From Lachnospiraceae bacterium (GTDB lineage Bacteria > Bacillota > Clostridia > Lachnospirales > Lachnospiraceae): a stretch of DNA of 41,010 nt. The stretch is from positions 1-41,010 of the forward strand of contig JAGBBM010000091.1 of assembly GCA_017938485.1 (NCBI GenBank), given 5' to 3'. The position numbers and the translations under genes are program-made. Positions 1 to 41,010 of the stretch are shown here, piece after piece. Within the stretch, counting starts at the first letter, position 1; the number at the start of each line of letters is the position of its first letter. The notes under the pieces were generated by a model. That model was not told where the DNA came from and did not search any database. It saw nothing but the letters and a program-made list of their open reading frames with translations.

Positions 1-1
1 G

Positions 2-307
2 ACTGCGGATGTAGTCATATCTGCAGATAGAACTGCAGTGACATATGTTAAGTACACGGATGAGATACCTAAGGTTCCGTTTCTTTTTGAAAATCCATCA
101 GTTGAGCAGATGTACGACTTCATCGAATCAAGATGTATGCCAAAGCAACGTACGCAGCTGCAGGATTATTTAGATGAGCTGGAACTGGAAGAGTATAATC
201 CTTGGGACATAGTAAAACGAACTCATGGTGTGATGTGGGAGGACTTTTTATGGTTTAAGTTCCCGGATGAAAATGTATCGTGGGATGAGGTGAAAGTTCG
301 TGATTAA
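2..307 (+). CDS. Partial CDS, partner of HipA-like kinase (3' end only)
   Basis: The frame is open from the left edge of the window, so the true start lies upstream; a GTG at 38 is an internal possibility. About 101 residues are visible. They end in a Trp/Asp-rich stretch (WEDFLWFKF, then SWDEVKVRD). The stop overlaps the GTG start of the HipA-like kinase gene by 8 bases, so the two are translationally coupled. From memory, similar small proteins with a PW/DP-D-I-V...T-G...ED-WF pattern precede HipA-like kinases in Firmicutes. The role (antitoxin, adaptor or separated N-terminal kinase subdomain) is not established here. Confidence 0.6.
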   Translation, partial: TADVVISADRTAVTYVKYTDEIPKVPFLFENPSVEQMYDFIESRCMPKQRTQLQDYLDELELEEYNPWDIVKRTHGVMWEDFLWFKFPDENVSWDEVKVRD

Positions 308-1097
308 AGAATATAATATTGAGGAAATCTATCGAAGACAAATAGGCTATGGAAGTCTTGGTATGACCAATAAGTTTTTTAAAGATAATTATTGGTATAA
401 GCAGAACAATAAGGGATATGAGGGAAAGAGCGAGTATTTAGTTACCAAGATTCTTGATAATTCTGACATTGGTAATTATGCATCCTATGAAGAGTGTATA
501 ATTAATGGTGTGCCAGGGTGCAGGAGTAAGAATTTTCTTAATGAGGGAGAAAGTTTAATTACGCTATCCAGATTGTATAATCTTACGTATGGTGGCGATT
601 TAAAAAATAAAATCAACTCTTATGTACTGTTATCCGATAGAATCGAGTATGTAATGGATTTTGTTAATGAATTTACAGGACTTGATATACATAATTATTT
701 GGGCAAAGTATTAAAGATAGACATGCTTACTTATGATGTTGATAGACATTTTAATAATCTGGCCATAATTAAGACTAATGATGGATACAAAGAGGCACCT
801 CTATTTGATTATGGAGCTTCATATTTCAGCATGCAGCATGTATTTACTGATAATATGAGCTTGGCCGAAAAAATAAAGAAAATGACACCGCAGCCGTTTT
901 CGGCATCCTTTGAAGAACAGGCAATGTATTTTCAAGATGTGGAAATATCATTAGATTATGATGGTATTACCAGAGCTATCAAAAATGAATCATCCGAGCT
1001 TCAGGAGATAATATTGTTTAATCTTGATAGATATAAGTTTATGTTTAATGATAAAAAAATAGTTCGTGAGCTTGATGCTATAGATATTGAAAGATAA
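300..1097 (+). CDS. HipA-like Ser/Thr kinase domain protein
   Basis: This 265-residue protein carries the C-terminal catalytic signature of the HipA/CtkA kinase superfamily. The catalytic loop is D-V-D-R-H-F-N-N at residues 146-153 (putative catalytic Asp148 and metal-binding Asn153). It is followed by APLFDYGAS at 166-174, where Asp170 occupies the DFG-like Asp position. E45 and K50 (SEYLVTK) are candidates for the nucleotide-binding pair. It is much shorter than E. coli HipA (about 440 residues) and lacks its N-terminal subdomain, which may be supplied by the preceding gene. The start is GTG at 300, overlapping the upstream stop, and a terminator follows directly. HipA phosphorylates a tRNA synthetase to cause growth arrest; the substrate here is unknown. 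It may instead be a phage-defence or signalling kinase. Confidence 0.72.
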   Translation: MIKEYNIEEIYRRQIGYGSLGMTNKFFKDNYWYKQNNKGYEGKSEYLVTKILDNSDIGNYASYEECIINGVPGCRSKNFLNEGESLITLSRLYNLTYGGDLKNKINSYVLLSDRIEYVMDFVNEFTGLDIHNYLGKVLKIDMLTYDVDRHFNNLAIIKTNDGYKEAPLFDYGASYFSMQHVFTDNMSLAEKIKKMTPQPFSASFEEQAMYFQDVEISLDYDGITRAIKNESSELQEIILFNLDRYKFMFNDKKIVRELDAIDIER

Positions 1098-1106
1098 TTT
1101 TTATAG

Positions 1107-1138
1107 TCCCGGTAGAAATACCGGGATTATTTTTTTTA
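1107..1138 (+). terminator. Rho-independent terminator after HipA-like gene
   Basis: CCCGGTA at 1108-1114 pairs perfectly with TACCGGG at 1119-1125 around a GAAA tetraloop. A T-rich tract with a run of T follows. It lies 10 bases after the HipA-like stop codon. Confidence 0.9.
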
Positions 1139-1241
1139 TTTATGATGATACGCAAGGCGATTTTCTTATTCGGTTGGTTCGCCGTTTAGGTGGAGTCTGA
1201 AGAACAGGATGAGCCGAGAAGTGAAAAAAAGTAGCAAGCAT

Positions 1242-1304
1242 GGGTTTTATGTTCATTGTGTAAAACACAACGAACAAAAACCCCTCTTGTTGGGGAGACC
1301 CCAA
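1242..1304. repeat. Tandem large hairpins, mobilisation-region-like non-coding DNA
   Basis: GGGTTTT (1242-1248) pairs with AAAACCC (1277-1283). Inside it, GTTCATTGTGT (1251-1261) pairs with ACACAACGAAC (1265-1275) with one mismatch, giving a stem of about 19 bp around an AAA loop. Immediately after, TTGGGG (1290-1295) pairs with CCCCAA (1299-1304) around AGA. No convincing gene was found between 1141 and 1320. The text, including the downstream run of C, resembles DNA next to relaxase genes and oriT in clostridial mobilisable elements. That likeness is from memory and no relaxase gene is present, so a decayed element is an inference. Confidence 0.4.
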
Positions 1305-1412
1305 GCCCCCTGCGTTAATTAAAAAAAGTTAAGATTTAAATAAAAAAATACAAACCACCCGATAAAAAGTGATTTGTACATTTGCATTTTTTTATAATGT
1401 TTATAAAATAAT

Positions 1413-1446
1413 AAGTACCAGCTGCAATTGGTATAGGCTGGTACTT
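1413..1446. repeat. Perfect 10-bp inverted repeat
   Basis: AAGTACCAGC (1413-1422) is perfectly complementary to GCTGGTACTT (1437-1446) across a 14-nt spacer. It lies in DNA with no recognisable gene and has no T tract, so it is not a simple terminator. It could be a protein-binding site or part of a longer folded transcript. Confidence 0.6.
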
Positions 1447-1499
1447 GTTCATTGATAACTAAATAGGTCACAGCAGTACATGAATCACTCCTAGCACAC

Positions 1500-1582
1500 G
1501 CTAATTCCTATTTAATATTAAGTTGTGTTAGAAATATAACACACATAATATTTTTTTACAAATCTATAAATAGGAGCGTAGC
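1500..1582. repeat. Nested inverted repeats in non-coding DNA
   Basis: GCTA (1500-1503) plus CCTATTTA (1507-1514) pair with TAAATAGG (1567-1574) plus TAGC (1579-1582). They enclose a second hairpin, TGTGTTA (1524-1530) with TAACACA (1537-1543). A T run at 1551-1557 follows the inner hairpin, so it could act as a terminator. The alternative structures look switch-like, but no riboswitch class is recognised. Confidence 0.45.
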
Positions 1583-1619
1583 ACAAATTCTAACGTGTAA
1601 GATGCGGTAATGGAGGTTA

Positions 1620-1762
1620 TGGGGCCACTGAAAAAATTAGTGGGTTGACTGAGAAAGAACCATATTTAGAGGATAATGATACTTCCGGTGGAAAACAGCA
1701 CCGGCGGCTGGGATGCCGATGTCGGGTGACATATGTCTCAGGGAGGGATGAACCTGGGAGCT
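1620..1762 (+). ncRNA. Candidate GC-rich structured RNA upstream of ISLre2-type transposase
   Basis: This block is clearly richer in G and C than the surrounding DNA and can fold into successive hairpins: CCACT/AGTGG (1625-1629 with 1639-1643), CCGGTG/CACCGG (1685-1690 with 1699-1704), CGGC/GCCG (1705-1708 with 1715-1718), TGTC/GACA (1720-1723 with 1728-1731), and CTCAGG/CCTGGG with a wobble pair (1737-1742 with 1753-1758). One frame stays open for about 57 codons here but has no start or ribosome binding site, so decayed coding DNA is the alternative. I do not recognise a named RNA family. The block lies just outside the left inverted repeat proposed for the IS. Confidence 0.35.
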
Positions 1763-1842
1763 GCGATGGACTATAATTAAAATTCCGACTTCTGTAAAAA
1801 ATTTCATACTATAATATAGAGTATATTTACAGGAGGATAAAT

Positions 1843-3252
1843 ATGATTGAGGTAAAAGAGCTATTAGAGATAAGTTTTGAGGAATTGGAAAAAAAGATTT
1901 TTTCGTTTATTTGTGATATGGGGAAAGAGATTACCATATATCTTTTGCAACAATTAGATGAACACCTTATGAAGAATAGAGACAGAAAAAGATATATCTC
2001 AAAGCAGACTAGGATGGTAACCATTAAGACGGTATACGGAGAGGTAGAGTATGCCAGAAGAATGTATTATGATCGTGAAGAACAAAGATATGTTTATTTA
2101 TTGGATGATAATATGCAGATGGAACGTATTGGAAGTATCTCATCTAATTTGGCAAAGAGAATAGCTGAAGCATCTATTGATATGTCGTATAGAAAGGCTG
2201 CATCCACCATATCAAAAACTACAGGACAGAGTATAAGCAGTCACGGAGCTTGGAATGTGGTTCAACAGATTGGAGATGTAATACAAGCCGAAGAAAAGGA
2301 ACTGCTTAGAGATATGAAGAAAGATGAAACTTCCGGAACAGAGGAAGCAAAGGTTATATTCATGGAGGCAGATGGGGTGCATCTGCATATTCAGAAGGAT
2401 AAGAAGAAAGCACCATCAAAGGAACTTAAGCTATCAACCATATATGATGGCTGGGTATGTGATGGAAAGAGACTACATAACAAGAAGGTATTTGCCGGTA
2501 TGGAAAAGGCAGATATATTTAATCAGAAAACAGAAGCTCTGATTCAGAGCGTTTATGATACATCCGTAACGGAATTAAGAGTTGTTAATGGGGATGGAGC
2601 ATCCTGGATAAAGAACACATATGAGCCAGACAGAATATTTCAGTTAGACCGTTTCCACATTAAACAAGAAATAACAAGATGCATAAGTAATAAGCACATT
2701 CAGAGAATGATATTCGAGAGGTTACATGATAATAAGATTGATGAGATGTTGGAGGTTATTAAAACATATATAAATAGCATCGATGATGGAACCAATGAGT
2801 CAGATGTGAAAAAAGCAAAAAACTTATTTAACTATTTGTTTAATAATTATGATGGCTTATTGCCATGGCAGTTACAGGCAGGCATAGTTCCTGAAGCTCC
2901 TGAAGGAATAACATATAAGAATATGGGAGTTCAGGAAAATCAGAACTGTAGCCTCGTGTGTATGAGGATGAAAGGTCGTAAGATGAGATGGAGTATTAAC
3001 GGAGCCAATAACCTGGCAAAGTTAATATATATGAAAGAAAATGGAGATTTAGACAGAATTATTGAGAAGGCAGACGGTAAGATACTGATACCAGACGAGA
3101 TAGATTTAAGCATGGATAAAGTACTTAGTGCCGATAAGATAAAAGAAAAGGTTGGAAAAGGAAATAAGTGGATGGAACTTATACAGGCAACTATGCCAAT
3201 GATTAAGTATAATGGTCCATACGCTGATTTGTTACGCAGTTTGGAAAGATAA
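1843..3252 (+). CDS. ISLre2 family (UPF0236) transposase
   Basis: A 469-residue protein of the length expected for ISLre2 transposases. It has a charged N-terminal region that probably binds DNA (residues 45-75, ending in the VKTVYGEVEY-like strand typical of the family). A DDE-type core follows: VIFMEADGVH at 171-180 (Asp177), VVNGDGASWIK at 247-257 (Asp251), then LDRFHIKQ at 268-275. The start is fixed by AGGAGG at 1831-1836, six bases before the ATG. The gene looks intact, with no internal stop. Its cut-and-paste or copying mode is not evident from the sequence. Confidence 0.92.
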   Translation: MIEVKELLEISFEELEKKIFSFICDMGKEITIYLLQQLDEHLMKNRDRKRYISKQTRMVTIKTVYGEVEYARRMYYDREEQRYVYLLDDNMQMERIGSISSNLAKRIAEASIDMSYRKAASTISKTTGQSISSHGAWNVVQQIGDVIQAEEKELLRDMKKDETSGTEEAKVIFMEADGVHLHIQKDKKKAPSKELKLSTIYDGWVCDGKRLHNKKVFAGMEKADIFNQKTEALIQSVYDTSVTELRVVNGDGASWIKNTYEPDRIFQLDRFHIKQEITRCISNKHIQRMIFERLHDNKIDEMLEVIKTYINSIDDGTNESDVKKAKNLFNYLFNNYDGLLPWQLQAGIVPEAPEGITYKNMGVQENQNCSLVCMRMKGRKMRWSINGANNLAKLIYMKENGDLDRIIEKADGKILIPDEIDLSMDKVLSADKIKEKVGKGNKWMELIQATMPMIKYNGPYADLLRSLER

Positions 3253-3283
3253 TTATACACATGTGAAATACAACCGTGTATAA
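3253..3283 (+). terminator. Hairpin after transposase
   Basis: TTATACAC (3253-3260) is perfectly complementary to GTGTATAA (3276-3283) with a 15-nt loop, directly after the transposase stop. It lacks a long T tract, so terminator strength is uncertain. Confidence 0.45.
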
Positions 3284-3319
3284 TATTGATTATAGATAGC
3301 TCTAAATTATAGAAGGAAA

Positions 3320-3338
3320 TACCACCCACAAAGTGGTA
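3320..3338. promoter_or_regulatory. Inverted repeat upstream of HEPN-NACHT promoter, operator candidate
   Basis: TACCAC (3320-3325) is a perfect inverted repeat of GTGGTA (3333-3338) with a 7-nt spacer. It lies 26 bases upstream of the -35 box of the HEPN-NACHT operon and touches the right end of the proposed IS repeat. It could bind one of the WYL regulators encoded in the operon, or it could be a leftover terminator stem. No functional evidence is available. Confidence 0.3.
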
Positions 3339-3363
3339 ACACATTCATGGGTAAGTAGTGATG

Positions 3364-3393
3364 TTGACGGTAATAAATATAAAATGATATAAT
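3364..3393 (+). promoter_or_regulatory. Sigma-A type promoter of HEPN-NACHT operon
   Basis: TTGACG (3364-3369) and TATAAT (3388-3393) are separated by 18 bases. They lie 49 bases upstream of the ATG, between the IS and the first gene of the operon. The operon therefore appears to be transcribed independently of the IS. Confidence 0.7.
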
Positions 3394-3441
3394 TGTTTAA
3401 ATAGACACTAGAAATGAACAAAGTATAAGGAGACTCTAAGG

Positions 3442-5298
3442 ATGAATACGAAAAAGATTAAGGTAAAAGCAGAGGAATTAAACAGAAAATTGAGAAATAG
3501 CTGGATATGGAAACCTCTTAGTGGTTGGTTTAAAAAATGTAACGGAGAGATAACTGATGAAATGATAGAGTTATACGTGTACGTGCTTGATGAAGATGGA
3601 CCAGATGAATTCAGTGCCTTAGGTCAAAAATATCAAAATCTAATTGATATCACAGATTTACATTTGAGTGAATATAAAAGTGTTAACTACACGGTTGAGG
3701 CATTATTGAAGAAAATGCTATATATGATAGATTATAATGCTCTTGAAAATTATAGAGCAGAACAGCATAACGGACTTAAATCACTATTAAAGCCTGTTCA
3801 GCTTGTTGATAAAAGTTTTTATACGAGAAGTGAAAAAACGGGAAAAGAAGCAATCTTTGAATCAGTTGTTAATTATCGGAATACAATAGCACATGATGCA
3901 AAAATAAATCAGCCACAAACTATATCTGAGATAATCTGGAAATCTCTTTTCACAGAATTATGGGCAGTGAAGATACATCAAGATGCTTTACGGAATAAGC
4001 TGAGCGAAAAGATAACAAATCGCTCAGATGAGTATGAGGCAGTTGTTGCAAAGTATATAGAAGTATCTATAAATAAATATGAGGAGGATAACTTTAAATA
4101 TGTTCAAATAGAGTATGAAAACACTCAAAATCCAAACGAGAATGACGGAAATATAGGTGATATAATCAAGGGAACCGCAGATACAATAATGACTCAAATT
4201 AATTTTGCTGAAACACCAAGCGTTAAGTTGATAGCTGAAGCGGGAATGGGAAAAACAAAGATGCTTGAGTATATCAATTATATTCTTATGAAAGACATAA
4301 AAGAGGGCAAAGACATAAAAGAGGGCAAAGACATAAAAGAGGGCAAACCTGAAGTTTTGCCAATTATAATATATTGCAATGATGTTTACGGAGATTTGAA
4401 AGATTCTACATATTTATTCAAAGATGTAATTATTAAAAAAATTAATAAATTTTTAGAAGAATATAAACCAGAGTATATATACGAGGAAGATAAGATATTA
4501 GAATATTTGGTTAATAAGTATCAGGTTATTTTTTTAATTGATGGTCTTAATGAAATAATAAAAAACACAATGAAGAAAACCCTATTTATTACAAAACTTA
4601 ATGATTATAGAATGAGTGATTCTGAAGGTAAGAATTGCTATTATCTCATGACAGAACGATATTCTAGGGGTGCTGTAACTGTAGACGATAAAATTCAGTA
4701 TTATAAATTATCAGAACTTACTGAGCTAATTAAAATGGAGTTTTTTAGAATAAATGGGGAAGAGACTTTTTTTGATAGGCTTAAAATTATAGCTAAAAGT
4801 TATAATCCAGAAGAACAAAGAACTTTTAATGAATTATTGTGTAAGCCATTTTATCTTTCTGTTTTTTGTAGCATGGCGGATGAGTTACGTGAAAAGGAGG
4901 ATAAGGAACTTCCAAAATCAAAATACGAACTAATGGATATGTTTGTTAAAGCGTTATTAAAAAGAGAACAGGCAAAAGGAGAAAGTGCAGCTGTTTTTGA
5001 ATGGATAAGACTTTATTTGAAAGAATTGGGCAAGAAACTAAAACCAAATAACAATTTTATTGATTTTGAAACCGTAGCTGCTACTTTAAAAAATGTAACA
5101 GTAGAAAATGGATTAAAATTTGAGTTTTATTCATCAGACAAAATTTTGCAACTGTTTGAACAGCTGGGATTTTTGTATCATGTAGATGATAGCATATATA
5201 TAAATGATATTTACGCAGAGTATATGAAACAGTTGAATGCAAAAAATGTCGCACAAGAATCCAGAGAGTTGGCTATAAAAGAATTGGAGTTAGATTAA
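3442..5298 (+). CDS. HEPN-NACHT STAND NTPase (candidate antiphage effector)
   Basis: A 618-residue protein. Residues 1-190 are helical and contain Y-R-N-T-I-A-H at 145-151, matching the R-[N/D]-x3-H catalytic motif of HEPN ribonucleases (Arg146, His151). A NACHT-type P-loop NTPase follows: Walker A A-E-A-G-M-G-K-T at 265-272, Walker B V-I-F-L-I-D-G-L-N-E at 362-371, and a sensor-like TERYSR near 404-409. A winged-helix-like segment ends the protein (FLYHVDDSIYINDIYAEY). Bacterial NACHT proteins are known antiphage sensors in which NTP-driven oligomerisation activates an N-terminal effector; RNA cleavage is inferred here from HEPN. The usual C-terminal sensor repeats are absent and may be on the next gene. 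The start is supported by AAGGAG at 3427-3432. The gene is notably AT-rich. Confidence 0.8.
   Translation: MNTKKIKVKAEELNRKLRNSWIWKPLSGWFKKCNGEITDEMIELYVYVLDEDGPDEFSALGQKYQNLIDITDLHLSEYKSVNYTVEALLKKMLYMIDYNALENYRAEQHNGLKSLLKPVQLVDKSFYTRSEKTGKEAIFESVVNYRNTIAHDAKINQPQTISEIIWKSLFTELWAVKIHQDALRNKLSEKITNRSDEYEAVVAKYIEVSINKYEEDNFKYVQIEYENTQNPNENDGNIGDIIKGTADTIMTQINFAETPSVKLIAEAGMGKTKMLEYINYILMKDIKEGKDIKEGKDIKEGKPEVLPIIIYCNDVYGDLKDSTYLFKDVIIKKINKFLEEYKPEYIYEEDKILEYLVNKYQVIFLIDGLNEIIKNTMKKTLFITKLNDYRMSDSEGKNCYYLMTERYSRGAVTVDDKIQYYKLSELTELIKMEFFRINGEETFFDRLKIIAKSYNPEEQRTFNELLCKPFYLSVFCSMADELREKEDKELPKSKYELMDMFVKALLKREQAKGESAAVFEWIRLYLKELGKKLKPNNNFIDFETVAATLKNVTVENGLKFEFYSSDKILQLFEQLGFLYHVDDSIYINDIYAEYMKQLNAKNVAQESRELAIKELELD
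4291..4344 (+). repeat. Three exact 18-bp tandem repeats inside NACHT gene
   Basis: The unit AAAGACATAAAAGAGGGC occurs three times without a mismatch (4291-4308, 4309-4326, 4327-4344). It encodes K-D-I-K-E-G three times at residues 284-301, between Walker A and Walker B. Because 18 is a multiple of 3, gain or loss of units keeps the frame and changes only the length of a charged surface loop. Confidence 0.95.
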
Positions 5299-5314
5299 AG
5301 GAGGAAATTAAGTT

Positions 5315-7876
5315 ATGAAAAATGTAATTCTTGGGTATTGTAAAGAAAACAATGTAGAAGATTTACATTTGTTTATTAGAGATATTACGCTTAATTTCAC
5401 AGATTTTGATGCAGTTTTAATAGTGTTAAGATTTGTTATAAAATCTAATCTTTTTTTAGGGTGCAAAGAATATATAAAAATAAAAAATGTATATGCTCTT
5501 TGGGGTGATGAAAATAAAACAATTCTAAAGGAAAAGATATTTGATATAGCAGATAACACAATTCGCACTAAAATTGATGAGAGTCTTAAATCGAATGAAT
5601 TTAATAAAGTATGTGATGCAATTATTGCATTATATACTATTGGAGAGTTTGATGGGTGTAAAGATTTTTTCTTGAAAAACCAAAATGTGGGAAAGTATAT
5701 TTATAAGGTTGTACATGAGTGTGAATTTGACTCATTTTTAGCGGAATATGTATATGATGTGATTTTGTTTGTTTTTAGTGCATCCAAGGAATTAGATGAT
5801 TATTATAGTGGAAAATGCATACGTGCGATAAAATTGAATAATCAAAGTATAGGGCTGTTTTGGAGTAAAAAGAAAGAACATATACTTGAATTATTAAAAT
5901 GGTATTTTGAAAAAGAAAAATATATATCTTTACATGCATTGATAAAAATTCTCGAAGGTGCAACTGTTATTGATGGACCAGACATGTATAAAACTTATGA
6001 GTATCTTGATGTGAGTAAAGAGGAGTTCTTGGAAAAAACATTTAGTAATGCTACAGTTAGAGCGTTAGATTTTTATTTTATCGCGAAATACAAACAAGAA
6101 ATCCCATCATTAGATGAACTTAAGCATATACTTGAGTTGAATAGTTCTTCTAGTGTGTTTTGCGTTGTCCACCAATGTCTTTTAAAGATTAGGGAAGTTG
6201 GTGGTATTGATGCAAATATAGAAGAAATATTAACTTTCATTAAAAATAAAATCAAGGCTGGTGAATTATACTTTGATGCGACTGATGAATACATCGATGG
6301 TGGTATTGTAAACGGTATTTTAGATTATAATATACAAGATGTTTTTCAGATGTTGTGTAAAAAAGAGGGCGATGTAAAATCATTTTTATGGATGGTTTCA
6401 TACTTTAATTGTTTTCAAAATGGGAATTTACGATTGAATTACACCAAGATTAGGGTAGATAAAGTTCGTAAATCTGATTGGAAACAGGAGTATAATTATA
6501 TATGCAAACGATATGACAAGAAAAGCGATATAATATATATTGTTATGAATACATATCTACGCTTTTTTGTTAATTTGGAAGAGTTATTAATAAATTATCT
6601 CGATAATTTAAGGGAATTTTGGTTTTTAGGACAAATTACCACTCGTGGGGATATAAATTTTTTAAGAGCTTCTAAAGATTATGAATTGGATAAAAAATAT
6701 ACAATTAAAATATATGAATCACAAAATGATATAAAAGAAAAACCTGAAGAGATGCGAGAAGTTAGGTTCAGAATTGCAAGTGTGGATTTTAATAGTAATA
6801 TTATATATGCGAAGGATATTGAAACCATACCAGAAGCTTTTAGTGAGCATATATATAATAAAATTCATGCCTTATTGCTGTCAGGAGATATATTGTCAGC
6901 ATATTATTATTTGAAGAGTTTTGAAAAAACAGGTCATAACCTTTATTCGCATAATGAATATGTGAAAATAATAAGAAGGACATCTAAGAATCATAGTGTA
7001 ATATGTGATGTGTTTAAATATTGTGATGAAGAATATAGAAAATATTTACAGTATATTTACCTTAATTCTGACGTCAGAGGTTTTGTGCCTATAGAAAATG
7101 TATATGAGTGCTTTGAAATAGGAACGAGCTTTTTGGGGAACATAAATTTAAAAGATAACTTGTATTTTGAAAAAAGTGATTGCTATTTTATTTCACCTAA
7201 TTTTTGGAATCCATCCAGAAAATTGTTTTGGATTAAGAAAGAAAATTTATCAAAGGAATTCGCTTGCTTTATAAACGGACAGTTGAAAGATAAGCATGAT
7301 ATTAGAGTAATTTTTTATCCGAAACCTAGTGAAAAGGATCTAAGTTTAGAACTTGATAAGGTGAATTTGCATTGCAAGGAAGAGGTGCTTGATTTACCAT
7401 CCGCTGCTAAGTTATTTTACACAAAAATATACAAAGGAAATACAGAGGGAAATAAAAAAAATATAATTATGAATTATATCAGAACATATAACAAGTGTGT
7501 AGAAAATGAAGTGATAGAGTATAGTGATGAATGGATAAAATTTTTCGAGATTTATTTAATGTACCTTTATTCTGAAATTTTTAATACTTATTGTAATTAT
7601 TCTCAAAATATACGTAAATGGATATGGTTTGATAATAGGTTAAATAAAACTAGCTACAATAAAAATAATTATTTTTTTATTCTACAAAATGAGTTGCTTG
7701 ATAGACTGAGAGTGAGCGAAGAACTTAAGCACTTTATTCAATCAGATATTAATTATATAAAAATAATGGACGCGTTAAAGGCTTTTGAAGAAATACGACC
7801 TATTGTATATGATATGACCATATTTAACCTATTATTTGATAGCAAAGAAGATTTTTTACATAGCTTTGATTATTAG
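5315..7876 (+). CDS. Large partner protein of HEPN-NACHT, unknown family
   Basis: An 853-residue protein I do not recognise. The first ~370 residues are mostly alternating hydrophobic and charged helices, consistent with an alpha-solenoid (HEAT/ARM-like) scaffold. The middle (about 415-520) looks richer in strands, perhaps OB-like (GQITTRGDINFLR, then VRFRIASVDFNSNIIYAKDI). A second strand-rich patch near 610-680 is followed by a helical C-terminus. No membrane segment, nuclease or protease motif was seen. It starts 16 bases after the NACHT stop behind AAAGGAGG (5297-5304), in a different frame, so it is a true separate gene. The inferred role is the sensor or repeat half of a split NACHT protein, recognising phage or nucleic acid. 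The base composition is very AT-rich, like the NACHT gene. Confidence 0.7.
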   Translation: MKNVILGYCKENNVEDLHLFIRDITLNFTDFDAVLIVLRFVIKSNLFLGCKEYIKIKNVYALWGDENKTILKEKIFDIADNTIRTKIDESLKSNEFNKVCDAIIALYTIGEFDGCKDFFLKNQNVGKYIYKVVHECEFDSFLAEYVYDVILFVFSASKELDDYYSGKCIRAIKLNNQSIGLFWSKKKEHILELLKWYFEKEKYISLHALIKILEGATVIDGPDMYKTYEYLDVSKEEFLEKTFSNATVRALDFYFIAKYKQEIPSLDELKHILELNSSSSVFCVVHQCLLKIREVGGIDANIEEILTFIKNKIKAGELYFDATDEYIDGGIVNGILDYNIQDVFQMLCKKEGDVKSFLWMVSYFNCFQNGNLRLNYTKIRVDKVRKSDWKQEYNYICKRYDKKSDIIYIVMNTYLRFFVNLEELLINYLDNLREFWFLGQITTRGDINFLRASKDYELDKKYTIKIYESQNDIKEKPEEMREVRFRIASVDFNSNIIYAKDIETIPEAFSEHIYNKIHALLLSGDILSAYYYLKSFEKTGHNLYSHNEYVKIIRRTSKNHSVICDVFKYCDEEYRKYLQYIYLNSDVRGFVPIENVYECFEIGTSFLGNINLKDNLYFEKSDCYFISPNFWNPSRKLFWIKKENLSKEFACFINGQLKDKHDIRVIFYPKPSEKDLSLELDKVNLHCKEEVLDLPSAAKLFYTKIYKGNTEGNKKNIIMNYIRTYNKCVENEVIEYSDEWIKFFEIYLMYLYSEIFNTYCNYSQNIRKWIWFDNRLNKTSYNKNNYFFILQNELLDRLRVSEELKHFIQSDINYIKIMDALKAFEEIRPIVYDMTIFNLLFDSKEDFLHSFDY

Positions 7877-7901
7877 AATAATCAACAAACGAGGATAAAT
7901 A

Positions 7902-9260
7902 ATGTCAAAGGTACAAGAAAGAAGACTAAAGCTATTACAACAATTTCAATTTAATAAAGTACTTAGCTTAGATGATATTATGAATACATATGGTGTCAGT
8001 AAGCGTACTGTTCAAGGAGATATAGAAAGTCTTAATAGTATGGGCTATTCTATATCTATGCCCCGTTCAGGTGAGAACAAAGGGTGTTATATATTTGAAC
8101 AAACAGAAACGTTGGCGACTTATGATGAGCAAGCTACTGGAGATATATATTACGTGTCAGAAGCTATGAATGGCATAGCTGGCGATATGCTTATTCTCTT
8201 GCTTTTGCAGGATGAAAATGGCAGAAAACTTGAGCTTGCCTCTGATGAACTTTATAGAAAAGTAAGAGGTAAAGAGTTGTCAGAGGATGGTACATATTTG
8301 TATGGTAGCAAAAGCTCATGGTATAAGTCTGCCATTAAAAGGTTAAAGGAAGCGCACTGTATTAAAGAAAGAATTGTAATAGACAGTGGTAAATCAGTAA
8401 TAAAATATCAGTTGGATATCGCAGCACCACGTTTTGTTAAACTTGCTCAGGCTGGAGATATTGGTTATGATGATTTTTATACAGTCTCAAAAGACATTCT
8501 TGAAGAATACAATGGAGATAGGGATACTAGGATAAAAAGAATACTTTCAAAGCTTCAGCTTCATATGACTGGTGTGAAGAATGCTCAGGAGATATATTAT
8601 ATCGTGGGTGAACGATTAATTGATGAGGAGAAAGCTATTGAACAGATAAAGACCCAACTGATAAAGTATCCCTATAGGGAAAAAGCTTTACGCGTAAAGT
8701 ATAAAACTCTTAAAGGTAACCAAGTTTTTACGGAGGATATCAAGGTTGGTATGCTTTTATTTGCCGTGAGTACTAACAGTCTATATCTGGTAGCTGAAAG
8801 GGTAAATGGTACCGGAATGGTTTACATAATGGTATCTACAATTGAACAGATTAACACCTTGGAAGATGTTGACAATGATATATATAATTCTGAAAAATAT
8901 GTTAGTGCGGTAAAATATATGCTTGGACCGGCAGGAATATCTATGAATGGAACACCAGTGGATATAAGGGTTGAATTTGACAGATTTAGCAATGTTGAAG
9001 ATAAGGTAAAAACTTATGTAGAAGCTAGGAAAAAGCAGGGTGCCTCTGCCAGTCTTTCTTACAGTGATGACGGAAAAACTTTGATATATAAAGACTGTGT
9101 TTATGGTGTGGCAGATATTAAAAGTTTTCTTAGGGGCTTTGGCTCATCATGTAGGGTTATAGAACCGGAGGAACTAAAAAAAGATATGGTTAATTCTGCG
9201 TGGAATATACTGGATAAATATAAGAGTGAAGGTTATGATATAAGGGATGAAAAAAGATAA
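7902..9260 (+). CDS. HTH-WYL transcriptional regulator 1
   Basis: A 452-residue regulator. Residues 1-68 form a DeoR-type winged HTH (LSLDDIMNTYGVSKRTVQGD at 21-40). A second winged-helix-like unit lies near 85-170. A WYL-like beta domain spans about 258-320 (Y-R-E-K-A-L-R-V-K-Y-K-T-L ... L-L-F-A-V ... L-Y-L-V-A-E-R), and a WCX-type C-terminal domain about 350-425 ends in S-S-C-R-V-I-E-P-E-E. WYL domains bind nucleic acid or nucleotide ligands and commonly regulate defence operons. It starts 25 bases after the partner gene and overlaps the next WYL gene by 14 bases, so all four genes probably form one transcript. It most likely controls the upstream promoter. The direction (repressor or activator) cannot be read from the sequence. 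Confidence 0.82.
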   Translation: MSKVQERRLKLLQQFQFNKVLSLDDIMNTYGVSKRTVQGDIESLNSMGYSISMPRSGENKGCYIFEQTETLATYDEQATGDIYYVSEAMNGIAGDMLILLLLQDENGRKLELASDELYRKVRGKELSEDGTYLYGSKSSWYKSAIKRLKEAHCIKERIVIDSGKSVIKYQLDIAAPRFVKLAQAGDIGYDDFYTVSKDILEEYNGDRDTRIKRILSKLQLHMTGVKNAQEIYYIVGERLIDEEKAIEQIKTQLIKYPYREKALRVKYKTLKGNQVFTEDIKVGMLLFAVSTNSLYLVAERVNGTGMVYIMVSTIEQINTLEDVDNDIYNSEKYVSAVKYMLGPAGISMNGTPVDIRVEFDRFSNVEDKVKTYVEARKKQGASASLSYSDDGKTLIYKDCVYGVADIKSFLRGFGSSCRVIEPEELKKDMVNSAWNILDKYKSEGYDIRDEKR

Positions 9261-10392
9261 TAATTATACCAGTGCAATAGAATTATTGATGGACGTAGCT
9301 ATGCTTCTTCTTAATAGAGATTATGATGATAATTTTGCTGATTATGAAGGTGGATTATCAATAAAAGATATTTCTGATATATTGGATTATTCTGTGGAAA
9401 CTATTAGAAAAGTTATTTCTGAATTAGCTAGATTTTATGATGCAAGCTACTATGATGAGAGTAAAGTTAAACAGAAATGGAGCTTAAGACTTTGCTACCA
9501 GTTACCTGATTATGAGCTTAAAACTGGTGATATGGAAGAATTACATGAAATCTTAACATCCTATAGAGAAAAGAGAAGTAGAGTTTTTTCATCAGGTAGA
9601 TTTGACAATGTGAAATTTTATATGACATTTGATGACGGTTTTGTTGGTGAATCATCTATTGTTGACATCCCATCTGATGCGGCATATTTGATGCTTTCGG
9701 CAAATGATTATAATGCTCTTAGAAATTTTCTCAAGGACAAATACATTTCTGATGATATATTGCATATGGATGAGAATGATTTTTATAATGTTATACCGAT
9801 GTATACTACATCGACAGAGGGGAATATTACTGTTGAGAGAGAAATTGCAGAGGCTATTATTTATAAAAATGATATAGATATAGAATATGGGAGAAGCGGA
9901 GAAATTAAAACCATAAAGCCTCTTAGGATTGTAAGATATAGTTTATATGGTGTGTCTTATGTTGTTACGGTAGAAAATGGTAAGCTTGCACCATATAGAA
10001 TTGACAGGATACAGAAACTTTGCGTAAATGAAAAGTCAAACATAAAGATAGATGACTTGACACCACTTGCTACACTTCCGTATATATGGGGAATGGATTC
10101 ATCTTCAGGAGATGCAGAGGTTACACTTAAAGTATACAATCATAATAACGGAAAAGTTGTGGATAAGGTAAGGCGTGATATAGCTTATTATCAGCAAAAG
10201 GCTGATTATAGGATTGAGGAGCTGAATACGGGAGATATTATTGTAAGTGGATATGTCATTGGTAAGAATGCATTTTTAAACTGGGTGCGAACCTATGGTG
10301 CATCTATGGTTATACTTGAACCTAAGGAATGGGGACAGGAGATTATAACTAGTGCAAAGAGAAAGCTAAGGAAATATGGCATAGAGATGTAG
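9247..10392 (+). CDS. HTH-WYL transcriptional regulator 2
   Basis: A 381-residue protein with an N-terminal HTH (about 36-66, LSIKDISDILDYSVETIRKV) and a WYL domain at about 198-255 (I-D-I-E-Y ... I-K-P-L-R-I-V-R-Y-S-L-Y-G-V-S-Y-V-V ... Y-R-I-D-R-I). A WCX-type domain at about 275-365 ends in G-A-S-M-V-I-L-E-P. Its start lies within the last 14 bases of the preceding regulator, so translation is coupled and the two may work as a heteromer. It differs from regulator 1 in having a single HTH and a shorter middle. It is the last gene of the operon; a strong terminator begins three bases after its stop. Confidence 0.82.
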   Translation: MKKDNNYTSAIELLMDVAMLLLNRDYDDNFADYEGGLSIKDISDILDYSVETIRKVISELARFYDASYYDESKVKQKWSLRLCYQLPDYELKTGDMEELHEILTSYREKRSRVFSSGRFDNVKFYMTFDDGFVGESSIVDIPSDAAYLMLSANDYNALRNFLKDKYISDDILHMDENDFYNVIPMYTTSTEGNITVEREIAEAIIYKNDIDIEYGRSGEIKTIKPLRIVRYSLYGVSYVVTVENGKLAPYRIDRIQKLCVNEKSNIKIDDLTPLATLPYIWGMDSSSGDAEVTLKVYNHNNGKVVDKVRRDIAYYQQKADYRIEELNTGDIIVSGYVIGKNAFLNWVRTYGASMVILEPKEWGQEIITSAKRKLRKYGIEM

Positions 10393-10394
10393 CG

Positions 10395-10433
10395 AAAAAA
10401 GGAGTCACATTTATATAATGTGGTTCCTTTTTT
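10395..10433 (+). terminator. Strong terminator ending the HEPN-NACHT-WYL operon
   Basis: A 16-bp stem (10395-10410 with 10418-10433) contains two G-U pairs and a 7-nt loop. It starts with six A and ends in six T, so it can act in both directions. It marks the right end of the four-gene operon. Confidence 0.9.
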
Positions 10434-10557
10434 GATGCGAAAAAATGCGAAAACTAATATGATATATTGTATTTACGCAAGGGACAAAAACCTTGGATGA
10501 ACATAAATATTAAGTCAATTATAAATAAAAATTTTTTATTAGATGGAGGAAATTATT

Positions 10558-10791
10558 ATGAACAAGAAAAATATATTAAAGCTTATGGTGACAGCAGCGA
10601 GTATGGTTATGATGGTGATATGTGTAGGATGTGGAAAACAGGATGCTAATGTGGAAACTGACGCAAATACAGTGATTTTGTGGGGAGAAGAATATGAGAT
10701 GAATGGAACATACACTGACGAAGAGCAGGGAAATGACAATGAGACTAAGACAATTATTCTTTGGGATAAAGAATATGAGATTTGTAATTAA
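10558..10791 (+). CDS. Small predicted lipoprotein with duplicated motif
   Basis: A 77-residue protein starting at ATG 10558, placed behind GGAGG at 10544-10548; an in-frame ATG at 10543 lies upstream of that site and is less likely. Residues 1-25 form a signal peptide with a lipobox ending in Cys25 (I-C-V-G-C). The mature part is acidic and carries two copies of one motif: T-V-I-L-W-G-E-E-Y-E-M and T-I-I-L-W-D-K-E-Y-E-I. It is probably exported and lipid-anchored. The function is unknown. It lies between the WYL operon terminator and the ClpP-like gene, 22 bases upstream of the latter, and may be co-transcribed with it. Confidence 0.6.
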   Translation: MNKKNILKLMVTAASMVMMVICVGCGKQDANVETDANTVILWGEEYEMNGTYTDEEQGNDNETKTIILWDKEYEICN

Positions 10792-10813
10792 CAAGGAAGA
10801 CTAAGGTGATTTT

Positions 10814-11410
10814 ATGGATAGATTTTTATGGAAACCAGTGGTGGAGGTTTCAAACAACTCTGGAATAAGACAGGTTGAGCTCATGACAAAGCATTTTATG
10901 AAGAGAAGAGTTTTTCTTAACGGGCAGATTGATAGTGAATCTGTCCATTCTATGCTAATACAGCTCATGTATCTGGTAGATGATGGTGATGCACCGATTA
11001 ACATATACATAAATAGCAGTGGAGGAGAGGTTAACTCAGGACTTTTATTATATGATTTTATTCAGAGTATTAAGTGCCCTGTTAACATATATTGTACAGG
11101 TATAGCGGCCAGTATGGCAGCAGTTATTTTGGCGGGTGGACAAAAAGGAAGAAGATTTATTTTGCCTCATTCTAAGGTTATGATTCATGAGCCACTACTT
11201 TCCAGTGGATTGGCGGGTTCAGCAACCAGTATCAAGAATATATCAGATTCAATTATAGAAACTAGACGCTTGATTAATGGCATCCTTGCCAAACATACTG
11301 GTAAGTCAATTGAGGAGATTGATGAGGCTACAAGTTTTGACAATCATATGAATGCAATACAAAGTATAGAATTTGGCATATGTGACAAGGAAGTTGAAGG
11401 TTTGTTTTGA
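10814..11410 (+). CDS. ClpP-like serine protease (accessory paralogue)
   Basis: A 198-residue protein in the ClpP/crotonase fold. The catalytic triad appears intact: Ser100 in G-I-A-A-S-M-A-A, His125 in H-S-K-V-M-I-H-E-P, and Asp176 in S-F-D-N-H-M. The oxyanion strand NSSGGEVNSGLLLYD (residues 67-81) is conserved. Housekeeping ClpP usually has PGG and GMAAS; here these read SGG and GIAAS. The gene is not beside clpX or tig but beside a TraG-like ATPase. It is therefore likely an accessory or element-borne ClpP, comparable to phage and plasmid versions that process specific substrates. The stop overlaps possible upstream starts of the next gene. Confidence 0.85.
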   Translation: MDRFLWKPVVEVSNNSGIRQVELMTKHFMKRRVFLNGQIDSESVHSMLIQLMYLVDDGDAPINIYINSSGGEVNSGLLLYDFIQSIKCPVNIYCTGIAASMAAVILAGGQKGRRFILPHSKVMIHEPLLSSGLAGSATSIKNISDSIIETRRLINGILAKHTGKSIEEIDEATSFDNHMNAIQSIEFGICDKEVEGLF

Positions 11411-11457
11411 TGATAAATTATTCTGTGTTTGTGCAGATGCAGAAGGGAGGATTTGTG

Positions 11458-12699
11458 ATGTTTAAGGACTGTTTAATACTGGGAGAAGATCAGTATTATA
11501 GTATGAATTCGTATGAGACTCAGGTTAATAATAATGTTTTGGTTGTAGGTGCAGCAGGGAGTGGTAAAACGAGAAGTTTAGTTATACCAAATGTTCTGCA
11601 GGCCACAGGAAGTTATATAATATCTGATCCCAAAGGAATGCTTTATAAAAATTATGCAGATTATCTTAGGGATAGGGGGTATGTTATTAAAGTTTTAGAC
11701 CTTATTAGTCCTAAAAAGTCCACTAATTACAATTTTTTTCATTACATAAGGACTGAGAGGGATATTATAAAAGCTGGTAATATGTTGGGCAATGCTTTAA
11801 TTAATTTAGCTGATAGTAATGAACCATTTTGGGAGAATGCAGCGGAAATGCTTATGATTGCATTGATTGCTTACCTTGTTTTGCATAGACCAAAGGAGGA
11901 ACACACCCTTGAAGGAATAATGAAATTAACAAGACTGGCAAATATTAATGAGAGAGATTCTGCGGAAAAGACTATATTGGATTTATTGTTTGATGATACG
12001 CATAGACAGGAACCAAATAATTTTGCTTATCGTCAATATCAAAAATTTAGAGTTGGTGCAGGTAAAACACTTAAGTCAGTAATAATAACCTTGAATGCCA
12101 AGTTTAAGGATTTGGATTTTGATGAGCTTAATAAAATGATGTCTAAAGATAGGATGAATATCCCTAGTATAGGGGAGAAGAAAACCGCCGTCTTTGTTAT
12201 TGTAAGCGATATGGAACGTTCTATGGACTGTGTTGCTAATATGTTTTATTCACAGTGTTTGGAAGTGCTTTGTTCTGAGGCAGATAAGAAAACGGGAGGA
12301 AGGCTTAAAAATGATGTGAGGTTTATTCTTGATGATTTTGCTACAAATTGTGTTATAGATGATTTTCCTAAGAAGATATCAGCATTTAGATCTAGGGGTA
12401 TATCTGCAATGATTATGCTTCAATCAGAACAGCAACTTGATGCTTGTTATCCGAGACAGGGAAATATTGTTATAGGAAATTGCGATAATTATGTATATCT
12501 TGGGGGAAATGATTTATGTACAGCAAATTCAATAGCAAGAAGATGTAATGTTCCAATAGAAGAGGTACTTTATATGCCTATAGGAATGAATTGGTTAATA
12601 AGACGAGGACAGAAACCTATATTGGGAAGAAATTTTGAACTTGATACATATTATTCTAAGCTTGATGCTGATGTTATGGAGGAAGAACTGGAAATGTAA
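11458..12699 (+). CDS. VirD4/TraG-like coupling ATPase, soluble orphan
   Basis: A 413-residue protein starting at ATG 11458 behind AAGGGAGG (11443-11450). TTG 11407 or ATG 11410, overlapping the clpP-like stop, are possible alternatives. The type IV coupling protein fold is clear: Walker A G-A-A-G-S-G-K-T at 31-38, YIISDPKGMLY at 53-63, NEPFWENAAEMLM at 121-133, Walker B R-F-I-L-D-D-F at 288-294, and ISAMIMLQS. The usual Walker B pattern LDEF reads LDDF. N-terminal membrane segments typical of TraG/VirD4 are absent, and no relaxase, VirB4 or other conjugation gene was found in the window. It may be a remnant of an integrative element or a re-purposed DNA-pumping ATPase working with the ClpP-like protein. 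Confidence 0.8.
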   Translation: MFKDCLILGEDQYYSMNSYETQVNNNVLVVGAAGSGKTRSLVIPNVLQATGSYIISDPKGMLYKNYADYLRDRGYVIKVLDLISPKKSTNYNFFHYIRTERDIIKAGNMLGNALINLADSNEPFWENAAEMLMIALIAYLVLHRPKEEHTLEGIMKLTRLANINERDSAEKTILDLLFDDTHRQEPNNFAYRQYQKFRVGAGKTLKSVIITLNAKFKDLDFDELNKMMSKDRMNIPSIGEKKTAVFVIVSDMERSMDCVANMFYSQCLEVLCSEADKKTGGRLKNDVRFILDDFATNCVIDDFPKKISAFRSRGISAMIMLQSEQQLDACYPRQGNIVIGNCDNYVYLGGNDLCTANSIARRCNVPIEEVLYMPIGMNWLIRRGQKPILGRNFELDTYYSKLDADVMEEELEM

Positions 12700-12741
12700 T
12701 GAAGATGATGATTATGAAAAATGTGAAAGATAAGTTTTTTC

Positions 12742-12773
12742 TAAAAAAAGAGGGGTAGTCATTACTACCCCTC
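12742..12773 (-). terminator. Terminator of ABC-F gene, overlapping its stop codon
   Basis: GAGGGGTAGT (12750-12759) pairs perfectly with ACTACCCCTC (12764-12773) around a 4-nt loop. On the minus strand it is followed by a T tract (the A run at 12743-12749). The ABC-F stop codon (12765-12767) lies inside the stem. Confidence 0.9.
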
Positions 12774-14750
12774 CAACTCATAAAACCTTTCATATAGTTC
12801 CATAAGCTCAGTGTCGTATTCTTCCAGCTTGGTGGCTAGTTCTCCTAGTTTAAAGGAGTTAGTTGCATTGGCTGGGTCATTTATTTCTTCATTAAGTTTT
12901 TCAATTAGGGCTTCAACCTCAGCGATTCTTGCCTCGGTTTTCTTTAATTCATTTGCCTTCTTTCTGAGGCGGGCTTGTTCTTCTTTGTTTTTTAGATAAT
13001 CTTCTTTTGATGTAGTAACGCCAGCTGTAGAACTGTTACTTGCTTGTGCCGAATCATTAGCTGTAGAAATACTATTGTCAGTCATGGTAGAATCACCACT
13101 TACGCTGGTAAATGGATTAGCATTTCTGTCAGTAACGCCATATACGTTATCCTTATGGCTTTCGTAGTAATCGTAGTTTCCTATAAAGTTGTATAGTTTC
13201 TTATCTTTTAGCTCTACAATTCTAGTTGAGACAGAATTGATAAAGTATCGGTCATGACTTACAAAAAGAACAGTACCAGTATAATTTCTTATGGCTTCCT
13301 CTAAGATTTCCTTGGACTGAATGTCCAAGTGGTTAGTAGGCTCATCCAGAATTAGAAAGTTAGCTGGAGAAAGCATAAGCTTGGCAAGGGATACTCGTCC
13401 ACGTTCTCCACCGGATAAATCTCCAATCTTTTTGAATACATCTTCCCCGGTAAATAAAAATGCAGCAAGTACATTTCTGATTTTTGTGTTGTTTAAATCT
13501 GGATAGGAATCAGAAATCTCCTCAAATATAGTCTTGTGAAGAGAAAGTACCTGATGTTCCTGGTCATAGTATCCAATCTTTACTCGTGAACCCAAAGAAA
13601 CTGTTCCTAAGTCTTTTGAGACAAGTCTGTTTATTATCTTTAAAATTGTAGTTTTTCCCGTCCCATTACCACCGATAAGAGCCACATGTTCTCCTCGTTT
13701 TACTTCTAAATCAAGGTTAGAAAAAAGTGTATTTTGCCCAAAACTCTTGGATAAATCGGTGATTGTAAGGACGTCGTTACCACTTTCCACAGATGGTGTG
13801 AGACTAAGTCTCATCTCTGAGGCAACCTCTGTTGGTTTTTCCAGAACTTCAATTTTATCAAGCATCTTCTCACGACTTTCAGCTCGCTTGATAGACTTTT
13901 CTCTGTTGAACTGCTTAAGCTTTGTTATAACTGCTTCCTGGTGTTTAATCTCCGCCTGTTGATTGAGATATGCCTTCATCTGGCTGGCGCGGATTTCTCC
14001 GCGCTTTTTTGAATAGTAGGTGTAGTTGCCGTGGTATACTATGCCTTTCGTGTTATCTATCTCCACAACTTTTGTGGCAATCTTATCGATAAAGTATCTA
14101 TCATGGCTCACGATAATAACGCTGCCAGAGTATGCAGAAAGAAATCCTTCTAGCCAAGTGATGGAATTCATATCAAGGTGGTTTGTAGGCTCATCAAGTA
14201 TTATAATGTCAGGTCTGGTAAGAAGGAGTCTTCCGAGAGCAATACGCATCTTCTGACCACCGGAAAGGGTGTTTATATGTCTGTCGTAATCGCTTTTGTC
14301 AAAACCAAGACCTTTTAGTACACCTGTTATTTCACTTTCGTAAGCATAACCATTTTCACGGTCATAGGTGCTTGATAGACGATTATATGTCTCTAGGATT
14401 TTCTCTAATTCTTCACCCTTTGCACTTTTCATATCAAGCTCTAATTGCCTGATATTTGCCTCCATATCTATGATATGTTTCTTTGTGGCAAGCATCTCAG
14501 CATATACAGTATTGTCGAAAGAAATGTCCTGATGCTGAGAAAGATATCCTATTGTGGTATCTTTGCCAATAACTATTTGTCCTTCGTCAGGAGTCTCCTC
14601 CCCCATAATAATCTTGAGCAGAGTGGTTTTTCCGGAGCCATTTATACCCACAATGGCAATCTTTTCTTTATCCTCTATGTGAAATGATATATCTTTTAGA
14701 ATTTGGTCAACTCCAAATGCCTTACTTATGTTTTGACAGGCTAAAATCAT
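12765..14750 (-). CDS. ABC-F family ATPase (ribosome-associated)
   Basis: A 661-residue soluble protein with two ABC domains and no membrane segments. NBD1 has Walker A G-I-N-G-S-G-K-T at 35-42, signature LSGGQKMRIALGR and Walker B I-I-I-L-D-E-P-T-N-H-L-D. NBD2 has G-G-N-G-T-G-K-T, LSGGERGRVSLAK and F-L-I-L-D-E-P-T-N-H-L-D. The charged linker between them (near 240-310) is the ABC-F arm that reaches the ribosomal P/E sites. A Ser/Thr-rich spacer precedes an ~80-residue C-terminal coiled coil, as in Uup/YdiF-type members. The role is probably in translation rather than transport; antibiotic-resistance activity cannot be assigned from the sequence. The ATG is preceded by AGGAG on the minus strand. 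Confidence 0.93.
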   Translation of the reverse strand: MILACQNISKAFGVDQILKDISFHIEDKEKIAIVGINGSGKTTLLKIIMGEETPDEGQIVIGKDTTIGYLSQHQDISFDNTVYAEMLATKKHIIDMEANIRQLELDMKSAKGEELEKILETYNRLSSTYDRENGYAYESEITGVLKGLGFDKSDYDRHINTLSGGQKMRIALGRLLLTRPDIIILDEPTNHLDMNSITWLEGFLSAYSGSVIIVSHDRYFIDKIATKVVEIDNTKGIVYHGNYTYYSKKRGEIRASQMKAYLNQQAEIKHQEAVITKLKQFNREKSIKRAESREKMLDKIEVLEKPTEVASEMRLSLTPSVESGNDVLTITDLSKSFGQNTLFSNLDLEVKRGEHVALIGGNGTGKTTILKIINRLVSKDLGTVSLGSRVKIGYYDQEHQVLSLHKTIFEEISDSYPDLNNTKIRNVLAAFLFTGEDVFKKIGDLSGGERGRVSLAKLMLSPANFLILDEPTNHLDIQSKEILEEAIRNYTGTVLFVSHDRYFINSVSTRIVELKDKKLYNFIGNYDYYESHKDNVYGVTDRNANPFTSVSGDSTMTDNSISTANDSAQASNSSTAGVTTSKEDYLKNKEEQARLRKKANELKKTEARIAEVEALIEKLNEEINDPANATNSFKLGELATKLEEYDTELMELYERFYELEG

Positions 14751-14781
14751 AGCTATTCTCCTTAGTCTAAAAATCTTTCTA

Positions 14782-14810
14782 ATTTTATCAAATTATTTGT
14801 TTCGTTGCAA
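14782..14810 (-). promoter_or_regulatory. Promoter of ABC-F gene
   Basis: On the minus strand, TTGCAA (14805-14810) and TAAAAT (14782-14787) are separated by 17 bases, 31 bases upstream of the ABC-F start codon. Confidence 0.65.
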
Positions 14811-14900
14811 TGGTTTGCGTGGTATAATTATATGGATTGTAGCTATATGGTAATTGGGATATTTTATAATGTCTTCGTGTATAATAGATGAGGTGACGAT

Positions 14901-15131
14901 ATGTTTAACTCAAAATCAAAAAAAGCAAAAAAAGAGATAGAAGAGATATTTAACGATATACAGATTAATCTGGAAAATAATTACAAGGATCTTGCCATAG
15001 GTGCAAGAAAAAAGGCTGCGGCTAGACTGGAAGAGCTTAATACTTCAGGAGAGCTTAGCGACAAAGATTACAAGAAGCTTAAGATAAAAATGGACGATTT
15101 TACAAAACGTATGGAAGGATATCATCACTAG
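14901..15131 (+). CDS. Small charged coiled-coil protein, unknown
   Basis: A 76-residue protein, Lys/Glu-rich and predicted helical throughout, ending in GYHH. No signal peptide or membrane segment is present. It starts with ATG behind GAGGTGA (14890-14896). It lies 13 bases upstream of the GH1 gene and is probably co-transcribed. It looks like a small conserved cytoplasmic protein; I cannot give a function. AT-rich DNA at 14820-14885 has several TATAAT-like boxes but no well-spaced promoter that I would call. Confidence 0.65.
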   Translation: MFNSKSKKAKKEIEEIFNDIQINLENNYKDLAIGARKKAAARLEELNTSGELSDKDYKKLKIKMDDFTKRMEGYHH

Positions 15132-15144
15132 TTAGGAGGTTTGT

Positions 15145-16491
15145 ATGGGTTTTTCGAAGGATTTTATATGGGGAGCAGCTTCTGCGGCATATCAGATAGA
15201 GGGTGCATATAAGGAAGATGGAAAAGGACTTAATATATGGGATGTATATAGTAGAGTTCCTGGACATGTTCACTACACTGAAACAGGAGATGTAGCTTGT
15301 GACCATTATCATCGATACAAGGAAGATATCAAGTTATTCAAAGAGTTAGGACTTAAGTATTATAGATTTTCCATAAGCTGGGCAAGAGTATTGCCAGAAG
15401 GTGTTGGACGAGTTAATGAAAAAGGACTTGAGTTTTATTCAAATCTGGTGGATGAGTTGCTTGCAGCAGGCATAGAACCCCTTATTACACTTTATCATTG
15501 GGATTTGCCATATGAGCTTTATCGCAAAGGCGGATGGATGAATGATGAGTCACCTCTCTGGTTTGAAGAGTACACTAAGGTGGTGATTGATGCCTTATCT
15601 GATAGAGTAAAGTATTGGATGACTATAAATGAACCTCAGTGCATAATAGGTTGTGGTTATTGGGGCGGTCATCATGCACCATTTTTACAGTTACCGAATA
15701 AGGACTTGGTGCTTATGTCCCATAATATCTTGCTAGCTCATGGTAGAGCAGTGAGATGTATAAGAAAATATGCAAAAGAAAAACCAATTGTTGGATTTAC
15801 TCCAACTGGTCCTGTGTATGTACCGGAAAATGATTCAAAAGAGGCTATAGATGAGGCAAGAGAAAAATCTATGAGCATGAAGAATTCATTATTTTTCTCT
15901 TCAACCTGGTGGTCAGACCCGGTTTTCTTCGGGAAGTATCCAGAGGAAGCTTATGAGATATTTGGAGAGGATATGATTAACCCTTCAAAAGAGGATATGG
16001 AGATTATATCTGAACCACTAGATTTTTATGGAGTGAATATCTATTATAGCGAGAAGATAAGATATCCACACACCTATGCTACTAACGAATATATAGGTAT
16101 ACCTAAAACTGCTATGGATTGGGTTGTGTCTGAAGATGTTATGTACTGGGCTGCTAAGTTTTGGTATGAGAGATATAAAAAGCCAGTTTTCATTACTGAA
16201 AATGGTATGGCAGATAACGATTGGGTTAATCGCAATGGTAAGGTGTGTGACCCTAACCGAGAGGACTATATCGCAAGATATGTAAAACGTCTTATGGATG
16301 CAGCAGATGAAGGCGTACCAGTTATGGGCTATATGTACTGGTCCGTTATGGATAATTATGAGTGGGCATATGGATATGATAAGAGATTTGGTCTTATTTA
16401 TGTAAACTACATTACCCAAGAAAGAACCATAAAAGAGTCTGGTTACTGGTACAAAAAACTTATAGAATCAAATGGAGAGATATTAAATTAA
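15145..16491 (+). CDS. Glycoside hydrolase family 1 beta-glucosidase / 6-phospho-beta-glucosidase
   Basis: A 448-residue (beta/alpha)8 enzyme of normal GH1 length. The acid/base Glu163 lies in M-T-I-N-E-P (159-164) and the nucleophile Glu352 in F-I-T-E-N-G (349-354). The N-terminal F-I-W-G-A-A-S-A-A-Y-Q-I-E-G signature and RFSISWARVLPEG (74-86) are also present. It hydrolyses beta-glucosides such as cellobiose. No PTS or sugar ABC genes are adjacent, and there is no secretion signal, so it acts in the cytoplasm. The preference for phosphorylated or free sugars cannot be decided by eye. The start follows GTTAGGAGG (15131-15139). Confidence 0.93.
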   Translation: MGFSKDFIWGAASAAYQIEGAYKEDGKGLNIWDVYSRVPGHVHYTETGDVACDHYHRYKEDIKLFKELGLKYYRFSISWARVLPEGVGRVNEKGLEFYSNLVDELLAAGIEPLITLYHWDLPYELYRKGGWMNDESPLWFEEYTKVVIDALSDRVKYWMTINEPQCIIGCGYWGGHHAPFLQLPNKDLVLMSHNILLAHGRAVRCIRKYAKEKPIVGFTPTGPVYVPENDSKEAIDEAREKSMSMKNSLFFSSTWWSDPVFFGKYPEEAYEIFGEDMINPSKEDMEIISEPLDFYGVNIYYSEKIRYPHTYATNEYIGIPKTAMDWVVSEDVMYWAAKFWYERYKKPVFITENGMADNDWVNRNGKVCDPNREDYIARYVKRLMDAADEGVPVMGYMYWSVMDNYEWAYGYDKRFGLIYVNYITQERTIKESGYWYKKLIESNGEILN

Positions 16492-16495
16492 AGCT

Positions 16496-17548
16496 ATGAA
16501 CAAGAAGATAAAAACATTACTTAAAATGCTTATACTTGCACTTGGATTGCTGGGACTTTTTATTGTTATTACTAAAAAAATGAAACCAGAAGAGATAAAG
16601 GATGCAGAGACCATATATGATTTTGCTATGGGAACCTCAGTGACTATCAAGCTTTATGGTGTTGAAGATGAGGAAGCCTATGCCGGAGATATTGTTACAA
16701 GAATAAATGATATTTCAGACAATCTTATATCATGGAGAGTGGAGGAAAGTCAGCTTTATGACTTAAACAATAATTACAAAACAGGAGAGAAGTTTGCCAT
16801 AAGTGACGAGCTAAATGAGATTCTTTCTATGTCCTACAAGATATGTAAGGATAGTGACGGTGCTTTGGATATAACCATAAGACCATTGGCCAATCTTTGG
16901 GGTATAGAGGATGCCACAGCTGATACATTTTCCATACCGGATTTTCAGGATATTGTAGATATGGTGCCTGAGATTGGATATGAGAATATAACTTTAACTA
17001 ACGGCGGAGTTATCCTAAATAAGGATGATATGCTTCTTGATTTTGGAGCAACTGGAAAAGGATATGCCTTAGATGTTATAAGAGAAGAGTATATAAAGGA
17101 TAAGGTAGATGGGGCTATTATCACCATCGGAGGAAGCGTTCTTGTATACGGAGAAAAATATAATGGCAAGGATTGGAACATAGGTATAAGAGACCCATTT
17201 GGTGAAGAGGGTGATATGATAGGTTATCTTTCTTTTGCCAGTGGAACCAATATGTGTATATCAACCTCTGGGGATTATGAAAAGTATATCGAGAAAGATG
17301 GCATAAAATATCATCACATATTCGATAGAGTTACAGGCTACCCTGCCTCTGCAGGACTTGCATCTGTAACTGTAGTTTGTGAAAATGGTTTGGCAAGTGA
17401 TGGCCTTTCTACAGCTTGCTTTGTAATGGGATATGATAATTCCCTTCCTCTTTTAGAAAAGTACAAAGCGGAAGCTGTGTTTGTACTTACAAGTGGAGAA
17501 ATTATTGTAACTGATGGTCTTAAGGATAATTTTAGTGAGGATAAGTAG
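16496..17548 (+). CDS. apbE: ApbE family FAD:protein FMN transferase
   Basis: A 350-residue protein. Residues 8-26 form a hydrophobic N-terminal anchor without a lipobox Cys, so it probably faces outward from the membrane. ApbE landmarks are F-A-M-G-T-S-V-T (43-50), ITIRPLANLWGI, L-L-D-F-G-A-T-G-K-G-Y-A-L-D (181-194, Mg/FAD-binding region), GSVLVYG and H-H-I-F-D-R-V-T-G-Y-P (263-273). It covalently attaches FMN to Thr of exported flavoproteins such as Rnf/Nqr subunits or extracellular electron-transfer proteins. No such target lies in the window. It starts four bases after the GH1 stop, with only a weak ribosome binding site (GGAGAG). Confidence 0.92.
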   Translation: MNKKIKTLLKMLILALGLLGLFIVITKKMKPEEIKDAETIYDFAMGTSVTIKLYGVEDEEAYAGDIVTRINDISDNLISWRVEESQLYDLNNNYKTGEKFAISDELNEILSMSYKICKDSDGALDITIRPLANLWGIEDATADTFSIPDFQDIVDMVPEIGYENITLTNGGVILNKDDMLLDFGATGKGYALDVIREEYIKDKVDGAIITIGGSVLVYGEKYNGKDWNIGIRDPFGEEGDMIGYLSFASGTNMCISTSGDYEKYIEKDGIKYHHIFDRVTGYPASAGLASVTVVCENGLASDGLSTACFVMGYDNSLPLLEKYKAEAVFVLTSGEIIVTDGLKDNFSEDK

Positions 17549-17557
17549 GAGGAAGAG

Positions 17558-18076
17558 ATGAAGAAGTTACTTGTAGTTGTGGATATGCAAAAAGATTTTA
17601 TAGATGGAGCTCTTGGAACTAAGGAGGCAGTTGCCATAGTGCCTGCAGTGGTAGAAAAAATAGAGGATGCCGCATTAGAAGGTCGTGACATAGTATTTAC
17701 AAGAGACACGCATTTTGATAATTACATGGATACTCAGGAAGGTAAGAAGCTTCCTGTGCCACATTGTATTAAGGATACTGAGGGATGGCAGATATGCGTA
17801 GAACTTGCCCCATATGCAAAGGATAAGAAGATTTTTGATAAGATTACCTTTGGCAGTGTAGAGCTTATGGAGTACATAAAGAATAGTGAGTACGATGACA
17901 TAGAACTTATTGGTCTTTGCACAGATATTTGTGTTATTTCCAATGCTATGCTCATTAAGGCTGCACTTCCTGAGGCGAAGATTACAGTGATTGATAAGTG
18001 CATGGCTGGCGTTACACCAGCAAGCCATCTTAATGCCATTGAAGCTATGAAAATGTGTCAGATAGAGGTGATTTAA
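17558..18076 (+). CDS. Isochorismatase-fold cysteine hydrolase (nicotinamidase-like)
   Basis: A 172-residue protein with the catalytic triad of the family: Asp9 (V-V-D-M-Q-K-D-F), Lys95 (F-D-K-I-T-F-G-S) and Cys125 (C-T-D-I-C-V). D50-T-H52 and H69 match the metal-binding set of nicotinamidases. The most likely reaction is nicotinamide to nicotinate for NAD salvage, but other amides are possible, so no gene symbol is given. The start follows AGGAGG (17547-17552). The stop overlaps the next ATG by one base (TAATG). Confidence 0.87.
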   Translation: MKKLLVVVDMQKDFIDGALGTKEAVAIVPAVVEKIEDAALEGRDIVFTRDTHFDNYMDTQEGKKLPVPHCIKDTEGWQICVELAPYAKDKKIFDKITFGSVELMEYIKNSEYDDIELIGLCTDICVISNAMLIKAALPEAKITVIDKCMAGVTPASHLNAIEAMKMCQIEVI

Positions 18077-18645
18077 TGAAGTGGTTAGAACACTTAAAAA
18101 CTATCAATAATCACAAGCTAGAGGTTATGAAGAATTGCTTTAAGGTAGGTCTTTATAAACAGGGATTATTACATGATTTATCCAAGTATTCTTGGACTGA
18201 GTTTTCTATGGGTGCTAAGTATTATCAGGGTAACAGAAGTCCTAACGATGCAGAGAGAGAGGATAAAGGATACACCACGTCTTGGTTACACCATAAGGGA
18301 AGAAACAAACACCACTTAGAATATTGGATAGATTATAGTGTTGATAAGTCTAAAGGAATAGTTGGTATGCCTATGCCAACAGAGTATATAGTCGAGATGT
18401 TTTGTGATAGAGTTGCTGCCTGTAAGATTTACAACAAGGAAAATTATTATGAGAGACAGCCCCTTGATTATTATCTAAAGGGAAGAGCAAAGACTTTGTT
18501 GCACCCGGATTCAGCAAAGACACTGGAGTTATATCTTAATATGTTAGCAGATAAGGGTGAGGATTATACCTTTAGATATATTAAGAACAAGGTGGTTATT
18601 CCCCTTAGACGTAGTAAGCTTAAGCTTAGAAAGAAGGAAGATTAA
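18076..18645 (+). CDS. DUF5662 family protein, HD-like histidine-rich
   Basis: A 189-residue protein. The ATG at 18076 sits in a TAATG overlap with the preceding stop and has AGAGGTGA just upstream, preferred over an upstream GTG at 18055. Conserved features are an N-terminal H-L-K-T-I-N-N-H-K, Q-G-L-L-H-D-L-S-K-Y-S near 34-44 and W-L-H-H-K-G-R-N-K-H-H-L-E-Y-W near 73-87. The spaced H...HD...HH pattern suggests an HD-like metal-binding hydrolase fold. The family is common in Firmicutes and the substrate is unknown. Translation is coupled to dnaE downstream through a second TAATG overlap. Confidence 0.82.
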   Translation: MKWLEHLKTINNHKLEVMKNCFKVGLYKQGLLHDLSKYSWTEFSMGAKYYQGNRSPNDAEREDKGYTTSWLHHKGRNKHHLEYWIDYSVDKSKGIVGMPMPTEYIVEMFCDRVAACKIYNKENYYERQPLDYYLKGRAKTLLHPDSAKTLELYLNMLADKGEDYTFRYIKNKVVIPLRRSKLKLRKKED

Positions 18646-21600
18646 TGGATTTTACGCATTTACATGTCCATACTGAATATAGTCTTTTGGATGGTTCCGC
18701 CAAGATTAAGGAATTAGTAAAAAGAGCAAAGGAGCTTGGAATGAAGGCTCTTGCCATTACAGACCATGGTGTTATGTATGGTGCAATTGATTTTTACAAG
18801 GCGGCACGTGAGGCAGGTATTAAGCCGATTATTGGTTGTGAGGTATACGTTGCTCCAGGCTCCAGATTCGACAGAGAGCTTACGAAGGGTGAGGATAGAT
18901 ACTATCACCTTGTTTTGCTTGCCAAAAATAATGTGGGTTATACTAATCTTTCTAAAATTGTATCAAGAGGATTTACTGAGGGATACTATTATAAGCCTCG
19001 TGTGGATGTAGAGGTTTTAGAACAGTACAGCGAAGGTATCATAGCACTAAGTGCCTGTCTTGCGGGAGAGGTAGCTGTAAATATCAGAAAGAATAATTAT
19101 GAAGCTGCAAAAGAAACTGCTCTTAAGTATCAACAGATTTTTGGTGAGGGTAATTATTTCCTTGAGATGCAGGACCATGGTATTCCAGAACAGAGAACTG
19201 TCAACAATGGAATCATGCGTCTTTCTAAGGAAACTGGAATTCCTATGGTAGTTACCAATGACTCACATTACATAACAGCTGATGATGCGGAGGCTCATGA
19301 TATTCTTCTTTGTATTCAGACTGGTAAGATAGTTACTGATGAAGATAGAATGAGATATGATGGAGGACAGTATTACTTAAAGTCCCCTGAGGAGATGTAT
19401 CAGCTTTTCCCTTATGCAAAGGAAGCCTTGGAGAATACCTCTAAGATTGCAGATATGTGTAATGTAGAGATTGTATTTGGTGAGCAGAAGGTCCCAAGGT
19501 ATGATGTTCCAGAGGGTTATGATGCATTTTCCTATTTAAGCAAGCTTTGTAATGAGGGATTGGCTAGAAGATATAATCCTGTAACTGATGAGCTAAAAAA
19601 TAGACTTGATTTTGAACTTAATACAATAAAAGACATGGGATTCGTAGATTACTTCCTTATTGTTTGGGACTTTATTAAGTATGCCAAGGATAATGGCATT
19701 GCTGTTGGTCCTGGACGTGGTTCTGCCGCAGGAAGTATAGTTTCTTATTGTCTTGAGATTACTAATATAGAACCTACCAGATATAACCTGCTCTTTGAGA
19801 GATTCCTTAATCCTGAACGTGTTACTATGCCCGATATAGATATTGATTTCTGCGTGGACAGACGTCAGGAGGTTATTGACTATGTTGTTAGAAAATATGG
19901 TAAGGAGAAGGTTGTTCAGATAGTTACCTTTGGTACTATGGCAGCAAAGATGTGTATTCGAGATGTGGGTAGAGCAATGGATTTACCGTATAGTCTCTGC
20001 GATAAGGTTGCAAAGTCTATACCTAATGATTTGGGAATGACTATACCTAAGGCCTTAGATAGTAGCAAGGAACTTCTTGGTATGTATCAGGAAGAACCAG
20101 CAGTGGCAAAGCTTATAGATATGGCTATCAAGCTAGAAGGACTTCCTAGACATTCCTCTATGCATGCGGCAGGTGTAGTTATAGGTAGAGAATCCATAGA
20201 CGAATATGTGCCTCTTTCAAGGGGAAGTGAGGATGCCATAACCACTCAGTATAATATGATCACTATTGAAGAGTTAGGCCTTCTCAAGATGGATTTTCTT
20301 GGACTTAGAAACTTAACTGTTATCCAGAATGCCTTAAGATTAATCAAGGACAATCATGGTATAGATATTGATATAGATAATCTGGATATGAATGATAAGG
20401 CAGTATATGATATGATTTCTGCCGGAAAAACTGAAGGTGTATTTCAGCTTGAAAGTGCAGGTATGAAGAACTTCATGAAGGAACTCAAGCCTGCCAATAT
20501 AGAAGATATAATTGCTGGTATATCTCTTTATCGACCAGGTCCTATGGACTTCATACCGCTTTACATTAAGGGTAAGGAGAATCCTACTGAAGTTACCTAT
20601 GACCACCCAGCTTTGGAGAAGATTCTTGCTCCAACCTACGGTTGTATAGTGTATCAGGAACAGGTTATGCAGATAGTTATGGAGCTTGCAGGATATACTC
20701 TTGGCCGAAGCGACCTTGTTAGACGAGCTATGTCTAAGAAGAAGGCTGATGTTATGGAAAAAGAGCGAAAGAACTTTGTCTATGGCAATGAGGCAGAAGG
20801 TGTTGAGGGTTGTATAAAAAGAGGCATCAGTGAAAGTATTGCCAATAAGGTGTTTGATGAGATGACTGATTTTGCCAAGTATGCATTTAACAAGTCACAT
20901 GCTGCAGCTTACGCTGTAGTTGCCTATCAGACAGCATACCTTAAGTGTCACTATCCTGTAGAATATATGGCAGCACTTATCTCATCTGTAAAAGAAAATT
21001 CCAGTAAGGTGTCTGCTTATATCCAGACTTGTAGGACTATGGGCATAAATATTCTTCCACCAGATATTAACGTGGGTGAGGGAGATTTTTCTGTGTCAGG
21101 TAATTCTATAAGATATGGCCTTTCTGCGGTAAAAAGTGTGGGTGAGGGTGTAACTGACGTAATCAAGCAAAAGATTACAGAAAATGGTTCATTTAAGGAT
21201 TTAGAAGATTTTATAATGCGCCTTAGCAATAAAGAGGCAAATAAGCGTACAATAGAGAGCTTTATTTGTGCCGGTGCTTTTGATAGCTTTGGTTACAACA
21301 GAAAGCAGATGATGATGGTTTATCCAAGTCTTATCGACCAGGTTGGTCAAAACAAGAAGAGTGCTATGACTGGTCAGATGAGTATGCTTAGCTTCCTTGG
21401 TGAAGAGGAGCAGAGTGGATTTAAGATAAAGTATCCAGATGTGGAGGAGTATGCCAAGGAAGATTTACTTGCCAAAGAAAAAGAAATGCTTGGCATATAC
21501 ATAAGTGGACATCCTCTTGACGAGTATATGGATATTGTTGATAGTCAAGTCACTGCAAAATCCACAGATTTTATGCCGGATGAGGAAAATGGCGAATTTA

Positions 21601-22124
21601 TAGTTAAGGATAAGATACCTTATACTATTGGCGGTATGATAGAGGCGATAACCATTAAAACCACTAAGCATGGAGATAATATGGCTTTTGTTACCATAGA
21701 AGATTTGTATGGAACAGTTGAAGTGGTTGTTTTCCCAAGAGATTATGGCAGATTTAAACATATTTTAGTTAAGGATAATAAAGTTCTTATAAAGGGAAAT
21801 GCTTCTGTTACAGAGGAAGAAGGCAAGCTTTTGCTCAGTGCAGCCTGGACCTTTGAGGAGATAAAAAGGGATATGGACGCGGAGAAAAAAGAAGTCTGGG
21901 TTTGCTTTAACAATGAAGAGGAATATAACAATAATCAGCAACGTTTTCTTGGAATGTTAAGTGAACACAAAGGTAGAACCCCTGTGTTCGTTCAGCTAAA
22001 GAATCCTAGTGCCTATAAGCCTATGGGTGAAAGATACAAGGTCTTAGCTGATACCAATCTTGAAAATCGCTTAAAAAGTGTGTGGGGCGAAGGTAACGTC
22101 CTAATAAGGGAGAAGAAAAAATGA
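18645..22124 (+). CDS. dnaE: DNA polymerase III alpha subunit
   Basis: A 1159-residue replicative polymerase subunit of the DnaE (not PolC) type. The N-terminal PHP domain has H-L-H-V-H-T-E-Y-S-L-L-D-G and A-I-T-D-H-G. The polymerase core has G-P-G-R-G-S-A-A-G-S and catalytic Asp399/Asp401 in P-D-I-D-I-D-F (396-402), with a third Asp near 550 in K-M-D-F-L-G-L-R. A tandem HhH region and a C-terminal OB fold (VTIEDLYGTVEVVVFPRDY) follow. In Firmicutes DnaE extends primers alongside PolC. The start overlaps the DUF5662 stop by one base, and the end overlaps the methyltransferase start (ATGA). It is full length. Confidence 0.97.
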   Translation: MDFTHLHVHTEYSLLDGSAKIKELVKRAKELGMKALAITDHGVMYGAIDFYKAAREAGIKPIIGCEVYVAPGSRFDRELTKGEDRYYHLVLLAKNNVGYTNLSKIVSRGFTEGYYYKPRVDVEVLEQYSEGIIALSACLAGEVAVNIRKNNYEAAKETALKYQQIFGEGNYFLEMQDHGIPEQRTVNNGIMRLSKETGIPMVVTNDSHYITADDAEAHDILLCIQTGKIVTDEDRMRYDGGQYYLKSPEEMYQLFPYAKEALENTSKIADMCNVEIVFGEQKVPRYDVPEGYDAFSYLSKLCNEGLARRYNPVTDELKNRLDFELNTIKDMGFVDYFLIVWDFIKYAKDNGIAVGPGRGSAAGSIVSYCLEITNIEPTRYNLLFERFLNPERVTMPDIDIDFCVDRRQEVIDYVVRKYGKEKVVQIVTFGTMAAKMCIRDVGRAMDLPYSLCDKVAKSIPNDLGMTIPKALDSSKELLGMYQEEPAVAKLIDMAIKLEGLPRHSSMHAAGVVIGRESIDEYVPLSRGSEDAITTQYNMITIEELGLLKMDFLGLRNLTVIQNALRLIKDNHGIDIDIDNLDMNDKAVYDMISAGKTEGVFQLESAGMKNFMKELKPANIEDIIAGISLYRPGPMDFIPLYIKGKENPTEVTYDHPALEKILAPTYGCIVYQEQVMQIVMELAGYTLGRSDLVRRAMSKKKADVMEKERKNFVYGNEAEGVEGCIKRGISESIANKVFDEMTDFAKYAFNKSHAAAYAVVAYQTAYLKCHYPVEYMAALISSVKENSSKVSAYIQTCRTMGINILPPDINVGEGDFSVSGNSIRYGLSAVKSVGEGVTDVIKQKITENGSFKDLEDFIMRLSNKEANKRTIESFICAGAFDSFGYNRKQMMMVYPSLIDQVGQNKKSAMTGQMSMLSFLGEEEQSGFKIKYPDVEEYAKEDLLAKEKEMLGIYISGHPLDEYMDIVDSQVTAKSTDFMPDEENGEFIVKDKIPYTIGGMIEAITIKTTKHGDNMAFVTIEDLYGTVEVVVFPRDYGRFKHILVKDNKVLIKGNASVTEEEGKLLLSAAWTFEEIKRDMDAEKKEVWVCFNNEEEYNNNQQRFLGMLSEHKGRTPVFVQLKNPSAYKPMGERYKVLADTNLENRLKSVWGEGNVLIREKKK

Positions 22125-22903
22125 TAATCACATCAGCTTCAAACGAAAAGTTAAAAGACATAAAGAAACTTCTTAAATCCTCTAAGGAAAGATATGAAAA
22201 GGGTGTATATGTTGTCGAGGGAATCAGAATGTTTAAGGAGATTCCTAAAGAGGACATAATAAGTGTATTTGTGTCGGAAAATGCCTTTGGAAAACACGAA
22301 GATATAATAAATGACACAAAAATCAAACCATACATATTGCCGGATAAATTATATTCCGGCATATCTGATACTACAACACCACAGGGAATTATGGCAGTGG
22401 TAAAGATGAAGGAAAGAACCTTAGACGAAGTTTTGGATAATGGGACAACTCCATTTATCATCATAACAGAAAAGCTTCAGGACCCTGGCAACATGGGTAC
22501 TATAATTCGAACTGCTGAGGGAGCTGGGGTGACGGGAATCATAGTGAGCAAGGACTCGGTGGATATATACAATCCAAAAACAATAAGGTCTACTATGGGC
22601 TCCATATTTAGGGTTCCTATATATGTTTCTGATAACCTTGTGGATGATATTGCATATACTAAGAAAAAGGGTATAAATATCTATGCGGCTCATCTAAATG
22701 GTGAGGATTTTTACAGTGAGGATTTTACATCTGCTTGTGGATTCCTTATCGGCAATGAAGGTAACGGACTTAGCGATGAGATAAGTAATATGGCAGATGA
22801 GCTTATAAGAATTCCTATGTGTGGTAAGGTGGAATCCCTTAATGCAGGAACATCCACAGCAGTTATTACTTATGAAGTTTTAAGACAAAGAAAATTTAAT
22901 TAA
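22121..22903 (+). CDS. TrmH/SpoU family RNA 2'-O-methyltransferase
   Basis: A 260-residue SPOUT methyltransferase. An N-terminal substrate-binding region (S-N-E-K-L-K-D-I-K-K-L) precedes the knotted catalytic domain: motif 1 L-Q-D-P-G-N-M-G-T-I-I-R-T-A (about 116-129), motif 2 L-I-G-N-E-G-N-G-L (213-221) and motif 3 I-P-M-C-G-K-V-E-S-L-N-A (235-246). It methylates rRNA or tRNA with SAM; the exact position cannot be predicted. The ATGA overlap with the dnaE stop indicates coupled translation. Confidence 0.93.
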   Translation: MIITSASNEKLKDIKKLLKSSKERYEKGVYVVEGIRMFKEIPKEDIISVFVSENAFGKHEDIINDTKIKPYILPDKLYSGISDTTTPQGIMAVVKMKERTLDEVLDNGTTPFIIITEKLQDPGNMGTIIRTAEGAGVTGIIVSKDSVDIYNPKTIRSTMGSIFRVPIYVSDNLVDDIAYTKKKGINIYAAHLNGEDFYSEDFTSACGFLIGNEGNGLSDEISNMADELIRIPMCGKVESLNAGTSTAVITYEVLRQRKFN

Positions 22904-22920
22904 AAAAGTTGGAATAATTA

Positions 22921-22990
22921 ATTTTCCTCCTGAATATATTTTATATGTACACAAAAAATAAAATTACGTACATAAAAAGGGGAGGAAAAT
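22921..22990 (+). promoter_or_regulatory. Hairpin sequestering the RBS of the SSB-like gene
   Basis: ATTTTCCTCC (22921-22930) is a perfect 10-base complement of GGAGGAAAAT (22981-22990), which contains the ribosome binding site and abuts the ATG. Inside, TATGTAC (22944-22950) pairs with GTACATA (22968-22974), extended by three further A-T pairs after a mismatch. Folded mRNA would hide the ribosome binding site. This suggests translational control, possibly autoregulation by the encoded OB-fold protein. No known riboswitch is recognised. Confidence 0.6.
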
Positions 22991-23620
22991 ATGACAGAGA
23001 AAATTTTAAACAACAATCAAGTAGTAGTAGCAGGAGAAATCGTATCAGACTTTAGATTCAGCCATGAAATCTTTGGTGAAGGCTTTTATATGGTTGATAT
23101 AATTGTCAGCAGATTAAGCGATGCCCACGATGTGATACCGCTTATGGTGTCAGACAGATTATTCGATGTAGAAAACTCTCATATCGGAGAGAAGGTTTTA
23201 GCCAAGGGACAGTTTCGTTCTTATAATAAACACGAGGAGAATAAAAATAGACTTATCCTTTCTGTGTTTGTTAGAGAAATTGAGGTTATTGCTGAGATTG
23301 ATGACAGAGAGAACAAACCAAATCAGATTTATCTGGATGGTTACATATGCAAGGAGCCTGTTTACAGAATGACTCCACTGGGCAGAGAGATTGCAGATAT
23401 TTTACTTGCGGTTAATAGAGCTTATGGTAAGTCCGACTATATACCATGTATATGTTGGGGACGCAATGCCAGATTTGCAGGTAAGCTCTCTGTGGGTGAG
23501 CACGTGGCTGTTTGGGGTAGAATTCAAAGCAGGGAGTATCAAAAGAAGATTGGCAATGATGAGATTGTCAACAAGGTTGCATACGAAGTTTCTGTTAGCA
23601 AAATGGAATGTTTAGAATAG
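22991..23620 (+). CDS. Double OB-fold single-strand DNA-binding-like protein
   Basis: A 209-residue protein of two SSB-like OB folds. The first spans about 8-100 (V-V-V-A-G-E-I-V-S-D-F-R-F-S-H ... F-Y-M-V-D-I-I-V). The second spans about 111-207 (L-D-G-Y-I-C-K-E-P-V-Y-R-M-T-P-L-G-R-E-I, then C-I-C-W-G-R-N-A, then V-W-G-R-I-Q-S-R-E-Y). Classical bacterial SSB has one OB fold and an acidic tail ending DDDIPF; this protein has neither arrangement. It is therefore a paralogue, perhaps for repair or competence, or an RNA binder. The ribosome binding site GGAGG at 22981-22985 is unusually placed within a hairpin. Confidence 0.85.
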   Translation: MTEKILNNNQVVVAGEIVSDFRFSHEIFGEGFYMVDIIVSRLSDAHDVIPLMVSDRLFDVENSHIGEKVLAKGQFRSYNKHEENKNRLILSVFVREIEVIAEIDDRENKPNQIYLDGYICKEPVYRMTPLGREIADILLAVNRAYGKSDYIPCICWGRNARFAGKLSVGEHVAVWGRIQSREYQKKIGNDEIVNKVAYEVSVSKMECLE

Positions 23621-23621
23621 A

Positions 23622-23650
23622 TTGACATATGTATTTCGTGATGTTATAAT
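23622..23650 (+). promoter_or_regulatory. Promoter of the dapA lysine riboswitch leader
   Basis: A consensus TTGACA (23622-23627) and a consensus TATAAT (23645-23650) are separated by 17 bases. Transcription would begin near 23657, ahead of the riboswitch. Confidence 0.88.
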
Positions 23651-23693
23651 TCTACAAAGAGTGAACAGAAATTATAACTCTTTTAAAGCAATA

Positions 23694-23862
23694 ATATGGG
23701 TAGAGGCGCGGTATTTATCAGTACTCTATGGGATGACTTAGATCAGATGAACATAGACGAAAGGGAATATTGCCGAAGGTTGAAGGATATCTAAGCTTCT
23801 TCTTCCTGGTTTTGCAGTTAAGAGCTGTACGACTGTCATCGTAAGATGGAGTGCTACTATAA
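23694..23862 (+). ncRNA. Lysine riboswitch (L box)
   Basis: The leader has the L-box hallmarks in order: GGGTAGAGGCGCG (23698-23710), GAAAGGGA followed by GCCGAAGG (about 23759-23780), and the closing GACTGTCATC...ATGGAGTGCTACTAT (23831-23860). GGTAG and CTACT form P1. It sits between a consensus promoter and a terminator, upstream of dapA, and should repress the lysine/diaminopimelate pathway when lysine is high. Boundaries are approximate. The 347-base gap between the SSB-like gene and dapA is filled by this system. Confidence 0.93.
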
Positions 23863-23885
23863 GGAATAATAAGGGATTTATTTCG

Positions 23886-23917
23886 GGTTGGCACTTTATA
23901 TTGTGCCAACCTTTTTT
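23886..23917 (+). terminator. Terminator of the lysine riboswitch
   Basis: GGTTGGCAC (23886-23894) pairs perfectly with GTGCCAACC (23903-23911) around an 8-nt loop, followed by six T. It lies between the aptamer and dapA and is the expected expression platform for transcriptional attenuation. Confidence 0.93.
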
Positions 23918-23967
23918 ACTACCATATATTAGTTGCAACAAATATTATTATTAGGAGGAGTCATATT

Positions 23968-24855
23968 ATGGCAATTTTTACAGGTTCAGGTGTAGCGATA
24001 GTAACACCATTTTTGGATAACGGAGAGGTAGATTATGAGAGTTTCAGAAAGCTTATTGAGTTCAATATTGCAAATGGAACAGATTGTATTATAGTTTGCG
24101 GTACTACAGGTGAGTCATCAACTTTAACTCACGAGGAGCATATTGAGTGTATCAGATTCTGTGCTGAGGTTGTTAATAAGAGAATACCTGTGGTTGCAGG
24201 TACAGGCTCAAACTGCACAGAGACTGCAATTTACTTATCACAGGAGGCTGAGAAGGCGGGAGTTGATGGTCTTCTTATAGTTACTCCATATTACAACAAG
24301 GCGACACAGAAGGGTCTTATCAAGCACTATACTGATATTGCAAACAGTGTTTCACTTCCAATCATTATGTACAATGTACCAAGTAGAACAGGTGTTAATA
24401 TAGCTCCTGAAACTGCAGTATATCTTGCTAAGAACGTTAAGAATATCGTTGGTATCAAGGAAGCAACTGGCAATATCTCACAGGCAGCTAAGCTTATGAG
24501 TCTTGCAGATGGTTGTCTTGATCTTTACTCAGGTAACGATGATCAGGTTGTTCCTATTCTTTCATTGGGTGGTTTAGGTGTAATTTCAGTTATAGCTAAC
24601 ATTGCACCACAGCAGACTCATGATATGGTTGCTAAGTATCTTGAGGGAGATGTTAAGACTGCCACAGCTATGCAGCTCAAGTCGATTGAACTTTGTGATG
24701 CTCTTTTCTGTGAGGTTAATCCAATTCCTGTTAAGAAGGCTGTTGAGATACTTGGTCTTTGCAAGGGTAACCTTAGAATGCCACTTACAGAGATTGAGCC
24801 AGAGCATGCCGCTAAGCTTGAAAAGGCGATGAAAGACTTTGGATTAGAATTCTAG
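23968..24855 (+). CDS. dapA: 4-hydroxy-tetrahydrodipicolinate synthase
   Basis: A 295-residue class I aldolase condensing pyruvate with aspartate semialdehyde, the first committed step to diaminopimelate and lysine. Motifs: G-T-T-G-E-S-S-T-L (45-53), P-Y-Y-N-K (107-111), Tyr135 in Y-N-V-P-S-R-T-G and Schiff-base Lys164 in G-I-K-E-A-T-G-N. The length is normal. AGGAGGAG upstream gives the start. It lies under the lysine riboswitch and 13 bases upstream of dapB. Confidence 0.97.
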   Translation: MAIFTGSGVAIVTPFLDNGEVDYESFRKLIEFNIANGTDCIIVCGTTGESSTLTHEEHIECIRFCAEVVNKRIPVVAGTGSNCTETAIYLSQEAEKAGVDGLLIVTPYYNKATQKGLIKHYTDIANSVSLPIIMYNVPSRTGVNIAPETAVYLAKNVKNIVGIKEATGNISQAAKLMSLADGCLDLYSGNDDQVVPILSLGGLGVISVIANIAPQQTHDMVAKYLEGDVKTATAMQLKSIELCDALFCEVNPIPVKKAVEILGLCKGNLRMPLTEIEPEHAAKLEKAMKDFGLEF

Positions 24856-24868
24856 GAGGAATTTATAT

Positions 24869-25624
24869 ATGACTAGGATAATCATGCATGGTTGCAACGG
24901 TAAAATGGGCCAGATTATATCTGAGCTTTGCAAGGCTGATGAGTCTGTAGAAATTGTTGCAGGCATTGATGCAGTTGACAATAAAGATAATGGATATCCA
25001 GTATATAAGGATATTATGGAATGTGATGTAGAGGCAGATGTTATAATAGATTTTTCTGTTGCACCTGCTGTAAATAAGCTTCTTGACTATGTGGCTGATA
25101 GAAAAGTACCTGTGGTTCTTTGTACAACAGGCTTAAGTCCTGAGCAGCTTAACAGAGTATCTGTTGAGTCTGAGAAAGTAGGTATCCTCAAATCTGCCAA
25201 CATGAGTCTTGGTATAAACACAATTATGAAGCTTTTACAGGATGCGGCAAATGTTTTTGCACCAGCAGGATATGACATAGAGATAGTTGAAAAGCATCAC
25301 AACTTGAAGGTAGATGCACCATCAGGAACTGCAATTGCTTTAGCGGATTCTATTAACGAGGCTAGAGGCAATGAATACGAATATGTATATGACCGTTCAC
25401 AGGTAAGACAGAAGAGAGGCAAGAAAGAACTTGGTATCTCTGCTGTAAGAGGTGGTACTATTGTTGGTGAACATGAGGTTATATTTGCAGGTGTTGACGA
25501 AGTTATAGAGATTAAGCATACAGCTTATTCTAAGTCTGTATTTGCTAAGGGTGCCATAGAGGCGGCTAAGTTCCTTGCTGGTAAGCCAGCTGGTATGTAC
25601 AATATGGCTGACGTTATTGGTTAG
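24869..25624 (+). CDS. dapB: 4-hydroxy-tetrahydrodipicolinate reductase
   Basis: A 251-residue NAD(P)H-dependent reductase, the second enzyme of the diaminopimelate pathway. The Rossmann motif is H-G-C-N-G-K-M-G-Q (7-15), and V-E-K-H-H-N-L-K-V-D-A-P-S-G-T-A carries the catalytic His and Lys pair. It is slightly shorter than E. coli DapB (273) but complete. It follows dapA with AGGAGG in the gap and shares its riboswitch control. Confidence 0.97.
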   Translation: MTRIIMHGCNGKMGQIISELCKADESVEIVAGIDAVDNKDNGYPVYKDIMECDVEADVIIDFSVAPAVNKLLDYVADRKVPVVLCTTGLSPEQLNRVSVESEKVGILKSANMSLGINTIMKLLQDAANVFAPAGYDIEIVEKHHNLKVDAPSGTAIALADSINEARGNEYEYVYDRSQVRQKRGKKELGISAVRGGTIVGEHEVIFAGVDEVIEIKHTAYSKSVFAKGAIEAAKFLAGKPAGMYNMADVIG

Positions 25625-25648
25625 ATATACAGATTTTAGGGGATTATT

Positions 25649-25963
25649 ATGTATCAGGATAATATAGTACTTTGTAGTGCATCAAAATACACAGAAAAAT
25701 ACTATCTCAATGAAGATTTTGAAAGCCTGCCGGATATGGTTAAAAAGGAGCTTCAAATTATGTGTGTTCTTTTTACGGAAGATGTAGGCGGCGTGATTCT
25801 TTTAGAGTTTGATGAGGAAGGTAATCTTCAGATTAAGACTGAGGCTTACGAGGAAGATATCTTGTACGATGAGATAGGTAGTGTGCTTAAGGTTAAGCAG
25901 TTAAGAGAAGATAAGAAGGAATTGTTTGAGCAGCTGGAACAGTATTTTCAAACATTCTTTTAA
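25649..25963 (+). CDS. Small conserved protein, DUF6145-like
   Basis: A 104-residue acidic cytoplasmic protein. It has N-I-V-L-C-S-A-S-K-Y-T-E-K-Y-Y-L-N near the N-terminus, L-F-T-E-D-V-G-G-V-I-L-L-E-F in the middle and a helical Lys/Glu-rich C-terminus. From memory it resembles the Lachnospiraceae DUF6145 family; the function is unknown. It lies between dapB and coaX, probably in the same transcript. Confidence 0.75.
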   Translation: MYQDNIVLCSASKYTEKYYLNEDFESLPDMVKKELQIMCVLFTEDVGGVILLEFDEEGNLQIKTEAYEEDILYDEIGSVLKVKQLREDKKELFEQLEQYFQTFF

Positions 25964-25990
25964 ATAGGTGTTTTATACCGAGGAGGACAT

Positions 25991-26755
25991 ATGTTATTTG
26001 CAATAGATGTAGGTAATACTAATATAACTGTTGGTTTGTTTGACGGAAGTAAGCTTCTTCATACTTTTCGTATGACAACAGGAATTTCTAGAACATCAGA
26101 TGAATATGGAATGTTTTTTGGTGACTGGCTAACCCTAAGAGGAATGAGTACATCAGATATCGATGCTGTTATTATTGCTTCGGTTGTTCCTAAGATAATG
26201 CACTCTTTAACTAGTGGAATTATCAAGTATTTACACAAAACTCCAATCATTGTTGGACCTGGAATCAAGACTGGTATAAATGTAGCTATACCTAATCCTA
26301 AGGCCCTTGGTGCGGATAGACTTGTAGATGCAGTAGCGGCTTATGAGCTTTATGGTGGACCTGTAATTGTTGTAGATTTTGGTACAGCAACCACTCATGA
26401 TCTTGTTCTTGCTGATGGAGTTTTCCATTCAGGAGTTACAACACCTGGTATAAGACTTGCTGCAAGTGCTCTTTGGACTGGGACTGCAAAACTTCCAGAG
26501 ATAGAGATTACTAAGCCTGATTCCATACTTGCAAAGGATACTGTGACTAGTATGCAGGCAGGTGTATTTTATGGATGCATCGGTCAGACAGAATATATTA
26601 TTCAAAAAATGAAAGAGGAGTCTGGTATAGAGAATATTAAGGTTGTGGCTACAGGTGGTCTTGGAAAGCTTATATCAGAAAATACAGATAAGATAGATGT
26701 ATATGATCCTAATCTCACTCTTCAGGGATTAAGACTTATATATGAGAAACAGTAA
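25991..26755 (+). CDS. coaX: Type III pantothenate kinase
   Basis: A 254-residue ASKHA-fold kinase, the first step of coenzyme A synthesis. The phosphate-1 motif is A-I-D-V-G-N-T-N (4-11, Asp6), G-A-D-R-L-V-D-A binds pantothenate, and V-V-D-F-G-T-A-T-T (124-132) is the phosphate-2 motif. The usual T-T-F-D reads T-T-H-D. A-T-G-G-L-G is the adenosine motif near the end. AGGAGG precedes the ATG. The stop lies 13 bases upstream of the dihydrouridine synthase start. Confidence 0.96.
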
Positions 26756-26768
26756 TCAGGAGAATTTT

Positions 26769-27716
26769 ATGTTAGATTTAAATAATAAAATTATCTTGGC
26801 ACCAATGGCAGGTATTTGCGACCTGCCATTTCGTTTATTGTGTAAGGAACAGGGCTGTGATATTCTTTACACCGAGATGGTAAGTGCCAAGGGAATGTAT
26901 TACAATAATAAAAATACAGGACCTCTGATTATGACAGAAGCTAAGGAAAAGCCTATAGGAGTCCAAATATTCGGAAGCGAACCTCTTCTAATGGCTGAAC
27001 AAGCTAAGCGTTTGGAGGATAAGGGGTTTGATTTTATCGATGTTAATATGGGATGTCCTGTGCCTAAGATAGTTAATAATGGAGAGGGTTCTGCCCTTAT
27101 GAAGAATCCATTGCTTATTGGGGAGATAGTAGAGGCACTGGCAAAGTCCTGTGAGCTTCCGGTTACTATTAAAATTCGAGCTGGTTTTTCTAAGGATAGC
27201 TTAAATGCACCAGAGATAGCTCATATTGCGGAGGAATCTGGAGCTTATGCGGTAGCTGTACATGGAAGAACAAGGGAACAGTATTATCAAGGCGTGGCTG
27301 ACTGGGATATAATAAGAAGAGTTAAAGAAGCTGTATCCATTCCTGTAATTGGAAATGGAGATATATGTTCAGGTGAAGATGTAATAAGAATTAAGGAAGA
27401 AACTGGCTGTGATAGTTTTATGATTGGTAGGGCTGCAAAGGGAAATCCTTGGATATTCAAGGAGATTAAGCATTACCTTGAAACAGGAGAGACACTTCCT
27501 AGACCATCAGTTACCGAGATAAGAGATATGATGCTTCGTCATGCAAGGATGATGATTGAGTATAAGGGAGAGTATACCGGTATCCATGAGATGAGAAAAC
27601 ACGTGGCATGGTATACACAGGGACTTAAGGATTCTGCAAAACTCCGTGCTAGCATCAATCAGGTAGAAAGTTATGATGAGATGGAGAAGTTAATTAATCA
27701 GACTCTTTGTCCATAG
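26769..27716 (+). CDS. dusB: tRNA-dihydrouridine synthase
   Basis: A 315-residue FMN enzyme reducing uridine in the tRNA D-loop. The ATG at 26769 is preferred because AGGAGA lies just upstream (26758-26763); an upstream start at 26742 would overlap coaX. Motifs: [13 protein letters not shown] (10-22), catalytic Cys96 in [20 protein letters not shown], and [13 protein letters not shown]. Its tail overlaps the convergent AP2-like gene by 23 bases. Confidence 0.94.
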
Positions 27717-28503
27717 TATCAGGGGTAAGCCCTAGGAGTTTTTTTGAAACTTTTATTTCCTTATATATAAGAAGATACTCTTCTTTTTTTAGAGTTTGGA
27801 TATAGTTTTTTATATATGCTTTTGTGAAGCCGTTTACATGTAAAATGTCGACGGCTTTGTTGTATGCTATGGCTGCATATAACTCAGATGAATATTTGCC
27901 TACGATATAGTTGCCGTTTATATGTATGCTAGCTATGTAGTAGTCTTTGCCTTTTTCTGAATGTACTGTAACACCATTGTAATTATTGATTATTTTTATA
28001 TTTGAATATCTATAGTCGTGCATATCTCCATTGACCATAATATAATCTCTTCCATATACGGCAAAAGGACGTATACCATATCGGCTTAAGATTTTATACT
28101 GACTGCCATAGTCACATACAAAAAGATATCCTCCTCGTTGTTGGATTTTATGTGATGCGTAAAAGAATAGGTCATCACGATCAAACTTTAAAATGTGTGA
28201 GGGGGAGAGATAGTATTCAAAATATTTCTTTCTGAGATATATTGGAGTAGCAAAATAGAGCCCATTATCCCTAAAATTAACAAGGGAAACGAACTTATTG
28301 TGAGGAATTTTCATATCGATTTGGTAATCTTCGAGAGAAATATGTGTAGATTCTACGATAGCTCTACCTTCTGTATATACGATGGAAGCTGTATCATAGT
28401 CGGGAAAAGTTCCTAGACTAATATGTTTCCTCTTATAAGTGATAGAAACTCTATAAACGGTAGAACCATCTTTTCTTTTTGTGATATAAACTCCTGTACT
28501 CAT
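27694..28503 (-). CDS. AP2-like / degenerate HNH protein
   Basis: A 269-residue protein starting at the minus-strand ATG 28503, with GGAGAA just upstream; a longer frame adds only an implausible hydrophobic extension. Residues 5-50 look AP2-like ([17 protein letters not shown]). The middle (150-172) resembles an HNH domain ([16 protein letters not shown]) but lacks a clear catalytic His-His pair. Residues 176-232 form a second AP2 unit (N-G-V-T-V ... [16 protein letters not shown]). Such HNH-AP2 proteins are homing-endonuclease relatives. Here it may have become a DNA-binding regulator. It is a lone gene convergent with dus. Confidence 0.65.
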
Positions 28504-28728
28504 AGCATTTCTCCAGTAAAAAAGTATAGAAAAATTATAATTCTTAAAAGGAAATATGTCCAGCAAAGCTAGGGAAAAATGTAATAAAATAAAAATATTA
28601 CAAAAATAAAAAATGTTAAAAAAATTACAAAATACTAAAAAACTGTGCAAATTGTGCAAAAACCGTATGCATAATAAACAAAAAGTATAGAAATAATTGT
28701 ATAATATGCTGAAAAAGGGTTAAAAGAC

Positions 28729-28757
28729 TTGACCTTGTACCCCATCTAACTTATAAT
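28729..28757 (+). promoter_or_regulatory. Promoter of the 3D-domain gene
   Basis: TTGACC (28729-28734) and TATAAT (28752-28757) are separated by 17 bases. The 322-base intergenic stretch 28504-28825 is otherwise A/T-rich, with no gene seen. It has two TGTGCAAA-type repeats near 28644-28660, paired TGTAAC repeats (28774-28779, 28785-28790), and TGTGTGA/TCACACA complementarity (28763-28769 with 28809-28815) bracketing the leader. Confidence 0.75.
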
Positions 28758-28825
28758 CAGCTTGTGTGATAAATGTAACTTTTTTGTAACAAATTTGAAA
28801 AACAATAGTCACACAGAGGTGAATT

Positions 28826-29611
28826 ATGAAATTTAATTTTAAAGAAATTGAATTTACAAAGGTTAAAAAGGATGTTAAATCATTCTTTCAGAATAACTAT
28901 AAGATGGTAGGTTCCGCAGCTGTTATAACTGCTCTTTGTGCAGTATGTACAGTGAATCTTGTAGCTAACATTGCAGATAGTAATGCTGCAACAGGTGTTA
29001 TGGTGACTATATCTGATGTAGCTGAGGATGAGGTTCCTTATGCAGGCGAGAAGATAGAGGTTGCATCTATGAGCTATTACGAGATGAAGTCGGCAAACTA
29101 CGAAGCAGAGCAGCTTGCTAACCTTGAGAAGTCAGAAAAGCAGATAGATGATGTTCTTTCTTCTAAGGCACAGGAGGATAAGGATGTAGCTGCACTTGAT
29201 GCACTTACAGCTCAGAATACTACAGCTACAACTACAGAAGAGGTTACCGTTCCTACAGCTAATGAAGAAGCGCCTGTTGTTGCTACATATGCAGATGCAA
29301 ATGGTACATATGTCAGCATAGGAGATTACGTGTTGACAGCATATTGTCCATGTCCAATCTGTTGTGGTGTTTATAGTAATATGACAAATCCAACTACAGC
29401 AAGTGGAACAACTGCTACAGCAGGAAGAACAATTGCAGCTGATACTTCTATATTACCTTTCGGTACACAGGTTGTTATCAACGGACAGGTATATACAGTA
29501 GAAGATACAGGTGGAGCTATAAAGGGTAATAGAATTGATATATTCTTCAATTCACATCAGGCAGCCCTTGAGTTTGGTAGAAGAGTAGCTACAGTTTATG
29601 TAGCACAGTAA
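28826..29611 (+). CDS. 3D-domain cell-wall protein (predicted lytic enzyme)
   Basis: A 261-residue exported protein. A membrane or signal segment lies at about 28-50, followed by a coiled-coil and Thr-rich linker (85-150). The C-terminal 3D domain (about 165-260) has the three conserved aspartates Asp206 (A-A-D-T), Asp227 (V-E-D-T-G-G) and Asp238 (R-I-D-I-F-F). The T-A-Y-C-P-C-P-I-C-C-G motif is typical of clostridial 3D proteins. Relatives (YabE/YuiC/MltA-like) cleave peptidoglycan glycan strands. AGAGGTGA precedes the ATG. It has its own promoter and terminator. Confidence 0.88.
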   Translation: MKFNFKEIEFTKVKKDVKSFFQNNYKMVGSAAVITALCAVCTVNLVANIADSNAATGVMVTISDVAEDEVPYAGEKIEVASMSYYEMKSANYEAEQLANLEKSEKQIDDVLSSKAQEDKDVAALDALTAQNTTATTTEEVTVPTANEEAPVVATYADANGTYVSIGDYVLTAYCPCPICCGVYSNMTNPTTASGTTATAGRTIAADTSILPFGTQVVINGQVYTVEDTGGAIKGNRIDIFFNSHQAALEFGRRVATVYVAQ

Positions 29612-29624
29612 TTAAAACATTATT

Positions 29625-29657
29625 GAAGCTGTTTTGTTAGAAAACAGCTTCTTTTTT
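29625..29657 (+). terminator. Terminator after 3D-domain gene
   Basis: GAAGCTGTTTT (29625-29635) pairs perfectly with AAAACAGCTTC (29641-29651) around a 5-nt loop, followed by a run of T. Confidence 0.93.
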
Positions 29658-29658
29658 C

Positions 29659-29687
29659 TTGTTTTTATATGGGTATTGTGTTATTAT
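29659..29687 (+). promoter_or_regulatory. Possible thrC promoter
   Basis: TTGTTT (29659-29664) and TATTAT (29682-29687) are separated by 17 bases, about 64 bases before thrC. The -35 box touches the T tract of the preceding terminator. The match is moderate. Confidence 0.4.
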
Positions 29688-29750
29688 CCATTTTAGAGTG
29701 CCCTTTGATAGGGATACATTTACTTAATATACATATAAGGAGTAGAGGAT

Positions 29751-31238
29751 ATGGAACTTATATACAAAAGTACAAGAAATTCAAATGAGACAGCTACAGC
29801 ATCTATGGCTATATTAAAAGGTCTTGCCAATGAGGGCGGATTATTTGTGCCAGACGCTATACCTGCTTTTGATGTTTCTTTAGAAGAGCTTGCAAAGATG
29901 GATTATCGTGAGGTGGCTTACAATGTTATGAAGCTTATGCTCACTGATTTTACAGAGGAAGAATTAAGACACTGTATTAACAGTGCTTATGACGATAAAT
30001 TTGATACTAAGGAGATTGCTCCACTTGTAAACAAGGCAGGTGCATATTATTTAGAGCTTTTCCATGGCTCAACTATAGCATTTAAGGATATGGCTCTTTC
30101 TATTTTGCCATACTTACTCACAACATCAGCAAAGAAGAACAATGTTGCAAATGAAATAGTTATCCTTACAGCTACATCAGGTGATACTGGTAAGGCAGCT
30201 CTTGCAGGATTTGCAGATGTACCAGGTACTAAGATTATTGTATTTTATCCTAAGAATGGTGTTAGCCCAATTCAGGAAAAGCAGATGGTTACTCAGAAGG
30301 GTGACAACACATTTGTAGTAGGTATTACAGGCAACTTCGATGATGCTCAGACTGGTGTTAAGAAGATGTTCTCTGACGTTGAGCTTAATGAATACCTTGG
30401 TACTAAGGGATATCAGTTCTCTTCAGCAAACTCTATCAATATCGGTCGTCTTGTTCCACAGATGGTTTACTATGTATATGCGTATACAAGACTTGTGGCA
30501 AATGGTGATATTAAGGCAGGAGATAAGATTAATGTAGTAGTTCCAACTGGTAACTTCGGTAACATCTTAGCTGCTTATTATGCTAAGGAAATGGGACTTC
30601 CTATTGCTAAGTTTATCTGTGCTTCAAATGAGAACAAGGTATTATATGATTTCTTTGAGACTGGAAAATATAACAGAAATAGAGATTTTATATTAACTAC
30701 ATCACCATCTATGGATATTCTTATCTCAAGTAACTTAGAGAGACTTATCTATAAGATTGCTGGAAATGATGCAGCTAAGAATAAAGAGCTTATGTTAGCT
30801 TTAAATGGTGCAGGTGAGTACACTATCACTGAAGATATGAAAGCTAAGCTTGCTGATTTCTTTGGTGGTTTTGCTACTGAGGAAGAGACTGCAGCAACAA
30901 TCAAGAAGGTGTATGAGTCAGACGGTTATATTATGGATACTCATACAGCTGTTGCCGCAAATGTATACGATAAGTATGTAGCTTCTACAGGAGATAAGAC
31001 TCCAACTGTTATCGCATCAACAGCAAGTCCATATAAGTTCACAAGAAGCGTTATGAATGCTATTGATGAGGCTTATGATAAGCAGACTGATTTTGAGCTT
31101 GTGGATGAGCTTAATAGACTTTCAGGTGTAAAGGTTCCACAGGCTATTGAGGATATTAGAACAGCTCCTGTGCGTCACAATACAGTGTGTGATAAGGAAG
31201 AGATGCTTGACACAGTTAAGAAGTTTCTTGGAGTATAA
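29751..31238 (+). CDS. thrC: Threonine synthase
   Basis: A 495-residue PLP enzyme converting O-phosphohomoserine to threonine. PLP-binding Lys112 lies in H-G-S-T-I-A-F-K-D; T-A-T-S-G-D-T-G-K-A-A (about 139-149) and V-P-T-G-N-F-G-N-I bind phosphate. The length and N-terminal Y-K-S-T-R-N segment fit the longer E. coli-type enzyme. AAGGAG lies upstream of the ATG. Its 3' end holds promoter-like boxes for the following queuosine leader. Confidence 0.96.
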   Translation: MELIYKSTRNSNETATASMAILKGLANEGGLFVPDAIPAFDVSLEELAKMDYREVAYNVMKLMLTDFTEEELRHCINSAYDDKFDTKEIAPLVNKAGAYYLELFHGSTIAFKDMALSILPYLLTTSAKKNNVANEIVILTATSGDTGKAALAGFADVPGTKIIVFYPKNGVSPIQEKQMVTQKGDNTFVVGITGNFDDAQTGVKKMFSDVELNEYLGTKGYQFSSANSINIGRLVPQMVYYVYAYTRLVANGDIKAGDKINVVVPTGNFGNILAAYYAKEMGLPIAKFICASNENKVLYDFFETGKYNRNRDFILTTSPSMDILISSNLERLIYKIAGNDAAKNKELMLALNGAGEYTITEDMKAKLADFFGGFATEEETAATIKKVYESDGYIMDTHTAVAANVYDKYVASTGDKTPTVIASTASPYKFTRSVMNAIDEAYDKQTDFELVDELNRLSGVKVPQAIEDIRTAPVRHNTVCDKEEMLDTVKKFLGV

Positions 31239-31239
31239 T
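31207..31239 (+). promoter_or_regulatory. Possible promoter of preQ1 leader inside thrC 3' end
   Basis: TATAAT at 31234-31239 would place the transcription start near 31246, exactly where the preQ1 aptamer begins. The best upstream box, TTGACA at 31207-31212, is 21 bases away, longer than usual. Read-through from thrC is the alternative. Confidence 0.4.
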
Positions 31240-31245
31240 ATATAA

Positions 31246-31290
31246 AGACAGTTCATTTGTACCATCCTGTCTATAAACAAAACTAGGACA
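31246..31290 (+). ncRNA. PreQ1-I riboswitch
   Basis: P1 is AGACAG (31246-31251) with CTGTCT (31267-31272). The loop has GTACCATC and the A-rich tail is ATAAACAAAACTAGGA (31273-31288), which folds back as the pseudoknot and ends with the conserved CTAGGA-like segment. This matches the small type I class. It lies upstream of queD-queE-folE-queC, which make the precursor of preQ1, and is followed by a terminator. Confidence 0.88.
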
Positions 31291-31310
31291 GCAAACTATA
31301 CGTGATTTAT

Positions 31311-31343
31311 GGCGTAGGTGCGTTGTCGCATCTGCGCCTTTTT
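31311..31343 (+). terminator. Terminator of the preQ1 riboswitch
   Basis: GGCGTAGGTGCG (31311-31322) pairs with CGCATCTGCGCC (31327-31338) through 12 pairs including two G-U, with a TTGT loop, followed by five T. It lies 18 bases before queD and indicates transcriptional attenuation. Confidence 0.92.
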
Positions 31344-31361
31344 ATTATATAGGAGGATTAT

Positions 31362-31784
31362 ATGTATACCTTAAAAACAAATTCAAGTTTTGACAGTGCA
31401 CATTTTTTAAGTGGTTATGAGGGAAAGTGTTCCAATATTCATGGTCATAGGTGGAAGGTTGAAATTGAGGTTGGAAATAGTGAATTAGATGACTTGGGTA
31501 ATACCAGAGGTATGATAGTAGATTTTTCTAAATTAAAAAAAGATTTAAAGGAAATAACAGATTATCTCGACCATTGCCTGATTATTGAAAAGAATACATT
31601 GAAACCTCGCACCATGGAAGCTTTGTTGGATGAGGGCTTTAGGATTGAGGAAATGGACTTTAGACCAACAGCTGAAAACTTTTCACAGTATTTTTACACA
31701 CAGATGGCAAAAAAAGGATATAATGTGGTAAAAGCCACAGTATATGAAACTCCTAATAATTGTGCCACATACTACGAAGGATAA
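31362..31784 (+). CDS. queD: 6-carboxy-5,6,7,8-tetrahydropterin synthase
   Basis: A 140-residue PTPS-fold enzyme of the preQ0 pathway. Zinc ligands are His14 (D-S-A-H-F), His27 and His29 (I-H-G-H), with catalytic Cys23 in K-C-S-N. Further motifs are P-T-A-E-N-F-S-Q-Y and the C-terminal V-Y-E-T-P. It converts dihydroneopterin triphosphate to carboxytetrahydropterin, feeding QueE. AGGAGG precedes the ATG. It is the first gene under the preQ1 riboswitch. Confidence 0.94.
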   Translation: MYTLKTNSSFDSAHFLSGYEGKCSNIHGHRWKVEIEVGNSELDDLGNTRGMIVDFSKLKKDLKEITDYLDHCLIIEKNTLKPRTMEALLDEGFRIEEMDFRPTAENFSQYFYTQMAKKGYNVVKATVYETPNNCATYYEG

Positions 31785-31797
31785 TTGAGGTGTCAAA

Positions 31798-32466
31798 GTG
31801 GGAAAATTTAAAGTAGTAGAAAAATTTGTAAGCATTAACGGAGAGGCACGATGTGCAGGAGAGCTTGCTTGTTTTATTAGGTTTGCAGGATGTAACCTTA
31901 ATTGCTCTTACTGTGATACCAAGTGGGCAAATGAGGATAAGGCTCCCTATGAGATAATGAGTGAGGAGGAGTTATATGCCTATATCAAGGACACAGGTGT
32001 TAACAATGTAACTTTGACTGGTGGAGAGCCTCTTATTCAAGAGAACATAGGTAGATTATTAAAGCTTCTGTCAAAAGACAAAACACTTAGAATTGAGATA
32101 GAAACCAATGGAGCGGTATGTCTCAAGGATTTTATAGATATTGGTAAAAACATTACTTTTACCCTTGATTATAAGTTGCCAGGAAGTGGTATGGAATCCT
32201 TTATGGTTATGGATAACTATAATTTGCTTAGAGAAAGTGATACAGTAAAATTTGTTGTATCTGATTACAGGGATTTAGAGGTAGCCAAAAATGTGATTAA
32301 GGATTATAATCTTGCTAAGAGAGTGGCAGTATATCTTAGTTCATCCTTTGGTGAGATTAAGCCTAGTGATATAGTTGATTATATGATAGATAATAATATG
32401 AATGGTGTTAAGCTTCAGCTTCAGATGCATAAGTACATTTGGGAGCCTGATAGAAAAGGAGTATAA
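31798..32466 (+). CDS. queE: 7-carboxy-7-deazaguanine synthase
   Basis: A 222-residue radical SAM enzyme, catalysing ring contraction of carboxytetrahydropterin to CDG. The 4Fe-4S cluster is held by Cys32, Cys36 and Cys39 in [18 protein letters not shown] binds SAM. The start is GTG at 31798, preceded by GAGGTG. It lies 13 bases after queD. Confidence 0.94.
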
Positions 32467-32467
32467 A

Positions 32468-33046
32468 ATGGCGATAGATAAAGATGCAATAAGAGAACAT
32501 ATAAGAGGTATACTGGTTGCTTTAGGAGATGATCCTGACAGAGAAGGATTAAAGGATACTCCAGATAGAGTTGCAAGAATGTATGAGGAAGTTTTCGAAG
32601 GTATGAATTATACCAATGATGAAATTGCAACTATGTTTGATAAGTCTTTTGAGCATGAAAGTACAGTTACAAAAGACATGGTATTGGTTAAGGACATAGA
32701 CGTTTTTAGCTACTGTGAGCATCATATGGCACTTATGTACGATATGAAAGTTTCTGTGGCATACATTCCAAAGGGAAGAGTAATTGGTTTGAGTAAAATT
32801 GCAAGAATTGCTGATATGGTGGCAAAAAGATTGCAGTTACAGGAAAGAATTGGTACAGATATAGCATATATTATGAGTAAGGTTTGTAATACGGAGGATG
32901 TGGCTGTTATAATCGAAGGAAGCCATAGTTGTATGACAGCTAGAGGAATAAAAAAACCAGGAGCTAAAACTGTTACCACAACATTAAAAGGTAGATTTAA
33001 AGATGACCTTCAGTTACAGAATAGATTAATGATGCTTATTAAATAA
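32468..33046 (+). CDS. folE: GTP cyclohydrolase I
   Basis: A 192-residue enzyme converting GTP to dihydroneopterin triphosphate, the entry to both folate and preQ0. The ATG at 32468 follows AAAAGGAG and lies one base after the queE stop; an upstream in-frame start would bury queE. Zinc site: Cys83 and His86 in S-Y-C-E-H-H-M-A, plus the later [19 protein letters not shown] is also conserved. Its position inside the que cluster suggests a queuosine-dedicated copy. Confidence 0.95.
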
Positions 33047-33061
33047 GTGCGGAGGATGACT

Positions 33062-33718
33062 ATGAAGAATAAAAAGGAAGCGGTAGTTGTTTTTAGTGGC
33101 GGACAAGATAGTACCACCTGTCTTCTGTGGGCTATGAAGGAATACGAAAAAGTATATGCCGTATCTTTTGATTACAATCAGAGACATATATTAGAGCTTC
33201 AGTGTGCAAAAGAGATATGCGATTATTTTAAAGTAGAACATGTAGTTCTTGATATGAGCTTACTCAATCAGCTTGCGTCTAATTCCCTTACAAGAAGGGA
33301 TATAGAGGTAGACAAGGATGCACCTGATGAGGGAACTCCTAATTCTTTCGTAGAAGGTCGCAATATGGTATTTCTTACCTTTGTGGCAATTTACGCGAAG
33401 ACAAAGGGAATTACAGATATTATTACAGGGGTATCTCAAAGTGATTTTTCTGGATATCCAGATTGTAGAGATGTATTTATAAAATCTCTTAATACTACAT
33501 TGAATTTGGCAATGGATTATGATTTTGATATAATAACACCGCTTATGTGGATTGATAAAGAGGAAACTTGGGAGATGGCAGATAAGTTAGGTGGATATGA
33601 TGTTATAAGAGATATGACGCTTACCTGTTATAATGGTATTAAAGGAGATGGATGTGGAGATTGTCCATCTTGTAAACTTAGGAAAAAGGGGTTAGATGCT
33701 TATCTTTCTAGAAGATAA
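33062..33718 (+). CDS. queC: 7-cyano-7-deazaguanine synthase
   Basis: A 218-residue ATP-dependent enzyme making preQ0 from CDG and ammonia. The PP-loop is [11 protein letters not shown] (10-20). Zinc cysteines sit near the end in [17 protein letters not shown]. The ATG at 33062 follows GCGGAGG (33049-33055); GTG 33047 is less likely. It closes the queD-queE-folE-queC set; QueF and Tgt are not in the window. Confidence 0.95.
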
Positions 33719-33749
33719 GACAATTGTTTTTTAAGTGGGGGTAATTGAT

Positions 33750-34763
33750 ATGAAGAAACTTCTTTTTATAATTAATCCAAAAGCTGGAAAAACAGCTATT
33801 AAAAATGAATTGTTTGAGATTATTCTTACCTTTTCTGAGGCTGGGTATGAAGTGGTTACCTATCCAACTAAAGGTCCGGATGACGCGGAAAGAAAGGTTG
33901 TTGAAGATGGCGCAAACTATGACCTTATTGTCTGTGCAGGAGGGGATGGTACTCTAGAAAATACAGTGTGTGGTTATATGAAAATGGGTGAGAAAAAGGT
34001 CCCTATCGGATATATTCCTGTTGGTACCACAAATGATTTTGCTAGATCATTAGCTATTTCAAGAAAACCTGTAGAGGCAGCTAAGCAGATTGTAAGTGGC
34101 TCAGAGCATTTGCTGGATGTCGGTCGTATGGATGACAAGTTTTTTATATATATTGCGGCCTTTGGTATGTTTACAGATGTTTCATATAGCACTAAGCAAT
34201 CTTTAAAAAAGGTTATGGGACATTCTGCCTATGTGGTGGAAGCTATAAAGAGTATTGCCAATTTCAAAAGCTATAAGATTAAAGCAGATTTTGATGGTTC
34301 TGTTGTAACCGGAGAATATATATATGGTATGATTACTAACTCTATGTCTGTGGCAGGATTTAAGCTAAGAGGTGCAAAACATGTAGCGTTAGATGATGGT
34401 AAGTTTGACTGCCTTTTGATAAAGAAACCGGAGACAGCCAGTCAATTGCAGGAGATATTATCAGCTATGTTAGCCAATAATATAGAGGATAGCGAGATGT
34501 TCTTCGACTGTAAAGCTAGTAAGGTTGTCATTGAATGTGAGGAAGAAATACCCTGGACTTTGGACGGGGAATTTGGTGGAAACAAGAGGGATGTAATTAT
34601 ATCCAATGATAAACAGGCTATAACCTTATTCTATAACAGTAGTTATGGTGATGCAGAAGCCATAGCTGAGACAGATGAGCTGGCTACTACAGAGGATGCA
34701 ATTGATAGAGATGACGATTTTGACGAGATTATTGAGGAAACTTATACTGATGGATGGGATTGA
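33750..34763 (+). CDS. Diacylglycerol kinase family lipid kinase
   Basis: A 337-residue DagK/YegS/BmrU-type kinase. ATG 33750 is chosen (L-L-F-I-I-N-P-K-A-G follows at once) over GTG 33735, which would place the GTGGGGGT ribosome binding site inside the gene. The nucleotide motif is C-A-G-G-D-G-T-L-E-N-T, then I-P-V-G-T-T-N-D-F-A-R-S-L. The beta-rich C-terminal domain ends in an unusual ~40-residue acidic tail (D-R-D-D-D-F-D-E-I-I-E-E-T). It likely phosphorylates a membrane lipid such as diacylglycerol. Confidence 0.9.
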   Translation: MKKLLFIINPKAGKTAIKNELFEIILTFSEAGYEVVTYPTKGPDDAERKVVEDGANYDLIVCAGGDGTLENTVCGYMKMGEKKVPIGYIPVGTTNDFARSLAISRKPVEAAKQIVSGSEHLLDVGRMDDKFFIYIAAFGMFTDVSYSTKQSLKKVMGHSAYVVEAIKSIANFKSYKIKADFDGSVVTGEYIYGMITNSMSVAGFKLRGAKHVALDDGKFDCLLIKKPETASQLQEILSAMLANNIEDSEMFFDCKASKVVIECEEEIPWTLDGEFGGNKRDVIISNDKQAITLFYNSSYGDAEAIAETDELATTEDAIDRDDDFDEIIEETYTDGWD

Positions 34764-34764
34764 T

Positions 34765-34793
34765 TTGCAAATACCATAGATTAAGAGTATAAT
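34765..34793 (+). promoter_or_regulatory. glmM promoter
   Basis: TTGCAA (34765-34770) and TATAAT (34788-34793) are separated by 17 bases, 45 bases before the glmM start. Confidence 0.75.
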
Positions 34794-34838
34794 ATAAACT
34801 GAATTGAAACACGACATAATTTCAATAAGGAGATAATT

Positions 34839-36194
34839 ATGGGTAAATATTTTGGAACAGATGGCTTCCGTGGAGAGGCTAACGTAGATTTAACTGTTGA
34901 ACATGCTTACAAAGTAGGAAGGTATCTTGGATACTATTTCGGTAAGGATAAGAAAGAGGGAGAAAAAGCAAGAGTAGTTATCGGAAAGGATACTAGACGT
35001 TCAAGCTATATGTTTGAGTATTCTCTTGTTGCTGGTCTTACAGCTAGTGGTGCAGACGTTTATCTTATGCATGTAACACCTACACCAAGTGTTTCTTACA
35101 TAGTTAGAACCGATGAGTTTGATTGTGGAATTATGATTTCTGCAAGTCATAACCCATTCTATGACAATGGAATTAAGATTATAAATAATCAAGGCGCTAA
35201 GATGGATGCGGCAGTAGAAAAGGAGATAGAAGATTATATTGATGGAATTATTCCTGAGATTCCTTTTGCAAAGAGAGAGAATATAGGAAGAACAACAGAT
35301 TATTCAATGGGTAGAAATAGATATATAGGATATCTTATGACTATTCCAACAAGATCCTTTAAGAATCTTAAGGTGGGTCTTGATTGTGCCAATGGTGCGT
35401 CTTCTACTGTGGCAAAGGCTGTATTTGATGCCTTGGGAGCAAAAACTTATGTTATTAATAATGAACCTGACGGAACTAATATAAACACAAATTGTGGCTC
35501 TACTCATATAGAGAATCTTCAAAAGTTTGTAGTAGATAACAATCTTGACGCAGGTTTTGCATATGATGGAGATGCAGACAGATGTCTTGCAGTAGATGAA
35601 AAGGGTAATCTGGTAGATGGAGATGCTATACTTTATATCTGCGGTAAATACCTTAAGGAAAAGGGAAGACTTAACAACAATACAGTTGTAACAACTGTTA
35701 TGTCCAATTTGGGATTATATAAGGCGTTTGATGCAGAGGGAATTAATTATGAAAAAACAGCTGTTGGTGACAAGTATGTCTTTGAGTGTATGATTGAAAA
35801 TGGATATATACTTGGTGGAGAACAGAGTGGTCATATTATATTCTCAAAAAATGCTAGAACAGGTGATGGTGTTCTCACATCTCTTAAGCTTATGGAAGTT
35901 ATGGTTGAAAATAAGTCCACTATGTCAGATTTGACTAGAGAGTTAAACATATATCCACAGCTTCTTGAAAATGTGAAAGTTACAAGTAAAGCAGATGTTA
36001 TGAATGATGCAGATGTACTTGCAGCAGCAAAGAGTGTTGACGAAGAACTTAAGGGTGATGGCAGAATCCTTCTTAGAGAGAGTGGAACAGAACCGCTTAT
36101 AAGAGTTATGGTAGAGGCAAAGACAGATGAGCTTTGTAAGAAGTATGTAACAAAGGTTGTAGATGTAATAAAGTCAAAAGGATATGCCATATAA
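34839..36194 (+). CDS. glmM: Phosphoglucosamine mutase
   Basis: A 451-residue alpha-D-phosphohexomutase converting glucosamine-6-P to glucosamine-1-P for peptidoglycan precursor synthesis. The phosphoserine is Ser103 in I-S-A-S-H-N-P-F-Y-D-N-G; the Mg loop is D-G-D-A-D-R-C; sugar and phosphate binding is in G-G-E-Q-S-G-H and R-E-S-G-T-E-P-L-I-R. It is full length. AAGGAG precedes the ATG. Confidence 0.96.
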   Translation: MGKYFGTDGFRGEANVDLTVEHAYKVGRYLGYYFGKDKKEGEKARVVIGKDTRRSSYMFEYSLVAGLTASGADVYLMHVTPTPSVSYIVRTDEFDCGIMISASHNPFYDNGIKIINNQGAKMDAAVEKEIEDYIDGIIPEIPFAKRENIGRTTDYSMGRNRYIGYLMTIPTRSFKNLKVGLDCANGASSTVAKAVFDALGAKTYVINNEPDGTNINTNCGSTHIENLQKFVVDNNLDAGFAYDGDADRCLAVDEKGNLVDGDAILYICGKYLKEKGRLNNNTVVTTVMSNLGLYKAFDAEGINYEKTAVGDKYVFECMIENGYILGGEQSGHIIFSKNARTGDGVLTSLKLMEVMVENKSTMSDLTRELNIYPQLLENVKVTSKADVMNDADVLAAAKSVDEELKGDGRILLRESGTEPLIRVMVEAKTDELCKKYVTKVVDVIKSKGYAI

Positions 36195-36195
36195 C

Positions 36196-36237
36196 AAAAA
36201 TAAGGGAGCATCTTAAAATAGATGCTCCCTTATTTTT
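36196..36237. terminator. Bidirectional terminator between glmM and PilZ gene
   Basis: An 18-bp perfect stem (36196-36213 with 36220-36237) with a 6-nt loop. It begins with A5 and ends with T5, so it can stop transcription from both convergent genes. Confidence 0.93.
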
Positions 36238-36244
36238 ATGAAAA

Positions 36245-36589
36245 TTATAATGTCTGTGCGTACTCGTCAAAAATGTGGTGATACATAGATGGAAGTCCAA
36301 CAAACTCGCATCCGTATCTAAAGCCTGAATCACCGATAGGAGTAACATACAAAATCTTCACTACAGATAAGATGATTTCATCGGTATTCTCAAATTCGAT
36401 AGTTGCGTTAAAGTAATAGTCGATAGGTAACTTAGATTCTGACATAAAGCCTATACCAGCTTTAGATATATCAAATACCTCGATTTCTGTATCGATTGAA
36501 TCGATTTTGATTCCATCCTGCTTAAAAAGGTTAGATACCTCTAATTTAAGCTTAATAGGAAGTCTCTGGTACTTTCTTTTTTCCTGCAT
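36245..36589 (-). CDS. PilZ domain protein (c-di-GMP receptor)
   Basis: A 114-residue protein that is essentially one PilZ domain. The c-di-GMP binding signature is complete: R5-x3-R9 (R-K-Y-Q-R) and D40-x-S-x-x-G45 (D-I-S-K-A-G). No output domain is fused, so it probably acts by binding a partner in motility, adhesion or exopolysaccharide control. GGAGG lies just upstream on the minus strand. Confidence 0.88.
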   Translation of the reverse strand: MQEKRKYQRLPIKLKLEVSNLFKQDGIKIDSIDTEIEVFDISKAGIGFMSESKLPIDYYFNATIEFENTDEIILSVVKILYVTPIGDSGFRYGCEFVGLPSMYHHIFDEYAQTL

Positions 36590-36694
36590 AATAATCCTCC
36601 ATAAAAAATATTTTCCGAAATCAAATACTAAACTAATTATAACAAAAAAAGTTTATCTATGCTACTAAAATATTAAAATGTATACGAGATAGTT

Positions 36695-37507
36695 TTATGA
36701 GTAGCTATTTTTACCTCGAAGAGAAACTTCACCAGAATTTATAATTGTGATTTTTTTATCTGGCCCCTCACATAAAAGTGCTCCATTTTCATCTATGCCA
36801 CGGCATAAAAAGGTATCAAGATTATCTACTTTGATGCTGTAAGGATTGGAAGTACTGTATGAAATATCATGAGGAATAATGTGTACTTCCTGATTTAAGT
36901 TTGCTAGATTATTGTTATATTCTTCCAATAAGAAACTAAAGTCAGAATGAATTATAAACTGTTCATATAAGTCGTTAAATTCTTCCATAATATTATACAG
37001 TAAATCAAAGCTATCTATTGTCTTTCCTGTTTCAAGGAATATAGACGTAGCAGTCTTTTCTATGTCGGAAGAAAAACTTTTTGTGGTGGTGTTTAAGCCT
37101 ATGCCAACTATAACATAATCGGGTCCTGCTTCTGTTAATATACCAGCTAGCTTTTTGCCATTTAGAAGTATGTCATTTGGCCACTTTATAAGAGGCGTTA
37201 AATGGCAGATTGTCTTTAGCGCTCTTACGATTGCAACAGCGGTAAGTAATGTGATATTTGGCAGTTGATTAGGAGAAACATTTGGTCTTAAAAGAAGACT
37301 GGCATATATGCCCTCATCTTTTTTAGAATCAAAGGTTCTGTTCAAGCGACCTTTTCCATTTAGCTGTTTATGGGCAAGGAATAGGGTGCCGTGTACACTT
37401 CCTCTTTTTGAGAATTCTTTAGCTTTTATGTTCGTTGAATCAGTACAGTCATATTCAATTACACTGTTTATGATAGGTATATTAAAAAGTGTGCTATTAA
37501 TCTTCAT
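36695..37507 (-). CDS. birA: Biotin-[acetyl-CoA-carboxylase] ligase, HTH-less
   Basis: A 270-residue biotin protein ligase without the N-terminal repressor HTH of E. coli BirA. Motifs: D-S-T-N (23-26), the biotin/AMP loop G-K-G-R-L-N-R-T-F (51-59; the usual G-R-G-R-R-G-R-x-W is relaxed), K-W-P-N-D-I-L-L-N-G-K-K-L-A-G-I-L-T-E (108-126) and G-I-G-L-N. The start at 37507 is chosen within an 11-base overlap with the upstream gene; starts at 37513 or 37546 are possible. It biotinylates carboxylase carriers. Confidence 0.9.
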   Translation of the reverse strand: MKINSTLFNIPIINSVIEYDCTDSTNIKAKEFSKRGSVHGTLFLAHKQLNGKGRLNRTFDSKKDEGIYASLLLRPNVSPNQLPNITLLTAVAIVRALKTICHLTPLIKWPNDILLNGKKLAGILTEAGPDYVIVGIGLNTTTKSFSSDIEKTATSIFLETGKTIDSFDLLYNIMEEFNDLYEQFIIHSDFSFLLEEYNNNLANLNQEVHIIPHDISYSTSNPYSIKVDNLDTFLCRGIDENGALLCEGPDKKITIINSGEVSLRGKNSYS

Positions 37508-37958
37508 CCTCATCCTTGTGCTTGATTCTTGCATGAACAAATTCATAGATTTTCTCGCACAACGCTCCCTTCATAGTAAATGGAATTGAATATACATCTT
37601 TCCCGGCTTTTAAATTCAAAACATAGAATATAAGATTCTCGTCGGCAATGACCATTGTAACGACTTCGATATCATCAAAAGTATAAAGCGTTTCACCATA
37701 GTGGTGAGTTACAAGGAAACCTTCCTCACTGAATTTGTAGGTTATATCGAATGCCTGCTTTCTAAAGGACATGCGGATAAGATATATGCCGTAGGCCCCA
37801 AGAAAAAATGCAAACATGCCTGTTAACATAGGATGCTTAGAATAACCCTTTACAAGAGTGATTACCTGTAGGACAGCTATTACAGTGAAAATTATACCCA
37901 TAACACGATAGGTTACTCGGTTAACCTTTGCTTTTTGTACAGTGTATGTATAACTCAT
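37497..37958 (-). CDS. Membrane protein with two TM helices and a PH-like domain
   Basis: A 153-residue protein with two hydrophobic helices (about 20-38 and 44-64). A cytoplasmic strand-rich domain (about 68-135) follows, containing F-S-E-E-G-F-L-V-T-H-H-Y-G-E and Y-T-F-D-D-I-E-V-V, and the tail is acidic (K-D-E-D-E-D). The layout resembles YcxB/bPH-type proteins; the function is unknown. It overlaps birA, which suggests coupled translation. Confidence 0.7.
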   Translation of the reverse strand: MSYTYTVQKAKVNRVTYRVMGIIFTVIAVLQVITLVKGYSKHPMLTGMFAFFLGAYGIYLIRMSFRKQAFDITYKFSEEGFLVTHHYGETLYTFDDIEVVTMVIADENLIFYVLNLKAGKDVYSIPFTMKGALCEKIYEFVHARIKHKDEDED

Positions 37959-38094
37959 ATTAAAACTCCTTATGTAAATATAGTGATAGTATATATTTTT
38001 ATTTGTTTTTATTCAAGAAATATGTTTAAAAAATTACTATATTATGCTAAAATGATTATTGTTTTTTAAAAGATTATTCGGAGGTACTTACGAA

Positions 38095-39303
38095 ATGGAA
38101 AAAATCAAGATGACTACACCATTGGTTGAGATGGATGGAGATGAGATGACCAGAATTCTCTGGCAGATAATTAAGGATGAGCTTATCTATCCATTTATAG
38201 ATTTAAAGTCAGAGTATTATGACTTGGGATTAGAGTATAGAAATGAGACAGATGATAAGGTTACATTTGACTCTGCTTATGCAACACAGAAGTATGGCGT
38301 AGCTGTTAAGTGTGCAACAATCACACCAAATGCTGCTCGTATGACAGAGTATAACCTAAAAGAGATGTGGAAGAGTCCAAATGGAACTATAAGAGCAATT
38401 CTTGATGGTACAGTATTTAGAGCACCTATCGTTGTAAAGGGTATTGAACCATGTGTTAAGAACTGGAAGAAGCCTATCACTATTGCAAGACATGCTTATG
38501 GTGACGTATATAAGGCTACAGAGATGAAGATTCCAGCTGCTGGTAAGACTGAGCTTGTTTATACTGCTGAGGATGGAACAGAGATTAGAGAGCTTATACA
38601 TAACTTTGGTGAGGCTGGAATTATTCAGGGTATGCATAATATCAATGGTTCTATCGAGAGCTTTGCAAGAAGCTGTTTCAATTATGCACTTGATACTAAG
38701 CAGACTCTTTGGTTTGCAACAAAGGATACTATTTCTAAGAAGTACGATCATACATTTAAGGATATCTTCCAGGAGATATTTGACGCAGAGTACAAGGAGA
38801 AGTTTGATGCTGCAGGTATTGAGTACTTCTATACACTTATTGATGATGCAGTTGCAAGAGTTATGAAGTCAGAGGGTGGATACATCTGGGCATGTAAGAA
38901 CTACGATGGTGATGTAATGAGTGATATGATTTCATCTGCATTTGGTTCCCTTGCTATGATGACTTCAGTTCTTGTGTCACCAGATGGAAAGTATGAGTAC
39001 GAGGCGGCTCACGGAACAGTTCAGAGACACTACTATAAGCACCTTGCTGGTGAGGAGACATCAACTAACTCAGTTGCAACAATTTTTGCATGGACCGGTG
39101 CTCTTAGAAAACGTGGTGAGCTTGATAATATACCTGAGCTTATGGCATTTGCTGATAAGCTTGAGGCAGCAACAATAAAGACTATTGAAGATGGAAAGAT
39201 GACTAAGGACTTAGCACTTATCACTACATTGGAAAATGTTACAGTTCTTAACAGTGCTGACTTTATCAAGGCGATTAGAGCAACACTTGAGGAGATGTTA
39301 TAG
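38095..39303 (+). CDS. icd: NADP-dependent isocitrate dehydrogenase
   Basis: A 402-residue enzyme of the eukaryote-like homodimeric type, oxidising isocitrate to 2-oxoglutarate. The ATG at 38095 has GGAGG at 38080-38084; a TTG at 38059 is unlikely. Motifs: [10 protein letters not shown] near the start, [19 protein letters not shown] and [10 protein letters not shown] with [10 protein letters not shown]. It is followed 11 bases later by hsp20. Confidence 0.95.
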
Positions 39304-39314
39304 GAGGTATTTCT

Positions 39315-39710
39315 ATGTTATTTACTACCGAGACAATTAATATTTTTGAGAACAATATGTCAGATGCTCCGGCTATGATGAAAACTGATATACAGGAGAA
39401 GGAAGGTAGCTATCTTCTTGAGATAGAGCTTCCGGGTTTTGCAAAAGAGGATGTACAGGCTGAGCTTGTGAATGGAACATTAACTATAATTGCAAAAAGA
39501 CCAGACCATATCGAGATGGATGAGAGTAAGATTCACTACATCCGCAAGGAGAGAATGTTAGTTGGCTGTAAGCGTAGTTTTTATGTGGGAAGCCGAGTAA
39601 AGCAGGAAGATATCACTGCTGCATTTAAGGATGGTATCTTAAATATCATCATAGCTAATCCTGAAAAGAGTGTGGATAGAGAAGAGAGGAAGCTTATTCC
39701 GATAAAATAA
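39315..39710 (+). CDS. Hsp20 / alpha-crystallin small heat-shock protein
   Basis: A 131-residue chaperone. The alpha-crystallin domain spans about 20-120, with L-E-I-E-L-P-G-F-A-K-E-D-V, A-A-F-K-D-G-I-L-N-I-I-I and the C-terminal I-x-I anchor (L-I-P-I-K). It is likely a holdase oligomer that prevents aggregation. AGGAGG precedes the ATG. No CIRCE or HAIR operator was noticed, and the position 11 bases after icd suggests co-transcription. Confidence 0.92.
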   Translation: MLFTTETINIFENNMSDAPAMMKTDIQEKEGSYLLEIELPGFAKEDVQAELVNGTLTIIAKRPDHIEMDESKIHYIRKERMLVGCKRSFYVGSRVKQEDITAAFKDGILNIIIANPEKSVDREERKLIPIK

Positions 39711-39777
39711 AAAAGAGAGACTTTCTTAAGCAAGTATATACACAAATGTATCAGTGCTTAAGAGAGTCTCTTTTTTT
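39710..39777. terminator. Very long bidirectional terminator
   Basis: A 23-bp stem (39710-39732 with 39755-39777, two G-U pairs) with a smaller inner hairpin ATACA/TGTAT in the loop. It begins with an A run and ends with seven T. It serves hsp20 and the convergent polymerase gene; the stop codon of the latter (39751-39753) lies inside the loop. Confidence 0.92.
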
Positions 39778-40977
39778 GTCATTCATCATAGATGCTCTTT
39801 TAATAGAACTTTCCCCATATTTATTTCGGATAGAATCTATAGCTGAATTTAGTTTTGATAATTTTTCGTATTTTTCGGAGTCAAACATATTGATTTGCTC
39901 ATAGCTTTCATCTGTTGCCTTTGAGGTATGGACAGATAGTAATCTGATAGGTCTATTATTCCAAACTGAGTCAAAAAGATTGCAAGCATGCTCGTATATC
40001 TTTTCTGTTACATCTGTGGACGAAGGAAGGCTTATCTGTTTAGAGTGTTGGTTGAATTCATTATCTAGAAAAGAAACTGCAACAACACTTATATAGGATT
40101 TGTCAGCACGAATTCTTGCACCTAAGGTCTCGCATATGGCTAGGAGAAAATGCTTTGCGGTTTGTCTATCGGTAACATCATAAGGAAGGGTAATATCGTG
40201 GCTATATCCTTTGTTAGCAGGGATATGTTTTCTTATATCATCCGTATCAATCCCATTTGCATAATTCCATATAACTTCACCATGTTTTTTAAAATGACCG
40301 CGAATTAGTTCTAGGTCAGTGCGAGCTAAATCTCCTATAGTATAGATTCCCAGATTATATAACTTTTTAGCTGTGGATGGTCCCACAAAAAATAAATCTT
40401 CTACAGGAAGAGGCCAAAGCTTTGTTTCTATCTCTTCTGGAAATAGAGTGTGAACTTTGTCGGGCTTTTCAAAGTCGGAAGCCATTTTTGCAAGGAGTTT
40501 ATTTCTGCTTATGCCCACATTTACAGTGAATCCTAGCTTTGTTTTTATTTCATCCTTTAGCGTGTGGGCAAAGGCAATAGGGTCCTTGTATAGCTTGCTG
40601 GTTCCAGTCATATCAAGAAATGCCTCGTCAATACTGTATTGTTCCACAACGGGGGCGTACTGCTTGAGTAAATCTATGAAATTATTAGAACACTCCACAT
40701 AAAGAGAATGATTTGGTGGTACAATGGTTAAATTAGGACATTTTTTTAATGCATTTACAATCGGCTCCCCTGTTTGAATATTATATTTTTTTGCAGGGGT
40801 AGATTTTGCAAGGATTATTCCGTGCCTGGTCTCCTTGTTTCCGCCTATAGCAGAGGGGATTTCTCGTAAATCAACAGTTTCACCCAATTTGTTTACACGA
40901 TAAAAAGCCTCCCAACTAAGGAAGGCTGAATTAACGTCAATATGAAATATAAGTGGTTTTATTGATGGATTATCCAT
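39751..40977 (-). CDS. dinB: Y-family DNA polymerase (DinB / Pol IV type)
   Basis: A 408-residue translesion polymerase. Catalytic residues: Asp14 in F-H-I-D-V-N-S-A-F, Asp117 and Glu118 in S-I-D-E-A-F-L-D. A K-L-L-A-K-M-A-S-D-F-E-K-P segment, a helix-hairpin-helix (V-G-P-S-T-A-K-K-L) and a little-finger domain follow. A sliding-clamp peptide Q-I-N-M-F-D lies near the C-terminus. GAGGA precedes the minus-strand ATG. The stop codon lies in the terminator loop. No LexA box is visible in the short upstream stretch. Confidence 0.94.
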   Translation of the reverse strand: MDNPSIKPLIFHIDVNSAFLSWEAFYRVNKLGETVDLREIPSAIGGNKETRHGIILAKSTPAKKYNIQTGEPIVNALKKCPNLTIVPPNHSLYVECSNNFIDLLKQYAPVVEQYSIDEAFLDMTGTSKLYKDPIAFAHTLKDEIKTKLGFTVNVGISRNKLLAKMASDFEKPDKVHTLFPEEIETKLWPLPVEDLFFVGPSTAKKLYNLGIYTIGDLARTDLELIRGHFKKHGEVIWNYANGIDTDDIRKHIPANKGYSHDITLPYDVTDRQTAKHFLLAICETLGARIRADKSYISVVAVSFLDNEFNQHSKQISLPSSTDVTEKIYEHACNLFDSVWNNRPIRLLSVHTSKATDESYEQINMFDSEKYEKLSKLNSAIDSIRNKYGESSIKRASMMNDKKRDSLKH

Positions 40978-41010
40978 AAATTAAAATCCTCTTTTGTTAT
41001 CGTTTGGATA

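Follow-up and report, generated by a model that had tools for sequence, protein, structure and literature searches.

Candidate HEPN-NTPase gene, orphan partner gene and paired WYL regulator genes in one densely spaced unit of a Lachnospiraceae genome

In the window, i.e. the whole 41,010-nucleotide stretch of Lachnospiraceae MAG DNA that was analysed, the ORF listing contained four densely spaced genes, P0001 to P0004, separated in order by 16, 25 and −14 bases, as in the initial annotation (Table 1). The promoter proposed there was one of two 11-of-12 matches, and thus joint best, among the 53 found in positions 2500–11500; because that count is close to the shuffled expectation (mean 50.8, sd 6.6), it is the rank and the place of the site that support it. 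None of 200 shuffles folded as stably as the terminator behind P0004, in agreement with its earlier description as strong, and the site is absent from the program's list of terminator-like sites. Ribosome-binding-like sequences precede all four genes, clearly for the first two and more weakly for the third and fourth. The layout supports a single transcription unit.

Table 1. Coordinates of the unit, its motifs and its surroundings in the window.
Feature	Position	Strand	Description
PDC-M03B-like gene	38-307	+	PADLOC PDLC04348, E=1.1e-5; truncated by contig start, frame open to base 2
PDC-M03A-like gene	300-1097	+	PADLOC E=5.8e-10; Pfam HipA_C E=0.015, below cut-off
ISLre2-family transposase	1843-3252	+	NCBIfam NF033529, E=6.5e-75
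Inverted repeat, 19 bases	3320-3338		TACCACCCACAAAGTGGTA; listed as terminator-like stem, minus strand
Unit promoter	3364-3393	+	TTGACG-18-TATAAT, extended -10 (TG before -10), without -26 element
P0001 ORF	3442-5298	+	618 aa; candidate HEPN + NACHT-like STAND NTPase
HEPN motif	3877-3894	+	R146-N-x3-H151 (RNTIAH, residues 146-151); motif search
Walker A	4234-4257	+	AEAGMGKT, residues 265-272; motif search
Tandem repeat, 18 bases	4291-4347	+	in frame, 3.2 perfect copies (KDIKEG)
Walker B	4525-4554	+	VIFLIDGLNE, residues 362-371; motif search
C-terminal segment of P0001	5194-5235	+	IYINDIYAEYMKQL, residues 585-598; sequence
P0002 ORF	5315-7876	+	853 aa; orphan protein, proposed trans sensor arm
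P0003 ORF	7902-9260	+	452 aa; HTH-(WYL)-WCX regulator, first of pair
P0004 ORF	9247-10392	+	381 aa; WYL-WCX regulator, second of pair
Intrinsic terminator	10395-10433	+	-17.4 kcal/mol, z = -6.6
-26 element	10436-10468	+	TGCGAAAAAATGCGAA-N11-TATATT; PWM score 27.4; directly behind unit
Genes 3' of -26 element	10543-12699	+	the three ORFs below
Small lipoprotein-like ORF	10543 or 10558 to 10791	+
ClpP-like gene	10814-11410	+
CD1115-type VirD4 gene	11407-12699	+	downstream of unit

The GC content of the genes (0.30, 0.27, 0.35 and 0.33 for P0001 to P0004, against 0.37 for positions 12765–41010) bears out the AT-richness noted earlier, and it differs between the first two and the last two genes. 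The surroundings are defence-like, as had been suggested: the ISLre2 transposase, for which terminal inverted repeats were looked for and not found, lies upstream and VirD4 downstream, and the PDC-M03A/B-like genes upstream form a candidate defence pair outside the unit. Positions 1–13000 contained 49 direct-repeat families, and no CRISPR array was recognised among the largest 20; the only Rfam match at the gathering threshold was a lysine riboswitch, and the tRNA search returned none.

P0001 carries the sequence RNTIAH, which agrees with the HEPN catalytic motif as given in the 2013 HEPN survey (Rx4-6H with a polar residue after R; PMC3710099), and when the protein was shuffled 20,000 times, 0.84% of the resulting sequences contained an RNxxxH pattern. 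The Pfam HEPN family PF18735 matched the N-terminal piece at E = 0.0007 with 20.0 bits, under its cut-off of 28.4 bits. Further along, AEAGMGKT and LIDGLNE correspond to a Walker A and a Walker B of the DGxxE type, the form found in NACHT NTPases. The NACHT label derives from these motifs, as the whole protein had no Pfam NACHT match at E≤1 and the piece had none at E≤10; on the piece, nSTAND3 reached E = 0.055 (13.6 bits, cut-off 27.2). The segment IYINDIYAEYMKQL resembles, as we read it, the end of NACHT winged-helix modules, and the chain terminates 20 residues past the last NACHT-like segment (EYMKQL). PADLOC models matched neither P0001 nor P0002 at E≤1, and the PDB sequence search was negative for P0001 and for each of its two parts. 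TPR_Edg1 in the C-terminus (Pfam E=0.0025, below cut-off) was not believed. Hence, of the HEPN-NACHT reading in the initial annotation the RN-x3-H and Walker motifs stood, but the HEPN, NACHT and nSTAND profiles did not reach cut-off, and P0001 is suggestive of a HEPN-type, NACHT-like STAND NTPase.

P0002 begins in another frame than P0001, behind a strong ribosome-binding site of its own (AAAGGAGG) and an in-frame stop, so that the loss of one base would not account for the division into two genes. Its earlier description as an unrecognised large partner still applies: Pfam, PADLOC and NCBIfam gave no family match for the whole protein, the PDB sequence search gave nothing for it or for residues 421–520, no convincing domain or repeat was found, and no S1, cold-shock or TPR match was obtained. 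An S1/cold-shock domain suspected by eye at residues 430–510 thus got no support. Also set aside were Exo84_C (E=0.0047) and Tsr1 (E=0.051) in the first 292 residues and COMMD1_N (E=0.08, a weak Pfam score of a protein piece), all below cut-off, and a Cas13-like identity, for which three Rx4-6H matches, two of them overlapping, lacked recognisable context. With profile A1 the PDB sequence search gave nothing, and the sole weak match of profile A2, 8vd6 CAP REPEAT (E=0.0055), was taken as chance. Crude helix and strand propensities were not informative.

Relatives of the two large proteins were sought in overlapping genome sets in which few candidates per genome were scored, so that distant relatives may have been missed; P0002 was found in its own genome only among 299 family and 279 phylum genomes, and P0001 likewise among the 299 family genomes. 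Two weak P0001 matches among 295 order genomes (one an ABC transporter, the other a glutamine-synthetase-like frame) and one among 269 phylum genomes (a UbiB-like frame), in each case besides its own genome, were read by eye as chance. Neither protein was found in plasmids or phages. Contig scans, which require exact stretches of about 8 residues and may likewise miss distant relatives, returned no relative among 8 viral and 25 genome-contig pattern matches for P0002 and 9 viral ones for P0001.

Both WYL regulators of the initial annotation were recovered by profile searches: P0003 matched HTH_11 (E=1.3e-7) and WCX (E=3.6e-6) in Pfam and WYL (E=5.5e-12) in PADLOC, and P0004 matched WYL (E=6.9e-16, PADLOC) and WCX (E=3.5e-5). 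The helix-turn-helix is clear in P0003 only, HTH_DeoR in P0004 being below cut-off (Pfam E=0.0032). The WYL-WCX parts of the two proteins align with an hhalign probability of 97.7 and are, judged from this alignment, paralogous in the manner of PafB and PafC.

Four other WYL pairs were found, three of them beside defence-type genes, i.e. a type III CRISPR-Cas locus with two arrays in the genus relative G581, a locus in which the pair lies behind Cas13a (E=7.6e-161) with CRISPR repeats (L023, genome G004), and an island of methylases with HEPN_Swt1 and DUF4420. The fourth, L006, has no recognised defence neighbour and is the one such case among the five pairs. A scan of genome contigs with the P0004 alignment recovered the G581 locus only (1 of 76 pattern matches), none of 600 viral-contig pattern matches was a relative, and searches for P0003 in viral contigs and for P0004 in plasmids gave none. 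WYL proteins have already been described as companions of CRISPR loci (PMC9122589). The pair is better read as a separate, portable module than as a dedicated part of this receptor. Since the large proteins occur in no other genome searched and WYL pairs lie beside other systems, the four genes are not co-conserved as one system among the genomes searched, and the gene-neighbourhood comparison that the initial annotation had proposed thus speaks against its single four-gene system.

Directly behind the unit lies a promoter-like element with the consensus TGCRAAAWAATGCGAA-N11-TATAHT and no clear −35 box, the second repeat of which occupies −29 to −24. By count, its −26 position is the place of the −26 motif described for PafBC promoters (PMC11804915). 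The site scored 27.4 with a PWM of which it is itself a seed; any other distinct site in the window reached 12.3 at most, and the best site of 12 random windows 17.0. The exact form with N11 and a −10 box occurs in this genome (G000, C72:10436, the coordinate of the site behind the unit, and C125:3406) and in G581 (C13:3582 and 4448), and a 17-base form at C125:260 of G000. In the genus relative, the element stands before the type III cas operon, near the WYL pair, and also before a prepilin-peptidase-like gene (score 22.5), and another regulator than the WYL pair may consequently own it. At the Cas13a locus of G004 the likeness is loose, the sites scoring 13.1 or being unlisted, under the random-sequence value of 17.0. 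The element is absent from the unit's own promoter (PWM scan) and from loci L006 and L007. It was present in 2/2 genomes with the pair and 0/9 without, an association that is uncorrected for kinship and partly circular, because the motif was defined in part on the sites counted; use of the element by the WYL pair is putative.

Comparison with known systems places the unit near several of them. One-chain bacterial HEPN-STAND-TPR-S1 and HEPN-STAND-cold-shock proteins, described in the 2013 survey (PMC3710099), likewise join an N-terminal HEPN effector to a STAND NTPase, whereas the P0001 chain ends behind its NTPase module, the remainder being encoded by a gene of its own. The bNACHT/Avs (AVAST) STAND receptors have an effector-NTPase layout with the sensor on the same chain; P0001 shares the layout and the NACHT-type Walker A/B motifs, but has no C-terminal same-chain sensor and no NACHT profile, PADLOC or NCBIfam match, and its anti-phage role is putative. 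WYL proteins are tied to RNA-cutting HEPN systems also at Cas13d loci, where a single accessory protein, which we take to be WYL1, reportedly boosts Cas13d; here a pair lies beside HEPN-STAND and, at L023, behind Cas13a. The mycobacterial heterodimeric WYL activator PafBC, as described in PMC6789036 and PMC11804915, shares the two adjacent paralogous WYL-WCX genes. An element at −26 next to a −10 box with no clear −35, as at PafBC promoters (PMC11804915), lies behind the unit and near the G581 pair, and would be a further likeness if the pairs use it. In contrast, P0003 and P0004 are in a Firmicute and beside defence genes instead of a Pup-proteasome, no gene of which was recognised by eye among the window ORFs, and their heterodimerisation and response to ssDNA are putative.

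The explanation that we tentatively favour, at somewhat less than an even chance, is that of two modules behind one promoter, i.e. a split STAND receptor (P0001 and P0002) and a portable PafB/PafC-like WYL pair. It builds on the gene layout, the motifs, the WYL-WCX paralogy, the relatives of the pair beside defence systems, and the element with its spacing, from which we infer every functional step. The GC contrast between the first two and the last two genes also favours it. P0001 would combine a HEPN RNase effector with a NACHT-like NTPase, and P0002, to which position and analogy assign a possible sensor role, would provide in trans the C-terminal sensor arm of one-chain receptors. When P0002 senses infection, it would free P0001 for nucleotide exchange and oligomerisation, with formation of HEPN dimers, cutting of RNA and arrest of the cell. 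P0003 and P0004 would act as a PafB/PafC-like pair, probably a heterodimer sensing a nucleic-acid ligand, and would activate promoters bearing the −26 element, one of them directly behind the unit.

The close spacing in a single direction would also fit a four-gene anti-phage system with WYL proteins dedicated to it, which would keep the unit promoter repressed up to infection in the manner of CapW and BrxR. So would the 19-base inverted repeat 25 bases before the −35 box, which may be an operator or else a remnant of the IS or a terminator; for CapW, a model on CBASS-promoter palindromes of ca. 20 bp is given in PMC9122588. Such a dedicated system is rather unlikely, as the set was found in no other genome searched and the relatives of the pair accompany other systems. 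Furthermore, although CapW and BrxR are likewise WYL regulators tied to defence loci (CBASS and BREX), they are described as single-gene homodimeric repressors with palindromic operators, not a paralogous pair as here (PMC9122588, PMC9122589).

Less likely again is that P0002 is an independent protein, which might be another effector, counteract the HEPN toxin or simply travel as cargo on the shared transcript. The missing convincing domain or repeat suits such a protein, as does the lack of a relative that would show whether it is linked to P0001; however, the P0001 chain stops near the usual starting point of receptor sensors, P0002 follows 16 bases on, and the very low GC is common to both. 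Quite improbable is a stretch of decaying, inactive cargo left by an ancient conjugative element (VirD4, ClpP-like, IS), to which the orphan VirD4, the nearby transposase and the occurrence of P0001 and P0002 in one MAG and none of the relatives searched would point, but which sits poorly with four long intact frames having a promoter, a terminator and ribosome-binding-like sequences.

The two-module explanation extends to a wider and, taken as a whole, unlikely reading: an NLR-like receptor split into an effector-NTPase and a trans sensor would be governed by, or coupled to, a non-actinobacterial PafBC-type heterodimer with its own −26 promoter class, which would be swapped among HEPN-STAND, methylase, Cas13a and type III CRISPR loci and give these defence loci a nucleic-acid alarm in common. 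A 2025 account (PMC11804915) names PafBC and its orthologues as the only WYL proteins reported to form heterodimers. If the reading is true, the effector and the sensor of a bacterial NLR-like receptor could lie on separate chains, and such splitting would allow the sensor to be exchanged while the killing machinery stays as it is. A single alarm, a PafBC-like WYL pair, would then serve unrelated defence systems in gut Firmicutes, and the −26 element makes this idea directly testable by a reporter.

The four reading frames at 3442-10392, proposed as one unit in the initial annotation, were recovered at the same positions, all oriented the same way and separated by 16, 25 and -14 bases, and the observation of a four-gene unit is sound. 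They are located on contig C72 of a 2.43 Mb genome, 88% complete in 137 contigs. The proposed promoter (3364-3393) was present, matching the consensus at 11 of 12 positions and carrying a TG ahead of the -10 box. It was one of two such matches out of 53 in a scan of 2500-11500, and since 53 matches do not exceed the shuffle level, only its rank and position speak for it. The strong terminator claimed behind the unit was strong by folding energy (z = -6.6), and was absent from the terminator scan's own list.

A PDC-M03 pair, a transposase and a VirD4 gene support the suggested setting in mobile, defence-rich DNA. At 10814-12699, the ClpP-like protease adjoins the orphan CD1115-type VirD4 coupling protein, the two genes being probably the remnant of a conjugative element. 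Further along, a lysine riboswitch (23693-23864, 107 bits) is placed ahead of a gene read by eye as dapA-like.

Features of the unit and its surroundings (nucleotide positions unless residues are stated)
Feature	Position	Remarks
PDC-M03B/PDC-M03A candidate defence pair	38-1097	Upstream; PADLOC; PDC-M03B is a fragment, cut by the contig end
ISLre2 transposase	1843-3252	Between the PDC-M03 pair and the unit
RN-x3-H, HEPN motif of P0001	residues 146-151
Walker A of P0001	residues 265-272
Walker B of P0001	residues 362-371
Candidate promoter element, TGCGAAAAAATGCGAA-N11-TATATT	10436-10468	Immediately past the terminator of the unit
Small lipoprotein-like frame, ClpP-like protease, CD1115-type VirD4		Downstream of the unit

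The first gene product (P0001, 618 aa) had been named a HEPN-NACHT protein, of which the HEPN RN-x3-H and Walker motifs held. Against Pfam, its N-terminal piece matched RiboL-PSP-HEPN with an E-value of 0.0007, under the curated cut-off, and the sole match of the NTPase piece was nSTAND3 (E = 0.055). The Pfam NACHT profile was unmatched, and the NACHT label therefore rests on motifs: LIDGLNE resembles the NACHT Walker B, CKPFYLSVF the proline segment, and IYINDIYAEYMKQL the EYFAA-type segment. The protein terminates 20 residues past this last NACHT-like segment. Shortly behind Walker A, an in-frame 18-base repeat (4291-4347, 3.2 perfect copies) codes for KDIKEG repeats; copies this perfect suggest that its length may vary from strain to strain.

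The 853-residue second product, P0002, returned as a whole no match in Pfam, PADLOC, NCBIfam or PDB sequences at E ≤ 1, nor in PHROGs at E ≤ 0.1. Searched in pieces, it gave weak scores of the first 292 residues with Exo84_C and Tsr1, and no others, and BLASTP against itself found no internal repeats. The gene starts 16 bases past P0001 in a different frame, preceded by AAAGGAGG, with an in-frame stop immediately before the start and further stops upstream, so that a single missing base does not account for the split. PMC3710099 describes HEPN-STAND-TPR-S1 and HEPN-STAND-cold-shock proteins that consist of one chain. In P0001 the chain ends after the NTPase, about where one-chain receptors go on into the sensor, and P0002 is a separate gene; on both grounds we read P0002 as a putative sensor acting in trans for P0001. 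Among the literature matches listed, no title or abstract opening named a split HEPN-STAND receptor, print coverage being incomplete.

Co-conservation of the four genes as one system, as initially proposed, was not borne out: among the genomes searched, P0001 and P0002 were recognised only in their own, and relatives of the WYL genes adjoin other systems. P0002 was found in one of 299 family and one of 279 phylum genomes; for P0001 the family count was likewise one of 299, and every time the genome was their own. P0001 searches of the order (3/295) and phylum (2/269; all sets overlap) included the own genome, and the remaining weak matches were read as chance. When the DNA of the unit was compared with 37 genus genomes, itself and the relative G581 were found, the latter with the WYL genes only. 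The third gene product, P0003, had matches in 3/250 family genomes (E ≤ 1e-10), its own among them, and a four-row profile matched 4/260 genomes (E ≤ 1e-12), of which three already had rows in the profile and G004 was new. The effector genes are more AT-rich (GC 0.30 and 0.27) than the WYL genes (0.35 and 0.33).

P0003 and P0004 are paralogous over the WYL and WCX domains. Five WYL pairs were seen, this one included; four, again counting this one, adjoin defence-type genes, and only one HEPN-STAND genes. The G581 pair (47% and 56% identity; contig C13, taken to be the profile-scan match JAFTPO010000025.1, a Lachnospiraceae MAG from roe deer caecum) closes a type III operon that includes Cas10, RAMP proteins and Cas6 and opens with a CARF-HEPN-like gene; two CRISPR arrays are upstream. 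In G004, the pair follows Cas13a (E = 7.6e-161) and a 746-aa protein (3605-5845 of locus L023) without a match in PADLOC (E ≤ 0.001) or Pfam (0.01), and CRISPR repeats in 4 and 7 copies occupy the two contig ends. The G207 pair converges on an island encoding two DNA methylases along with one HEPN_Swt1 and one DUF4420 protein; beside the G197 pair, no defence gene was recognised by eye. An association of WYL proteins with CRISPR loci in general is already known (PMC9122589). No WYL pair beside CRISPR loci was named in titles or abstract openings among the literature matches listed, with print coverage incomplete.

The candidate promoter element comprises two TGCGAA-type repeats, 11 bases and a -10 box. 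With up to one mismatch, TGCRAANNAATGCGAA gave 24 matches in six whole genus genomes, versus 7 for a reversed control pattern; five of the 24 were exact (two in the own genome G000, two in G581, one in the relative G588). The four exact sites of G000 and G581 are preceded by a T-run and followed by exactly 11 bases and TATATT, TATACT, TATAAT or TATAAT, an arrangement lacking at the G588 match. Five further genus genomes had no exact match; six were found with one mismatch, versus 8 for the control. By eye, the two G581 sites precede a cas1 remnant and the cas operon; a 67-residue frame of G581 between two CRISPR arrays (L024, 3647-3850), likened by eye to the beginning of Cas1, looks like a remnant. 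At C125:260 of G000, a looser pattern picked up a further form of 17 bases. This contig carries two strong copies (260 and 3406), one preceding a DnaJ-domain-like gene, and, by eye, ParA, ParB and SSB-like genes.

A weight matrix derived from the four exact sites and C125:260 scored these seeds at 27.4–29.5, and 12 random windows peaked at 12.1–17.0 (one strand). On G581 C13 it added the sites at 18865 of locus L013 (22.5, before a prepilin-peptidase-like, pilus-type gene), at 12963 of L013 (19.3, directly behind the WYL pair and before pilus-type genes) and a third site (18.0). Since a site inside a G004 WYL gene scored 19.0, and a 305-kb G581 sample held two sites of 19.3 and 18.0 and none of at least 20, only scores of at least 22.5 stand out. 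A 209-kb G000 sample had no site of at least 17; 400 kb of G588 had one of 21.5, beginning at a one-mismatch TGCRAANNAATGCGAA match, behind which no gene start was found. At other spacings, scores of at least 20 returned the same strong sites, each lower than at 11, plus one in the G000 sample (22.6, spacing 8); the matrix having been built at spacing 11, this preference is not independent proof. In G004, TGCACAAA occurs twice at a distance of 28 bases from a downstream box: ahead of the Cas13a operon, where the box is TACTAT and a TGTGAA half is present, and immediately behind the WYL pair, where the box is TATAGT and the half is missing. The former scored 13.1 and the latter was not listed, so the likeness there is by eye only. 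Pattern and matrix searches found no element at the G207 and G197 loci, and the promoter of the unit itself is without it.

The element occurred in 2/2 genomes with a WYL pair and 0/9 without (Fisher p = 0.018, kinship uncorrected), where the sites counted had in part served to define the motif and absence of a pair was judged by a DNA search of the unit, which misses diverged pairs. According to PMC11804915, the mycobacterial activator PafBC acts through a -26 motif, which PafB occupies while PafC sits on sigma domain 4, is triggered by ssDNA and is, with its orthologues, the only heterodimeric WYL protein reported. As the second TGCGAA in the window spans -29 to -24, matching the place of that motif, we propose that P0003 and P0004 would act like PafBC through the element. 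This proposal is limited by the copies before a pilus-type gene and on another G000 contig, and by the lack of the element at the G207 and G197 loci and in the promoter of the unit. In view of an inverted repeat at 3320-3338, a repressor role is a possible alternative. Overall, the reading we favour for the four genes is a split HEPN-STAND receptor accompanied by a borrowed WYL pair; of its two parts, the shared regulator and the candidate promoter element that goes with it lend themselves better to testing.
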